This document shows positions 1 to 52,637 of a stretch of 52,637 nucleotides of DNA, piece by piece. A model generated the notes under the pieces. The model did not search any database. It was given only the letters and a program-made list of their open reading frames with translations, and had not been told where the DNA came from. The DNA lies in contig JAPLOM010000080.1 of assembly GCA_026400755.1 (NCBI GenBank), forward strand, positions 2,184 to 54,820, read 5' to 3'. Both the position numbers and the translations under genes were made by a program. Position 1 is the first letter of the stretch. Each line of letters starts with the position of its first letter. The stretch is from Alphaproteobacteria bacterium (lineage in GTDB: Bacteria; Pseudomonadota; Alphaproteobacteria; CADEGL01).

Positions 1-359
1 ACGAATATGGCCACTGCGAAGGGCTGGTCACGGCCTCCGACATCTTGGAAACCATCGTCGGCGCATTCCGCGATGTGGAGGAGCCGCACCATCAGAACGC
101 CGTGCGGCGACAGGACGGCTCATGGCTGCTGGAGGGCTCGATGCCGGCCGACGAGATGGTCGAGCTTCTGAACCTGACCCTAGGCGAGGGCCGCGACTAC
201 CACACGGTCGCCGGTTTTATGCTCTACGGCCTGCATCATCTGCCGCGTACGGGCGAGACCTTCGACCGTTACGGCTGGCGCTTCGAGGTCGTCGACATGG
301 ATGGCAAGCGCGTGGACAAGGTGCTGGCCACGCGCCTGCCGAAGAGGCGCGCGGCCTAG
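1..359 (+). CDS. CorC/HlyC-type transporter-associated protein, C-terminal part
   Basis: Only the C-terminal 118 residues lie in the window; the frame is open from base 3 and runs off the left edge. The first residues (EGLVTASDILE) match the end of the second CBS domain, and what follows is the roughly 80-residue CorC/HlyC domain, with the characteristic GFMLYGLHHLPRTGE stretch and a closing beta-strand segment. The family consists of membrane proteins with a DUF21 region, paired CBS domains and this domain, and is linked to Mg/Co efflux or tolerance. The membrane part would lie to the left of the window. It ends 7 bases before the convergent SnoaL-like gene. The family is clear; the transported ion is not. 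Confidence 0.85.
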   Translation, partial: EYGHCEGLVTASDILETIVGAFRDVEEPHHQNAVRRQDGSWLLEGSMPADEMVELLNLTLGEGRDYHTVAGFMLYGLHHLPRTGETFDRYGWRFEVVDMDGKRVDKVLATRLPKRRAA

Positions 360-366
360 CTCCGTT

Positions 367-771
367 TCAGCGGATCTGCTTCAGCCAATCCTGCAGGTTG
401 TAGTAATTGGTGATGCGCGCGATCTTGCCGCGCTTCACGTCGAAGAAGGCGCCGCCGGGCAGCTTGTATTTCTGGCCTTTGGCCTTTGGCAGGTCGGTGT
501 CGGTCGCCAGGTACGTGCCGTTGACCACGAACTCCGCCGCCGCGTGCTTGCCATCGGCCGAGGCCACGATCTTGATGTTCGTGAGGCGCTCCCGGTAATT
601 CTTGTTCATCCGCTGCATGAAGCCGCGGAACTTAGCCTTGCCGGTCTCGCGGCCGCCCTGGTTCACGTCATGGGCGACCTTCTCGTCCAGGAGGCCAACG
701 AACGTATCCATGTCGCCGCGGTTAAAGGCGGCGTAGTAGTCACGGAGCAGCTTCTCGGTCTTGGCGCGCAT
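367..771 (-). CDS. SnoaL-like / NTF2-fold polyketide-cyclase-type protein
   Basis: A 134-residue protein of the NTF2-like superfamily (SnoaL/ketosteroid isomerase type). The N-terminal helix 'LLRDYYAAFNRGDMDTFVGLL' pattern is the family hallmark (here shortened: YYAAFNRGDMD), followed by the cone-shaped beta-sheet segments. The frame stays open further upstream, but ATG at 771 is chosen because GAGAGG precedes it by 6 bases and the family starts here. It is the last gene of a minus-strand run after the nitrilase-like gene (17-base gap). Members bind or isomerise small hydrophobic ligands; no substrate can be assigned from sequence. Confidence 0.8.
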   Translation of the reverse strand: MRAKTEKLLRDYYAAFNRGDMDTFVGLLDEKVAHDVNQGGRETGKAKFRGFMQRMNKNYRERLTNIKIVASADGKHAAAEFVVNGTYLATDTDLPKAKGQKYKLPGGAFFDVKRGKIARITNYYNLQDWLKQIR

Positions 772-788
772 CGTAATCCTCTCGGGAG

Positions 789-1694
789 TTAGACTTTGCC
801 GACGCGCACGGGCGCGCGCAGGATGGGTTCTTCCTTGGCCCAATCGCGGGAATTGAAAACCTGGGCGGTCTCGCGCCGCAGCGTGCGCGCGGCCTCTAGG
901 TCCAAGTCGGCGTAAACCCAGCCAGGCTGATTCAACTCGCCCGTGGCCAGGACGCCATCGGACGGGAAACCCCGGTCGATGGGGCCGAACGCGCCTGCGG
1001 CGCCGCAATTCTCGTCCACCGCGGCGGACCAGGGCGCAGTGCCCACGGTCGGCGATTGAACGGCGAAGCACTGGTTTTCCATCGCGCGCGCCCGTGCCGC
1101 CACGCGCACGCGGTTATAGCCGGGCAGCGCGTCGGTGCAGCTCGGCACCAGCATGATCTCGGCGCCGGCCTCGATCTGGCCGCGCACCAGGCGCGGGAAT
1201 TCGCTGTCGTAGCAAATGGCGATGCCCAATCGCCCGTGCGCCGTGTCGAACACGCGCAATTCCGTGCCGGGCGCGATGCCCCAAATCTCGTCCTCGAAGC
1301 GCGTCATCTGCAGTTTTTCCTGCATCTCGCGCTTGCCCCCAGGTCCAATCAGCCAAGCCTGGTTTCGGTAGGTGCCGTCGTCGCGGCGCACGGGAAAGCT
1401 CGAGGCCAGCAGGTACATGCCGTGCTTGGCGGCCAGATCGGCGTGCAGATCGAGATAGTCGGCGAACAGGCCTTGCAGCTTGTCGAGCTGCTTGGCCAGG
1501 TCTGGGCGCACCTCTTCCGGCAGCAGAGAAACCAGCTCCATGGAGCCGTACTCGGGAAACATGGCGATCTGGGCGCCTCCCTTGGCCGCCTCGCCGACAT
1601 AGCCGGACAGCTTGGCCTGATAATCTTGCCAGCCGCCGAGGAACTCGATCGGATATTGGGCGGCCGCGACGCGCACGGCGTTGGACGCGCTCAT
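789..1694 (-). CDS. Carbon-nitrogen hydrolase (nitrilase superfamily)
   Basis: A 301-residue amidase/nitrilase-superfamily protein. The Glu-Lys-Cys triad is visible: Glu48 in FPEYGSME, Lys127 in QEKLQM and Cys161 in AICYDSEFPR. Such enzymes hydrolyse amide or nitrile C-N bonds in the cytosol through a cysteine thioester. Its start overlaps the stop of the upstream GNAT gene by 4 bases (ATGA), so the two are translationally coupled. Nitrilase relatives carrying a fused N-terminal acetyltransferase-like domain are known (Bacillus YhcX type), so this pair looks like the split form. Substrate unknown. Confidence 0.88.
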   Translation of the reverse strand: MSASNAVRVAAAQYPIEFLGGWQDYQAKLSGYVGEAAKGGAQIAMFPEYGSMELVSLLPEEVRPDLAKQLDKLQGLFADYLDLHADLAAKHGMYLLASSFPVRRDDGTYRNQAWLIGPGGKREMQEKLQMTRFEDEIWGIAPGTELRVFDTAHGRLGIAICYDSEFPRLVRGQIEAGAEIMLVPSCTDALPGYNRVRVAARARAMENQCFAVQSPTVGTAPWSAAVDENCGAAGAFGPIDRGFPSDGVLATGELNQPGWVYADLDLEAARTLRRETAQVFNSRDWAKEEPILRAPVRVGKV

Positions 1695-2302
1695 CGAAGC
1701 TCCTTGATCCAGAACTGCATCGTCTTGGGCGTCGGCTCGCCTTCGTCAAGATCGCGCCAGGTGAAAGTAGTCGTCATGCCGTCCATCTTGCGATAGCCGC
1801 GCTTCTGCCAGAATGCGTCGAGCGGGACATAATCCTTCGGCCGGCGCGGATGATCCGCTGGGCGCACCACGCCGCAGAAGCAGGTATGGGTAAAGCGCCC
1901 GAGCTTTTTCGCCCAGGCTTCGCGATGGTCAAAGAAGGCCACGCCCAGGCCGCGGCCGCGATAAGTCCGGTCCAGTACGGACTCGCCGCAATAGAAGATC
2001 GTGCCCAGATCGTAACTGCGCGCCTTGAACGGCGCGGTGGCATAGTCGGGCTCATGGGCCAGCGGCAACGCCGTGGCCGCGCCCACGATATCTTCGCCAT
2101 CGAAGGCGATCACGATCACGCTGTCCGGTGAGGCGGTGTAGGTCTGAAGGTATTTTTCCTCGTAGTCCGGCGCCGCTTCGTAGAGGTAGGGAAAGTCGTA
2201 AAAGACCTTGGCGCGCAGGCGCGCGAGATCGGGGATGAAGCGTCGCGCCGCTGTCCCCGTGAAGCTCTCGACCCGGACTTTGCTGGAAACCTGAGCATCC
2301 AC
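1691..2302 (-). CDS. GNAT family N-acetyltransferase
   Basis: About 203 residues. The acetyl-CoA pyrophosphate loop is visible as RTYRGRGLGVAFFDHR, in the canonical Q/RxxGxG/A form, after a beta strand ending GESVL. Members transfer an acetyl group from acetyl-CoA to an amine. The start is placed at GTG 2302 because GGAG sits 6 bases upstream; an in-frame ATG at 2332 is possible but has no Shine-Dalgarno sequence. It is coupled by a 4-base overlap to the nitrilase-like gene and lies just after another GNAT gene, so all four genes from 3193 to 367 probably form one transcript. The acceptor is unknown. Confidence 0.82.
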   Translation of the reverse strand: MDAQVSSKVRVESFTGTAARRFIPDLARLRAKVFYDFPYLYEAAPDYEEKYLQTYTASPDSVIVIAFDGEDIVGAATALPLAHEPDYATAPFKARSYDLGTIFYCGESVLDRTYRGRGLGVAFFDHREAWAKKLGRFTHTCFCGVVRPADHPRRPKDYVPLDAFWQKRGYRKMDGMTTTFTWRDLDEGEPTPKTMQFWIKELR

Positions 2303-2380
2303 GCCCTGCTCCTGAACAACACGCGTACACATAGGGCCGCGTTATCCACGCCGCAACCCTTTAGCCGAGTTCGAAGCTGG

Positions 2381-3193
2381 TCACCCCGTAGACGCCGCCG
2401 ATGTCGATGGAGGGCGCGCCGTCTCGAACGCGGGCTTCATGCCGTATCGCTCGGCCATGGCGACGGCGGCGCGGTTGGGCTCGGGGACATCCAGGACGAC
2501 GGGCCCGATGGGGACGTGTCGCGCCAGGGCGTGGAACAGCGTCTCTGCCGCCCGTTCGTCGTCGGCGAACAACGGGCCGATCTTGTGTCCCGCCCGGGCT
2601 GGGCGGATGGAGCCGTATCCAACCAGGACGCCGCCGCGAATCAGGGCCAGGGCGTGACTGCCGGTGTCCGAAATCCAGCGTTCGAGAAATGCCCGGCGCG
2701 GCGCCGGGAAGAAACGCCGATCATAGGCTTCCAGCGCCGCGAAGGGCAGTCCGGCCACGGGCTCGATCACGCCATGCTTCATGTCGTGCGGCGGCGCCGA
2801 GACGGACGGCGCCTCGAAGCGAATATTGCGGTAGGCCCAGGTAAAACCGGATTTGCGGTAGTTCTCCTGCTGGGCCAGCACACCGTCGAGTCCCACGTTG
2901 CGCTGTCCGAGATACGCCATGCCGTGACGCCACAGCGCCACGCCGTGACCCCGGCCGCGCCATTCAGGCCGTACGATGTAAAGGCCTAGGAAGCCGAACG
3001 TATTGTCGTAAGCGGCCGCGCTCAGCGACGCGACGGGCTCGCCGTCGATCTCGCCGATGAAGAAACCATTCGGGTCGGCGGCATAGAACGAATCGGAATC
3101 AGTCAGGCCTGGATTCCACCCCTCGCCCGCCGCCCAGCCGAGCACGAGCGCCAGGTCGGCGCGTGTCATGACGCGAATGTGCAAATCACTCAT
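2381..3193 (-). CDS. Double-domain GNAT acetyltransferase with frameshifted C-terminus
   Basis: A 270-residue protein with an N-terminal GNAT domain (residues 1-125; acetyl-CoA loop RPEWRGRGHGVALWRHG) and a C-terminal GNAT-like half of the YitH/Acetyltransf_18 kind, ending near YGMKPAFETAR. After that point the reading frame runs through a low-quality PPSTSAAST stretch to a stop. In another frame the DNA continues as IDIGGVYGVTSFELG and stops at 2361-2363, which is the usual C-terminus of this family. The last 15 or so residues therefore appear frameshifted, with the usual MY(T/K)G segment also missing. The catalytic domain is intact, so the product may still work. It is divergent from the cupin gene. 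Confidence 0.75.
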   Translation of the reverse strand: MSDLHIRVMTRADLALVLGWAAGEGWNPGLTDSDSFYAADPNGFFIGEIDGEPVASLSAAAYDNTFGFLGLYIVRPEWRGRGHGVALWRHGMAYLGQRNVGLDGVLAQQENYRKSGFTWAYRNIRFEAPSVSAPPHDMKHGVIEPVAGLPFAALEAYDRRFFPAPRRAFLERWISDTGSHALALIRGGVLVGYGSIRPARAGHKIGPLFADDERAAETLFHALARHVPIGPVVLDVPEPNRAAVAMAERYGMKPAFETARPPSTSAASTG

Positions 3194-3261
3194 GGCCGGG
3201 ACAGTACCGGCCGCCTCGTGTCTCGCCTAGAGTGCGTCCGCTTTTCGAAGGAGATGACACA

Positions 3262-3684
3262 ATGCGGCGATTGATTCTGACGACTTCGGTTCTGGCCTTG
3301 TTGGGTTCCGCATCATGGGCGGCCGATGCGCCCAAAGTTGCGGTCACGCCGGTCCTGACGACGACCACGACAGCCTCGGGCCAGCCGATCACGGTACCGG
3401 CCCATCCGCAGGTGATCGTTTCGACCTACGACATTCCTGTTGGCGCCTCCCTGCCCTTCCACAAGCATCCGTTCCAGCGCTACGCCTACGTCATGGCGGG
3501 CGACCTGACGGTGATGAACCGGGACACCAACGAGACCTATCGCTACAAGACCGGCGATTTCATCGTCGAGGTGCTGGACCAGTGGCACATGGGCCGCAAC
3601 GAAGGGAAGACGCCTGTGAAGCTTCTGGTCATCGACCAGGTCGAGCCGGGCAAACCCAACGTCATCCAGGCGCCGGCCCCATAA
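3262..3684 (+). CDS. Exported cupin-domain protein
   Basis: A 140-residue protein with a Sec signal peptide (RR, hydrophobic LILTTSVLALLGSA, likely cleavage near SWA-AD) followed by one cupin barrel. Metal-ligand candidates are His67 and His69 in FHKHPFQRY and His109 in DQWHMG. ATG 3262 is preferred because AAGGAG lies 8 bases upstream and the signal peptide starts there, although the frame is open to 3232. Periplasmic location is inferred. The gene stands alone, divergent from the GNAT run, and is followed by a strong hairpin terminator. The ligand or reaction is unknown. Confidence 0.8.
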   Translation: MRRLILTTSVLALLGSASWAADAPKVAVTPVLTTTTTASGQPITVPAHPQVIVSTYDIPVGASLPFHKHPFQRYAYVMAGDLTVMNRDTNETYRYKTGDFIVEVLDQWHMGRNEGKTPVKLLVIDQVEPGKPNVIQAPAP

Positions 3685-3688
3685 GCAA

Positions 3689-3723
3689 ACGGCCGCGGAT
3701 CGCTCCGCGGCCGTCTTCGTCTT
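3689..3723 (+). terminator. Intrinsic terminator after the cupin gene
   Basis: A perfect 11-bp stem (arms 3689-3699 and 3704-3714) with the 4-base loop TCGC is followed by the T-rich run CTTCGTCTT. It begins five bases after the cupin stop and also lies just past the end of the convergent RidA gene, so it may serve both. Confidence 0.75.
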
Positions 3724-3736
3724 CAGCGTATCCGCG

Positions 3737-4084
3737 TCAGGCCGCGGCCACGCACTGGATCTCGACCTGAAGCTGGGGGTTGGCCAGGTTGGCCTCCACC
3801 GTCGCGCGCGCGGGCTGGTTGCCGGGGGACACCCAGGCGTCCCAGGCCTTATTCATCTGGTTGAATTTGGCCATGTCGGACACCCAGATCGTCGCGGTCA
3901 GTAGCTTGGATTTGTCGCTGCCGGCTTCCTTCAGATACTTGTCGATCTTGGCCAGGATCTGCTCGGTCTGGCCCTTCACGTCCGCCGAAGTGTCGTCGGC
4001 GGTCATGCCGGCCAGGAACACGAGGCCGTTATAGACCACGGCGCGGCTAAGGCGCGGCCCGGTCTCGATGCGCTTGATGCTCAT
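3737..4084 (-). CDS. RidA family protein (YjgF/UK114)
   Basis: 115 residues, the normal length for the family. The signature near the C-terminus (PARATVEANLA, with Arg93) supplies the carboxylate-binding arginine, and Glu109 in VEIQC matches the second active-site residue, so imine/enamine deaminase activity is plausible. RidA proteins clear reactive 2-aminoacrylate-type intermediates made by PLP enzymes and amine oxidases. That fits a region rich in amine oxidoreductases, but it is not adjacent to them. GGGAGAG lies just upstream of the ATG. It may be co-transcribed with the upstream SnoaL-like gene, although a hairpin lies between. Confidence 0.88.
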   Translation of the reverse strand: MSIKRIETGPRLSRAVVYNGLVFLAGMTADDTSADVKGQTEQILAKIDKYLKEAGSDKSKLLTATIWVSDMAKFNQMNKAWDAWVSPGNQPARATVEANLANPQLQVEIQCVAAA

Positions 4085-4100
4085 TGCTCTCTCCCTGAAC

Positions 4101-4131
4101 GGAAACCGAAAGCGCGCCAGAACGGGCGCGC
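4101..4131 (-). terminator. Possible minus-strand terminator between SnoaL-like and RidA genes
   Basis: Arms 4112-4118 and 4125-4131 form a perfect 7-bp GC stem with a 6-base loop. Read on the minus strand, the stem is followed by TTTCGGTTTCC, a weak T-rich run. This could end transcription from the gene at 4177-4629; GC-rich stems of this size also occur by chance here. Confidence 0.4.
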
Positions 4132-4176
4132 GGGAGCGAGTCTATCGGCCGCCTTCCGGCGCGTCGAGGTGCCCGC

Positions 4177-4629
4177 TCAGGCCGCGCGTTTGCCGTGGGA
4201 GAGCTGGGGCACGCCGCGCTTGAGCGAGACATGGGCGTGCAGGCCGCGCCAGGGCGCATCGACCTTGTCGCGCACGAGGACCAGCGTGGCTCGGCCCGGC
4301 CGGTCGAAGGTCGAGCCATCCTCGTGATAGCCCGTCGAGCCCCAGGTCGTCGCGACGAACGCCATCAGCCGATCCGGCGATACGGCGCTGCGCATCTTCT
4401 CAGTGTGCCAGCGGAAGCCGCTGGCCGATGGCCAGACTTTGCGCCACTGCTCGTTCTCGAACTGGTCGATACCGGACACCCCGTCCATGAACGTGCTGAA
4501 GGTGACCACGCGCGGGTCGAACCGCTTACGCGCCTCGGTGAATTTCAGAGCATCGACCTCGGCGCCGAACGCATCCATCCAGGCCTTCAGGCTGGCATGG
4601 TCTGTGGGCGGAGCATCGAACTCAAACAT
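4177..4629 (-). CDS. SnoaL-like / nuclear transport factor 2-fold protein
   Basis: A 150-residue protein that reads as an NTF2-like (SnoaL_3/ketosteroid-isomerase-like) domain: an N-terminal helix with a WMDAFGAEVDALKFTEA pattern, then strands including TFSTFMDGVSGID, RWHTEKM and the long ATLVLVRD strand. AAGGAGG lies 7 bases upstream of the ATG, a strong ribosome site. These domains often act as lyases, isomerases or cargo-binding modules. It is unrelated in sequence to the SnoaL-like protein at 367-771 beyond the fold. No specific role can be given. Confidence 0.7.
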   Translation of the reverse strand: MFEFDAPPTDHASLKAWMDAFGAEVDALKFTEARKRFDPRVVTFSTFMDGVSGIDQFENEQWRKVWPSASGFRWHTEKMRSAVSPDRLMAFVATTWGSTGYHEDGSTFDRPGRATLVLVRDKVDAPWRGLHAHVSLKRGVPQLSHGKRAA

Positions 4630-4734
4630 GGCGGGCCTCCTTGCCGTTACGCACGGTAATACGGCCGCGCGCTCTTGCGTCCCTGCCTATATTGCCGGAT
4701 AACCGAACCCTGCGCTGCCCCTCCCGGAGATCCG

Positions 4735-5940
4735 ATGACGGCAACGGTCGCGTTCGAACGGCGGGATATCCGCGTCATCGGTCTCGTCAGCGGTGCGCAT
4801 TTCTTCAGCCACTTTTTTTTCCTGACCCTGCCGCCTCTCTATCCGATCCTGCGGGTGGAAATGGGCGTCAGCTACACGGCGCTGGGCGCCACGGCGACCG
4901 CATTCGCGATCGCATCTGGCATCGGCCAGCTTCCGGTCGGCTTTATCGTTGACCGGTTTGGCGCGCGTTATGTGCTGATCGGCGGCATCACGCTGATGTC
5001 GCTAGCGATCGGCGGTATGGGCCTGGTGCCGAGCTATTTCTGGCTGCCCGTGCTGGCCCTGGTTGCGGGCGGCGCCAACAGCGTGTTCCACCCGGCCGAT
5101 TACGCGATTCTGTCGCACACGGTGAAAGGCACCCGGGTCGGTCGCGCCTATAGCATCCATACGTTCTCGGGGTTCCTGGGCTGGGCCGTGGCTCCGCCCT
5201 TCATGACGTTGATCGCAACCCAATGGGGTTGGCGGACGGCACTGTTTTGCGCGTGCACCGCCGGGCTGATCATGGCCGTGGTCCTGATCCTGCGGCGCGA
5301 CGAGTTAATCGTGCCGACCCGCGCGGCTGCGCTGCCGGGTTCCAAGAAAAGCGGGGGCTTCGACGTCCTGCTCCACCCCGGCATCTTGATCCTGTTCTGC
5401 TTCTTCATCGCCAATGCCATGACGTCGGTCGGCATCAATACCTTCGCGGTATCCGCCCTTCACGATCTGCACGGCATGGAGATCCAACTGGCGACCAGCG
5501 CGCTCACGGCCTATCTGGTCGCAGGCGCTAGCGGCGTTCTGTTGGGCGGCTATATCGCCGACCGCACGAAACGATACGAATTGGTGGCGTTTATCGGCTA
5601 TGTGGCCTCGGCGTCGGCCATGCTGGCCATCGCCTGGTCGGATTTGGGCACGATACCCATCATCACGACCTTCGCTTTGGCGGGGATCATGCTGGGCAGC
5701 ATCCTGCCCTCGCGCGACATGCTGGTGCGCTCGATGATGCCCCCCGGTTCGGCCGGGCGGATTTTCGGTTTTCTGTCCGCCGGCATCGAGATCGGCGCCA
5801 CGATCTCGCCCCTGGTGTTCGGCTGGCTGATCGACCACGGCAAACCCAGCCGGGTTTTCGTTCTGTGCGCGATTTTCATGATGGGCTCGCTGACCGCGGC
5901 ATCCTTGGCCGCTGTCATGGCGCGCAGGAGAGCGATATAG
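4735..5940 (+). CDS. Major facilitator superfamily transporter
   Basis: A 401-residue, 12-helix MFS carrier. Helix 1 begins IGLVSGAHFFSHFFF, loop 2-3 carries the GxxxDRFGAR type motif (FIVDRFGARY), and a second copy occurs midway (YIADRTKRYE). ATG 4735 is used because GGAGA ends 4 bases upstream; the frame is open to 4675, but that extension is Pro/Cys-rich and unlike a membrane protein. The layout resembles the FPR1/fosmidomycin-resistance-type branch, without proof. It stands alone on the plus strand, divergent from the SnoaL-like gene. The substrate is unknown and proton coupling is assumed from the family. Confidence 0.85.
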   Translation: MTATVAFERRDIRVIGLVSGAHFFSHFFFLTLPPLYPILRVEMGVSYTALGATATAFAIASGIGQLPVGFIVDRFGARYVLIGGITLMSLAIGGMGLVPSYFWLPVLALVAGGANSVFHPADYAILSHTVKGTRVGRAYSIHTFSGFLGWAVAPPFMTLIATQWGWRTALFCACTAGLIMAVVLILRRDELIVPTRAAALPGSKKSGGFDVLLHPGILILFCFFIANAMTSVGINTFAVSALHDLHGMEIQLATSALTAYLVAGASGVLLGGYIADRTKRYELVAFIGYVASASAMLAIAWSDLGTIPIITTFALAGIMLGSILPSRDMLVRSMMPPGSAGRIFGFLSAGIEIGATISPLVFGWLIDHGKPSRVFVLCAIFMMGSLTAASLAAVMARRRAI

Positions 5941-6152
5941 AACTTTAGAAAACAAGTATAACTATCTAATAAATAATAATATTTATCGCCGTTTCTTTAC
6001 TTCCTGCCCGGCTAAATCCGCTGTCTTTGCGGCCAGCGGCATGATTCCAGACATTATTTTCGGTGCTGGAGCCCCGTGGCGCTGACGGGGTTCCACAACC
6101 TGTTATAGTCGAGGCGGTTTTTTTCCCTGTTGGAGAAGGGTGCCGCGTCGCC
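5941..6152. other. AT-rich intergenic stretch
   Basis: The first 60 bases after the MFS stop are strikingly AT-rich (runs of TAATAAATAATAATATTTAT), then composition returns to normal. A small inverted repeat, CCCCGT-7-ACGGGG at about 6072-6090, lies downstream. No coding frame is convincing here. It probably holds the promoter of the Gre-like gene and may help end MFS transcription. Confidence 0.6.
6082..6109 (+). promoter_or_regulatory. Candidate sigma70-type promoter for the Gre-like gene
   Basis: CTGACG (6082-6087), a 16-base spacer and TATAGT (6104-6109) lie about 43 bases upstream of the ATG at 6153. The -35 is imperfect. This is a visual match only; the overlap with the small inverted repeat may be chance or regulatory. 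Confidence 0.3.
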
Positions 6153-6869
6153 ATGAGTCGCGCATTCGTCAAAGAGTCGGAAACCGACGCGATCGTCCAT
6201 GACCTGCCCGAACGGCAGCAAAGCCCACATCCCAATTACGTCACCCCCCAGGGCCTGGCCCAGTTGGAGCGCGAACGCGCAGTTCTGCTGGAAAAGCGCC
6301 GTCAGCTTTTGCAGGGGTCGGACGAGGACATCGCCCAGGCCGAGACGCTGCGGCATGTCGAGCGCGATGTCCGCTATCTCGACGGCCGAATCGAGCGAGC
6401 CATCTATATCGATCCGGCGAACCAGCCCCGTAGCGAAGTTGCGTTCGGCGCCACCGTCTCGGTGGTCGACGAAGACGGGCAGCGCCACAGTTTTCAGATC
6501 GTGGGTGAGGACGAAGCCAACGCATCCGCGGGCAGGGTGAGCTGGGTGTCGCCCCTGGCGCGCGCCCTGGTGGGTGCGCGCGCGGGCGGCATGGTGACCT
6601 GGGAACGTCCGGCCGGCGACAAGATGCTGCGCGTCCAATCGATCCGTTATGGCGCGGGTGCGCCGAAGGCCCTTTCGAAAACACCGGTGAAACCGGCTGC
6701 CCAGCCCGCGGCCGCAAAAGCCAAACCAGCCGCGAAGAAGAAGACCGCCAAACCGGCACCGAAGAAAAAACCGGCGCTGAAAGCAAAGGCCAAGCCGAAA
6801 CCGAAGAAGGCGACCGCCAAGCCCAAAGCCAAGCCGGTCAAGAAAGCCAAGAAGGCAAAGCGGCGCTAG
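6153..6869 (+). CDS. GreA/GreB-like transcription elongation factor with Lys/Ala-rich tail
   Basis: 238 residues. Residues 28-88 form the Gre-type N-terminal coiled-coil hairpin starting NYVTPQGLAQLERE, with acidic tip residues (GSDEDIAQ) where GreA/B present their catalytic acids. Residues 97-165 form the FKBP-like GreA/B C-terminal domain (VSWVSPLARALVGARAG). From about 171 to the end there is a histone-H1-like tail of repeated Lys, Ala and Pro (KPAAKKK, KPAPKKK). Gre factors bind the RNA polymerase secondary channel and rescue backtracked complexes; the tail should bind nucleic acid. GGAGAAGGG lies 12 bases upstream of the chosen ATG. The next gene, def, starts 14 bases later. Confidence 0.78.
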   Translation: MSRAFVKESETDAIVHDLPERQQSPHPNYVTPQGLAQLERERAVLLEKRRQLLQGSDEDIAQAETLRHVERDVRYLDGRIERAIYIDPANQPRSEVAFGATVSVVDEDGQRHSFQIVGEDEANASAGRVSWVSPLARALVGARAGGMVTWERPAGDKMLRVQSIRYGAGAPKALSKTPVKPAAQPAAAKAKPAAKKKTAKPAPKKKPALKAKAKPKPKKATAKPKAKPVKKAKKAKRR

Positions 6870-6883
6870 GCGACTTCCCGCTC

Positions 6884-7453
6884 ATGGCGATCCTCAAAAT
6901 CGCGCGCATGGGCCACCCGGTCCTGCGCCAACCCGCCCCGCCCGTGGCCGATCCGGCCGCGCCGGACATCACGCGTCTCGTCGCTGACATGAAGGACACC
7001 CTGATCGATATCGGCGGCAACGGCTTGGCCGCGCCGCAGGTCTATGTCAGTCAGCGGGTGGTCCTTTACCGCCTGGCGGCCGAGCGCATCCCGCCCGGCG
7101 CCAAGCAACCGGCGGTCGATTGGACTGCTTTGGTCAATCCCGTGATCACCCCGCTGGGCGACGGACGGATGGTGAATTACGAGCGTTGCCTGTCCCTGCC
7201 TGACATGGTTGGCAAGGTGGAGCGTCACACCAAGGTGCGCTGTGCCTACGAAACGCTGGAGGGCAAACGGGTCGAGATGATCGCGGGCGGCTTTCACGCC
7301 ATGGTGCTGCAGCACGAATGCGATCACCTGGACGGCGTTCTGTATCCCATGCGGATGCGCGACCTGTCGGAGTTCGGCTACGGCAGCGAATGGAAAGTGC
7401 CGGACTTCATCCGCCTCTGGTCACCCGAGGCGTTCGACGGGCCGCAGGACTAA
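6884..7453 (+). CDS. def: Peptide deformylase
   Basis: 189 residues. Three family motifs are visible: GNGLAAPQ (Gln52), YERCLSLP (Cys102) and QHECDHLDG (His144, Glu145, His148), giving the Cys-His-His metal site and catalytic Glu. Peptide deformylase removes the formyl group from the initiator Met of nascent proteins. Motif II is normally EGCLS; here Gly is replaced by Arg101, as in some non-canonical paralogs. There is no fmt next door, so this may be a secondary deformylase rather than the housekeeping one. It lies 14 bases after the Gre-like gene, probably on the same transcript. Confidence 0.87.
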   Translation: MAILKIARMGHPVLRQPAPPVADPAAPDITRLVADMKDTLIDIGGNGLAAPQVYVSQRVVLYRLAAERIPPGAKQPAVDWTALVNPVITPLGDGRMVNYERCLSLPDMVGKVERHTKVRCAYETLEGKRVEMIAGGFHAMVLQHECDHLDGVLYPMRMRDLSEFGYGSEWKVPDFIRLWSPEAFDGPQD

Positions 7454-7459
7454 GACGCG

Positions 7460-7867
7460 TTAGCCGCGCCGGTCGGCCAAGGCCTTGCGGATGAAGGTTT
7501 CCAGCGCACGCAGCGGTACCGGTTTGTCGACCGCGGCGAAAATCGCGATGCCCGATGCATTGGCTTCTGCCACCCGCTCTGGTTCACCGGAGACCAGGAT
7601 GATTTTCGGTTTGTAAGGCAGCTTGGCCATTTCGCGCGCGGTTTCGATCCCCGTCATGCCCGGCATGTTGATGTCCATCACGACCACGGCCGGCTGATCG
7701 ACAGCCAAGGCCGCGAGAGCGCTGGGACCGTCCGGTGCACCGCGCACATCGATACCCCGGCGGCGCAGATACCCGGTGATCTGATCGACCTGAAGCGGGT
7801 CGTCATCCACCACGAGCACCGCCGATTTCTTAACCGGCCTCAGGCCGACCACGTTACCCTTGTCCAT
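7460..7867 (-). CDS. Single-domain response regulator (CheY-like receiver)
   Basis: 135 residues comprising one receiver domain and no output domain. The acidic pocket is Asp21-Asp22, the phospho-acceptor is Asp65 in VVMDINMPGM, the switch residue is Ser93 in LVSGEP and Lys115 lies in DKPVP. ATG 7867 is chosen because GGGGAAGG lies just upstream; it overlaps the 3' end of the histidine kinase gene by 14 bases, so the two are translationally coupled and form a two-component pair. With no DNA-binding domain it must act through protein contacts or as a phosphorelay step. Confidence 0.88.
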   Translation of the reverse strand: MDKGNVVGLRPVKKSAVLVVDDDPLQVDQITGYLRRRGIDVRGAPDGPSALAALAVDQPAVVVMDINMPGMTGIETAREMAKLPYKPKIILVSGEPERVAEANASGIAIFAAVDKPVPLRALETFIRKALADRRG

Positions 7868-9437
7868 CCGCCTTCCCCCTGTCGGCATCTTGTGCGACCG
7901 CCACCGGCAACTGGATGATGAAGCACGCGCCATCGCCTTTGTTGACGGCGGTCAAGTTTCCGCCCATGGCCTTGATGATGGCGTCGCCCACTGACAAGCC
8001 CAGGCCGGTCCCCTTCCCGGCTTTCTTGGTGGTAAAAAACGGCTCTAAGACATACGGCAACACCGACGCGGGAATACCGCCGCCGTTATCCTGGACTTCG
8101 ATGACCAGGTGCTCGCCGTCGTCGCTCAGGCTCAGGCGGATCGCGCCGCGGAGCCCGGCCTGGCCTTCTCGCGCGCGGCGCTCGACGATGGCGTCCCGCG
8201 CGTTGCCCAACAGGTTCACCACCACTTGCTCAAGCTGGATAGGCTGGCCGCGAATGGTCCGGGAAATCTCCGGGACGGCGACCTCGAGCGCGGTGTTGGC
8301 GTTGCGCATCTCCTTGGCCAGAAAGCGCGCACAGTTGTTCAGGTTTCCCGTCGGATCGAACATGACTGACGCTGCGGGATCGGCCTTGCGGCTAAAGACA
8401 CTCATGTGCTCGATGATCTCGGCCATGCGCGAGACCTGATCGCTGATGATGCCCGTTTGCTCCAGAAGGAAATCGGCGTTCTTGGTTCCCTCCTCGGCCA
8501 GGATCAACCCGGCGTCGGCGGCCATGCGGATGATGTTGAGCGGCTGGTTCAGCTCGTGGGTCAGGCCAGCGGCCATCTCGCCTACGGTGGCCAGCTTCGC
8601 GGCCTGAACCAATTGGGCCTCGGCACGCTTCACGTCGGTGATGTCGAGGACGATGCCGTCCCAGATCGTGTCGCCATTGGCCATGCGCCACGGTCGTGCC
8701 GAAGTGCGCGACCAAAACAAGCTGCCATCCTTGCGCCGCTGGCGCCCCGTCCAAACGTAGGGACGCATGGTGCGCCACGCCTCGTCGCGGATCTTGCGCA
8801 CGCTCTCCAAGTCTTCGATCACGCCCTCCGAAAACAGCGAAGTATCCCGCATGCATTCAGCAGCCGTGTAACCGTAAATCCGCAACGCACTGGGGCTCAC
8901 GTATGAGAAAAACGTGGTTCCATCGCTCTTCACGGTTAGTTGAAAGATAACGCCGGGCACGTTGGCGGCCAGGCTTTCGAAAAACTGGGTCGTCTCGAGC
9001 AATGCTTGCTGGGCGTTGTGCTGTTCCGTGATGTCGAGAATGACGCCGTCCCAGACAATGTCACCGTTGTCCCGCCTTTGCGGCCGGCCGGCGATCTGGA
9101 CCCAGAAGGTCTGGCCACCGCGCCGTTTCTCCTGTCCGACCCACGCAAAGGGCTTCAGCTCGCGCGCGGCTTGAGCAATCACTAAGTCGTATTGGCTTTG
9201 ATCGACGGCGGAGTGCTTCGCGAAGATCTGCGGATTGCGCACGATCTCATCAGGTTCATAGCCGTAAACCAAGCGGATGGAGTCGCTGACGAACGGGTAG
9301 CTGATCTTGCCATCGGCATGGTCGATGCGGCGGTAGATGACGCCGGAAAGATTCGCCGCAACGCTGTTCAAGCGCTTGTGGCTTTCCTCGGTCGCAGTGG
9401 CGACCTTGTTGTCCGGTGGAGGACGGTCTTGCATCAT
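7854..9437 (-). CDS. PAS-domain sensor histidine kinase
   Basis: About 527 residues, with no transmembrane segment. Two PAS-PAC units are at roughly 22-147 and 150-276, each ending in the same pattern (WDGVILDIT, WDGIVLDIT), so they arose by duplication. The dimerisation domain has His294 in LTHELNQPLN. The ATPase domain shows the N box (LLGNARDAI), DNGGGI and GKGTGLGLSV. It autophosphorylates and should pass phosphate to the overlapping receiver protein. The start is uncertain: the paired ATGs at 9437/9434 lack a clear Shine-Dalgarno sequence and the frame is open to 9572. It resembles the soluble FixL/DctB-like class by H-box; the signal is unknown. Confidence 0.86.
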   Translation of the reverse strand: MMQDRPPPDNKVATATEESHKRLNSVAANLSGVIYRRIDHADGKISYPFVSDSIRLVYGYEPDEIVRNPQIFAKHSAVDQSQYDLVIAQAARELKPFAWVGQEKRRGGQTFWVQIAGRPQRRDNGDIVWDGVILDITEQHNAQQALLETTQFFESLAANVPGVIFQLTVKSDGTTFFSYVSPSALRIYGYTAAECMRDTSLFSEGVIEDLESVRKIRDEAWRTMRPYVWTGRQRRKDGSLFWSRTSARPWRMANGDTIWDGIVLDITDVKRAEAQLVQAAKLATVGEMAAGLTHELNQPLNIIRMAADAGLILAEEGTKNADFLLEQTGIISDQVSRMAEIIEHMSVFSRKADPAASVMFDPTGNLNNCARFLAKEMRNANTALEVAVPEISRTIRGQPIQLEQVVVNLLGNARDAIVERRAREGQAGLRGAIRLSLSDDGEHLVIEVQDNGGGIPASVLPYVLEPFFTTKKAGKGTGLGLSVGDAIIKAMGGNLTAVNKGDGACFIIQLPVAVAQDADRGKADGQG

Positions 9438-9581
9438 TATTCGTCGGCGCTCGCCAGCCGCTCGCGAGGAACGGCTACCCATCTCGCCGGAGCGAAGCAT
9501 CCGGCGGCGAAAACCGACGGCAATGTCCCCACGCCCGGTTCGCACGGACGCCTCATCGACCACCCCGGTCATGATTCATTC

Positions 9582-9610
9582 AGTATAAGGCGCGCTCCGG
9601 CGGCGCGGAA
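9582..9610 (-). promoter_or_regulatory. Candidate promoter of the histidine kinase/receiver pair
   Basis: On the minus strand TATACT (9582-9587) matches the -10 consensus at 5 of 6 positions, with TTCCGC about 17 bases upstream as a poor -35. Transcription would begin near 9575 and leave a leader of about 140 bases before ATG 9437, or a shorter one if an upstream in-frame start is used. Confidence 0.33.
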
Positions 9611-9647
9611 CCGCGTTGAAGGAACCTAACGCTAACCCCATGCCTGG

Positions 9648-9675
9648 AAAAAAGAGGGTGCCCGAAGGCACCCTC
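9648..9675 (-). terminator. Intrinsic terminator of the binding-protein operon
   Basis: A perfect 9-bp stem (9654-9662 with 9667-9675) is closed by a CGAA loop. Read on the minus strand, it is followed at once by six T residues (A run at 9648-9653). It sits 21 bases past the stop of the substrate-binding protein, the last gene of the 17.5-9.7 kb operon. Confidence 0.9.
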
Positions 9676-9696
9676 GAAAACGTATTCAAGCTAGGC

Positions 9697-10956
9697 TTAC
9701 TGAACCGAGTAAATTTTCTTCGGATTTTTGCCCGGATCGAAGGTCGACGCGTCAGCGCTCACGAACTCATAGAAGGCGTACTTGAATTGCCCGCACTGGC
9801 CGGTCGGCGTGCATTTGATCCGACCACTGACGCCGTCGAACGGCGTGGTGTTGAACAAAGCGTCCCGCAGCGCCTTCCGCCCGATGTAAGTATTGCCATC
9901 CTTGTCGTGCACGGCGACCTTCTCGATGGCCAGATGCAACATCTTGGCCGCGTCGTACGCTTGGGCATGTAAGCCTTGGATCGGTTCCTCACCAAACATC
10001 GCCTTATATTTCTTGATCAACTCCGGGTATTCCTTACCCAGCGCTTCCTTGGTCACGTCCGGCATGGTGATCTTGAAACCGATGATCGCGTCGCCGGACG
10101 CCGTCATGATGTCCTTCGTCATCAGCGAACCGCCGCCGATCAAGACCTTCGGCAGGCCGGGCACTTCCTTGGCCTGGCGCGTCACGTGCCCGGCCGCGGC
10201 AACGAAGATCGGATAGTAAACGACGTCGGGCTTGGTCGCGGCAATGCGAGTCAGCACCGGGCGCATGTCCACGTCGGTTGGTGAGACGGCTTCCGAAGCC
10301 GTGATCGTACCGCCCTTCTTCTTGAACTCGGCCTCGAAGACGGCGACCAACTGTTGGGCATAGGGACTGCCATCATGGATGGTGGCGACCTTCTTCCAGC
10401 CATTGTTCTCCATGAACCACTTAACCTCATATGGCGGCTGATCGCCGTCGTTAGGGATGGTGCGGAGGAAGCCGTCGAATTGCGGGCCGCGATCGGCCGC
10501 CACAAGCCGCGGCGCCGAACAGGCCGTGCCGACCTGAGAAATCCCCTGTTTCCACAGGATAGGCGCTGTCACGGTGCAGACGCTGGAGCAGGCCGAGCCC
10601 AGGACCGCCAACATCTGCTGGTTGGCCGCGAGCTTGGTGCCGGCCAATTGGCCGCCTTCGGCATTGCAGCCGTCGTCCTCGACGATGAAGCGGATCGGAT
10701 GCCCCGCCATCTTGTTGCCGATCTGGTCGAAGTAGACCTCGGCACCGCGTTTCGAATCGAGCCCGAGCGCCGTATCGGCGCCCGAGAGGACCCAGGTGCC
10801 ACCCAGGATGATGGGCTGGCCTTTGGCGACCTTCACCACGCCGAGCGGGTCATCCACCGGACCGACCTTCACGGCGTGGGCGGGCACGGCGGCAAATGCG
10901 AAAATAGCGAACAGCGCTGACGCGGACAGCGCCGCGAACAGTCTATGACTGGTCAT
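9697..10956 (-). CDS. Branched-chain-amino-acid-type ABC substrate-binding protein
   Basis: 419 residues. A signal peptide (LFAALSASALFAIFAFAAVPAHA, here split by its cleavage after AHA) precedes a type I periplasmic binding fold of the LivK/Peripla_BP_6 class, with GGTWVLSGADTALG near the start and ASGDAIIGFKIT in the second lobe. Four Cys residues in pairs (CNAEG, GSACSSVC) suggest disulfides. Such proteins deliver amino acids, amides or aromatic acids to ABC importers, but no permease or ATPase gene is in the window. GGGGAGAAG lies upstream of ATG 10956. It is the last gene of the minus-strand operon. The ligand is likely the compound that operon degrades. Confidence 0.87.
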   Translation of the reverse strand: MTSHRLFAALSASALFAIFAFAAVPAHAVKVGPVDDPLGVVKVAKGQPIILGGTWVLSGADTALGLDSKRGAEVYFDQIGNKMAGHPIRFIVEDDGCNAEGGQLAGTKLAANQQMLAVLGSACSSVCTVTAPILWKQGISQVGTACSAPRLVAADRGPQFDGFLRTIPNDGDQPPYEVKWFMENNGWKKVATIHDGSPYAQQLVAVFEAEFKKKGGTITASEAVSPTDVDMRPVLTRIAATKPDVVYYPIFVAAAGHVTRQAKEVPGLPKVLIGGGSLMTKDIMTASGDAIIGFKITMPDVTKEALGKEYPELIKKYKAMFGEEPIQGLHAQAYDAAKMLHLAIEKVAVHDKDGNTYIGRKALRDALFNTTPFDGVSGRIKCTPTGQCGQFKYAFYEFVSADASTFDPGKNPKKIYSVQ

Positions 10957-11095
10957 CGTGCTTCTCCCCTTGGTTTGCGCCGCATTGACGTCGCACCGCT
11001 GGGCAGCACTCACCCGGTCTCGATAAGCCCAGGGTACCGCAGTTCGAAAAGCGTAGGGGCCGAAGGGCGCCGGAGTCAAACCGGCGCGAGTCGAC

Positions 11096-12268
11096 TTATG
11101 GTTTGACGAAGAGCTGACGCGGGAAGCTACAGAACGGCTCGCCGCCCTTATCCGTCACGCGGAAGCATTCGCTGATCTCGATGCCCCAATCATCCAGCCA
11201 GATACCCGGGATGCAGTGGATCGTCATGTCGGGCTTGAGGACGGTCTTGTCGCCGGGCCGGAGGCTGATCGTGTGCTCGCCCCAGTCGGGCGGATAATTC
11301 AAGCCCGTCGAATATCCGATCCGCGAATCCTTTTTGATTCCGCTTTTGGCGATGGTCGCGCGCCAGGCGCCCTCGACCTCCTCCGCCGTCGTGCCGGACT
11401 TGGCCGCAGCGAGCGCGGCGGTCAGCCCCTCCACCACCACCTTGGCGGCATCGACCATCTTTTGCGGCGGCTTCCCGAGATAGACCGTGCGCGCCATCGG
11501 GCAGTGATAGCGATGGCGCACGGCGGCCAGCTCCAGGATCGTGCCCGCGCCCGGCGCGAACTTTTCATCCGACCAGGTCAGATGCGGCGCCGAACTGCCG
11601 ATGCCGGTGGGCAACAGCGGTACAATCGAGGCGTAGTCGCCCCCATATTCCGCCGTACCGCGCGTCTGCGCGCTCAGGATATCGGCCACGGCGTCGCACT
11701 GGCGCACGCCGGGCGAGACTTTGTCGATCGCCGTCTGCATCACCTTTTCCATGATGCGTGCGGCCTGCTGTATATATTCGATCTCGCGCGGAGACTTGAT
11801 CACGCGCACCCAGTTGACCAGCGACGTAGCGTCCTTCAGGGCGGCGTTGGGCAGGTTCTTGCGCAGCGAGTCGAGGCACGCGCCGGTGAAATAGTAGTTG
11901 TCCGTTTCGATGCCGATGGCGCGCTTGTCCCAGCCGCGCGACTTCAGAAGGTCCGACACGAAGTCCATCGGGTGCTTGACCTTGGACTGAACGTAATCGT
12001 CCTGGTAGCCGATGATGTTCTTGTGATCGAGGAAGGTGGTGACCTTGGCGCCGTTGGCGTCCTGGGCGCGGCCGATCCAGATGGGCTCGTCCTGCTCGCC
12101 CGCGACGATCAACAACTGGTGAACGTAAAACGACCAGCCGTCATAGCCGGACAGGTAGTTCATGTTGGCCGGATCGGTGACCAGAAGGACTTCGATGCCC
12201 TCCTTGGCCATATGCGCTTTCGCGTTTTTGAGGCGCGTGAGATATTCCGCTTTCTCGAACGGCTTCAT
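11096..12268 (-). CDS. Creatinase/ectoine-hydrolase-like M24 family protein (DoeA-like)
   Basis: 390 residues with a creatinase N-terminal domain (1-150) and a pita-bread M24 domain. Several stretches are as I recall them from ectoine hydrolase DoeA: GYDGWSFYVHQ, SLVNWVRVIKSPREIEY, APHLTW and NYPPDWGE, ending FPRQLFVKP. The catalytic His229 is present, but the metal ligands of aminopeptidase P are lost: the first Asp is Glu246 and the second is Pro257. Metal-free C-N hydrolysis, as in creatinase or DoeA, is therefore more likely than peptidase action. DoeB/C/D partners are absent here, so the substrate may differ from ectoine. GGAGGGG precedes ATG 12268. Confidence 0.72.
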   Translation of the reverse strand: MKPFEKAEYLTRLKNAKAHMAKEGIEVLLVTDPANMNYLSGYDGWSFYVHQLLIVAGEQDEPIWIGRAQDANGAKVTTFLDHKNIIGYQDDYVQSKVKHPMDFVSDLLKSRGWDKRAIGIETDNYYFTGACLDSLRKNLPNAALKDATSLVNWVRVIKSPREIEYIQQAARIMEKVMQTAIDKVSPGVRQCDAVADILSAQTRGTAEYGGDYASIVPLLPTGIGSSAPHLTWSDEKFAPGAGTILELAAVRHRYHCPMARTVYLGKPPQKMVDAAKVVVEGLTAALAAAKSGTTAEEVEGAWRATIAKSGIKKDSRIGYSTGLNYPPDWGEHTISLRPGDKTVLKPDMTIHCIPGIWLDDWGIEISECFRVTDKGGEPFCSFPRQLFVKP

Positions 12269-12303
12269 GTTCCCCTCCCCCGTGCGGTCTCGACGACCGC
12301 GGA

Positions 12304-13479
12304 CTATTCGTAGATGCCGCGCCCCGCGGGCGTTTCTTCGCCCAGCACGCGGTCCAGGACCCAGTTGTCGATCGTGTAGACCAAAGGCTCCAGGAACGAG
12401 AGGCGGCCGGGACGCGTCAGTGGCGAGCTGATGCCGCGGTGCTGCACCGCGGAGATGTTGTTGTCTTCGTCCGCGGTCTTGTCCCAGCGCTTGTAATAGC
12501 GCTTCACCACGTCCTCGAAGTCGTTGCGCTGGGTGATCGGCTTGGGGAAGCACGCGCCGTGGATCAACTTCATCTTGTTCGGGCCCAGCGGATGGACTTC
12601 GAGATACCACATGCAGTCCTGCGTGCAGCAGAACATCGTGCTGGGATAGATGTTCGGATAGAACGAACCGTTCTGCGCACGCTCGTCGAGTGCCTGGATC
12701 TCCGGAAATCCGGTGTCGCCCGGCATGAGGGCGCGACTACCCTTCTGCTGGGTGTAGAGCAAGACGAACTCGCCCTTCACCGTCTGCACGGCCGGTTTCT
12801 TGGCCTTGTGTTTGCTGATCGTCGCCTGGTGCACGGTCGGGATGTGGTACCCCTCCATGGCGTTCTCGACGAACAGCTTCCAGTTGCAGTCCAGCAGGTA
12901 TTCCTGGCGCCGTACGGTGACCATGCCGTCCAGGTCGTGTGAGTTCAGGATGCCCGGCAGATCGCCCAGATATGACATCAACGATTCGGTCTTTGGGTCG
13001 AAGTTCACGAACATGAACCCGCCCCAGACCTCGAGCCGCACCGGCACGAGGCCGTAGTCTTCCCGGCGGAAGCCCCGCGTCTCGTCCATGTCGGGCGCGC
13101 CGCCCAGGCTGCCGTCGAGGCCATAGACCCAGCCGTGATACGGGCACTTGATCGCGCGGCAATTGCCCTGCCCCGCTTCCAGCAGCATGGCGCCTCGGTG
13201 CCGGCAGGTGTTGGCGAAGGCCCGGACCTGGTTGTCCTTGTCGCGCGTGATGATAATGGGCACGCCCGCGAACTCGAGCGCGTAATAGTCGCCGGGATTG
13301 GGGATCTGGTCGGTGCGGCCCAGGAAGTTCCACACCTTCATGAAGATGCGGTCGACCTCGCGCCGGTAGAAGGTCTCCGACGTATAGCACCAGGCCGGAA
13401 GGCTTTCGGCCTCCGCAAACGGGCGGCGCTGCGCCTCGTAGATCTTGGGATCGAAGATATCGACCGAAAACGTGTCCAT
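12304..13479 (-). CDS. Rieske non-heme iron oxygenase, alpha subunit
   Basis: 391 residues. The Rieske [2Fe-2S] ligands are Cys92/His94 (CRHRGA) and Cys112/His115 (CPYHGW). The mononuclear iron site is MEGYHIPTVH, with His212 and His217. The usual bridging Asp is replaced by Glu209, as in choline, glycine betaine and carnitine oxygenases. These enzymes hydroxylate N-methyl or C-H groups using electrons from a separate reductase, and no reductase gene is visible. It lies 35 bases upstream of the DoeA-like gene, in the same operon. N-demethylation of a quaternary or tertiary amine is the best guess; aromatic ring oxidation is less likely. Confidence 0.85.
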   Translation of the reverse strand: MDTFSVDIFDPKIYEAQRRPFAEAESLPAWCYTSETFYRREVDRIFMKVWNFLGRTDQIPNPGDYYALEFAGVPIIITRDKDNQVRAFANTCRHRGAMLLEAGQGNCRAIKCPYHGWVYGLDGSLGGAPDMDETRGFRREDYGLVPVRLEVWGGFMFVNFDPKTESLMSYLGDLPGILNSHDLDGMVTVRRQEYLLDCNWKLFVENAMEGYHIPTVHQATISKHKAKKPAVQTVKGEFVLLYTQQKGSRALMPGDTGFPEIQALDERAQNGSFYPNIYPSTMFCCTQDCMWYLEVHPLGPNKMKLIHGACFPKPITQRNDFEDVVKRYYKRWDKTADEDNNISAVQHRGISSPLTRPGRLSFLEPLVYTIDNWVLDRVLGEETPAGRGIYE

Positions 13480-13562
13480 GTCCGTCCTCGCCTGTCCCTA
13501 GGCCGTATGGCCGAAAATGCTAGCAACCCCGCGCCCTTCGCGCCAGCGACAAGGCGCGGTCG

Positions 13563-15095
13563 TCAGTCCTGCGCTCGCGGCGGCAACCGCACGAACAGCG
13601 CAAACGGTAAGACTGCCAGCGCCGTCAGTGCGATCAGGAAAAAGCTGCTGTTGTAGGCAATGATCGCGGCCTGGCGCGCGATCACGGCGTCCATGGCCGC
13701 CAGGCCGCTGCGCTCGGTCCAATCCCACAGGCGCGGCACCAGCCCCAGCTTGAACATCTCGCTGTAGGGCGACATGTACTCGCTGATGATGCCCTGATTG
13801 ATGTGCATGTTTCGGGACAGGTAGTTGAAGATGAACGCCGTACCCGTGGCCGTGCCGATGTTGGAGACCAAATAAAGCAGTGCCACGCCTTCATTTCTGA
13901 GGCGTTGCGGCAAGGTCGAGAAGCCGAAGATGACGATCGGCACATAGGCCACCCCCGAGCCGATACCCTGGACGAAGTTCGTCCAGGCCACGTCGAAGGA
14001 GCGGATGTCGAGCGAGGATTCCGACATGCCCCAGGACGAGACGATCAGGCAGCCGAAGCCGAACAAAAGGATCAACCTGGGATCGATGCGGTCCGAGACT
14101 GGAATGAGCATGAACATTCCGGCCGCCACGCCCAGGCCCCGGATGGTCAAGAGCGTGCCGACCTGCTCGATGTCGTAACCGGCCAGATCCTGCAAGAGCA
14201 ACGGGATCAACAGGACCTGCAAAAACACCACCGCGCCGTAGATGAACATAAAGGCTAGGGCGATCAGATAATTCCGGTCTCGGAACAGGGCGCGATCGAA
14301 GAACGGCGCGCGGGCGGTGACGGTGTGGACGACGAAGATATAGAACGCCACCGCGGCGACGATGCCCTCGATGACGATCTCGGTCGACGAGAACCAATCC
14401 AGCCGCTCGCCTCGATTGAGCATCATCTCGAACGCCGCGATGGCGATCGAGATGATGCCGAAGCCGAACCAATTAAAGCGGCGCTTTACGAGCTCGCGCC
14501 CGCGCGGCACGAAGGCCCAGGTGGCCAGAGCTGCCGCCACGCCGAACGGCACGCAAATGAAGAACACCCATGGCCAGCCGTAATTGTTCACCAACACGCC
14601 ACCCAAGATCGGGCCGAAAATAGAGCCCCACATGCCGCCGATGCTCCACAGCGTGGTGGCTTGGCCTTGGCGGTTGGGCGGAAAGGCATCGATGGCGATG
14701 GCCTGGCCGAGCGGGATCAGCGGCGCGCCGCTGATCCCCTGCAACGTGCGGAACAGGACGGCCTGCTCCAGCGATTCGGAAAAACCGCACAGGGTGGAGG
14801 AAATGGTGAAGCCGATGGCCGAGGCCAGGTAGAAGTTCCGCCGCCCGAAACGCACGGCCAGCCAGCCCGAGCAGGCTGTCATGATCGTGGTGCCGATGAT
14901 GAAGGCCGTAAACAGCCAGGCCATCTGGTCGGGCGCGGCGGAAAAGGCGCCCTGCATGTGGGGGATCGCGGTGCCCGAGGTGGTGACGGTCATCATGTAG
15001 ACCGTCGTGCCCAGCATGGCGGCGATCAGCGCGAGCCAGCGCACGCCCTTTTGAGGCGGATCGACGATCTGTTCGCTGGTCGTCGCCGCGGTCAT
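13563..15095 (-). CDS. DHA2-family MFS transporter (EmrB/QacA type, 14 TM)
   Basis: 510 residues with 14 predicted helices. Helix 1 ends GTTVYMMTVTTSGTAIPHMQ and loop 2-3 has GWLAVRFGRRNFY. The antiporter motif C region in helix 5 reads GPILGGVLV, typical of drug/H+ antiporters. It is placed in the middle of a catabolic operon, 25 bases after the SDR stop, so it may export a toxic intermediate or take up the substrate rather than act in drug resistance. ATG 15095 was chosen with AAGGGA upstream; the frame is open to 15263, overlapping the SDR gene. The long periplasmic loop near the C-terminus (MFKLGLVPRLWDWTE) is usual for EmrB. Confidence 0.87.
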   Translation of the reverse strand: MTAATTSEQIVDPPQKGVRWLALIAAMLGTTVYMMTVTTSGTAIPHMQGAFSAAPDQMAWLFTAFIIGTTIMTACSGWLAVRFGRRNFYLASAIGFTISSTLCGFSESLEQAVLFRTLQGISGAPLIPLGQAIAIDAFPPNRQGQATTLWSIGGMWGSIFGPILGGVLVNNYGWPWVFFICVPFGVAAALATWAFVPRGRELVKRRFNWFGFGIISIAIAAFEMMLNRGERLDWFSSTEIVIEGIVAAVAFYIFVVHTVTARAPFFDRALFRDRNYLIALAFMFIYGAVVFLQVLLIPLLLQDLAGYDIEQVGTLLTIRGLGVAAGMFMLIPVSDRIDPRLILLFGFGCLIVSSWGMSESSLDIRSFDVAWTNFVQGIGSGVAYVPIVIFGFSTLPQRLRNEGVALLYLVSNIGTATGTAFIFNYLSRNMHINQGIISEYMSPYSEMFKLGLVPRLWDWTERSGLAAMDAVIARQAAIIAYNSSFFLIALTALAVLPFALFVRLPPRAQD

Positions 15096-15120
15096 CCGTC
15101 CCTTTCCGAGGCCGTCGTCC

Positions 15121-15861
15121 TCACATACCGACAATGGCGCCGCCGCCAGACGGCGACAGGACCTGGCCCGTAATGAAATCCGCTTCCGGGCCGGCCAAGA
15201 ACGCGCAGGCATAGGCAATCTCGCGCGGCGTCGCGATCCGCCCCAAGGGCGCGACGCCGGCATAGCGCGTCTTCACCTCTTCGCTCGGCATGTCGGTATC
15301 GGTCACGCCGGGAACCAGGCAGTTCACGTTGATCCTGAAGGGCGCCAGTTCCTTGGCCCAGGCCCGGGTCAGGCCCATCATCGCCGTCTTGGAGGCGGTG
15401 TAGTGCGACATCACCCGGCTGCCGGTCATGGCCAGGTCCGAGGAGGTGTTGATGATCTTGCCCCCGCCCCGCGCCTTCATGCCCGGCAGCACGGCTTGGG
15501 CGCAGAAGAACGCGCCTTTTACCGTGACGGCGAACATGCGTTCGTAAGTGGCCTCGTCGATCTCTTCCAGCGGCAGGTAACGGCCGCTGATCCCCGCGTT
15601 GTTGACCAGGATGTCGATCGGCCCGAGCGTAGCTGAAGCGGCCGCGATCTCGGCCCTCATGCGCTTCACATCGGCGTTGTCGGCCACGATCACATGTGCC
15701 CGGCGCCCTTGCGCGCGCACGAGTGCCGCCGTCTCGTCCGCCCCATCGGCGTTCACGTCGTGGACCACGACGTCCGCGCCCCGTTCGGCGAACAGCACGG
15801 CCTCGGCACGGCCGATGCCTGCACCCGATCCGGTGATGAAGGCGACTTTGCCGTCCAGCAT
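15121..15861 (-). CDS. SDR family NAD(P)-dependent oxidoreductase
   Basis: A 246-residue classical short-chain dehydrogenase. Visible are the nucleotide motif TGSGAGIG, NNAG, and the active site Ser/Tyr/Lys with SHYTASK. Asp39 in VVHDVN favours NAD(H). The C-terminus (DFITGQVLSPSGGGAIVGM) is almost the same as in the SDRs at 16770 and 36845, so the three form one paralog group. It follows the methyltransferase stop by 3 bases and has only a weak ribosome site, so it is probably translationally coupled. It should oxidise or reduce a hydroxy or oxo intermediate of the operon's substrate. Confidence 0.87.
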   Translation of the reverse strand: MLDGKVAFITGSGAGIGRAEAVLFAERGADVVVHDVNADGADETAALVRAQGRRAHVIVADNADVKRMRAEIAAASATLGPIDILVNNAGISGRYLPLEEIDEATYERMFAVTVKGAFFCAQAVLPGMKARGGGKIINTSSDLAMTGSRVMSHYTASKTAMMGLTRAWAKELAPFRINVNCLVPGVTDTDMPSEEVKTRYAGVAPLGRIATPREIAYACAFLAGPEADFITGQVLSPSGGGAIVGM

Positions 15862-15864
15862 GGG

Positions 15865-16767
15865 TTAGCCAGGAATGCCTTTCGCCTGCGGCACCAACTC
15901 GCGCAGCCGCGCGATATGCTCTGGACCCATTCCGCAGCATCCGCCGATAAGGCGCATTCCCGTTCCGAGCCAACGGCGCGCGAAACCGGCATAGGTTTCC
16001 GGCTCCATGTCCTCACGCATATCGTAGGTCACTTCATGCCGCGTCCATTCTTCCGGCGTCGGCTTGAAGGCATTGGCATAGGCGCCTACCAACCTGTCCG
16101 TTTTCGATCGGAGCTGCGGCAAAACCGCATCGATGCTCTCCGGCGTGCAGCAATTGAAGAGAATCGCTTCGACATCGAGATCCGCGACCGCATCGACCGC
16201 GTCGGCGACGCTCTCGCCGCTGCGCAGGCGTCCCGACGCGTCGTCATGCAGGCCCCAGGCGATCCAAACGGGCTTGCCGGCGCTGGCCGCACCGAGGGCC
16301 GCCGCACGCCCTTCCATGGCGCTCGACAGGGTTTCGCCGACGAACAAATCGACGTAAGGAGCCATCGTCTGTGCGATACGGCCGTAAATCCCGGCCAGCG
16401 TCTCAAGCGGCACGTCTTCCGGACGGCCCATCAACGGAGACAGCGATCCCGCGACGAGCGCCGCGCGGCCGCTCTCCTCGCGCGCTTCGACGGCCAGCTT
16501 GCCGGCCAGACGCAAAAGCTCCTCCAGCCGCTCGCCGATGCCGGCCTTCTCCAGAATGCTGGGCACGACCATGTAGTTGTTGGCGATGATCACGTCCGCG
16601 CCGGCGCGAATGAAATCGGCGTGAGTTGCCCGCACCGCTTCCGGCGCGACCAGAAGGGCATTGACGGACCAAAGCATCTTGGGAATGGGCACACCACGCC
16701 GTTTGAGCTCGCGCCCCATGCCGCCGTCGAGAACGAGCGTCTCTCCCGCAGGCACGGCCCGGCGCAT
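15865..16767 (-). CDS. Homocysteine S-methyltransferase family protein
   Basis: A 300-residue barrel of the Hcy/BHMT/MmuM family. The start motif LDGGMGREL and the Zn-binding cysteines are present: Cys206 in NCC and Cys277-Cys278 in GGCCG. The family moves a methyl group from S-methylmethionine, betaine or another S/N-methyl donor to homocysteine. Placed between two SDRs and upstream of a Rieske oxygenase in one operon, it suggests that the degraded compound carries a transferable methyl group. It begins 2 bases after the preceding SDR stop. The donor is unknown. Confidence 0.87.
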   Translation of the reverse strand: MRRAVPAGETLVLDGGMGRELKRRGVPIPKMLWSVNALLVAPEAVRATHADFIRAGADVIIANNYMVVPSILEKAGIGERLEELLRLAGKLAVEAREESGRAALVAGSLSPLMGRPEDVPLETLAGIYGRIAQTMAPYVDLFVGETLSSAMEGRAAALGAASAGKPVWIAWGLHDDASGRLRSGESVADAVDAVADLDVEAILFNCCTPESIDAVLPQLRSKTDRLVGAYANAFKPTPEEWTRHEVTYDMREDMEPETYAGFARRWLGTGMRLIGGCCGMGPEHIARLRELVPQAKGIPG

Positions 16768-16769
16768 GG

Positions 16770-17522
16770 CTAGATTCCCACGATGCCGTCGCCGCCGTTG
16801 GGACAGATGACCTGGCCCGTGATGAAGTCGGATTCCGACGAAGCCAGGAACGCCACCGCATAGGCCGGTTCGATCGGCTGGCCCATCCGCCTCAACGGAA
16901 TCTGCGGCAGCGACTTCGCCTTCTCTTCCTCACTGCCCATGCCAGTGTCGACCCAGCCGGGCGCCACCGCGTTGACGTTGATGTTGTAAGGGGCCAACTC
17001 CTTGGCCCAGGCCTTGGTCAGGCCCAGGATCGCGGCCTTGGCGCCGCAATAATGCGACGAGTAGATCGCTCCGATCATCGCCCAGTTGGACGAAATGTTG
17101 ATGATCTTGCCCGCCTTGCGGGCCTTCATGCCCGGCACAACGGCCTTGGCGCAGAAGAACGACGCTTTCACATGCGTGTTGAACATCTTGTCGAAGTCGG
17201 CTTCTTCGAGCTGGCTCAGCAGACGGTAGTCGCCGCCGATGCCGGCGTTGTTGACCAGGATGTCGATCTTGCCCATGGCCTTGTCGGCCTTGGCGATCTC
17301 GGCCGTCATGGTCTTGATGTCGGTGACGTCGGCAATGATGACGTGGGCCTTGCGGCCCATGGCGCGCACCAGTTCGGCGGTCTTGTTCGCACCCTCGGCC
17401 TTCACGTCATGCACGATGATGTCCGCCCCGCGTTCGGCCATGAGCGTGGCTTCGGCGCGGCCCATCCCGCCGCCTGAACCGGTGATGAAAGCGACCTTGC
17501 CGTCGAGACGATGCGCGGACAT
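16770..17522 (-). CDS. SDR family oxidoreductase, first gene of the 17.5-9.7 kb operon
   Basis: 250 residues. Motifs are TGSGGGMGRAEA, NNAGIGG, SSNWAM with SHYCGAK as the YxxxK active site, and the C-terminal DFITGQVICPNGGDGIVGI. Asp in IIVHDVK favours NAD(H). ATG 17522 is chosen because GGGGGA lies 7 bases upstream; the frame is open to 17582, but that extension is unlike an SDR start. It is the promoter-proximal gene of the operon, and the 130 bases to the divergent luciferase-like gene must hold both promoters. A close paralog of the SDRs at 15121 and 36845. Confidence 0.87.
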   Translation of the reverse strand: MSAHRLDGKVAFITGSGGGMGRAEATLMAERGADIIVHDVKAEGANKTAELVRAMGRKAHVIIADVTDIKTMTAEIAKADKAMGKIDILVNNAGIGGDYRLLSQLEEADFDKMFNTHVKASFFCAKAVVPGMKARKAGKIINISSNWAMIGAIYSSHYCGAKAAILGLTKAWAKELAPYNINVNAVAPGWVDTGMGSEEEKAKSLPQIPLRRMGQPIEPAYAVAFLASSESDFITGQVICPNGGDGIVGI

Positions 17523-17652
17523 GTGAAATCCCCCATTTGCGTTCGCGGGCAGGAGTTTACGCGAAACTTCTTGGCCTGCCATGCCTGTCTTGACCCTTGC
17601 GCGCGGCGGCGCCTAAGGTCCGGCCATTCCATAGAATTTTGGAGATCCTCCC

Positions 17653-18762
17653 ATGGCCTTAACCTTCGGCACGTTCAACCTGATGCAGCGCCGCGATCCC
17701 GCTCGTACGGGCGAGACCATCTACGGCGAACTGGTGGAACAAGTGCGCCTGGCCGAGGACCTGGGTTTCTCCACGGCATGGATCGCCGAACACCATTTCA
17801 ACAATTACAGCCTGTGCCCCTCGCCGCTCATCATGTGCTCGCACCTCGCGGCGGCAACCAAGACCATTCGCATCGGTACGGCCGTGCTGGTGCTGCCGCT
17901 CTACGAGCCAGCGCGCGTGCTGCAGGAAATCGCCATGGTCGATTCCCTGTCCAACGGGCGGTTGGAACTGGGCATCGGCAGCGGTTACCAGCAATACGAG
18001 TTCGACCGCTTCCACGCCAAGCTCGACGGCGCCATGGAGATGACGGCCGAAACACTCGACATCATCGAGAAGGGCCTGACCCAGGATTCTTTCTCCCATC
18101 ACGGCAAGCATTACGACATTCCGGAAACGCGCATCGCCGTGAAACCGGTGCAGAAGCCCATGCCGCCCATGTGGGTCGCGGGCATGCTGAACAACAAGGA
18201 CATCAAGCGCCGCGTGGCGACCCGGGGCTTTACTCCCTTCCTGGCTGCGGCCCTGAGCCCCACCTCCAAGCTGCTGCCGATCCGCCAGGCCTATGACGAG
18301 GCCTACCGCGAGGCCGGCACCGATCCCATGACGCAGCCCATGGGCCTGATGCGCTATTTCCACCTGACCGACGATAAGACGGAGGCCGTGGACGCGGCCG
18401 AGCGCTGCCGCTATTCGACGCGCATCTCTCTCGCCCTCCGCCTTAACTACGCCAAGATGAACGGCCTGGTGGTCGACGACACACCGTTCAAGGACGAGCC
18501 GCCGATCGAGGAGATGATGAAGAACATGATCATCGGCGACGCCCATGCCTGCGCCCAGCGCATCATCGAGGACGTGGACGCCATGCGCGCCACCCACATC
18601 GCGCTCTACAGCCAGCCCGGCGACCTACCGCACAAGCGCGTTATGAAGTCGCTGGAAAAGTTCACGGCCGAGTGCGTGCCGCTGGTCTCCAAAGAGCTGG
18701 CCAAGCGCGGCGTGACGGTCTCGTTCGGCCCGCAATCGCAGAAGCGCTCGGCCGCCGAGTGA
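17653..18762 (+). CDS. LLM-class flavin-dependent monooxygenase
   Basis: A 369-residue bacterial-luciferase-like barrel. The N-terminus is typical (GTFNLMQRRDP) and the AEHHFNNY motif and the GRLELGIGSGYQQYEF region, which binds flavin phosphate, are visible. Members use reduced FMN supplied by a reductase to oxygenate alkanals, sulfonates or amines, or use F420. GGAG lies 8 bases upstream of the ATG. It is divergent from the seven-gene operon and convergent with the AEC carrier (1-base gap). The substrate is unknown. Confidence 0.86.
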   Translation: MALTFGTFNLMQRRDPARTGETIYGELVEQVRLAEDLGFSTAWIAEHHFNNYSLCPSPLIMCSHLAAATKTIRIGTAVLVLPLYEPARVLQEIAMVDSLSNGRLELGIGSGYQQYEFDRFHAKLDGAMEMTAETLDIIEKGLTQDSFSHHGKHYDIPETRIAVKPVQKPMPPMWVAGMLNNKDIKRRVATRGFTPFLAAALSPTSKLLPIRQAYDEAYREAGTDPMTQPMGLMRYFHLTDDKTEAVDAAERCRYSTRISLALRLNYAKMNGLVVDDTPFKDEPPIEEMMKNMIIGDAHACAQRIIEDVDAMRATHIALYSQPGDLPHKRVMKSLEKFTAECVPLVSKELAKRGVTVSFGPQSQKRSAAE

Positions 18763-18763
18763 G

Positions 18764-19705
18764 CTAGCGGACGCCCATAAAGCCGAGCAACACGCCCACG
18801 GTCACGGCGGACACGATCGTCGAGACCAGAACCGCCGTAGCCGAGCGTGCAACATAGCGGTCGTAGCGCTGGGCCAGGATAAAGACGTTGATGCCGGTAG
18901 GTAGCGCGGCGGTCACGACGGCCACAGACACCGACAGCGGATCGAGCGCGAACACCTGGCTAGCCAGGAACCACGCGATGACCGGATGGACGGCCAGCTT
19001 CAGGACCAGGAGCATGCCGCTCTGGCGCAAGTCGCCGCCCAAGTGGAACGTGGTCAGCGACGCGCCCAGCGCGAACAGCGAGCACGGCACCCCGCCACTG
19101 CCCAGCAGTTCCAGAAACCTATCGACCGGCCCCGGCAGGTTCCAGCCGGTATAGGCCCAGGCTAGGCCGGCCACCATCGAGGCGATGACGGGATTCTTCG
19201 CCAGCGACAGCAGGGTCGAGCCCACGATGTGAATAGGAACGCCGGCCTTCGACCCACGCCCGATCTCAACCACCATGGTCGCCAGCGGAATAAGGATCAT
19301 CGAGTGGAAAGTCACGATGAACATGATCCGCGTCAGGCCTTCGTCGCCGAAGGCCGTGTAGACCAGCGGGATCGCGAGCATCACCGTATTCGAGAACACG
19401 GCGCCCATGCCGAAGACGCCAAGATCCTGCAGCGGAAGGCGGAACAGCACGCGGCCGACGGCCAGGGCCAGACCAAAGACGATCAAGCAACCGAGGAAAT
19501 AGGAATAGACCAGGCTGAAATCGGCCATGTTGGCGCCTGTGCCCCGCGCGATGGTGCGGAACAAAAGCGCCGGTATGGCCACGCAGAAGACGAAGTTGGC
19601 GAAACCCTTGAGGCCTTCGGGTCCAAGCAACGGCGTCTTGCCGACGACATAGCCGCACAAGATGACGCCGAAGACGGGCAGGACGATCTCGATGATGGCG
19701 GACAT
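18764..19705 (-). CDS. AEC family transporter (auxin efflux carrier/malonate-type permease)
   Basis: A 313-residue protein with about ten hydrophobic helices in two five-helix halves. The first helix ends VFGVILCGYVVGKTPLLG and the second half contains LGASLTTFHLGG and ALPTGINVFILAQRY, both standard in the family. AEC members move organic acids such as malate or malonate. The gene stands between a convergent monooxygenase and a divergent broken SDR, so it is probably a monocistron. The substrate is not predictable. Confidence 0.84.
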   Translation of the reverse strand: MSAIIEIVLPVFGVILCGYVVGKTPLLGPEGLKGFANFVFCVAIPALLFRTIARGTGANMADFSLVYSYFLGCLIVFGLALAVGRVLFRLPLQDLGVFGMGAVFSNTVMLAIPLVYTAFGDEGLTRIMFIVTFHSMILIPLATMVVEIGRGSKAGVPIHIVGSTLLSLAKNPVIASMVAGLAWAYTGWNLPGPVDRFLELLGSGGVPCSLFALGASLTTFHLGGDLRQSGMLLVLKLAVHPVIAWFLASQVFALDPLSVSVAVVTAALPTGINVFILAQRYDRYVARSATAVLVSTIVSAVTVGVLLGFMGVR

Positions 19706-19855
19706 GGACCGTCTAAGCTGGGGCCGATGGCGAACGCTAGCAGGCGCCCCGCCTAGAGCCTAGGTTTCCTCATGCGCCATCCTAGATAAACTCGTGAACC
19801 GCATTTTCGAGCGTGGGCATAATCTGCCGCCGCGAACACTTCGAGGAGAAAAGCC

Positions 19856-20562
19856 ATGGGCACGAAAGTCGCCATCATTACCGGCTCCGGCCAGGGTATC
19901 GGCGCGGGCGTCGCGCGCAGTTTCGCCAACGCCGGCTACAAGGTCTCGTTGATGTCGCCGTCCGACCGCAGCGTGAAGTTGGCCAAGGAACTGGGGGGCA
20001 TCGGCCGTTCGGGTTCGATCCTGGAGAGCAAGGATCTGGCCGCCCTGGTCGACGAGACCAAGAAGACCTTCGGACGGATCGACGCAGTGGTGAACAACAT
20101 GGGACATGGCAGCGGCGCGGCGCCTTCGGTCACCGAACGGACCACTTACGATCCGGACCACTTCCATGACCCGCTCGATTTCCCCGACGAGGGCTGGCAC
20201 CAGGCGCTCGACATGTATGTGTTGAGCGTCGTGCGCATGGCGCGCGCGGTCGTGCCGGTGATGAAGCAACAGGGCGGAGGATCGATCGTGAACATCTCGT
20301 CCTTCACGGTGATCGAACCCCGGCCCGGCTATCCGCAGATGAGCGTCCTGCGCGGAACAACATCCGGATGAACAACGTGTTGCCAGGCTTCTGCGAGAAT
20401 GTGGCCATGACGGACGCGGCCAAGCGCTCGATCCCGCTCGGCCGTCAGGCGACCTTCGACGAGATCGGCCAGACCTGCGTATTCCTGGCGTCCGACGCGT
20501 CCGGCTACATCACCGGTCAGAACCTGATGGTGGACGGCGGCCTGACCCGCAACGTGCGTTAG
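19856..20562 (+). pseudogene. SDR gene broken by an internal deletion and frameshift
   Basis: The first frame (19856-20371) encodes an SDR with TGSGQGIG, NNMGHG and NISSF, up to YPQMSVLRG. The second frame (20368-20562) resumes as NIRMNNVLPGF and ends GLTRNVR, the usual SDR C-terminus. Intact relatives have about 17 more residues between these points, including the YADRYA helix after the active-site Tyr. The gene has therefore lost roughly 50 bases plus a frame at about 20360. GAGGAG precedes the ATG. Its 3' end overlaps the convergent M24 gene by 4 bases. It may be a real pseudogene or an assembly error. Confidence 0.8.
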
Positions 20563-21791
20563 CGCTTCCGCTTCGCTGTCTTCTTTTTCGCGGGCGCTTT
20601 CTTCGAAACAGCCACGCGGGCGCCCTTCAGCGGCGCCTCGGTCAGGGTGCGTGGGAAATCGGTCAGCACCTCGCGGCCATTCTCCGTCACGCGCACCGTC
20701 TCGCTGTAGCCTATGGAGTATTTGCCGGGCACTTTGAAGTACGGGATGACGTGCAGGGTCATGTTGGGCTCCAGGATCTGGGTCGAGCCTTGGTCCATGC
20801 TGAGGCCACCACGCTCAATCCAGGTCAGGAACTCGATGCCGATGCCGTAGCCGACGCGGTGGTCGAAGTATTTGCCGAAGCCGTGGCGCTCAAGCTCCTT
20901 ATGCGCGGCGAAATGGACCTCGCGGGCCTCGATGCCGGGCTTGATGGCCTTGATCGCCACTTCCAGCGCGGCTTTGGACGCATCCGACGCGCGGCGGATG
21001 GAATCCGACGCTTTGCCGACCACGGCGCAGCGGATCAACGCCGCGTCGTAGTGACGGTAGTTAGCGCCCAACTCGAAGAAGGTCATGTCACCCTTCTCCA
21101 GCTTGCGTCCGATCCAGGTGGCGTGCGCCAGGGCCGAACGCGGGCCCGAGACGATATAGCTCGGGTTGCGGATGAAATGGCTCTCGGCCTTGATGCGGGC
21201 GTGGTGCACTTCGGCGGCCACGTCGTATTCCGTGGCCCCTTCCCGCACGGCTTCAAGACCTGCCTTCATGGCCGCGCCCACGGCCTTTGCAGCCTTGCGG
21301 ACATAGACGATTTCGGCCGGCGTCTTCACCGAACGCAAAAGCTCGGCCATACCGGAGGTATCGACCAGCTTCGCCCCCGGCGCGCCGCGCAGGATGCTCT
21401 CGTAAACATCGACCAGGAACCACGGCACCTTCTTTTCGACGCCCACGGTGCGCGCGCCCAGGCCCATGTCGATCAGGCCCTTGGCGATGGCGGCGCCCGG
21501 GCTCTCGTCATCCTGATAGCCGCGGGCGGGTAGCTTGTAGGCGTTGTCGGTCGCGTTCTCGACCTCGAGCTGGCGCGTGACCAGAAGCCGCGTACCGTCA
21601 CGCTTCACGATCATGGCCTGCGGAAACGAATGGAAGCCGGTCGTCTCGTAGCCGGTCAGCCAATACTGGTTCTCAGGCCCACACAGGATGATGGCGTCGA
21701 GACCGCGCTCATCCATCTTCGCCTTCAGGCGTTCGAAGCGGCGGTCGTATTCGGCGGACGCGAACGGCAGCGACAAGGCTTTCTTGGACAT
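20559..21791 (-). CDS. Creatinase-fold M24 family protein lacking metal ligands, Lys-rich tail
   Basis: 410 residues with a creatinase N domain and an M24 domain. Metal ligands of aminopeptidase P are replaced: Asp by Glu in FFELGANYRHY, the second Asp by Ala, and the TGHG His by Tyr in VGYGIG. The likely general-base His is kept in SALAHATW, and a late Glu in YSETVRV remains. A creatinase- or DoeA-like hydrolase of an amide or ureido bond is thus more likely than a peptidase. It ends in the basic tail KKAPAKKKTAKRKR, odd for an enzyme. It lies 4 bases after the M20 hydrolase gene, so the two are probably co-transcribed and act on related compounds. Confidence 0.76.
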   Translation of the reverse strand: MSKKALSLPFASAEYDRRFERLKAKMDERGLDAIILCGPENQYWLTGYETTGFHSFPQAMIVKRDGTRLLVTRQLEVENATDNAYKLPARGYQDDESPGAAIAKGLIDMGLGARTVGVEKKVPWFLVDVYESILRGAPGAKLVDTSGMAELLRSVKTPAEIVYVRKAAKAVGAAMKAGLEAVREGATEYDVAAEVHHARIKAESHFIRNPSYIVSGPRSALAHATWIGRKLEKGDMTFFELGANYRHYDAALIRCAVVGKASDSIRRASDASKAALEVAIKAIKPGIEAREVHFAAHKELERHGFGKYFDHRVGYGIGIEFLTWIERGGLSMDQGSTQILEPNMTLHVIPYFKVPGKYSIGYSETVRVTENGREVLTDFPRTLTEAPLKGARVAVSKKAPAKKKTAKRKR

Positions 21792-21795
21792 CGTG

Positions 21796-23136
21796 TTATC
21801 CCCGGCTGAGGCTGTGGAAGACGTTGGCGCTCATCTTGATCGACTGGATGAACAGGTCAATCACCATGTTCTCGTTGGGCGCGTGGTTCTGCTCGTCCCA
21901 ATTGGCATAGGCGCTCCAGATGCAGGGCACGCCCAGCCCTTCGACAAAGGCATATTGAGGAATACTGCCGCCCAAAGCCGGCAGGATGACGGGCTCCTGC
22001 CCCGAGGCTTGGCGCGCCGCATCGGCGATGGGGCCGATGAAATTGCTGGAGGAAGGCGTGCGCGAGGGCTTCATCAGGTCGTAGACGGTCATCTCCACGT
22101 CGGTGAAGCCATTCTTCTCCAGATGGCGGCGCACGCAGGCCACGATGCGGTCCGGGTCCTGATCGACCACCAGGCGGATGTCCATCTTGGCGGTCGCCGT
22201 GGCCGGCACGATGTTGACGATGCCTTCACCGGTATAGCCCGAGACGAGACCCGAGATATTGAGGGTCGGTCGGTACATGACGCGCTCGTGGTATTCGCGC
22301 GCGGCCATGCCTTTCAACTCCTCGACTGCGAGCTGTTCGCCCATCTTCTGGCCATCGAAGGTCAGTGCTTCGAGCATTCGCACATCGTCCGGCACGATCT
22401 TGCGCACGTCGTCGTAAAAGCCTTCGATCAGCACACGTCCTTGGTCATCGCGCATGGATTGCAACGCCTGCATCAGACGCCAGCCTGGGTTGGGCACCAC
22501 GTTGCCCCGGTTGCCAGAATGGACGTCGCGGCTGGAGGTGCGGACGGACAGTTCGAATCCGACCACGCCGCGACAGCCGAGATAAATCGTGGGCCGGTTC
22601 GATTCGTGGCGCGGCCCGTCGGCGGCATAGCAGACATCGCATGACAGAAGATCGCGATGCTGCTTCACGAAACCCGGCAGGCTGGTGCTGCCCGTCTCCT
22701 CCTCGCCCTCCAGGATGATCTTGAGCGGCACGGCGGGAAGGCCGCAGGCCTGTAACGCCTCCACGGCCTTGATGTGGGCATAGTGCTGGGCCTTGTTGTC
22801 GCCCACGCCGCGCGCATAGATGCGCCCGTCGCGCTCCGTCGGCTCGAAGGGCGGGCTTTGCCAGGCCTGGTTGTCGACCGGCATCACGTCGTAGTGGCCA
22901 TAGACCAAGACGACCGGCCCCTGCCCCTTGCGCTCACCGTAAACCATGGGATTGCCGGTGGACGGCATCAGCTTCGCATCGAACCCGGCCTTGGCCAGGG
23001 CGCCTTCCAGCTTGCGCGAGCAGGCATCGACCGCCTTGGCATCGGTCGCCACGCTGGGGATGCGCAGGAACTCCTTCAGCTCTTCGATGAAGCGCGCGCG
23101 GTTGGCGTCGATATACTGGTAGGCTTGCTCGATCAT
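21796..23136 (-). CDS. M20 family metallohydrolase (dipeptidase/deacylase type)
   Basis: A 446-residue dizinc hydrolase. Visible metal and catalytic residues are His81/Asp83 (YGHYDVMP), Asp113 (VGDNKA), Glu146-Glu147 (EGEEETGS), the RDVHSGN dimerisation-domain His and a C-terminal His in NHAPNE. The family removes acyl or aminoacyl groups from amino acids and dipeptides. GGGAGGG lies upstream of ATG 23136, which gives the normal N-terminus; the frame is open to 23220. It is coupled with the metal-poor M24 gene. The substrate could be an N-acyl amine that feeds the neighbouring FAD oxidoreductases. It is divergent from the FAD array (96-base gap). Confidence 0.86.
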   Translation of the reverse strand: MIEQAYQYIDANRARFIEELKEFLRIPSVATDAKAVDACSRKLEGALAKAGFDAKLMPSTGNPMVYGERKGQGPVVLVYGHYDVMPVDNQAWQSPPFEPTERDGRIYARGVGDNKAQHYAHIKAVEALQACGLPAVPLKIILEGEEETGSTSLPGFVKQHRDLLSCDVCYAADGPRHESNRPTIYLGCRGVVGFELSVRTSSRDVHSGNRGNVVPNPGWRLMQALQSMRDDQGRVLIEGFYDDVRKIVPDDVRMLEALTFDGQKMGEQLAVEELKGMAAREYHERVMYRPTLNISGLVSGYTGEGIVNIVPATATAKMDIRLVVDQDPDRIVACVRRHLEKNGFTDVEMTVYDLMKPSRTPSSSNFIGPIADAARQASGQEPVILPALGGSIPQYAFVEGLGVPCIWSAYANWDEQNHAPNENMVIDLFIQSIKMSANVFHSLSRG

Positions 23137-23232
23137 TCGTGGCCCTCCCGTCGCGAGGACTGGATAGTAAGCAAAGGGTTCCGGCCACGCCAACTTGCCG
23201 CTCGCTCCCCCCTCTGCCATCCTCGCGTCCCG

Positions 23233-24561
23233 ATGCCTGCCTCTGCCGCCGCACCGGGTTTTAAGACAACGCCGTTCTGGCAGGACACCGCGCCGCCGCG
23301 CGAGCTTCCCGACATTCCACTGCCCAAGGACGCCGACGTGGTGATCGTCGGCTCGGGTTATACCGGCCTATCCGCCGCCCTGACCCTGGCCCGCGCGGGC
23401 AAGCGCGTGCATGTGCTGGAAGCCGACAAGTATCCGGGCGCGGGCGCCAGCACGCGCAACGCGGGTTTCGTGGGCTCCCAACTCTGGTCCAAGTTCAAAC
23501 CGCTGGCCGAAAAACTAGGCGTGGAAAAAGCCGCTGCCTACACCTCCGAGGCCGTCAACGCCCACAAGTACGTCGTCTCGCTGATCGAGCGCGAACAGAT
23601 TTCCTGCCACTACGTCCATAATGGCCGCTTCATCGCCGCCCATTCGCCCAACTCCTACGCTTCTTTGACCAAAGAAGCGGAGCTGCTGCGCAAGCATTTC
23701 GGCATCGCGTGCGAGATGGTGCCCCGCGCGTGGCAGCGGCAGGAGATCGGTACCGACTTCTTCCATGGCGGGATGATCCATCCACTCACGGGCTCGCTCC
23801 ACCCCGGCCTCTATTACGCTGGGCTGTTGGACCGCGTGCTGGCGGCGGGCGTGACCATCCACACAAAGACCAAGGCGTTGTCCATCGACCGTACGAGCAA
23901 TGGCGCGTTTACGGTCGGCACGTCGCGCGGAACACTGAGCGCCGACCGCGTGATCCTGGGCACCAATGGCTACACGGACCACACGTTCCCGTGGTTCAAG
24001 CGCCGCATCATCACGATCCACACCGCCATCGCCGTGACCGAGCCGCTCGATCCCGCCCTGATCCGCGAAGTGCTGCCCAGTGGCCGCACCTTCATCGACA
24101 CGCGAATGAATCCCGTTTCGATCCGCCCCATGCCGGATGGACGGCGGCTCCAGTTCACCGCCGCGCGCGGATTGTTCGTCAGCGACAACGAGACCAAGGC
24201 CACGGAGATCCGCAACGCCGCCGCGTTCGCGGTGCCCGCGGTCAAGGATGTGCGCATCAGCCATTGCTGGACCGGCCAGATGGGCTTCACCTTTGACAAG
24301 CTGCCCCATATCGGCGAACGCAACGGCGTACTCTACGCCATGGGCTATTGCGGGACGGGCCTGCCGATGTCGACCTGGCTCGGGCACAAGCTGGCGTTGC
24401 GCATCCTGGGCGACAAGAACGGGGCCACAGGTCTCGACGGGCGCGCGTTCCCCACACGCCCGTTCTACACGGGCAACCCGTGGTTCTTGCCGCTGATCGT
24501 CCAGTGGTACGGCCACAAAGACCGGCGCGATCTGAAGCGCGCGCGAAAAGCCTCTTCATAG
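23233..24561 (+). CDS. FAD-dependent amine oxidoreductase (DadA/PuuB type), array copy 1
   Basis: A 442-residue DAO-family flavoprotein. FAD-binding GxGxxG at residues 40-45 follows a 39-residue leader with FKTTPFWQDTAPP. The substrate/FAD core reads SHCWTGQMGF and AMGYCGTG, and the C-terminus has FYTGNPWFLP then WYGHKD. The family (gamma-glutamylputrescine oxidase, sarcosine oxidase, D-amino-acid dehydrogenase) oxidises C-N bonds of primary to tertiary amines. This is the first of six tandem copies; copies 1-3 and the gene at 40555 form subgroup A, with the same leader length. The ribosome site is weak at ATG 23233. Confidence 0.88.
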   Translation: MPASAAAPGFKTTPFWQDTAPPRELPDIPLPKDADVVIVGSGYTGLSAALTLARAGKRVHVLEADKYPGAGASTRNAGFVGSQLWSKFKPLAEKLGVEKAAAYTSEAVNAHKYVVSLIEREQISCHYVHNGRFIAAHSPNSYASLTKEAELLRKHFGIACEMVPRAWQRQEIGTDFFHGGMIHPLTGSLHPGLYYAGLLDRVLAAGVTIHTKTKALSIDRTSNGAFTVGTSRGTLSADRVILGTNGYTDHTFPWFKRRIITIHTAIAVTEPLDPALIREVLPSGRTFIDTRMNPVSIRPMPDGRRLQFTAARGLFVSDNETKATEIRNAAAFAVPAVKDVRISHCWTGQMGFTFDKLPHIGERNGVLYAMGYCGTGLPMSTWLGHKLALRILGDKNGATGLDGRAFPTRPFYTGNPWFLPLIVQWYGHKDRRDLKRARKASS

Positions 24562-24579
24562 CGCCCGGGAGGCGTAGCC

Positions 24580-25899
24580 ATGCCGGATATGATGCTGACG
24601 CCCGATTTCAAGAACACGCCCTATTGGTGGGAGGCTGCGCCTCGGCCCGACTTAGGCGAGAAGCCGCTGCCCAAGGAAACCGACGTGGCCGTGGTGGGCT
24701 CCGGCTTCACGGGCTTGTCGGCGGCGCTGACCCTCGCGCGCGGAGGTAAAGGCGTCACGGTGTTCGAGGCCGAGACGCCCGGCTATGGCGCCAGCACGCG
24801 CAACTCCGGCTTTGTCGGCTGCCAGCTCTGGTCAAAGCTGACGCCGCTCGTGAAGAAATTCGGTGAAGAACGCGCATCGGTCCTAGCGCGCGAGGCCATG
24901 TCGGCCCACGACTATGTTGTCTCGCTGATCGAGCGCGAGCAGATCGCCTGCCATTTCACCTATTGCGGCCGCCTGATCTCGGCGCATTCGCCGGCAGCCT
25001 ACGAGACGCTGGAGCGCGAACTGGCCCTCATGCAGCGGCTGTTCGGCTTCGAGGGCCACATGGTGCCGCGCGACCAGCAGCGCACGGAGATCGTCACAGA
25101 CCTTTATTACGGCGGCATGATCGTGAAGAAGGGTGGCTCGCTGCATCCCGGCCTTTACCACGCAGGCCTGCTCGACCGCGCCATGGGCGCGGGCGCTGTG
25201 GTTCATGGCAAGACCCCGGTTCTCTCCATCGAGCGTGAGGCGTCCGGCCGCTTCCGCGTCACCACGCCGCGTGGCGTGGTCTCCGCCGGGCGCGTCATCC
25301 TGGGTACCAACGGCTATACGGGCAAAGGACTAGACTGGTTCCGCCGCCGCTTGATCCCCGTCCACGCCGGCGTGGTCGTGTCCGAGGAGATCGGTGCCGA
25401 ACGGGTGCGCAGCGTTCTGCCCACCGGGCGCACGATGATCGACACGCGCATCAACCCCTATTCGGCTCGTCCCTCGCCCGACGGCGCGCGCCTGCAGTTT
25501 GCCTCCGCGCGCGGCCTGTTCGTGCGCGACTACCCGGCCAAGGCCATGGAGATGCACCGCGCCATGGTCGAGACCTTTCCCACCATGCGTGACGTACGCA
25601 TCGCCTATTGCTGGACCGGCCAGATGGGCTTCAGCTTCGACAAACTGCCGCATGTGGGCGAGCGTGACGGCGTGCTGTACGCGCTGGGTTATTGCGGCAC
25701 CGGTATTCCGATGGCGACCTGGCTTGGCCACAAGCTGGGGCAGCGGGTTCTCGGCGCGCCAGACAGCGGCTCGGCCCTCGATGGCCGCGACTTCCCCACG
25801 CGCCCGCTTTACACCGGCAATCCTTGGTTTTTGCCGCTCGTCATCAAATGGTACGGTCACAAGGACAAGCGCGGCGTGCCCGCGCGCAAGGCTGCCTAG
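24580..25899 (+). CDS. FAD-dependent amine oxidoreductase, array copy 2 (subgroup A)
   Basis: 439 residues. Leader FKNTPYWWEAAPRP, then VVGSGFTGLSAAL at the same position as in copy 1. Core motifs are AYCWTGQMGF, FDKLPH and ALGYCGTG; the end is LYTGNPWFLP and WYGHKD. GGGAGG lies upstream of the ATG and the gap to copy 1 is 18 bases. It is the closest relative of copy 1 in the window. N-terminal secretion is not indicated, so it should act in the cytosol, passing electrons to oxygen or to a quinone. The substrate is unknown; divergence between copies suggests different amines rather than dosage. Confidence 0.88.
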   Translation: MPDMMLTPDFKNTPYWWEAAPRPDLGEKPLPKETDVAVVGSGFTGLSAALTLARGGKGVTVFEAETPGYGASTRNSGFVGCQLWSKLTPLVKKFGEERASVLAREAMSAHDYVVSLIEREQIACHFTYCGRLISAHSPAAYETLERELALMQRLFGFEGHMVPRDQQRTEIVTDLYYGGMIVKKGGSLHPGLYHAGLLDRAMGAGAVVHGKTPVLSIEREASGRFRVTTPRGVVSAGRVILGTNGYTGKGLDWFRRRLIPVHAGVVVSEEIGAERVRSVLPTGRTMIDTRINPYSARPSPDGARLQFASARGLFVRDYPAKAMEMHRAMVETFPTMRDVRIAYCWTGQMGFSFDKLPHVGERDGVLYALGYCGTGIPMATWLGHKLGQRVLGAPDSGSALDGRDFPTRPLYTGNPWFLPLVIKWYGHKDKRGVPARKAA

Positions 25900-25907
25900 G
25901 GGGAACC

Positions 25908-27224
25908 ATGTCCGCCGATATCTTCGCGCCGGGTTTCAAGACCGATCCCTATTGGTGGGAAGCTGCACCACGCCCGCAGACGCCGGCCAAGCCATTGCCC
26001 ACCGAAGCGGACGTGGTGATCGTGGGCTCGGGCTATACCGGCACGTCGGCCGCTCTCACGCTCGTGCGCAACGGGCGCGGCGCCCTGCTGCTGGATGCGG
26101 AAGATCCTGGATACGGCGCGTCGTCACGCAACGCGGGCTATGTCGGCCGCACCCTGTGGCACAAATTCGAGCCGCTCTCGCGCAAATACGGCAAGGAGGC
26201 CGGCAAGGATTTGGCCAGCCAAGCCGTCGAGGCGCACAACTATGTGGTCAACCTGATCGAGAAGGAACAGATCCGCTGCCACTTCAAGTACACCTCGCGC
26301 TTCATCGCCGCGCACACGCCCAGCCACTACAAGAAACTGACCAAGGACTACGACAAACTGCGCGACGCGGGCATCGAGATGAACGTCGAGATGGTGCCCA
26401 AGGAACGGCAGCGCGAAGAGATCGGTTCGGACCGCTATCACGGCGGCGTCCTTCTGCACGGCGCGGGCGCGGTTCACCCGGGCCTGTACCATTTGGGATT
26501 GCTTGAACGCGCGGTCGCCTCTGGCGCCGAGGTGCATGGCCGCACCAAGGTGACCAACATCGTTCGCGAGAATGACGGCCGTTTCACGGTAACGACCGCG
26601 CGCGGCACGGTGCGCGCCAAGGACGTGATCGTGGCCACCTGCGGCTATTCCGGGCCGGAGGTGAAATGGTTCCAGCACCGCATCCTGCCCATCAAGCTGT
26701 TCCAGATTGCGACCGAGCCCCTGCCCAAGGAAACGCTCGACCGTCTGATTCCGCGCGGGCGCACGCTGATGGACAGCAAGATCAACATCTACTGGTTCCG
26801 CCGCTCGCCCGACGACACGCGCATCATCGTCGGCGGCCGCTGCGGCACGGAAGACGGCGGGCCGCTGGACAAGGCCCAGGTGCTGCACGAAGCCATGACC
26901 GAGGTTTTCCCGGAACTGAAGAGCGTCAAGCTCACCCATTGCTGGGAAGGACAGACGGGGCTCTCCTTCGACGAGTTACCCCACATCGGCACCCATGACG
27001 GCGTCCACTACGCCATGGGTTACTGCGGCGTCGGCATGCCCATGGGCACGTATCTGGGCAACAAGGTCGGTCTCAAGGTGCTGGGCAAGCCCGAAGGCAA
27101 GACGCCATTCGACGGCAGGCCCTTCCCCGGCCGTTCTTATTATTGGGGCCGGCCGTGGTTCGTGCCGTTCATCATGGCCTATTACAACTTCATGGACTGG
27201 TGGGACCGCTTTACTTCCAAATAA
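25908..27224 (+). CDS. FAD-dependent amine oxidoreductase, array copy 3 (subgroup A)
   Basis: 438 residues. Leader FKTDPYWWEAAPRP; VIVGSGYTGTSAAL; core THCWEGQTGL, FDELPH and AMGYCGVG. The conserved Thr-Gly-Gln-Met of copies 1 and 2 reads Glu-Gly-Gln-Thr here, and the C-terminal segment is YYWGRPWFVP followed by a hydrophobic helix rather than WYGHKD. It is thus the most divergent of the first three and may have a different substrate. GGGGGA lies 5 bases before the ATG, and the gap to copy 2 is 8 bases. It is followed by the lower-GC insert at 27.2-27.7 kb. Confidence 0.87.
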   Translation: MSADIFAPGFKTDPYWWEAAPRPQTPAKPLPTEADVVIVGSGYTGTSAALTLVRNGRGALLLDAEDPGYGASSRNAGYVGRTLWHKFEPLSRKYGKEAGKDLASQAVEAHNYVVNLIEKEQIRCHFKYTSRFIAAHTPSHYKKLTKDYDKLRDAGIEMNVEMVPKERQREEIGSDRYHGGVLLHGAGAVHPGLYHLGLLERAVASGAEVHGRTKVTNIVRENDGRFTVTTARGTVRAKDVIVATCGYSGPEVKWFQHRILPIKLFQIATEPLPKETLDRLIPRGRTLMDSKINIYWFRRSPDDTRIIVGGRCGTEDGGPLDKAQVLHEAMTEVFPELKSVKLTHCWEGQTGLSFDELPHIGTHDGVHYAMGYCGVGMPMGTYLGNKVGLKVLGKPEGKTPFDGRPFPGRSYYWGRPWFVPFIMAYYNFMDWWDRFTSK

Positions 27225-27237
27225 TTAGCGCTATGGC

Positions 27238-27537
27238 TCAACCGATCCGATTTGGCAAACTGCGCCCGTTATTCCACCATCTGTTGGGGTTATCGCTCTT
27301 TGGATTGTAAGCTGCGCAACTCGCCCAATCTTCCCGTAGGAAGATCACGGGCTCTTCGTAGTGGTGCGCATAGATAACGGCATCCATGACCTTTTCGAGT
27401 ATCGCCATGTCTCGTTCGATCGAAATCTTCAACTCGAACATTGGGTAGGTCTCGGTGCTTCCCGCCTTGAAGCCATCCACATGCGTCGTTGTTGTCGAAT
27501 TTGGTTCAGGTTGTGCCACCTGCATAACCGCATCCAA
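27238..27537 (-). CDS. Small protein with a CutA/NIF3-like 'HxYEEP' segment
   Basis: A 99-residue open frame in a lower-GC insert, opposite in strand to the flanking FAD genes. The middle part, a strand (MFELKISIER), a helix with LEKVMDAVIYA and HHYEEPVIFL, resembles the ferredoxin-like CutA or NIF3 C-terminal fold, in which HPYEEP marks the end of the helix. The C-terminus is Trp/Asn-rich (NPNRWWNNGR). The ribosome site (AGGA) is weak and the frame is open a further 80 bases without another ATG. The similarity is by eye, so this is a tentative gene; it could be a fragment. Confidence 0.45.
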   Translation of the reverse strand: MDAVMQVAQPEPNSTTTTHVDGFKAGSTETYPMFELKISIERDMAILEKVMDAVIYAHHYEEPVIFLREDWASCAAYNPKSDNPNRWWNNGRSLPNRIG

Positions 27538-27694
27538 AATCCTGTCGGTGTCCTCGGGGAGGGTTTGAATCTCAAGTGTCCAGACGGGGATAAGTGAACC
27601 TGAAAAAGCCTTTTAGTTCTTTAAGTCGATCATCCGCGCCTCCATTCAAGTTCTTATTTTGTTCTCAACACAAAAGGGCGTCTAGAGACCGATG

Positions 27695-27708
27695 ATTTCC
27701 TAGGAAAT
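27695..27708. promoter_or_regulatory. 14-bp perfect palindrome, candidate operator
   Basis: ATTTCCTAGGAAAT is its own reverse complement and lies 19 bases before the ATG of FAD copy 4 at 27728, where no Shine-Dalgarno sequence is visible. A dimeric regulator could bind here and control the second half of the array. It is only a positional and symmetry argument. Confidence 0.4.
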
Positions 27709-27727
27709 ACAAACACTTGATGTCCGC

Positions 27728-29011
27728 ATGAATCCCGATACCGGCCACCCGCCCTCTCTCTGGGCCGCGACGGCCACCCCCGCCCCGTCTTCGCCGCCGC
27801 TCGAAGGCACCGCACAGGCCGACGTGGTCGTGATCGGCGCGGGCTATACGGGAAGCTCGACGGCGCTGCATCTGGCCGAGCGTGGGGTCAACGTCGCGCT
27901 GCTGGAGGCCGTCGAGGTCGGCTTCGGTGCGGGCGGGCGCAGCATGGGGCTCGTGAACCGGCATTTCCGTGTCCTGCCCAGCCAGATCAAAAAATTGGTT
28001 GGCGAAGAGCTGGGCGAGCGGATGAACCGCGCTTTCCACGCGGGCTCGGACATCGTGTTCGACATCATCGCGCGGCACGGCATCGCATGCGAAGCCGTGC
28101 GCAAGGGCACGCTGGAACTCGGCAACACCAAACGCGGCTTCAAGGAACTGCACGCGTTCTATGAAGAGTTTTCCGCCACGGGCGCGCCCCTGGAATGGCT
28201 CGATGGCGACCGGATCGCTTCGATCACCGGCAACAAGCGCTACACGGGCGGCTTCATTGACCGGCGCGCGGGCTCGATCCAGCCTTTGGGTTACGTGCGC
28301 GGTCTGGCGCGCGCGGCACAGGGAAAAGGCGCGGTGCTTCACACGCACAGCCGCGTGCAGTCGATCGTGCCGGAAGGCGGGCGCTGGCGCGTCGATACGG
28401 CGCGTGGAACGATCCGCGCCGAGCGTGTGGTGGTCGCGACCGACGCCTATTCCGACGATCTGATGCCCGAGGTGCGCGACTGCATGGTGCCCATGTGGGC
28501 CAACATGGCGGCGACCGAGCCGCTGTCGGCCAATCTGCGTGCCACGATCATGCCCGGCGGCGAGGCGTTCGGCGACACGCAGATCGTGCGCCAGTACTAC
28601 CGCACCGACCGGGATGGGCGGCTGATCGCGGTGACCTTGGGACACTTGATCAACACGCGCTTGTCGCCCGTGCATCGTTGGGCCGAGGCTGGCATCCGCA
28701 AGACTTACCCACATCTGGGCGAGCAGAAGATCGCCTACAAATGGGAAGGCATGCTGGGATTGAGCCACGACTTCCTGCCCTCGCTGCACGAGCCGGCTCC
28801 GGGCTTTTACGTGCCTAACGGCTATAGCGGCCGGGGCATCACCTCGGCCACCACGGTCGGCAAATATCTGGCGGAGCGCATTTTGGGCGCACCGGATTCC
28901 GAGTTTCCCTTGCCCCTTCGAAGCCCCCGCCGGGCGCGGTTCCGCGCGCTTCGGGGCTTCCGCTACGAGGCGGCCTTGCACGCCGGGCGACTGCTTGCGA
29001 TGGTGCTCTAG
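27728..29011 (+). CDS. FAD-dependent amine oxidoreductase, array copy 4 (subgroup B)
   Basis: 427 residues. A short leader with SLWAATA precedes VVVIGAGYTGSSTALHLAERG; the middle carries YTGGFIDRRAGSIQPLGYVRGLA and the end GYSGRGITSATTVGKYL, as in PuuB/OrdL-type oxidases. Subgroup B (copies 4-6) differs from subgroup A in its 'LWxAS' leader, the IQPLSYARGLA block and a C-terminal amphipathic helix. No ribosome site is evident before ATG 27728; a stop lies in frame 27 bases upstream, so translation may be leaderless or inefficient. It likely oxidises a secondary amine or gamma-glutamyl amine. Confidence 0.86.
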   Translation: MNPDTGHPPSLWAATATPAPSSPPLEGTAQADVVVIGAGYTGSSTALHLAERGVNVALLEAVEVGFGAGGRSMGLVNRHFRVLPSQIKKLVGEELGERMNRAFHAGSDIVFDIIARHGIACEAVRKGTLELGNTKRGFKELHAFYEEFSATGAPLEWLDGDRIASITGNKRYTGGFIDRRAGSIQPLGYVRGLARAAQGKGAVLHTHSRVQSIVPEGGRWRVDTARGTIRAERVVVATDAYSDDLMPEVRDCMVPMWANMAATEPLSANLRATIMPGGEAFGDTQIVRQYYRTDRDGRLIAVTLGHLINTRLSPVHRWAEAGIRKTYPHLGEQKIAYKWEGMLGLSHDFLPSLHEPAPGFYVPNGYSGRGITSATTVGKYLAERILGAPDSEFPLPLRSPRRARFRALRGFRYEAALHAGRLLAMVL

Positions 29012-29041
29012 AAAACACCGTCATCCGCTTAAGGAATATCG

Positions 29042-30324
29042 ATGTTCAGCCACCCCAGGATGCACGATTCACTCTGGTTCGCCTCCGCGTCGCCCGCGCC
29101 CAAGACAGCGCCCTTGGACGGCGACCGCACGGTGGACGTGGCCATCATCGGCGCGGGCTTCACGGGTTGCTCGGCGGCGCTGCATCTGGCCGAGAAGGGT
29201 GTGAAGACGATCGTGCTGGAGGCGCAGGATATCGGCTTCGGCGGCTCGGGCCGCAACGCAGGGTTGGTGAATGCGGGCCTCTGGCTCGATCCGGACGACG
29301 TGGTGAAGACCATCGGTCCCGATTACGGCGAGCGGCTGATGGCCGAACTGGGCAACGGCCCGTCCCTCGTCTCCGACATGATCGCCAAGCACGGCATCCA
29401 ATGCGACGACGTGCGCAAGGGCGTGATCAAAGCCGGACACTCTCCCTCGGGCCAGGCCCATCTGGAAGAACATGCACGCCAGTGGCAGCGTCGCGGCGCC
29501 AACATCGAGGTGATCGACCGCAAGCGCATCGTCGACATGACCGGCACGGAACGCTATGTCGGCGGCATCATCTCCACCGCAGCTATTACATCCAACCGTT
29601 GAGCTATGCCCGTGGCCTAGCCACGGCCGCCGTCAAGGCGGGGGCCGTGATCCACGAGCACACGCCCGTCACGAAGCTGGAGAACGCGGGTGGCAAGTGG
29701 ACGGTGAAGACCGCCACGGGCACGGTCACAGCCGACAAGGTGATCGTCGCCACCAACGCCTATTCCGACGATCTGTGGCCCGGTATGAAGCAGGAGATCA
29801 TTCCGGTCGGCTGCTACATGTACGCGACCGAGCCCTTGGGCGAGAATGTGCGCAAGACCATCCTGCCCAGCCTGCATCCCATCTATGACACCCAGCCAGC
29901 CATGGTCTTCACCCGCTACGACCGCGACCACCGGCTGGTCGTGGGCAGCCTAGGCTATCTGCCGCCCGGCGACGTTGCGGCCGCGCGCACCTGGCCACAC
30001 CGTACGCTGCGCTATCTGTTCCCCCATCTCGGCGAGCAGAAGATGAGCTTCAAATGGGCGGGCACGCTGGGTTTCACCAGCGACGCCATTCCGCGTTTCC
30101 ACGAGCCCGCGCCCGGCATCTCCATGACGCTCGGCTACAACGGCCGCGGCATCGCGCCCGGCACGTATTGGGGCCAGATGTTGGCCAAGCGCGCCATGGG
30201 CATGGCGGCCAGTGAGTTCCCCCTGCCCGTGACCCCCATCAAGCCCGCACGCATGCGCAGCATGTGGATGTTCTTCTATGAAAGCGCGTTCAGCGCCTAT
30301 CGCCTGAAGAGCTTGTTCAAATGA
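29042..30324 (+). pseudogene. FAD-dependent amine oxidoreductase, array copy 5, frameshifted
   Basis: Frame 1 (29042-29602) gives a normal N-terminus: SLWFASAS, AIIGAGFTGCSAALHLAEKG, up to TERYVGGII, then a spurious STAAITSNR and a stop. The frame ending at 30324 continues the protein as HRSYYIQPLSYARGLA through GYNGRGIAPGTYWGQ. One base gained or lost near 29571-29580 explains both. Restored, it would be about 427 residues, the length of its neighbours. AAGGAA precedes the ATG. Apart from the shift it shows no decay, so a sequencing error or very recent mutation is likely. Confidence 0.8.
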
Positions 30325-31649
30325 AACTGCCCGGCGACGGTCACGACCACCAGGACCTCTCGCGCGCGCTCTGGCACGCCTCGACGACGGAGGCCAACAC
30401 CGCGGCACCGCCATTGACCGGCGCCGTGCGCACGGACGTGGCCATCGTCGGCGCGGGCTACACGGGCCTATCGGCGGCCCTGCATCTGGCCGAGCGCGGC
30501 GTGAACGTGCGCGTGCTGGAAGCCAAGGAACCTGGCTGGGGCGCCTCGGGACGCAATGGCGGGCAAGTCATCGCCGGCCTGAAGTATGAACCCGAGTATC
30601 TCGAGCAGCATTTCGGGGACGCTGGAGCGCGCATGGCCGAGTTGTCCGGAAGCGCGCCGGATTTCCTCTTCTCCCTCGTGCGCCGCTTCGAGATTCAATG
30701 CGATGCCGCGGCTTCGGGTTGGATCCAGCCCGCCACCAATTCGAAGAACCTGGCCACCGTCACCGCCCGCGCCAAGGCGTGGGAAAAGCGCGGCGTCAAG
30801 GTCACGCGGCTCGACAAGCAGCAGATCGGCGAATTGATCGGCACCGATTTCTACGTCGGCGGCTGGATCGACCCGCGTGGCGGCAGCGTGCAGCCTCTGA
30901 GCCTGGCGCGCGGCCTGGCGCGCGCCGCGATTCAAAAGGGCGCGCAGGTCCACGGACATTCCCCTGTCACCAACTTGATGCGTGACGGTAAACAATGGCG
31001 CCTAACAACGCAGAATGGCGGCATCGTCGTGGCCGACACGGTGTTCCTCTGCACCAACGCCTATACGACCAACGAATTGTGGAAGGGATTGGCGCAGTCG
31101 ATCATTCCCGTACGCGCCTTCCAGGTGGCGACCGCGCCCCTGAGCGACAATGTGCGCCGCACCGTTTTTTCGCACGGCTATCTGGCCTCATCCGACGCCA
31201 AGCGGATGCTGACCTACACGCGGGTCGACCGCGACGGGCGCGTCGTCATGGGCGGGCGCGGCGCTTTCGATCACAAGCCGCACTCCGAAATTTTCGGCAA
31301 GCTGCGCGCGGACGTACAGACGCGTTTCTTCCCCCAGGTGGGTGAGCCGCGTTGGGATTACGCCTGGTCCGGCTGGATCGCCATGACCGCCGACCATCTG
31401 CCCCATCTCAACGAACTGGCGCCCGGCCTCTATGCCGGCCTCGGTTACAACGGCCGTGGCGTCGCATTGGCCTGCGTCATGGGCAAGCAGTTGGCCGATC
31501 GGGCGACCGAAGCCAACGCGGGCAAAACCGGCTGGCCAGCGGCGGAGATGAAGACCCTACCCTTCCACGCTTTCCGCCAGCCCGCGTTGCGCACGATCCG
31601 CTCCTGGTGGCGCTTCCGGGACAATCTGGACAAGCGGCTTTACGGCTGA
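30321..31649 (+). CDS. FAD-dependent amine oxidoreductase, array copy 6 (subgroup B)
   Basis: 442 residues. Leader RALWHASTTEAN; AIVGAGYTGLSAALHLAERG; then WGASGRNGGQVIAGLKYEP, the block typical of gamma-glutamylputrescine oxidase-like PuuB/OrdL proteins; WIDPRGGSVQPLSLARGLA; GLGYNGRGVALACVMGKQLA. It overlaps the stop of copy 5 by 4 bases (ATGA), so the frameshift in copy 5 could reduce its translation. It is the member that most resembles PuuB. It is followed by the HAD gene after 4 bases. Confidence 0.87.
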   Translation: MKLPGDGHDHQDLSRALWHASTTEANTAAPPLTGAVRTDVAIVGAGYTGLSAALHLAERGVNVRVLEAKEPGWGASGRNGGQVIAGLKYEPEYLEQHFGDAGARMAELSGSAPDFLFSLVRRFEIQCDAAASGWIQPATNSKNLATVTARAKAWEKRGVKVTRLDKQQIGELIGTDFYVGGWIDPRGGSVQPLSLARGLARAAIQKGAQVHGHSPVTNLMRDGKQWRLTTQNGGIVVADTVFLCTNAYTTNELWKGLAQSIIPVRAFQVATAPLSDNVRRTVFSHGYLASSDAKRMLTYTRVDRDGRVVMGGRGAFDHKPHSEIFGKLRADVQTRFFPQVGEPRWDYAWSGWIAMTADHLPHLNELAPGLYAGLGYNGRGVALACVMGKQLADRATEANAGKTGWPAAEMKTLPFHAFRQPALRTIRSWWRFRDNLDKRLYG

Positions 31650-31653
31650 CGCC

Positions 31654-32361
31654 ATGACAGACATCCAGGCCCTTACCTTCGACGTCTTCGGCACCGTAGT
31701 CGATTGGCGTGGTTCGCTCATCCGCGAAGGCGAGAAGCTCGCGAAAAGGAAAGGCATCGAGGGCGATTGGGCCACCTTCGCCGACGCTTGGCGCGACCTC
31801 TACCAGCCGCTGATGGAGCGGGTGCGCGGCGGCCAATTGCCATGGACGAAATTGGACGAGCTCCACCGTATTGGACTCGACAGCATCCTGTCGCGCTTTG
31901 GCCTCGGCGATCTGGACGAGGACGAGATCGACCATCTGAACCGCACCTGGCACCGGCTCGACCCGTGGCCCGACGTGGTCCAGGGCCTCACCCGCCTCAA
32001 GCGCAAATATGTGCTGGCCACCCTGTCCAACGGCAACGTGGCGCTCTTGGTCAACATGGCCAAGCGCGCGGGCCTGCCGTGGGATGCGGTCCTGGGCGCC
32101 GAAGTCGCACGCGCCTACAAGCCCCAGCCGGAAGCCTACGCGCGCACCGCCGGTTTCCTCGGCCTCAAGCCCGAGCAATGCATGATGGTGGCCGCCCATG
32201 GCGGCGACCTGAAAGCCGCGTCGGAATGCGGCTTCCGCACCGCCTTCGTCGCGCGCCCGCTGGAGCACGGTCCAAACAAGCCGGGCGATGCCGGAGGCTC
32301 CGGCGATTGGAATGTGAAGGCCGTCGACTTCAAGGACCTGGCGACACAGCTTGGCTGCTGA
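31654..32361 (+). CDS. Haloacid dehalogenase type II (HAD superfamily)
   Basis: 235 residues with HAD motifs: nucleophile Asp10 in TFDVFGTVVDWRGS, Ser125-Asn126 in LSNGN, Lys156 in YKPQPEAY and Asp185 in AAHGGDL. The DVFGTVVDW motif and the SNG motif II are those of L-2-haloacid dehalogenases, which hydrolyse 2-haloalkanoic acids with inversion. It begins 4 bases after FAD copy 6, apparently in the same transcript, where a halo-acid substrate is unexpected. Dehalogenase activity is inferred only from motifs; a broader HAD hydrolase role is possible. Confidence 0.82.
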   Translation: MTDIQALTFDVFGTVVDWRGSLIREGEKLAKRKGIEGDWATFADAWRDLYQPLMERVRGGQLPWTKLDELHRIGLDSILSRFGLGDLDEDEIDHLNRTWHRLDPWPDVVQGLTRLKRKYVLATLSNGNVALLVNMAKRAGLPWDAVLGAEVARAYKPQPEAYARTAGFLGLKPEQCMMVAAHGGDLKAASECGFRTAFVARPLEHGPNKPGDAGGSGDWNVKAVDFKDLATQLGC

Positions 32362-32421
32362 CCTTGACCTGCTTCGGCCGGCAATCGTAGCGTTTTAAGC
32401 CAATCGGCTCGGAGGATCGCC

Positions 32422-33258
32422 ATGCCCTACACCCGCATCGATGTCCGCCCCATCGCCGGCGCCCTGGGCGCCGAGATTCATGGCGTCGATCTGTCGAAGC
32501 CGCTCAACAACGAGACTTTCTCGGAAATCCACCAGGCGTTGCTCGACCATCTTGTCATCTTCTTTCCCGACCAACACATCACGCCCGAGGATCAGAAGGC
32601 ATTTGGCCGCCGCTTCGGGCCGTTGAACACGCACCCCTTCGTCAATCCAGACCGCGAGGGCAAGCAGGACCCCGAAGTGTTCGAGGTGCGCCACGAGGCG
32701 GGCGAGACTTACATCTTCGGCGAAGGTTGGCACATGGACCACACGTGGAAGGAGAAGCCGCTGATGGGCGGCATCCTCTACGCGCGCGAAGTGCCGCCCT
32801 ATGGCGGCGACACGCTGTTCTCCAATCTTTATTTGGCCTATGAGACCCTATCCGACGGGTTGAAGAAGACGCTGGAAGGCATGAAAGCCGTCCACGCTGC
32901 CAATCCCGACCTCTATGTCGGCGATCCCAACGTCAAGTTGACGCGGCAGCAGATCGACGCCCTTTCCCACACCCATCCGGTCGTGCGCACGCACCCCGAG
33001 TCGGGACGCAAGCTCCTGTTCCTCCATCCACACATCGTGAAGCGCTTCGACGGCATGACCGTCGAGGAAAGCCAACCTCTGCTGAAATATCTGTGCGATC
33101 ACGCGGTGCGGCCGGAATTCACTTGCCGCTTCTCATGGCACGCGAACGATCTGGCCTTCTGGGACAACCGGGCCGTGATGCACAACCCGATCAACGACTA
33201 CCAAAACTTCCGCCGCGTCATGCACCGCGTGGCGGTGGAAGGCATCAAACCGGTCTGA
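32422..33258 (+). CDS. TauD/TfdA family Fe(II)/2-oxoglutarate dioxygenase
   Basis: 278 residues, the family's usual length. Iron ligands are His104 and Asp106 (WHMDHTW) and His254 (WDNRAVMH), with an Arg around 265-269 for 2-oxoglutarate. TauD/TfdA enzymes hydroxylate carbon next to a sulfonate, ether or amine and release the fragment. GGAGGA lies upstream of the ATG. The gene follows the dehalogenase by 60 bases and may have its own promoter. It is convergent with the hydratase gene (4-base gap). In a region of amine oxidases, an N- or S-containing substrate is plausible, but taurine itself is not indicated. Confidence 0.87.
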   Translation: MPYTRIDVRPIAGALGAEIHGVDLSKPLNNETFSEIHQALLDHLVIFFPDQHITPEDQKAFGRRFGPLNTHPFVNPDREGKQDPEVFEVRHEAGETYIFGEGWHMDHTWKEKPLMGGILYAREVPPYGGDTLFSNLYLAYETLSDGLKKTLEGMKAVHAANPDLYVGDPNVKLTRQQIDALSHTHPVVRTHPESGRKLLFLHPHIVKRFDGMTVEESQPLLKYLCDHAVRPEFTCRFSWHANDLAFWDNRAVMHNPINDYQNFRRVMHRVAVEGIKPV

Positions 33259-33262
33259 CGCG

Positions 33263-34099
33263 TCAGCCCAATTCGGCGGTGGCCGTCATCGACGGCTTAC
33301 CGTCAGGGCCGATGGCTTCCAGCTCCACCTTGTCACCCGTGGGCATGCCCTGGACACGGAACGGCGCCAGGTCGAACAGCGGCGCGCGGGCGCGGAACGA
33401 GAAGCCTGTCACCGGACGTTTCGCATACTGGCGCGCCAGTTCGATCAGCAGCGTCGCCGTCAGCGGCCCATGCACGACCAAGCCGGGATATCCCTCCACC
33501 TCGGTCGCATAGGTGCGGTCGTAGTGGATGCGGTGGCCATTGAAGGTCAACGCGGAATAGCGGAATAGCAGCACGGGATCGGGCGTCACAAGGCGCGTCC
33601 ACGCGCCTTCGGGCGCGGACGGCAGTGGCGCCACGGTAGGAGCCGGCGTGCGTCCGCCCTCGCCGCGATAGACGATGTCTTGTTCTTCCTCGACGCAAAC
33701 GCAACCGTCCTGGCGTAATTCATAACGCACCGTCACGAACACCAAGGGACCCGCTTGTCCCTGCTTCTCGGCGATGGCGCCGATGGTGCCGACGCGTTCG
33801 GCAGGCTTGCCGATCAAGAGCGGATGGGGAAAGCGCAAGCGCGCGCCGGCGAACATGCGGCGTGGCAAGGTGACCGGCGGCATGAACTCGCCGCGGCTGG
33901 CGTGCCCGTCCGGCCCGATTTTCGCCTGCGGCGCGCGCGGCAGGAAATAGAGCCAGTGCCACATGGGCGGCAGTGCAGAGCCGTTGTCGAGCCGGGTTTC
34001 GGTATCGTCCAAGGTCGCCAACATGGCCAGGGCTGGCGTTAGACGGATTTCGTCGGCCGCGCGCTCAGTCTTGCCAGTCCAGGAATCGTAAGCACCCAT
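33263..34099 (-). CDS. meh: 3-methylfumaryl-CoA (mesaconyl-C4-CoA) hydratase-like protein
   Basis: A 278-residue double-hotdog protein of the FAS1-like dehydratase/HTD2 group. The catalytic block is FNGHRIHYD (residues 186-194), followed by GYPGLVVHGPLTATLLIEL, the standard MaoC-like segment. It starts 2 bases after the stop of the CoA-transferase gene. This gene pair matches mct-meh of the Chloroflexus 3-hydroxypropionate bi-cycle, in which Meh hydrates mesaconyl-C4-CoA to citramalyl-CoA. The symbol is given by family and context; itaconyl- or other enoyl-CoA hydratase activity is possible. ATG 34099 gives the normal N-terminus (GAYDSWTGKTE). Confidence 0.68.
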   Translation of the reverse strand: MGAYDSWTGKTERAADEIRLTPALAMLATLDDTETRLDNGSALPPMWHWLYFLPRAPQAKIGPDGHASRGEFMPPVTLPRRMFAGARLRFPHPLLIGKPAERVGTIGAIAEKQGQAGPLVFVTVRYELRQDGCVCVEEEQDIVYRGEGGRTPAPTVAPLPSAPEGAWTRLVTPDPVLLFRYSALTFNGHRIHYDRTYATEVEGYPGLVVHGPLTATLLIELARQYAKRPVTGFSFRARAPLFDLAPFRVQGMPTGDKVELEAIGPDGKPSMTATAELG

Positions 34100-34101
34100 C
34101 G

Positions 34102-35334
34102 TCACAACTCCACGGGGCCCGCGACGATCTTGCCGTCGCGCAGCTTGCCGATCTGCCCGTCGCTCATGCCCAACAGGCCGGAAAGAATCTCGTCCGTGTG
34201 CTGGCCGAGAACCGGCGCCGGTTGCGGCTCCAGCCGTGGCGCAGCGCTGAAATCGAGCGGCGTCGCGGGCGCTAGGTACGAGCCGATACCTGGCTGCGCG
34301 ATCATTTGCAGCATAGGGTTGGCCGCGCTCGCACGCAGGTCTTCCTTCAGCATCTCGGTCACGGTCTGATACGGCCCCCAACAGACGCCCGTGCCGGCGA
34401 AGACCGCCTTCACGTCGTCCAGAGTCCGTTCGGCGAACCACGGTTTCAGCGCGGCTGTGATTTCCTTGCGCGCCTCGAAGCGCGCGCCCTCCGACTTGTC
34501 CAGGTCCACGCCGCGAGTCTTGGCGATGATGGACATGGATTCACCGGAGCCCGTCGCCTTCACCAGTTCGCTCCACATGCGCTCGGTGATGGCGACGACA
34601 TAGGCGTAGCGGCCGTCCTTGGTCCGGAATTCGCTGCCGTATGCGCCGTAAAGATGGTTGCCGGTGGCGGGCCGGTCGGCACCGTTGATCGTGCTTTCAC
34701 CGATGTAACCAAGGTTGCCGATCATGGCCAGCGCCACATCGGACAGAGCCAGCTTCACAAGCTGTCCCTCGCCCGTCCGGCTGCGGTGCCGCTCGGCGGC
34801 CACCAAACCCAGCGCCGCCATCATGCCGGTGGCCAGGTCCCAAGCCGGCAGCGCGTTGTTGATGGGATCGCGGCCCCCCTCCCGCTCCGGCCCCGTGCTG
34901 AACGGAACGCCGACGGCGCAGTTGACCGTGTAGTCGACGGCGGACGAGCCGTCCGGATTGCCTAACAGGTTGAACATGATCAAGTCGGCCCGCCGCTGCT
35001 TGAGCGTCTCGTAGGACAACCAGCCTGTGACGGGAAAGTTGGTCAGGAAGATGCCGTTACCCGGTCCGGGCGCGGTGATCAGGGCACTGACGATCTCTTG
35101 CCCCTCGGGCCGTCGCGTATCGACGGCGATCGAGCGCTTGCCCTTGTTGAGCCCCGCCCAATAGATGCTTTTCCCTTGCTCGGTCAGGGGCCAGCGGCGC
35201 GCGTCGAGCCCGCCGCGCGGCGGATCGAAGCGGATCACGTCCGCGCCCAACTGCGCCATGGTCATGCCGGCCAGCGGCGCGGCCACGAACGCCGAGCCTT
35301 CGACCACCCGCAAACCTTCCAGAAGTCCCTTCAT
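34102..35334 (-). CDS. mct: 2-methylfumaryl-CoA isomerase-like CaiB/BaiF CoA-transferase
   Basis: A 410-residue class III CoA-transferase. The N-terminus GLRVVEGSAFVAAPLAGMT and the block FDPPRGGLDARRWP match mesaconyl-CoA C1-C4 CoA transferase (Mct) as I remember it, rather than generic CaiB. Catalytic Asp166 sits in LPAWDLATGMMAALGL. Mct moves CoA within mesaconate from C1 to C4. GGGAGGTGGG lies upstream of ATG 35334; the frame is open to 35976 but runs antisense through the aminotransferase. It is first in a two-gene operon with the hydratase and divergent from the aminotransferase. Confidence 0.72.
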   Translation of the reverse strand: MKGLLEGLRVVEGSAFVAAPLAGMTMAQLGADVIRFDPPRGGLDARRWPLTEQGKSIYWAGLNKGKRSIAVDTRRPEGQEIVSALITAPGPGNGIFLTNFPVTGWLSYETLKQRRADLIMFNLLGNPDGSSAVDYTVNCAVGVPFSTGPEREGGRDPINNALPAWDLATGMMAALGLVAAERHRSRTGEGQLVKLALSDVALAMIGNLGYIGESTINGADRPATGNHLYGAYGSEFRTKDGRYAYVVAITERMWSELVKATGSGESMSIIAKTRGVDLDKSEGARFEARKEITAALKPWFAERTLDDVKAVFAGTGVCWGPYQTVTEMLKEDLRASAANPMLQMIAQPGIGSYLAPATPLDFSAAPRLEPQPAPVLGQHTDEILSGLLGMSDGQIGKLRDGKIVAGPVEL

Positions 35335-35454
35335 CCCACCTCCCGCAACCGCGCCGCACAGTGCCGCAGGCCAGTGCGGGCGGCAACCCTTTCGGCTTGT
35401 GCCGCCCCGCGCCCATTGGCACTCTCGCCACCCCGTCCCCACGAAGGTGCCGCC

Positions 35455-36828
35455 ATGGGCCAGCTCACACTTTCCGTCGACGAGCTGCGCGCGCTCGACA
35501 AGCGCCATCATTTCCATCCCTTCACCGACAACAAGGCGCTGTGGGAGGAAGGCGGCACGCGCGTCATCACGCGCGGCGAAGGCGTCTACATCTATGACGC
35601 GGAAGGCAACCGCATCCTGGACGCTTTCGCGGGCCTCTGGTGCGTCGCGCTGGGCTACGGCCGCAAGGAGCTGGCCGAAGTTGCCTATCAGCAAATGCTG
35701 GAGCTGCCGTTCTACAACACGTTCTTCAAGTGCACGACGCCGCGCGTCACCGAGCTGGCGGGCGCCATCGCCGAATTGACTCCGCCGGGCCTGGACCGGA
35801 TTTTCTTCGCCACGTCGGGTTCCGAGGCCAACGAGACCATCGTGAAGGCCGTGCGCCATTTCTGGAACCTGCACGGCAAGCCGAACAAGAAGACCTTCAT
35901 CGGCCGCACCTATGGCTATCACGGCTCGACCATGGTCACGACCAGCCTGGGCGGCATGGCCGAAATGCACGAGCATGGCGACCTGCCGCTACCCGGCTTC
36001 GCCCACATCAGCTCGCCCTACTGGTACCGCTTCGGCGGCGACATGGATCCGAAAGACTATGGCGTCGTCGCCGCGCGCGAGTTGGAGAAGAAAATCCAGG
36101 AGTTGGGCCCCGACAACGTGGCCGCCTTCATCGGCGAGCCCCTCATGGGCGCCGGCGGCGTGATGCTTCCGCCCGAAACCTACTGGCCCGAGATCAACCG
36201 CATCTGCAAGCAATACGACGTGCTGTTGATCGCAGACGAGGTCGTCTGCGGCTTCGGACGAACGGGCGAATGGTTCGGCACCCAACTTTATGGCATCGAG
36301 CCGGACGTGATGACGCTCGGCAAGCAGATCACCTCGGCCTATCTGCCGCTTTCAGCCGTCGTCATGGGGCCGCGCATGCGCGAGACCATGCACGAGAAAG
36401 GCGGCGAGTTCCGCCACGGCTTCACGTATTCCGGCCATCCGGTTTCCTGCGCCGTGGCGCTGGAGACGATCCGCATCCTCAAGGACGAGAAGATCGTCGA
36501 GCGGGTGAAGACGGACACGGGCCCTTATCTGCAGAAACGTCTGCGCGAGTTCGCCGATCATCCGCTGGTCGGAGAGGTGCGCGGCGTGGGCCTGGTGGCC
36601 GCCGTGGAGTTGGTGGCCGACAAGAAGACACGCCAGCCGTTCCGGCCCGAGGGCAATGCCGGCATCACGCTCCGTGACCATTGCCTCAAGAACGGTTTGA
36701 TCCTGCGCGCGACGCGGGATTCCATGCTGTTCTCCCCGCCCCTTACCATCACGCGAGACGAGATCGACGAGGTGATCGCAATCACGAAGAAGGGCCTCGA
36801 CCTCGCGGCCAAAGACCTCAAGAGCTGA
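35455..36828 (+). CDS. Class III (omega) aminotransferase
   Basis: A 457-residue PLP enzyme. The phosphate cup GSEANETIVKAVR, the ring-stacking Asp261 in IADEVVCGFGRTG and the Schiff-base Lys290 in TLGKQITSAYLP are all present, and the N-terminus (HHFHPFTDNKALWEEGG) is usual for omega-amino acid:pyruvate or polyamine aminotransferases. It would transfer the terminal amino group of a beta-alanine-, putrescine- or diaminobutyrate-like substrate. GAAGG precedes ATG 35455; the open frame upstream to 35098 is antisense to the CoA-transferase. It is followed 16 bases later by an SDR, likely in one operon. Confidence 0.87.
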   Translation: MGQLTLSVDELRALDKRHHFHPFTDNKALWEEGGTRVITRGEGVYIYDAEGNRILDAFAGLWCVALGYGRKELAEVAYQQMLELPFYNTFFKCTTPRVTELAGAIAELTPPGLDRIFFATSGSEANETIVKAVRHFWNLHGKPNKKTFIGRTYGYHGSTMVTTSLGGMAEMHEHGDLPLPGFAHISSPYWYRFGGDMDPKDYGVVAARELEKKIQELGPDNVAAFIGEPLMGAGGVMLPPETYWPEINRICKQYDVLLIADEVVCGFGRTGEWFGTQLYGIEPDVMTLGKQITSAYLPLSAVVMGPRMRETMHEKGGEFRHGFTYSGHPVSCAVALETIRILKDEKIVERVKTDTGPYLQKRLREFADHPLVGEVRGVGLVAAVELVADKKTRQPFRPEGNAGITLRDHCLKNGLILRATRDSMLFSPPLTITRDEIDEVIAITKKGLDLAAKDLKS

Positions 36829-36844
36829 CAATCAGGAGACTAGG

Positions 36845-37618
36845 ATGACCGAACGGAAAGCCGCCAGCCTCGACGGCCGCGTGGCGTTGGTGACGGGTGG
36901 CGGCGCCGGCATGGGCAAGTCCCACGCCGTCCTCATGGCCGAACGCGGCGCCGATATCGTGGTGCAGGACGTGAACCAGGGCACCGCCGAGGCGACGGCC
37001 GCCGAGGCCCGCAAACTGGGCCGCAAGGCACTGGCGTTCGGCTACGACATCTCCGACGTCGCGAAGACGCAGGAGATGGTGAAGAAGGTCGAGGGTGAGT
37101 TCGGCCGCATCGACGTCATCGTCAATAACGCCGGCATCGGCGGCGGCAAGAAGAAGATCGAGGATATCGACGAAGCCCTTTTTCACAAGATGCTGAACGT
37201 CCACCTGACCGGCCATTTCTTCCTGACCAAGGCCGTGGTGCCGGGGATGAAGTCGCGCAAGATGGGTAAGATCATCAACATCGCCTCGCGCTGGGCCATG
37301 ACCGGCGCGGACAACTCGTCCCATTACATCGCGGCCAAGGGCGCCCTCATCGGCGTGACCAAGGCCTGGGCGCACGAGTTCGCGCCATGGAACATCAACG
37401 TCAACGCGGTGGCGCCGGGCGGCGTGTGGACAGACATGGTCTTGAAATCGTCCGGCGAAGCCTTCATCCGGGCCGAAGAGAAGAAGGTGCCACTTCAGCG
37501 CTGGGCCCAGCCGGTCGAATACGCCTATGCTGTGGCCTTCCTGGCGTCGGCCGAATCCGACTTCATCACGGGCCAGGTTTTGTCGCCGAACGGCGGCGCG
37601 AGTATCGTAGGGATCTAG
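36845..37618 (+). CDS. SDR family oxidoreductase (paralog of those at 15121 and 16770)
   Basis: 257 residues: TGGGAGMGKSHA, NNAGIGGG, IASRWAMT with SHYIAAK as the YxxxK site, and the end DFITGQVLSPNGGASIVGI. The ending and the AWAHEFAPWNINVNAVAPGG block are nearly shared with the two SDRs in the 17.5-9.7 kb operon. AGGAG precedes the ATG. It lies directly after the aminotransferase, so it may reduce or oxidise the semialdehyde or hydroxy acid produced there. Cofactor is likely NAD(H), judged from the Asp after strand 2 (VVQDVN). Confidence 0.86.
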   Translation: MTERKAASLDGRVALVTGGGAGMGKSHAVLMAERGADIVVQDVNQGTAEATAAEARKLGRKALAFGYDISDVAKTQEMVKKVEGEFGRIDVIVNNAGIGGGKKKIEDIDEALFHKMLNVHLTGHFFLTKAVVPGMKSRKMGKIINIASRWAMTGADNSSHYIAAKGALIGVTKAWAHEFAPWNINVNAVAPGGVWTDMVLKSSGEAFIRAEEKKVPLQRWAQPVEYAYAVAFLASAESDFITGQVLSPNGGASIVGI

Positions 37619-37642
37619 AATGCTTCAATCCGGGGGGATGAC

Positions 37643-38203
37643 ATGACCGTCCAACATTCCATTCATCACGCCGGCTGCGGTTGCCAGGCACGCGGCATCG
37701 GACGCCGAGGTTTTCTGAAGCTGGCCGCGGCCGGCGGTGCCGTGGCGGCTTCGTCTGGGTTGACGCCGTTCGCGGCCACAGCCGCCGGTCAGGCAGAGGT
37801 CTTCTTGCTGTCCTGTATGGACTACCGGCTGATCAGCGATGTGACCCGCTATATGGCTGGGCAAGGCTATGACGGCAATTACGACCAAGTAATCCTGGCC
37901 GGCGCCTCATTGGCCGCGGTCACCGACAAGTTCCCCGATTGGAACCTGACCTTCTGGCAGCATCTTGATATCGCGATCCAACTCCATGGCATCACGAAGT
38001 TTGTCGCCCTGGACCATCGCGACTGTGGTGCCTATCGCGTCATCTTCAACAAGGATTTCGCGCAAGATCCGGTAGCGGAAACCATGATCCACACCGAGGT
38101 CATGAAAACACTCAACAAGCAGGTTGCGGAAAAATATCCGTCGCTGACGCGCGAATATTACCTGATGTCGCTCGACACGCGGGTGGAGAAGCTGCCGATC
38201 TAG
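37643..38203 (+). CDS. Tat-exported beta-carbonic-anhydrase-like protein
   Basis: 186 residues. A twin-arginine signal (IGRRGFLKLAAAGG) runs to about residue 49. The mature part holds both halves of a beta-class carbonic anhydrase zinc site: Cys58-x-Asp60-x-Arg62 (SCMDYR) and His125-x-x-Cys128 (DHRDCGAY). The body is shorter than a full enzyme (about 135 residues after the signal, against about 200). It follows the SDR by 24 bases and converges with the SDR at 38200 (4-base overlap). Periplasmic CO2/bicarbonate handling is plausible; activity is unproved given the small size. An N-terminal Cys cluster (GCGC) precedes the Tat motif. Confidence 0.75.
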   Translation: MTVQHSIHHAGCGCQARGIGRRGFLKLAAAGGAVAASSGLTPFAATAAGQAEVFLLSCMDYRLISDVTRYMAGQGYDGNYDQVILAGASLAAVTDKFPDWNLTFWQHLDIAIQLHGITKFVALDHRDCGAYRVIFNKDFAQDPVAETMIHTEVMKTLNKQVAEKYPSLTREYYLMSLDTRVEKLPI

Positions 38204-38970
38204 CGCGCGGTCGCGCCCGCATCCACGGGCACGATCGAGCCCGCCATATAGCTGGCGTCGGACGAGGCCAGGAACAGGATCACCTTGGCCACCTCCTCCG
38301 GCTCGGCCACACGGCCGATAGGCAAGGACTTACCCAGGATCTCGAAGCCCGTCTTTGCGTCGTAGCCGCGCCGCTTCAAGCCGTTCTCCAACATGGGCGT
38401 GCGCACCTCGCCGGGGCAGACCGCATTCACGCGGATGCCGTCCTCGATATGGTCCAACGCCATCGCGCGGGTCAGGTTGATGACAGCGCCCTTGGAGGTG
38501 CAGTAGGCCACATGGCCCTTGCCCGCCGTGATGCCCCATTCGGACGAGACGTTCACGATGGCGCCGCCCTTGCCGCCAGCCTTCATGGCGCGCACGGCCG
38601 CACGGCTGCACCAGAACACGCCATTGACGTTGATGCCCATGGCCTCGATCCAATCCTTGTCGGTGGTCTCGAGGGCCGCCGTTCGATGGATGACGCCTGC
38701 GTTGTTGACCAGCACGTCCAGCGCGCCGAAGCGGGTCATGGTCTCCTCGACGACCGCATCGCAGAAGGCTGAGTCCTGCACATCGCCAGCCAGAAAGGCG
38801 GCGTCGGTCTCGGCCCGAACCTGCTTCAGCACGGTCTGGCCGCGCTCTTCGTTGCGGCCCGTCAGCATCAACTTCGCACCAGCGTTGGCGAAGACCCGCG
38901 CGCAGGCAGCCCCAATTCCGGACGTGGCACCCGTGATCAGCGCCACTTTGCCTTTCATGCCCATGGTCAT
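38200..38970 (-). CDS. SDR family oxidoreductase
   Basis: 256 residues with TGATSGIGAACA, NNAGVIHR, VSSEWG with the AYCTSKG active site and the end SIVPVDAGATAR. GAGGAG lies 6 bases before ATG 38970; two further in-frame ATGs at 38964 and 38958 are less well placed. The Arg in LTGRNEE after strand 2 suggests NADP(H), unlike the SDRs at 15121-37618. It is 14 bases downstream of mtnA on the same strand, so the two are probably co-transcribed. It may act on a ketose or sugar-alcohol product; no substrate is visible. Confidence 0.87.
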   Translation of the reverse strand: MTMGMKGKVALITGATSGIGAACARVFANAGAKLMLTGRNEERGQTVLKQVRAETDAAFLAGDVQDSAFCDAVVEETMTRFGALDVLVNNAGVIHRTAALETTDKDWIEAMGINVNGVFWCSRAAVRAMKAGGKGGAIVNVSSEWGITAGKGHVAYCTSKGAVINLTRAMALDHIEDGIRVNAVCPGEVRTPMLENGLKRRGYDAKTGFEILGKSLPIGRVAEPEEVAKVILFLASSDASYMAGSIVPVDAGATAR

Positions 38971-38984
38971 GGTCCGCTCCTCGT

Positions 38985-40076
38985 CTATTTCTTCTTCCGT
39001 TCCGGATAGAGAGACAAAAGCCCTTCTTCGGAAGCCGGGCAAGAGCCCCGCTCCGTCACGAGCGCCGTCACCAGCCGCGCGGGCGTGACATCGAAGCCGT
39101 AATTGGCCGCACCGCTGGCTTCCGGCGTCAGCGAAACCGTGGTGACCGTGCCGTCCTTCGTGCGCCCCTGAATGGCGGTCACCTCGGCGGGGTCGCGCTC
39201 CTCGATCGGGATGTCCATCCCGCTGGTCAGCGTCCAATCGATGGTCGAGTGCGGGAGTGCAACATAGAACGGCACGTTGTTGTCGTGAGCGGCCAGCGCC
39301 TTCAAGTATGTGCCGATCTTGTTGCAGACATCGCCGTTGCGCGTCGTGCGATCGGTGCCGACGATGCACAGATTGACCAGCCCGTGCTGCATCAAGTGCC
39401 CGCCCGCGTTGTCCACGATCACCTTATGGGCCACGCCGTGGCGGCCCAGCTCCCACGCGGTCAGCGAGGCGCCCTGGTTACGCGGCCGCGTCTCGTCGAC
39501 CCAGACATGCAGCTTAATGCCCTTGTCGTGAGCCTTGTAGATGGGCGCGAGCGCGGTGCCCCAGTCGACGCAGGCCAGCCAGCCCGCGTTGCAATGGGTC
39601 AGGATGTTGACAGGGCCCTTCTTGCCGCTGGCGGCTTTCTCGATCAGCGCCAGCCCGTGATTGCCGATAGCCGCGTTGGTGGCAACATCCTCGTCGCAGA
39701 TCTCCGCCGCACGGGCATAGGCGGCGGCGATCCGCTCCTCACGCTTGCGGTTGCGCAGATGCGCGCGCATGTCGTCCAGCGCCCAGCGCAAGTTGATGGC
39801 CGTGGGGCGCGTGGCCAGCAGCATGGCGTAGGTCTTCTCCAGCGCCTCGTCGGAAGTGTCGGCACGCATGGCCAAGGCGACGCCGTAAGCGGCTGTCGCG
39901 CCGATCAAGGGCGCGCCGCGCACCTGCATGGATTTGATGGCGTGGGCGGCCTGATCCGCCGTCGTCAGGTGCAGGGTTTCAAACCGGTGCGGCAGCAAGG
40001 TTTGGTCGATGATCTCAATGGACCAGCCGTCGTTCGCCACCCAGATCGTGCGATAGGGTTTGCCGTCGATCTTCAC
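38985..40076 (-). CDS. mtnA: S-methyl-5-thioribose-1-phosphate isomerase
   Basis: 363 residues. Active-site Cys162 ([11 protein letters not shown]) and Asp242 ([11 protein letters not shown]) match the catalytic Cys160/Asp240 of the Bacillus enzyme, and the family's RGAPLIG and [16 protein letters not shown] blocks are present. MtnA converts methylthioribose-1-phosphate to the ribulose form in methionine salvage or in the DHAP shunt. No mtnP, mtnK or aldolase lies nearby; only an SDR follows. Its C-terminal EGLLSLYPE is usual. The family is sure; the local pathway is not. Confidence 0.88.
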
Positions 40077-40150
40077 ACGCCGTCTCCTCCGCGAAACCGC
40101 CGCGACCCTAGGTCAGGCGGATGCGCCGTTCAACCACGCTCGTATGACGC

Positions 40151-40510
40151 TTACTGTGTCAGGATTTCCAGGACGTGGCCGTCCAAATCCTTGAAATAGA
40201 GGGCCCGGCCGCTTCCGCGCTTGCCGACCTTCATGTCGTCCTGCGAAAACGGCCCACTGCCGTAATTCAGCCCTTCCGCCTTAATGCGGCCGAAGATCGC
40301 ATCGAAGGCGGCCTCATCCACCTTGAACGCGTAGTGCAGTACGGCGGGGTCGTCGTGACTGTCGAAGTCCAGCGTCAGGCTGCCGACCCGGACCGGCGCG
40401 AACGGCCCCATGGACCCGTCATAGGATAGGCCGAAGATGCGGGCGAAGAACTTGGCCGCCGCTTCCTTGTCGCGGACGGGCACGATCATGTGGTCGAGTT
40501 GGATGCTCAT
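40151..40510 (-). CDS. VOC family protein (glyoxalase/dioxygenase fold)
   Basis: A 119-residue single-module vicinal-oxygen-chelate protein. It starts LDHMIVPVRDKEAAAKFFARIFGLS, here abbreviated to its LDHMIV and FGLSY landmarks, and ends with YFKDLDGHVLEILT, the usual C-terminal strand with a metal-ligand Glu. Members bind a divalent metal and isomerise or open small molecules. It lies 44 bases after the FAD oxidoreductase at 40555. The function is not predictable. Confidence 0.85.
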   Translation of the reverse strand: MSIQLDHMIVPVRDKEAAAKFFARIFGLSYDGSMGPFAPVRVGSLTLDFDSHDDPAVLHYAFKVDEAAFDAIFGRIKAEGLNYGSGPFSQDDMKVGKRGSGRALYFKDLDGHVLEILTQ

Positions 40511-40554
40511 GGGACTGAAATAGGCCTACGCCAGCCACGCGGCAACCCGTCGTC

Positions 40555-41850
40555 TCAACACACGCGGGAATCCTGATACCGGTACCAGGCCACGCTGGCC
40601 GGCAGGAACCACGGATTGCCGCTATAGAGCGGACGCGTCTCGAACGGCAGATCGTCGTAGGCCGTGGCCGAATCGTTGGCGCGCAGGATGCGCAAGCCCA
40701 CCTTATGGCCGAGATAGGGCGCGACGCCGACGCCATAGCCGCAATAGCCGGTGGCATAATGCATACCATCCACCATGCCGACATGGGGCATGGTCTGGAA
40801 CGTGTAGCCGACCTTACCCAACCAGCTGTGGCTGATGCGCACACCCTGCAACTGGGGAAACAAGTTCAGCATGTTGGCATAGAGCCGGCGACCGGAGGTG
40901 CGTGCGTCGCTGTCCACCATGGTGCGGCGGCCGCCGAAGACAATACGTGTCATGTCGGGCGACGGGCGGATCGAATTGCTCAGTTTCCAAACATCGATGC
41001 AGGCGCGTAGCCCCGGGATCACGGCACGGACGCGCTCCGGCGACAAAGGCTCGGTCGCGATGCCGCCCGCGCCGACGGGAATCACCCGTCGCGCCAGATA
41101 TGGCACCAGCTTGCCGGTCAGCGCGTCGGTGGCGACGAACACGTCCTTGGCCGCGACGGAACCCCGCGCCGTGTGGATGGTAAAATCGTCCTTACCGCGC
41201 TCGATACGCGTGACGCGCGTCTCGGCGGCAACGCGTGCCCCCGCCCCCATGGTGCGCGCCAGCAGGCCACTGTGGAATAGCCCGCCGTGCAAGCACGCCT
41301 CGCGATGGCGGACCTCACCACCGGCATAGGCGACGGAGGCCATCTCTTTGTGCATCTCGGCCTTGGGCACCATGTCGGCCTCGAAGCCGATCTCGCGCTT
41401 GAGCAACTCCAATTCACGCGCCAGCGCCTCGTAGTGACCGGACCGCGGCGCCGCGATGAAGCGGCCGGTCTTGCGCAGGTAGCATTCGATCTTCTCGCGC
41501 TCGATCAGGTCGACCACGTGATCGATGGCCGCCTGTCCCTCGCGCACCAGCGCGATGGCCTTGGGCTTGCCGTAGGCCTTCTCGACATCGGCGAAGGCAC
41601 GTTTGATCAGGCCGATATGGCCCTGGTTGCGCGACGAAGCGCCCCATCCTGCTGTCTCGGCGTCGAACACCAGCACATCGCGCCCAGCACGCGCCAAGGT
41701 CAACGCGGCGCCCAGGCCGGTATAGCCCGCACCGATCACGGCCACGTCGACGCGTTTGGGCAGAGCCAGTTCCGGCAGCTTCGGCCGCGGCGCCTGCTCC
41801 CACCAATAGGGCTCAAGCTTCACGTCGCCGAGCGTGAATGGGTCGGTCAT
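40555..41850 (-). CDS. FAD-dependent amine oxidoreductase, seventh paralog (subgroup A)
   Basis: 431 residues. The leader LEPYWWEQAPRP and VIGAGYTGLGAAL occupy the same positions as in copies 1-3 of the 23-27 kb array, and the C-terminus has LYSGNPWFLP. The core SHSWLGKVGYTF and ATGYCGYGVGVAPYLGHK diverges: the Cys-Trp-Thr-Gly-Gln of copies 1 and 2 is Ser-Trp-Leu-Gly-Lys. It lies 15 kb away, on the opposite strand, with an amidase 7 bases upstream, which suggests an amide whose released amine it oxidises. A C-terminal YQDSRVC ends the protein. Confidence 0.87.
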   Translation of the reverse strand: MTDPFTLGDVKLEPYWWEQAPRPKLPELALPKRVDVAVIGAGYTGLGAALTLARAGRDVLVFDAETAGWGASSRNQGHIGLIKRAFADVEKAYGKPKAIALVREGQAAIDHVVDLIEREKIECYLRKTGRFIAAPRSGHYEALARELELLKREIGFEADMVPKAEMHKEMASVAYAGGEVRHREACLHGGLFHSGLLARTMGAGARVAAETRVTRIERGKDDFTIHTARGSVAAKDVFVATDALTGKLVPYLARRVIPVGAGGIATEPLSPERVRAVIPGLRACIDVWKLSNSIRPSPDMTRIVFGGRRTMVDSDARTSGRRLYANMLNLFPQLQGVRISHSWLGKVGYTFQTMPHVGMVDGMHYATGYCGYGVGVAPYLGHKVGLRILRANDSATAYDDLPFETRPLYSGNPWFLPASVAWYRYQDSRVC

Positions 41851-41857
41851 TCGGACC

Positions 41858-43297
41858 TCATGCCGCCATCGTCGCGGGGAAACGCCCGATCCAAGGCTGC
41901 GCCGTTTCCAATTGGGACGCCAGCCGGAAAAGCGTCACGTCGTCGCCGAAATCGCCGCCGAATTGCGCGCCCACGGGCATGCCCGAAGCCGTCCAGTGCA
42001 GCGGCACCGTCATGGCCGGCCCTCCGGTCACGTTATAGAGCGGCGTGAAGGGCAACCGGTCGAACAGATCGTCGAAGAATGCCTCCGGATCGTTCCGCAT
42101 CATGTTCACCACGCCCAGCTTCACAGGCGGCGACGCCAGGGTCGGCGACAACGCGACATCGAACCGGCTGAAGAACGACGCCACCTTGCGGCCGGTCGCA
42201 TGCAGCACCTGCACCGCGCGCGCGTAATCCGCGCCCGTCATGCGCTTGCCGTCCTCGGCCCATTGCCAGGTCACGCGTTCGACCTCGCCCGCACCGACCG
42301 CACGTCCCCGTGCGCGCCCAATAGTGGCCAGCAGATTGGTCATATTGCTGGTGATGATGACCTTCAGCGCCCAGCGAACGGCTTCGGCATCGTAGTCGGG
42401 CGCTGCCTCAACCACCTCATGCCCCAAGGATTCACACAGGCGCGCCGCGTTCTTCGCGGCCTGAACACACTCAGGATCGATGGCTTCGCCCAGCTTGCCC
42501 TTGGTGGTCAGGGCGATGCGCAGCCGCCCCGGCTCTTCCCCCATTTCGGCAAGGTAGGGTCGATCGCGCTGCGGCGCAGAATACGGGTCGCCAGGGGCTG
42601 GGCCTTGGGTCGCGTCCAGGATCGCCGCGCTGTCGCGTACGCTGCGCGCGACGGCATGCTCGATCGACAGGCCGCTCCATCCCTCGCCCGCATCCGGCCC
42701 GGCCGGCGTGCGTCCGCGCGTGGGCTTGTAGCCGAACAGCCCGCCGTTGGACGACGGCACGCGAAGCGAGCCGCCGCCATCCGAGCCATGGGCCGCGGGC
42801 ACCATGCAGGACGAGACCGCAGCGCCCGAACCGCCGGAGGAGCCGCCCGCCGAGTAATCCGTGTTCCAAGGATTGCGCGTCGGGCCATACAGCACGGGCT
42901 CGGTCGTCATGCACAGGCCCATTTCGGGCGTGCTGGCCTTGCCCAGGATCACCAGACCCGCGGCCAGAAGCCGCTCCGTGATCGTGCTGTGGTGGCCCGC
43001 AGGCGGATCGTTGGCGCAAAGGCGACTGCAATTCAGCGTGGGCACCCCGGAATAAAGCGCGCCCAGATCCTTCAGCGCATAGGGCGCGCCGGCCAAGGGC
43101 CCCTTGGGTAGGCCGCGCGCCACCTGGTTGCGCGCCTGGTCGTACATCGGCCGGATAATCGCGTTGATCTTGGGATTGAGGCGTTCGATCCGTGCGATCG
43201 CGGCCTCCAGCACCTCCTCCGCGCTGACCTGCTTGCGGCGGATCAGGTCGGCCAGACCGATGGCGTCATAGCGCGCGTATTCGGCGAATCCCGTCAT
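41858..43297 (-). CDS. Amidase signature family hydrolase
   Basis: 479 residues. The Ser-cisSer-Lys triad is visible: Lys76 in ALKDLG, the GGSSGGSG loop with Ser153-154, and the nucleophile Ser177 in [11 protein letters not shown]. It hydrolyses amides to acid and amine; the C-terminal domain ([12 protein letters not shown]) is typical of broad-specificity amidases rather than GatA, and no gatB/C is near. GGGGG lies upstream of ATG 43297; the frame is open to 43372. It is first in a minus-strand operon with the FAD oxidoreductase and VOC genes, divergent from the SDR at 43388 (90-base gap). Confidence 0.87.
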
Positions 43298-43387
43298 ACG
43301 CTGTCCCCCGGAAACCCTGGCCTGGAGCCTACCCGAAACCGCAGGCCTCGGCATATCATGTCGCCTAGCCAAGTTGGGGGAGACGGC

Positions 43388-44128
43388 ATGGCGGGCGTTT
43401 TGGTCGTGACGGGCGCGGGGCGCGGCATCGGCGCCGCCATCGCGGAACTAGGCGGCGCGCGAGGCTGGAAGGTCTGCGTGAACTACAGCCGCGCGAAGGA
43501 CAAGGCCGAGGCGGTCGCACGCAAGATCCGCGACGGCGGCGGCTCGGCCATCGCGGTCCAGGCCGACGTTGGCAAGGAAGCCGACATCGTCCGCCTGTTC
43601 CAAGAGGTCGACAAAGCGTTCGGCCCCGTGACCGCGCTGGTCAACAACGCCGGCATCGACCTGCCCGCACGCGACACGGCCGAGGTCGAGCTAGAAGGCC
43701 TGCAGAAGATTTTTGCCGTCAATGTGTTTGGGCCGTTCCTGTGCGCCCGCGAGGCAATCCGCCGCATGTCGACGCGCCGCGGCGGCAAGGGCGGCGTCAT
43801 CGTCAACATCTCTTCGCGCGCCTCGGGCCACTACAAGCTGGTCGGCGAGATGCCCTATACAGCCAGCAAGGGTGCACTCGACGCCTTCACGATGGGATTG
43901 GCGAACGAAGTGGCGCCGGACGGCGTTCGGGTGGCGTGCATCCGGCCCGGCCTGATCATGACCGAGATCTTCGACGACAAGGACAAGTTGATCGAACGCG
44001 CCAAGACCGCCGTTCCACTGGGGCGCGTGGGCGATCCGATGGAAATCGCCACCGCCGCCATCTGGCTCTGCTCGGGCGAGGCCTCCTACGTCACCGGCAT
44101 GATCATGGACGTGGGCGGCGGGCGCTGA
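43388..44128 (+). CDS. SDR family oxidoreductase, first gene of the 43.4-50.7 kb operon
   Basis: 246 residues: TGAGRGIGAAIAELG, NNAGIDLP, ISSRAS with the PYTASKGA active site and the end VTGMIMDVGGGR. Asn-Tyr after strand 2 (VNYSRAKDKAE) suits NADP(H), as in 3-oxoacyl-ACP reductase-like SDRs. GGGGGAG precedes ATG 43388; the open frame further upstream is unlike an SDR. Its stop overlaps the next gene's start by one base (TGATG), so it is translationally coupled to the cyclase. It probably reduces a 3-oxo or oxidises a hydroxy intermediate of the pathway. Confidence 0.87.
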   Translation: MAGVLVVTGAGRGIGAAIAELGGARGWKVCVNYSRAKDKAEAVARKIRDGGGSAIAVQADVGKEADIVRLFQEVDKAFGPVTALVNNAGIDLPARDTAEVELEGLQKIFAVNVFGPFLCAREAIRRMSTRRGGKGGVIVNISSRASGHYKLVGEMPYTASKGALDAFTMGLANEVAPDGVRVACIRPGLIMTEIFDDKDKLIERAKTAVPLGRVGDPMEIATAAIWLCSGEASYVTGMIMDVGGGR

Positions 44129-45165
44129 TGACCGAGCGTTGGAAGCGCCGCCCCGACGGTTCCAACTGGGGCGAATTCGGACCCGACGACCAAAAGGGAC
44201 GCCTCAACTTCCTGACGCCCGACCGGGTGAAGGCCGGCATCGCCGAGGTGAAGGACGGCAAAGTGTTCTCCCTCAGCCTGCCGCTCGACCGGCCGGGCAA
44301 GAGCCCCCACCCCGCCCGCCACGCGCCGCGCATCGCGGCCACGATCCGCAACGGCCAGGCCGGCTACAACTTCCCGCTGTCCTCCGTCGACGCCGATTTC
44401 TACGACATCGTTTCGGACGACGTAGCGCTGATCCACACCCAGTTCTCGACCCAGTGGGACAGCTTCGCCCACTGGGGTGCGAAGTTCGACGCGGACGGCG
44501 ACGGCAAGGCCGAGCCCGTCTACTACAACGGCTGGCGCGCGGGCGCGGATGTGCGCGATCCGACCGCGAACGAGCCCGCCAACGGCTGGGAGCGTTTCCC
44601 CGGCGTGGCTGCCAAGGCGCTCGGCATCGAGCACATGGCCGCGTCGGGCGCGCAAGGTCGCGGCGTGATGTTCGACCTGCACGCCCGCTTCGGCCGCGCG
44701 CGCAAGCTGGTCGGCTATGACGACATCATGCGTATCTGCGACGCGGACAAGGTCGGCGTCGAAAAGGGCGACATGGTCTGCCTGCACACGGGCTTTGGCG
44801 ACGTGATCCTGGAGATGGGCGCGGAGACGGACACCGAGGCGTTGCACCATGCCTGCCCCGTGCTCGACGGCCGCGACCAGAATCTTCTTAAATGGATCAC
44901 CGACAGCGGCATGACCTGCTTGATCGCCGACAATTTTGCCGTCGAGGCCTATCCCGCCCGGCCCGCGACGGGTGCGCGCGCCGCCCTGCCCTTGCACGAG
45001 CATTGCCTGTTCAAGCTGGGCGTCCATCTGGGCGAGCTATGGCATCTCGGCCCCCTGGCTGCTTACTTGCGCGAGCGCGGCCGCAACCGCTTCCTCTTGA
45101 CCGCGCCCCCGCTCAACCTTCCTGGCGCGGTCGGTTCCCCCGTCACCCCCGTCGCAACGGTCTAG
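44128..45165 (+). CDS. Cyclase-family hydrolase (kynurenine formamidase-like fold)
   Basis: 345 residues of the PF04199 cyclase family, at the long end of its range. The metal motif, usually HxGTHxDxxxH, reads here as QFSTQWDSFAH: both upstream His residues are Gln, while Asp and the last His are kept, a variant of the longer cyclases. C-terminal LPLHEHCLFKLGVHLGELW adds further His residues. Family members hydrolyse cyclic or N-formyl amides and similar bonds, so ring opening of a pathway intermediate is likely. Start ATG 44128 overlaps the SDR stop. Confidence 0.8.
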   Translation: MTERWKRRPDGSNWGEFGPDDQKGRLNFLTPDRVKAGIAEVKDGKVFSLSLPLDRPGKSPHPARHAPRIAATIRNGQAGYNFPLSSVDADFYDIVSDDVALIHTQFSTQWDSFAHWGAKFDADGDGKAEPVYYNGWRAGADVRDPTANEPANGWERFPGVAAKALGIEHMAASGAQGRGVMFDLHARFGRARKLVGYDDIMRICDADKVGVEKGDMVCLHTGFGDVILEMGAETDTEALHHACPVLDGRDQNLLKWITDSGMTCLIADNFAVEAYPARPATGARAALPLHEHCLFKLGVHLGELWHLGPLAAYLRERGRNRFLLTAPPLNLPGAVGSPVTPVATV

Positions 45166-45167
45166 TC

Positions 45168-45884
45168 ATGCCCATCACCCTCGTCACCGGCGTATCCAAA
45201 GGCATCGGCCGTGCGCTGGCCGATCATCTGGCCAAGGAAGGCCATCAGGTCATTGGCCTGGCGCGCACGAAACCCGATGCGGGCTTCAAGGGCGAGTTCC
45301 ATGCGGTCGACCTGTCGGACCTCGACGCCACGAAGAAAGCCATGGACGCGATCGTCGCGCGTCATTCGATCGATCATCTGGTCCACAACGCCGGCATCAT
45401 CAAGATCGCGCGGCTGGAAGACGTCACCCTGGCCGAACTGGACGCCATGCTGACCGTCAATCTGCGCGCCGGCCTGGTTCTGACCCAGGCCGTGATTCCC
45501 GCGATGAAGAAAAAGAAGCGTGGCCGCATCGTCATGGTCGGCAGCCGCGCGGCGCTCGGCAAGGTCGGACGTGGCGCTTATTCCGCCACCAAGGCAGCCC
45601 TGTTGGGCTTTGTCCGCACCTGGGCGCTGGAGCTGGCGCCCCACGGCATCACCGTCAACTGCGTGGCGCCGGGCCCGACGGCGACCGAGATGTTCCGCGC
45701 TGGCAATCCGCCCGATGCGCCCTCCACCAAGGCCACTTTGGCCTCGATCCCGTTGGGACGAATGGGCGAGCCGGAGGAGATCGCCGCGGCCTGCGGGTAT
45801 TTCCTACAGGATTTGGCCGGCTTCACGACAGGTCAGGTCCTCTACGTGGACGGCGGCATCACCGTCGGCCTGTCGCCGATCTGA
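45168..45884 (+). CDS. SDR family oxidoreductase
   Basis: A 238-residue short-chain dehydrogenase: TGVSKGIGRALADHL, HNAGIIK (Asn-Asn-Ala-Gly varied to His-Asn-Ala-Gly), VGSRAALG with the AYSATKA site, and the end LYVDGGITVGLSPI. Arg after strand 2 (LARTKPD) suggests NADP(H). It begins 2 bases after the cyclase stop and ends 2 bases before the acyl-CoA dehydrogenase start. It is a different subfamily from the SDR at 43388 in the same operon, so two distinct oxidoreduction steps are likely. Confidence 0.86.
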   Translation: MPITLVTGVSKGIGRALADHLAKEGHQVIGLARTKPDAGFKGEFHAVDLSDLDATKKAMDAIVARHSIDHLVHNAGIIKIARLEDVTLAELDAMLTVNLRAGLVLTQAVIPAMKKKKRGRIVMVGSRAALGKVGRGAYSATKAALLGFVRTWALELAPHGITVNCVAPGPTATEMFRAGNPPDAPSTKATLASIPLGRMGEPEEIAAACGYFLQDLAGFTTGQVLYVDGGITVGLSPI

Positions 45885-45886
45885 CC

Positions 45887-47038
45887 ATGAGCATCATCTG
45901 GAAACCTCGCCTCGACCCCGATGCCGCCTATTGGCGCGATCTGGCGCGCGAGTTGACCGAGCAGCATTTCACGCCCCTGGCGCCCATCCTCGACCGAGAC
46001 CAGCGCTATCCAGTGGAAAGCGTCGAGCTTCTGCAAAAGCACAAGATCGCGGGCATGTTCGTGCCCAAGCAGTTTGGCGGCGAAGGCGCCAGCCTCACCT
46101 CCCTCTGCGCGGTCGTGGACGAAGTTGCGCAAGGGTGCGCCTCCACGGCGGCCATCGTGGTGGCCCTGCCGCTTGGCGGCTTTCCCATCCTTCTCGAAGG
46201 CAGCGATCTGCAGAAGCGCATCTACCTGGGCGGCTTGGCGCATGAAGGCGTGGCGGTCAATTTCGCCCTGTCGGAACGCGGTGCGGGCTCGGATATCGCC
46301 GCGATCCAGACGTCGGCCGTGCGCGAAGACGGCCATTGGCGCATCCGTGGTGAAAAATGCTGGCTCGGCAACGGCGGCGCGGCCCGTTACTACATCGTCT
46401 TCGCACGCTCCGACGAGAAACGCGGCGTCACCGCGTTCCTGGTGGATAAAGAGCAGCCCGGCGTCGTCATCGACTTCTACGAAGACAAAATGGGGCTGCG
46501 CGGCACGCTCACTAGCAATCTGAAGCTCGATACGGCGGTCACGGATAACGCCATTGTCGGCACCGAAGGGCGCGGCCTGCGCCTTGCGCTCAAGACGCTG
46601 TCTGTCGGCCGGGTGACCGTGGCTGCCCAATCGGTCGGCATCGGCATCGCCGCCTTTGAGGCCGCCGCGCGCCACGCAACCGAACGCAAGACCTTTGGCC
46701 AGGCCATCATCGATCACCAGGGCATCGGCTTCCGCCTGGCCGACGTGGCGACGGAGCTGAGCGCGGCACGGATGATGACCTACGAAGCCGCGCGCGCCTA
46801 TGACGCGGGCGAAGATATCGGAATCCTCGGCGCCATGGCCAAGCTCTATGCCAGCGAGGCCGCGCACCGGGCCGTGGATGCCGCCGTGCAAACCCTGGGC
46901 GGCTTCGGTTATGTGAAGCCCTCGCCGGTCGAGCGCTACTACCGCGACCAGCGCATCACCGAGATCTACGAAGGCACCTCGGAAATCCAGCGCGTGGTGA
47001 TCGCGCGCGCGATCAAGACCAGCAAGGGTGGCGCGTGA
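45887..47038 (+). CDS. Acyl-CoA dehydrogenase
   Basis: A 383-residue flavoprotein of normal length. Substrate/FAD signature LSERGAGSDIAAIQT is present, and the catalytic Glu362 is in ITEIYEGTSEIQRVV (Tyr-Glu-Gly-Thr). It introduces a double bond next to a CoA thioester and passes electrons to ETF. It overlaps the next gene by 4 bases (GTGA), directly linking it to the acid-CoA ligase-like gene. No ETF, enoyl-CoA hydratase or thiolase is in this operon. The acyl chain is unknown; the operon suggests a branched or ring-derived acid. Confidence 0.88.
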   Translation: MSIIWKPRLDPDAAYWRDLARELTEQHFTPLAPILDRDQRYPVESVELLQKHKIAGMFVPKQFGGEGASLTSLCAVVDEVAQGCASTAAIVVALPLGGFPILLEGSDLQKRIYLGGLAHEGVAVNFALSERGAGSDIAAIQTSAVREDGHWRIRGEKCWLGNGGAARYYIVFARSDEKRGVTAFLVDKEQPGVVIDFYEDKMGLRGTLTSNLKLDTAVTDNAIVGTEGRGLRLALKTLSVGRVTVAAQSVGIGIAAFEAAARHATERKTFGQAIIDHQGIGFRLADVATELSAARMMTYEAARAYDAGEDIGILGAMAKLYASEAAHRAVDAAVQTLGGFGYVKPSPVERYYRDQRITEIYEGTSEIQRVVIARAIKTSKGGA

Positions 47039-48363
47039 ACGAGGCCCGCCCTCATTCCGAACGTTATTGGGACGCACGCGAAACTTGGCCGCGCGACAAA
47101 CTGGCCGCGCATCAGCTTGAGCGGTTGAAGGCCCAACTCGGTTACGTCCACACCAACAGCCGCTTTTATAGCGAGCGCCATAAGCGATTGGGCTGGCAGC
47201 CGGGTGATTTCAAGACGCTGGACGATCTGCGCGCCCTGCCCGTCACCCGCAAGGCCAACTATATCGATGCGGTGAACGACGCGCCGCCCTGGGGCACGCA
47301 GTTGGCCGCGCCGCTAGACTCTGTCGTGCGTGTCCATTTCTCGTCGGGCACCACGGCCAAGCCCGCGCCCGACTGTTGGACGCAGCGCGATCTGGATCGT
47401 TGGAGCGATCTCTACGCCCGCATGGCCTATAGCCAAGGCGTGCGCAAGACTGACGTGTTCCAATGCCTGTTCAGCCTGTCCTGGTTCGTCGGCGGGCTGG
47501 GCGGCATGGGCTCCTACACGAAGATCGGCGCCGTCTGCATCCCAGCTGGCAGCGTCGATTCGGAACGGCAGGTCCGCACCATTTTCGATTACGGCACCAC
47601 CACCGTCTGCGCGACCCCCTCTTTCGCGGTCCATCTGATCGAGGTGGCACGTGGTATGGGTTTGGATCTGCGCGACAGCAAAGTGGCGCGCATCGCGCTT
47701 GGCGGCGAACCGGGCGCCAGCATTCCCGCGACGCGGGCCCTCATCGAACGCGGTTGGAACGCCCAAGCCTTCGACGCTTATGGCAGCCTAGAGTTTCAGC
47801 CCATCGCTTGGGAGTGCGCGGAGAAAGCGGGATCGCACCTGGCCGAAGATTTCGCGCTCGCGGAGGTTCTTGACCCCGAAACCGAGCAGCCGGTGCCGGA
47901 CGGCACGCCAGGCGTTCTGGCCCTGACGCATCTCGACAAGGAAGCCTGCCCCCTGATCCGCTGGTGGACCGGCGATGTCGTGGTGCGAGATCCCTCCCCT
48001 TGCGCCTGCGGCCGTACCCATGCGCGGCTGGCCGGCGGCGTGCGTGGCCGCGCGGACGATATGCTGATCGTGCGCGGCGTGAATGTCTTCCCGAGTGCCG
48101 TCGAGGAAATCGTGCGCGCGACGCCCGGAACGACGGGCGAATACCTGATCGTCCTCGACAAGGACGTGTCCGACCACGCCGGCTTCCTGACTGGCATCAA
48201 GCTGCGCGTTGAGCGCGCGCTCGATTCGCCCATGAACCTGACTGTGCGTCTAACCGACGCGCTACGCGCCGCGCTGCAGGTGCGCGCTATCGTCGAGGTG
48301 GTCGAGCCCGGCGTCCTGCCGCGCACCACTCACAAGGCCAAGCGTATCCTACGAGAAATCTAA
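47035..48363 (+). CDS. Phenylacetate-CoA ligase family protein (PaaK-like)
   Basis: A 442-residue adenylate-forming enzyme. The ATP-binding loop is HFSSGTTAKPAPD, the A5-like part reads DAYGSLEFQP, the A7 Asp is in RWWTGDVV, and the C-terminal domain has GRADDMLIVRGVNVFPSAVEE. This ending is standard for PaaK relatives, which activate aryl or heteroaryl acids with ATP and CoA. Start is GTG 47035, overlapping the acyl-CoA dehydrogenase stop (GTGA). A CGRTH zinc-like loop precedes the C-domain. It should make the CoA thioester that the dehydrogenase uses. Confidence 0.86.
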   Translation: MNEARPHSERYWDARETWPRDKLAAHQLERLKAQLGYVHTNSRFYSERHKRLGWQPGDFKTLDDLRALPVTRKANYIDAVNDAPPWGTQLAAPLDSVVRVHFSSGTTAKPAPDCWTQRDLDRWSDLYARMAYSQGVRKTDVFQCLFSLSWFVGGLGGMGSYTKIGAVCIPAGSVDSERQVRTIFDYGTTTVCATPSFAVHLIEVARGMGLDLRDSKVARIALGGEPGASIPATRALIERGWNAQAFDAYGSLEFQPIAWECAEKAGSHLAEDFALAEVLDPETEQPVPDGTPGVLALTHLDKEACPLIRWWTGDVVVRDPSPCACGRTHARLAGGVRGRADDMLIVRGVNVFPSAVEEIVRATPGTTGEYLIVLDKDVSDHAGFLTGIKLRVERALDSPMNLTVRLTDALRAALQVRAIVEVVEPGVLPRTTHKAKRILREI

Positions 48364-48376
48364 AGGAAACCCGCAG

Positions 48377-50728
48377 ATGGCGCGCACGAAGCCCGCGAAA
48401 AGAGTCTCTCTCGTTGGTCAACCGATCCGGCGGGTTGAGGACGAGCGTCTGCTGACCGGGCGCGGCAACTACCTGGACGACCTGAATCTTCCCAGCCAAG
48501 CCCACGCCCATATCGTGCGTTCGCCCCACGCTCACGCACGCATTCGTGGCATCGATATCAAGACGGCGCGCGCTTTGCCCGGTGTGCTGGGTGTCTTCAC
48601 CTGCGCAGATCTGGACAAAGACGGCGTCAAGCCGCTGCCGCCCATGACGCGCGATCCGCGCTACGAATTCAAAAACCGCGACGGCAGCCGCATGCCCGAA
48701 CCCGAGCATTGGGCTCTGGCCAAGGACAAAGCCCGCTATGCAGGCGACTGCGTAGCCCTGGTGGTGGCCGAGACGGCCGAGATCGCCATCGAGGCCGGCG
48801 CCTTAGTCGAGGTCGATTACGAAATCCTGGGTGCCGTGCCCAGCGCCGCTATGGCGCTGGCGAAAGGCGCGCCGCGCGTGTGGGACGAGTTGCCCGACAA
48901 CACCTGCTTCGAATGGGAAGTCGGCGACGCGGGCGCGGCGGACGGCGCCTTCAAGCGCGCCGCCCATGTCACGAGGCTGGAGCTGGCCAACGAGCGGTTG
49001 GTTGTGGCCTTCATGGAGCCGCGCGCCGCGCTGGCCGCCTACGACGAAGCCACCAAGTCTCTCACCCTGCACGCCAGTTGCCAGGGCGCCCATCGATTCC
49101 GCGAGACGCTGGCTTACACCCTTGGCGTGCCGCAGGACTCCGTCCGCGTGATCGTGGGCGACGTGGGCGGCGGCTTCGGCCCGCGCGGCTATTTCTATCC
49201 CGAGAACCTCGTCGTCGCCTGGGCCGCGCGCCGCCTGCGCCGTCCAGTGAAGTGGCTGGGCGACCGGAGTGAAAGCTTCCTGACCGACGTGCAGGCGCGC
49301 GGCCACACGCTGCGCTGTGCCCTGGGGCTCGACAAGGATGGGCGCTTCATAGGCCTCAAGGTGTCGAGCGACTGGAACCTAGGCGCCTATATCGCCGCGC
49401 GCGGCATCATGGCGACCATCGCGCATATGGGCCCGATCATCACCGGCGCATACCGCTTCGGCGCGGTCCATTTCGAATTGCGCGGCGTCTTCACCAACAC
49501 GGCCATCGCTTATGCCTATCGCGGCATCGGGCGCGCCGAGGCCAGCCATGCGCTCGAGCGTTTGGTGGACGAGGCCGCGCGCGAGACCGGTCGCGACCGC
49601 ATCGCGCTGCGCCGCCTCAACATGGTGCCGCCCTCTGCCATGCCCTACGCCACCCAAGGCGGCGCGGTCTACGACAGCGGCGAGTTCGAAAGGAATATGG
49701 AGCTCGCGTTACAAGCTGCCGATTGGAAAGGGTTTTCTGCACGAAAGTCGCAATCGGAAAAGCGCGGACGGCTGCGCGGCATCGGTCTGTGCAACTTCGT
49801 CGAGAACGCGGGCGGCGCGCCATCGGAATTCGCCGAGGTGAAGGTCGAGCCCACAGGACGCGTGATGCTCTACGGCGGCAGCGGCCCCAGTGGCCAGGGC
49901 CATGAGACGGCTTTCGCCCAGGTGCTGGCCGATGAACTGGGCCTGCCTTTCGAAGACGTGAAGGTCGTCATTGGCGACACCGCCCAGGTGCGCGCGGGCT
50001 ATGGCTCAGCCGCCTCGCGCTCCATGCGCAAGTCCGGCACCGCGACCGTGCTGACCGCCCGCGCCGTGGTGGAGAAAGGCCGCACCCTGGCCGGCGAGAT
50101 GCTGGAGGCCGCGACGCGCGACATCGAATACAGCGACGGCCGCTTCCATGTTACAGGGACGGACAAGTCGGTCGGACTCTACGAAGTGGCCACCCACGCC
50201 GCCTCGCGAGGCGATGAACTTTCCGCGCACGGCGATCACAATCAGCCAGATCAGACCTTCCCCAACGGCTGTCAGGTCGCGGAGGTAGAGATCGACCCGG
50301 CCACGGGCCAAGTTGCGCTGCTACGCCACACGCTGGTCAACGATGTGGGCCGGGTCATTAACCCCCTGATCCTCGGCGGACAACTCCATGGCGGTATCAC
50401 GCAAGGTGTCGGTCAGGCCCTGATCGAGCAATGCGCCTATGACCGCGCGAGCGGACAGCTATTGTCCGGCAGTTTCATGGACTACGCCATTCCTCGGGCC
50501 GACGAGATGCCGTTCTTCACAATCGAGATCAATGAAGTGCCCTGCGCGAACAACCCGCTAGGCGTTAAGGGCGCGGGCGAAGGCGGCACCACAGGCGCAC
50601 CGCCGGCCGTGGTAAACGCCATCGTCGACGCGCTGGCGCCTTACGGCGTGCGCGACATCGATATGCCGGCGACATCCGAACGGGTGTGGAAAGCGATGAT
50701 GAAGGCGAAGCGCGCACGCCGGATGTAG
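48377..50728 (+). CDS. Xanthine dehydrogenase family molybdopterin-binding subunit (orphan)
   Basis: A 783-residue large subunit of molybdenum hydroxylases. N-terminus VGQPIRRVEDERLLTGRGNY is standard. The active-site loop AYRGIGR (380-386) is the form II pattern, unlike AYxCSFR of CO dehydrogenase, and the catalytic Glu735 is in KGAGEGGT. Such proteins hydroxylate aldehydes or N-heterocycles with water, using separate FeS and FAD subunits. Neither is in the window: the operon ends at a hairpin here. It starts 13 bases after the ligase with AAGGA upstream. It may borrow partners from elsewhere; the substrate may be an aldehyde or N-heteroaromatic acid. Confidence 0.86.
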   Translation: MARTKPAKRVSLVGQPIRRVEDERLLTGRGNYLDDLNLPSQAHAHIVRSPHAHARIRGIDIKTARALPGVLGVFTCADLDKDGVKPLPPMTRDPRYEFKNRDGSRMPEPEHWALAKDKARYAGDCVALVVAETAEIAIEAGALVEVDYEILGAVPSAAMALAKGAPRVWDELPDNTCFEWEVGDAGAADGAFKRAAHVTRLELANERLVVAFMEPRAALAAYDEATKSLTLHASCQGAHRFRETLAYTLGVPQDSVRVIVGDVGGGFGPRGYFYPENLVVAWAARRLRRPVKWLGDRSESFLTDVQARGHTLRCALGLDKDGRFIGLKVSSDWNLGAYIAARGIMATIAHMGPIITGAYRFGAVHFELRGVFTNTAIAYAYRGIGRAEASHALERLVDEAARETGRDRIALRRLNMVPPSAMPYATQGGAVYDSGEFERNMELALQAADWKGFSARKSQSEKRGRLRGIGLCNFVENAGGAPSEFAEVKVEPTGRVMLYGGSGPSGQGHETAFAQVLADELGLPFEDVKVVIGDTAQVRAGYGSAASRSMRKSGTATVLTARAVVEKGRTLAGEMLEAATRDIEYSDGRFHVTGTDKSVGLYEVATHAASRGDELSAHGDHNQPDQTFPNGCQVAEVEIDPATGQVALLRHTLVNDVGRVINPLILGGQLHGGITQGVGQALIEQCAYDRASGQLLSGSFMDYAIPRADEMPFFTIEINEVPCANNPLGVKGAGEGGTTGAPPAVVNAIVDALAPYGVRDIDMPATSERVWKAMMKAKRARRM

Positions 50729-50737
50729 GCGGCATCC

Positions 50738-50770
50738 CGCCCGCCACGCTGGATGTCCAGCGGGCGGGCG
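50738..50770. terminator. Hairpin between convergent molybdenum hydroxylase and redoxin genes
   Basis: A 14-bp stem (50738-50752 with 50757-50770, one A bulged) with an ATGT loop begins 10 bases past one stop and ends 16 bases from the other. It lacks a T-run on either strand, so it is a likely but unconventional bidirectional terminator. Confidence 0.5.
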
Positions 50771-50785
50771 GCAACCGATACCGTG

Positions 50786-51412
50786 TTACGACTGGTACTT
50801 GATCGTGCAGCCGTAGGCGCGCGTCACCGGCTCGCTGACCGGCTTGCCCGCCATCACCTCGCCCAGGGCGACGCGCACGTAGTTCTTCGAGTTCGGAATG
50901 TCCGCCGGATTGTTGGTCGGCTTGTCGTCGATGCCGCCCATGTAGACCAGCTTGCCGGTCGGATCGACGATGTACATATGCGGCGGCGTTTTCGCGCCGT
51001 ACTCCTGGCCAATCTTGCCTGCGGGATCGAGCAACACCGCCGACGGTGAAGCCGAGCGGCTGGCAGTAAGTTGGTGCGCCGCGGCGGACTCGACATAACC
51101 CTGTTCGCCTTTGGCGGACGAAATCACGGTCAGCCAAACGACGCCTTGGCCGGTGGCATCCTTTTGAAGCGTCTGCATGTTGCTGCTGCCGTAATGCTTC
51201 TTCACATACGGGCATTCGTTGTTCGTCCACTCCAGAACGACAACCTTGCCCTTGTAGTCGGACAGCTTGACGGTCTTGCCGTTGCTGTCGATCGCTGTGA
51301 AGTCCGGCGCTGGTTGCCCGATCGCGGGCGCGGCGCCCGCCTGGGTGAAGCCAATGGCGAGGAACATGACACCCGCCGCCAGGCCGGCCTTGAAAATGCT
51401 TTGCGTGTTCAT
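50786..51412 (-). CDS. Exported thioredoxin-like/AhpC-TSA family protein
   Basis: 208 residues. A signal peptide (hydrophobic AGLAAGVMFLAIGF, cleavage near AGA-AP) is followed by a redoxin fold. The active-site region is EWTNNECPYVKKHY with Cys67, a single-Cys variant of the thioredoxin/peroxiredoxin motif; cis-Pro is in KTPPHMY. Only one further Cys, near the end, is seen. Such proteins act in periplasmic thiol reduction or peroxide defence. It is 23 bases downstream of the DsbD-like gene, which can supply electrons, so the two likely form a reducing pair. ATG 51412 has AAGGAGAG upstream. Confidence 0.82.
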   Translation of the reverse strand: MNTQSIFKAGLAAGVMFLAIGFTQAGAAPAIGQPAPDFTAIDSNGKTVKLSDYKGKVVVLEWTNNECPYVKKHYGSSNMQTLQKDATGQGVVWLTVISSAKGEQGYVESAAAHQLTASRSASPSAVLLDPAGKIGQEYGAKTPPHMYIVDPTGKLVYMGGIDDKPTNNPADIPNSKNYVRVALGEVMAGKPVSEPVTRAYGCTIKYQS

Positions 51413-51435
51413 CGTCACTCTCCTTCTCACCTACA

Positions 51436-52637
51436 TCAGATGCGATTTAGCTCTTCGAGCACGCCGCCCTCGGTCAGGATCTGGGGCAAGATGATCGGCT
51501 CGCCGCCAGGCGGATAAAGCACGTAAAGGGGGACGCCGCTGCGTCCGAACGACGCCAGGGCCGCCGTGATGGCCAAATCTTGGCGCGTCCAATCACCCTT
51601 GAGATAGGCGATGTTCTTCGATTTCAAGATATTTTGCACGGAGCCCGTGCTCAACGCCGCCTTTTCATTCACAAGGCAGGTGATGCACCAGGCCGCAGTG
51701 AAATTCACCAGCACCGGCCGCCCCTCGGCGCGCAGAGCCTCTACTCGGGCCGCACTCCAAGGTTCAGCGTCCGCCATGGACACCGCGCGCCCGACAGGCG
51801 ACGGCGCCGCCGATGCTTCCACAAAATGCAATGTCGACAACGCACCGCCAAGCGCGACCGCCGCCAACACGGCGTAAGCCGCGCGCCATGCATGGCGGCT
51901 GCCGTCCATCTGGCGCACCAGCCAGACCGCGAAACCGATCAGGATGAAGCCACCGAGTGCCAGTGCGATGCCGCTGACCGGGCTTTGCTGGGCCAGCACC
52001 CAGACGAGCCATGCGGCGGTCGCGTACATTGGGAAAGCGAGAAGTTGCCGAAAGCGCTCCATCCAGGGACCCGGCTTCGGCAGGCGGCGCAGCAGCGCGG
52101 GCGACAGGCTGAGCAGGACATAGGGCGCCGCCATGCCCGCGCCGAGCGCCAGGAACACCGCGAGCGCGGGCAGCGCCGGTTGCGCCAGCGCGAAACCGAG
52201 GGCCACGCCCATGAACGGCGCGGTACAAGGCGTGGCCACCAGCACGGCCAATACGCCGGTGAAGAACGCGCCCGTCTTGCCGGGTTTCGCGGCCAGCGCG
52301 CCGCCCGCACCCACGAAACCACCGCCGATCCGGAAGATGCCGGACAGGTTCAACCCCAGCGCGAACATCAGGTAGGACAGGAACAGAACGAACCACGGCG
52401 CCTGAAGCTGGAAGCCCCAACCGACCGCGGCGCCACCCGAGCGCAGCGCGATCAAGACGCCCGCCAGCACGGCAAAGGAGACGATGACGCCCGCACCGAA
52501 GATCAGGCCGTGCGCGTGCGCCACGCGGCGCTCCTTGTCGGCCAGACGCACCAGCCCGACGGCCTTCATGGACAGGATCGGAAACACGCAGGGCATCAGG
52601 TTAAGAATGAGGCCGCCGGCGAAGGCCAGCAGAAGCG
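51436..52637 (-). CDS. DsbD/ScsB-like thiol:disulfide interchange protein, N-terminus cut by window edge
   Basis: The frame is open to the right edge; the first residues seen are LLLAFAGGLILNLMPCVFPIL, a DsbD membrane helix 1, so any N-terminal periplasmic domain lies outside. The ATG at 52596 is an internal Met of that helix. Membrane cysteines are in MPCVFP and ATPCTAPF, and the C-terminal thioredoxin domain has AAWCITCLVNE. The protein passes electrons from cytosolic thioredoxin across the membrane to periplasmic partners, here probably the redoxin 23 bases downstream. About eight helices are visible. Confidence 0.86.
   Translation of the reverse strand, partial: LLLAFAGGLILNLMPCVFPILSMKAVGLVRLADKERRVAHAHGLIFGAGVIVSFAVLAGVLIALRSGGAAVGWGFQLQAPWFVLFLSYLMFALGLNLSGIFRIGGGFVGAGGALAAKPGKTGAFFTGVLAVLVATPCTAPFMGVALGFALAQPALPALAVFLALGAGMAAPYVLLSLSPALLRRLPKPGPWMERFRQLLAFPMYATAAWLVWVLAQQSPVSGIALALGGFILIGFAVWLVRQMDGSRHAWRAAYAVLAAVALGGALSTLHFVEASAAPSPVGRAVSMADAEPWSAARVEALRAEGRPVLVNFTAAWCITCLVNEKAALSTGSVQNILKSKNIAYLKGDWTRQDLAITAALASFGRSGVPLYVLYPPGGEPIILPQILTEGGVLEELNRI

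Follow-up and report, generated by a model that had tools for sequence, protein, structure and literature searches.

Seven genes in a window of 52,637 nucleotides (the whole stretch of DNA that was analysed) probably serve to degrade a small molecule that contains nitrogen. The stable core of the set is a Rieske oxygenase adjoining an M24 hydrolase, M24A, which resembles the ectoine hydrolase DoeA in anatomy and in the loss of metal ligands. The M24 hydrolases have expanded to over thirty in each of the small genomes of this uncultured order, and this expansion is the most unusual fact to emerge, more striking than the operon itself. We found no description of a set combining Rieske, DoeA-like and methyltransferase genes in the literature that we consulted, mostly openly accessible papers.

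Layout and conservation of the gene set

The open reading frame list and a codon-usage gene caller agree on seven genes, all on the same strand (Table 1), with gaps of 2, 3, 25, 83, 35 and 139 bases from SDR1 to SBP, and Pfam and NCBIfam searches confirmed the domains of all seven; the arrangement given in the first-pass annotation, including a terminator after the last gene, is thus borne out. The terminator is kept in the sister species with a compensatory change of a T-A to a C-G pair; an Rfam search of the window gave no match. SDR1 and SDR2 share 62% identity and are tandem duplicates, with HMT between them in the window species. The 45-base identical stretch before the Rieske gene is a candidate internal promoter or operator. 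LLM, transcribed divergently from SDR1, should be counted with the seven-gene set.

Table 1. Features of the gene set and its surroundings, in window coordinates
Feature	Position	Strand	Description	Basis
LLM	17653-18762	+	Luciferase-like flavin monooxygenase, divergent from SDR1	Pfam
SDR1	16770-17522	-	Short-chain dehydrogenase/reductase	ORF, Pfam
HMT	15865-16767	-	Homocysteine S-methyltransferase-like protein	Pfam, NCBIfam
SDR2	15121-15861	-	Short-chain dehydrogenase/reductase	ORF, Pfam
MFS	13563-15095	-	DHA2-type transporter	Pfam, NCBIfam
MFS-Rieske gap	13480-13562	-	45 bases identical in window species and sister
Rieske	12304-13479	-	Rieske oxygenase alpha subunit	Pfam, alignment, model
M24A	11096-12268	-	DoeA-like metal-free pita-bread hydrolase	Alignment, tree, model
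SBP	9697-10956	-	Periplasmic amino-acid/amide-type binding protein (Peripla_BP_6)	Pfam
Terminator	9654-9675	-	Rho-independent terminator	9-pair stem, TTCG loop, T6

The window genome (3.36 Mb in 87 contigs) belongs to a family that makes up the whole of its order in our genome set (n = 5 genomes). In the sister genome (MAG RBC064), contig C5 carries SBP, M24A, Rieske, MFS, a TrkH gene and the end of SDR2, while on contig C6 LLM and SDR1 diverge from each other and SDR2 directly follows SDR1 after 19 bases; the orthologs are 94% (SDR1), 91% (SDR2) and 91% (MFS) identical. Because both contigs break inside SDR2, they are only probably contiguous, and so is the order SDR1-SDR2-TrkH-MFS. The sister genome lacks HMT between SDR1 and SDR2 (its best match is a 52% paralog elsewhere) and has TrkH inserted between SDR2 and MFS; the seven-gene unit is therefore not conserved whole.

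Beyond these two genomes, SI072_bin169 carries LLM, SDR1 (60%), a proline racemase and more LLM genes, followed by Rieske (71%) and M24A (65%), and casp40-mb.210 carries LLM, Rieske and M24A. The adjacency of Rieske and M24A is thus found in four of the order's five genomes, including two from the genus of the window genome, with LLM adjoining the pair in SI072_bin169 and casp40-mb.210 and divergent from SDR1 in the window species and its sister. Rieske and M24A are the stable core, and LLM and SDR1 are frequent partners. Even within the genus HMT is not conserved: of the neighbourhood of Rieske, M24 and methyltransferase genes to be searched for, the first two members recur and the third is absent at the sister locus. 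MFS and SBP were seen in the genus only, a comparison that is limited by the short contigs of the other genomes. Two loci in other Alphaproteobacteria (L068 and L075) have a related Rieske gene and after it a 2-hydroxyacid dehydrogenase, a metal-free M24 protein, a GntR regulator and an LLM, with DUF1989 upstream at L068 and, further upstream, at L075; their M24 proteins are distant and bear the signature ECYIG. These loci are independent support, a like functional combination built with a non-orthologous M24 and LLM.

It is possible, at a rather low probability, that two unrelated units, SDR1-(HMT)-SDR2 and MFS-Rieske-M24A-SBP, simply lie end to end: TrkH separates SDR2 from MFS in the sister genome; the 11-kb Rieske-M24A contig of SI072_bin169 has neither MFS nor SBP, although it ends just after M24A and a downstream SBP is possible; and the 45 identical bases that precede Rieske may act as a promoter. 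However, over the length of the contigs both species keep the genes in one order and on one strand, and another genus has SDR1 no more than 11 kb away from Rieske-M24A.

A Rieske oxygenase with a bridging glutamate and its probable electron supply

Alignment places the [2Fe-2S] ligands of the Rieske protein at C92/H94/C112/H115, the iron ligands at H212/H217/D339 and, with CntA and Stc2 as references, the bridging residue at Glu209, in agreement with the Glu bridge that had been read from the sequence earlier. A four-sequence profile run against the PDB scored CntA and Stc2 above aromatic dioxygenases, and the first Foldseek matches of the AlphaFold model (mean pLDDT 91) are Stc2 and CntA. The enzyme is like Stc2 (stachydrine demethylase, 3vca) and CntA (carnitine monooxygenase, 6y8j) in fold (TM 0.75-0.80), bridging Glu and metal ligands, but it is only about 25% identical to them and carries Ala207 at the Tyr203/Asn position (CntA numbering). 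Group V is defined by the residue two places ahead of the bridging Glu, which is Tyr or Phe in Va and Asn in Vb (PMC7948474); here all 4 orthologs have Ala, as do 35 of the 39 homologs that share 50-60% identity.

Because Ala occupies the quaternary-amine position, a trimethylammonium substrate is argued against. We accordingly regard it as rather unlikely that a group V Rieske enzyme demethylates a quaternary ammonium compound of the carnitine, glycine betaine, stachydrine or hydroxyproline-betaine type and that HMT takes a second methyl. The bridging Glu and the Stc2 and CntA folds speak for such a reaction, as do the proline racemase in the SI072_bin169 cluster and the loci in three genomes at which HMT adjoins Rieske paralogs with Phe-x-Glu. 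The Rieske protein of the operon, however, scores 161.7 against the GbcA model, for which the cut-off is 670. The quaternary amine proposed in the first-pass annotation is weakened as a substrate by the Ala at the diagnostic residue.

The methyltransferase itself matches PF02574 at 208 bits, a domain that it has in common with MmuM and betaine-homocysteine methyltransferase (BHMT), and its NC and GGCC cysteine motifs align with those of T. maritima MetH; it differs from both families in falling below their equivalog cut-offs (144.7 against 215 for MmuM, 86 against 338 for BHMT) and in its absence at the sister locus. Transfer of a methyl group to homocysteine, formerly taken as a core step of the pathway, loses its footing on these two counts, and HMT is an accessory, lineage-specific add-on. 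Single-enzyme methyl transfer from betaine to homocysteine has been proposed among marine bacteria for SAR11 only (PMC12478193). The plasmid neighbourhoods of HMT relatives were also considered and set aside: MmuM-like genes there lie by amine, sugar or unrelated transporters, with no link to Rieske genes.

Stc2 and CntA, as group V enzymes, are expected to work with an FNR-type reductase, whereas none was found in the window genome: the FNR-type NAD-binding domain PF00175 gave no match there (positive controls matched in 10 of 14 cases), nor did a search, run without a positive control, for proteins like CntB or E. coli YeaX. Both results stand against the demethylation of a quaternary amine. 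A single GR-type ferredoxin reductase C-terminal domain (PF14759) is present in the genome, at C42:47420, alongside about 15-20 Rieske genes, a number that is high and not unique in the class. Electrons are therefore likely supplied by one shared GR-type reductase in a three-component arrangement, with no dedicated partner of the CntB/GbcB type.

Degradation of an aromatic ring by a ring-hydroxylating dioxygenase was considered and rejected as very improbable. The Rieske alpha subunit does match aromatic dioxygenases by general family; however, the locus has no beta subunit and no ring-cleavage enzyme, the bridge is Glu rather than Asp, and the nearest solved folds are quaternary-ammonium enzymes. 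The relatives of the gene, whose assignment to an aromatic pathway had been named as grounds for giving up the nitrogen reading, are found in other company: a member of the 2-hydroxyacid dehydrogenase family lies beside or near Rieske in about half of 80 related loci, and many of these loci hold parts of amino-acid ABC transporters and DUF1989 proteins instead of ring-cleavage genes. They do not look like aromatic metabolism.

A DoeA-like hydrolase outside the DoeA clade

M24A aligns with DoeA over its full length. At the five positions that bind metal in prolidase it has Glu246, Pro257, Tyr319, Ile353 and Ser366, so that its signature (EPYIS) approaches that of DoeA (EPYMT) and departs from that of prolidase (DDHEE); the earlier description of a creatinase/DoeA-like hydrolase is upheld. 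Its AlphaFold model (pLDDT 92) superimposes on substrate-bound DoeA with a TM of 0.97 and an rmsd of 1.4. M24A and DoeA/EutD (6twk, TIGR02993) are thus alike in the pita-bread fold (46% identity), in the PPDWGE motif and in the replacement of the metal ligands Asp-Asp-His by Glu-Pro-Tyr. The Glu of DoeA is reportedly the nucleophile.

These likenesses, together with identities of 47% to Halomonas DoeA, 57% to Caballeronia DoeA in a full ehu/eut/doe cluster and 62% to a Priestia M24 protein beside eutB and a cyclodeaminase, are what could be expected if M24A were a true DoeA/EutD opening ectoine or 5-hydroxyectoine, with the other genes feeding or finishing an ectoine pathway. We nevertheless consider this quite unlikely. 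M24A scores 557.6 bits against the DoeA equivalog TIGR02993, below the cut-off of 613; it falls outside the clade, supported at 100/100, that unites the five DoeA references in a tree with some weak deep nodes; and of 207 columns invariant in DoeA it keeps 131 and differs consistently at 30, among them GEHT for GERT. Neither doeB nor eutE lies beside M24A, and Eut and Ehu/Ueh genes are absent from the operon; the DoeB homologs that the genomes carry at other sites score below cut-off, and none adjoins any M24A relative in the 4-kb loci examined. Rieske enzymes go unmentioned in a recent survey of ectoine clusters (PMC13188858). The model and alignments suggest that M24A is DoeA-like by anatomy and should not be filed as DoeA.

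Proposed pathway and the M24 expansion of the order

From the computed gene set, its order and conservation, the loss of metal ligands, the bridging Glu, the fold matches and the reductase inventory, we infer both a substrate class and a series of reactions. The genes have, in our estimate, about an even chance of being an operon for the catabolism of a small, polar zwitterion that contains nitrogen; N-methylated osmolytes, cyclic-amidine osmolytes and N-acyl amino acid derivatives are examples of such compounds. The ligand would be captured by the amino-acid-type SBP; Rieske, probably drawing electrons from the shared GR-type reductase on contig C42, and LLM would oxidise or dealkylate it next to the nitrogen; SDR1 and SDR2 would oxidise an alcohol or carbinol product; M24A would open a ring or cleave an amide with its Glu as nucleophile and no metal; and HMT would probably salvage a methyl group. 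Of the pathway put forward in the first-pass annotation, the degradation of a small nitrogen compound is well supported, by the bridging Glu, the Stc2 and CntA folds, the DoeA-like M24A and the Rieske neighbours, while betaine and methyl transfer are not.

The transporter had been taken to import the substrate. It scores 320.5 bits against the EmrB subfamily of DHA2 efflux proteins (TIGR00711), above the cut-off of 230.2, and is more likely to export a product or toxic intermediate. Solved-structure matches of SBP are of a generic Leu/Ile/Val type and do not indicate a ligand.

Several observations were counted against the zwitterion pathway: MFS is of an efflux type, the operon holds no ABC permease or ATPase for SBP, no homologs of the gene set have an assigned substrate, the 45-base stretch may be an internal promoter, and co-transcription is predicted over gaps of 83 and 139 bases.

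The window genome has 33 M24 genes, whereas 75 other families sampled from the class have a median of 3 and at most 15; this corresponds to 9.8 per Mb against a class-sample maximum of 3.6. In each of the order's remaining four genomes the number is 34-39. In 23 of the 33 genes, one of them a broken copy, the first ligand position is Glu and the metal set is missing, as in DoeA. A Rieske gene lies within four genes of 5 of 34 M24 matches (33 genes, one of them split), and across the genome as a whole the M24 expansion is not coupled to that of the Rieske genes. SAR202, likewise an uncultured lineage, has enlarged oxidative families that include ring-hydroxylating dioxygenases and flavin monooxygenases (PMC6946804); the outlier here, in contrast, is the metal-free M24 hydrolases, in Alphaproteobacteria, and M24 is not mentioned in the main text on SAR202 (PMC6946804).

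We tentatively suggest, at somewhat less than an even chance, that within the order the metal-free DoeA fold has diversified into at least 20 hydrolases per genome, and that the operon is a new aerobic pathway that pairs one of them with an Ala-x-Glu Rieske enzyme and LLM for nitrogen compounds other than ectoine. If this is true, ectoine hydrolase would be a single branch within a broad family of metal-free amidohydrolases with whose help uncultured bacteria use dissolved organic nitrogen, and labels such as ectoine hydrolase or Xaa-Pro peptidase would be misleading for these genes. Rieske enzymes that combine a Glu bridge with Ala at the substrate position would likewise form a testable new specificity group.

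Conserved DNA upstream of the Rieske gene

The gap between the DHA2-type transporter (MFS) gene and the Rieske oxygenase gene, directly upstream of the latter, holds 45 bases that do not differ between the window's species and its sister species, whose aligned DNA is ~88% identical. These 45 bases are a possible promoter or operator.

M24-fold genes and the M24B neighbourhood

Genomes of the order (the window's own genome and four relatives) each carry 33–39 M24-fold genes; 23 of the 33 in the window's own genome are of the metal-free DoeA type, and some form tandem arrays. M24B, the window's second metal-free M24 gene, has an M20 peptidase gene for a neighbour, together with FAD-dependent amine-oxidase (DAO) genes, of which there are at least five; the sister genome keeps M24B, M20 and the DAOs adjoining them.

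Coordinates of the features discussed (window positions unless a contig is named)
Feature	Position	Remark
M24A	11096-12268	M24-fold
MFS-Rieske gap	13480-13562	
Split SDR reading frame	19856-20562	broken into a 171-aa and a 64-aa frame that overlap; sister-genome counterpart unbroken, 250 aa
M24B	20559-21791	M24-fold
M24B neighbourhood	20559-31649	
GR-type ferredoxin reductase	C42:47420-47671	only one in the window's own genome

Rieske oxygenases: electron supply and other loci

The window's own genome encodes about 15–20 Rieske oxygenases; no FNR-type reductase was found in it. Loci L052–L059, from MAGs of Acetobacteraceae and of Rhodospirillales and from Oceanibaculum, hold Rieske genes, often paired, in the company of genes for DUF1989 proteins, for amino-acid ABC transporters, for flavin reductase and for M20 peptidase. 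At three further loci (L153, L154 and L155) a Phe-x-Glu Rieske paralog adjoins a homocysteine S-methyltransferase-like (HMT) gene; at L153, the locus scanned for these further domains, the pair is accompanied by two E1 dehydrogenase genes that form a pair, by a gene for a lipoyl-domain protein and by one for an RraA-like aldolase. The HMT and Phe-x-Glu Rieske set of L153–L155 is a candidate second methyl-compound pathway.
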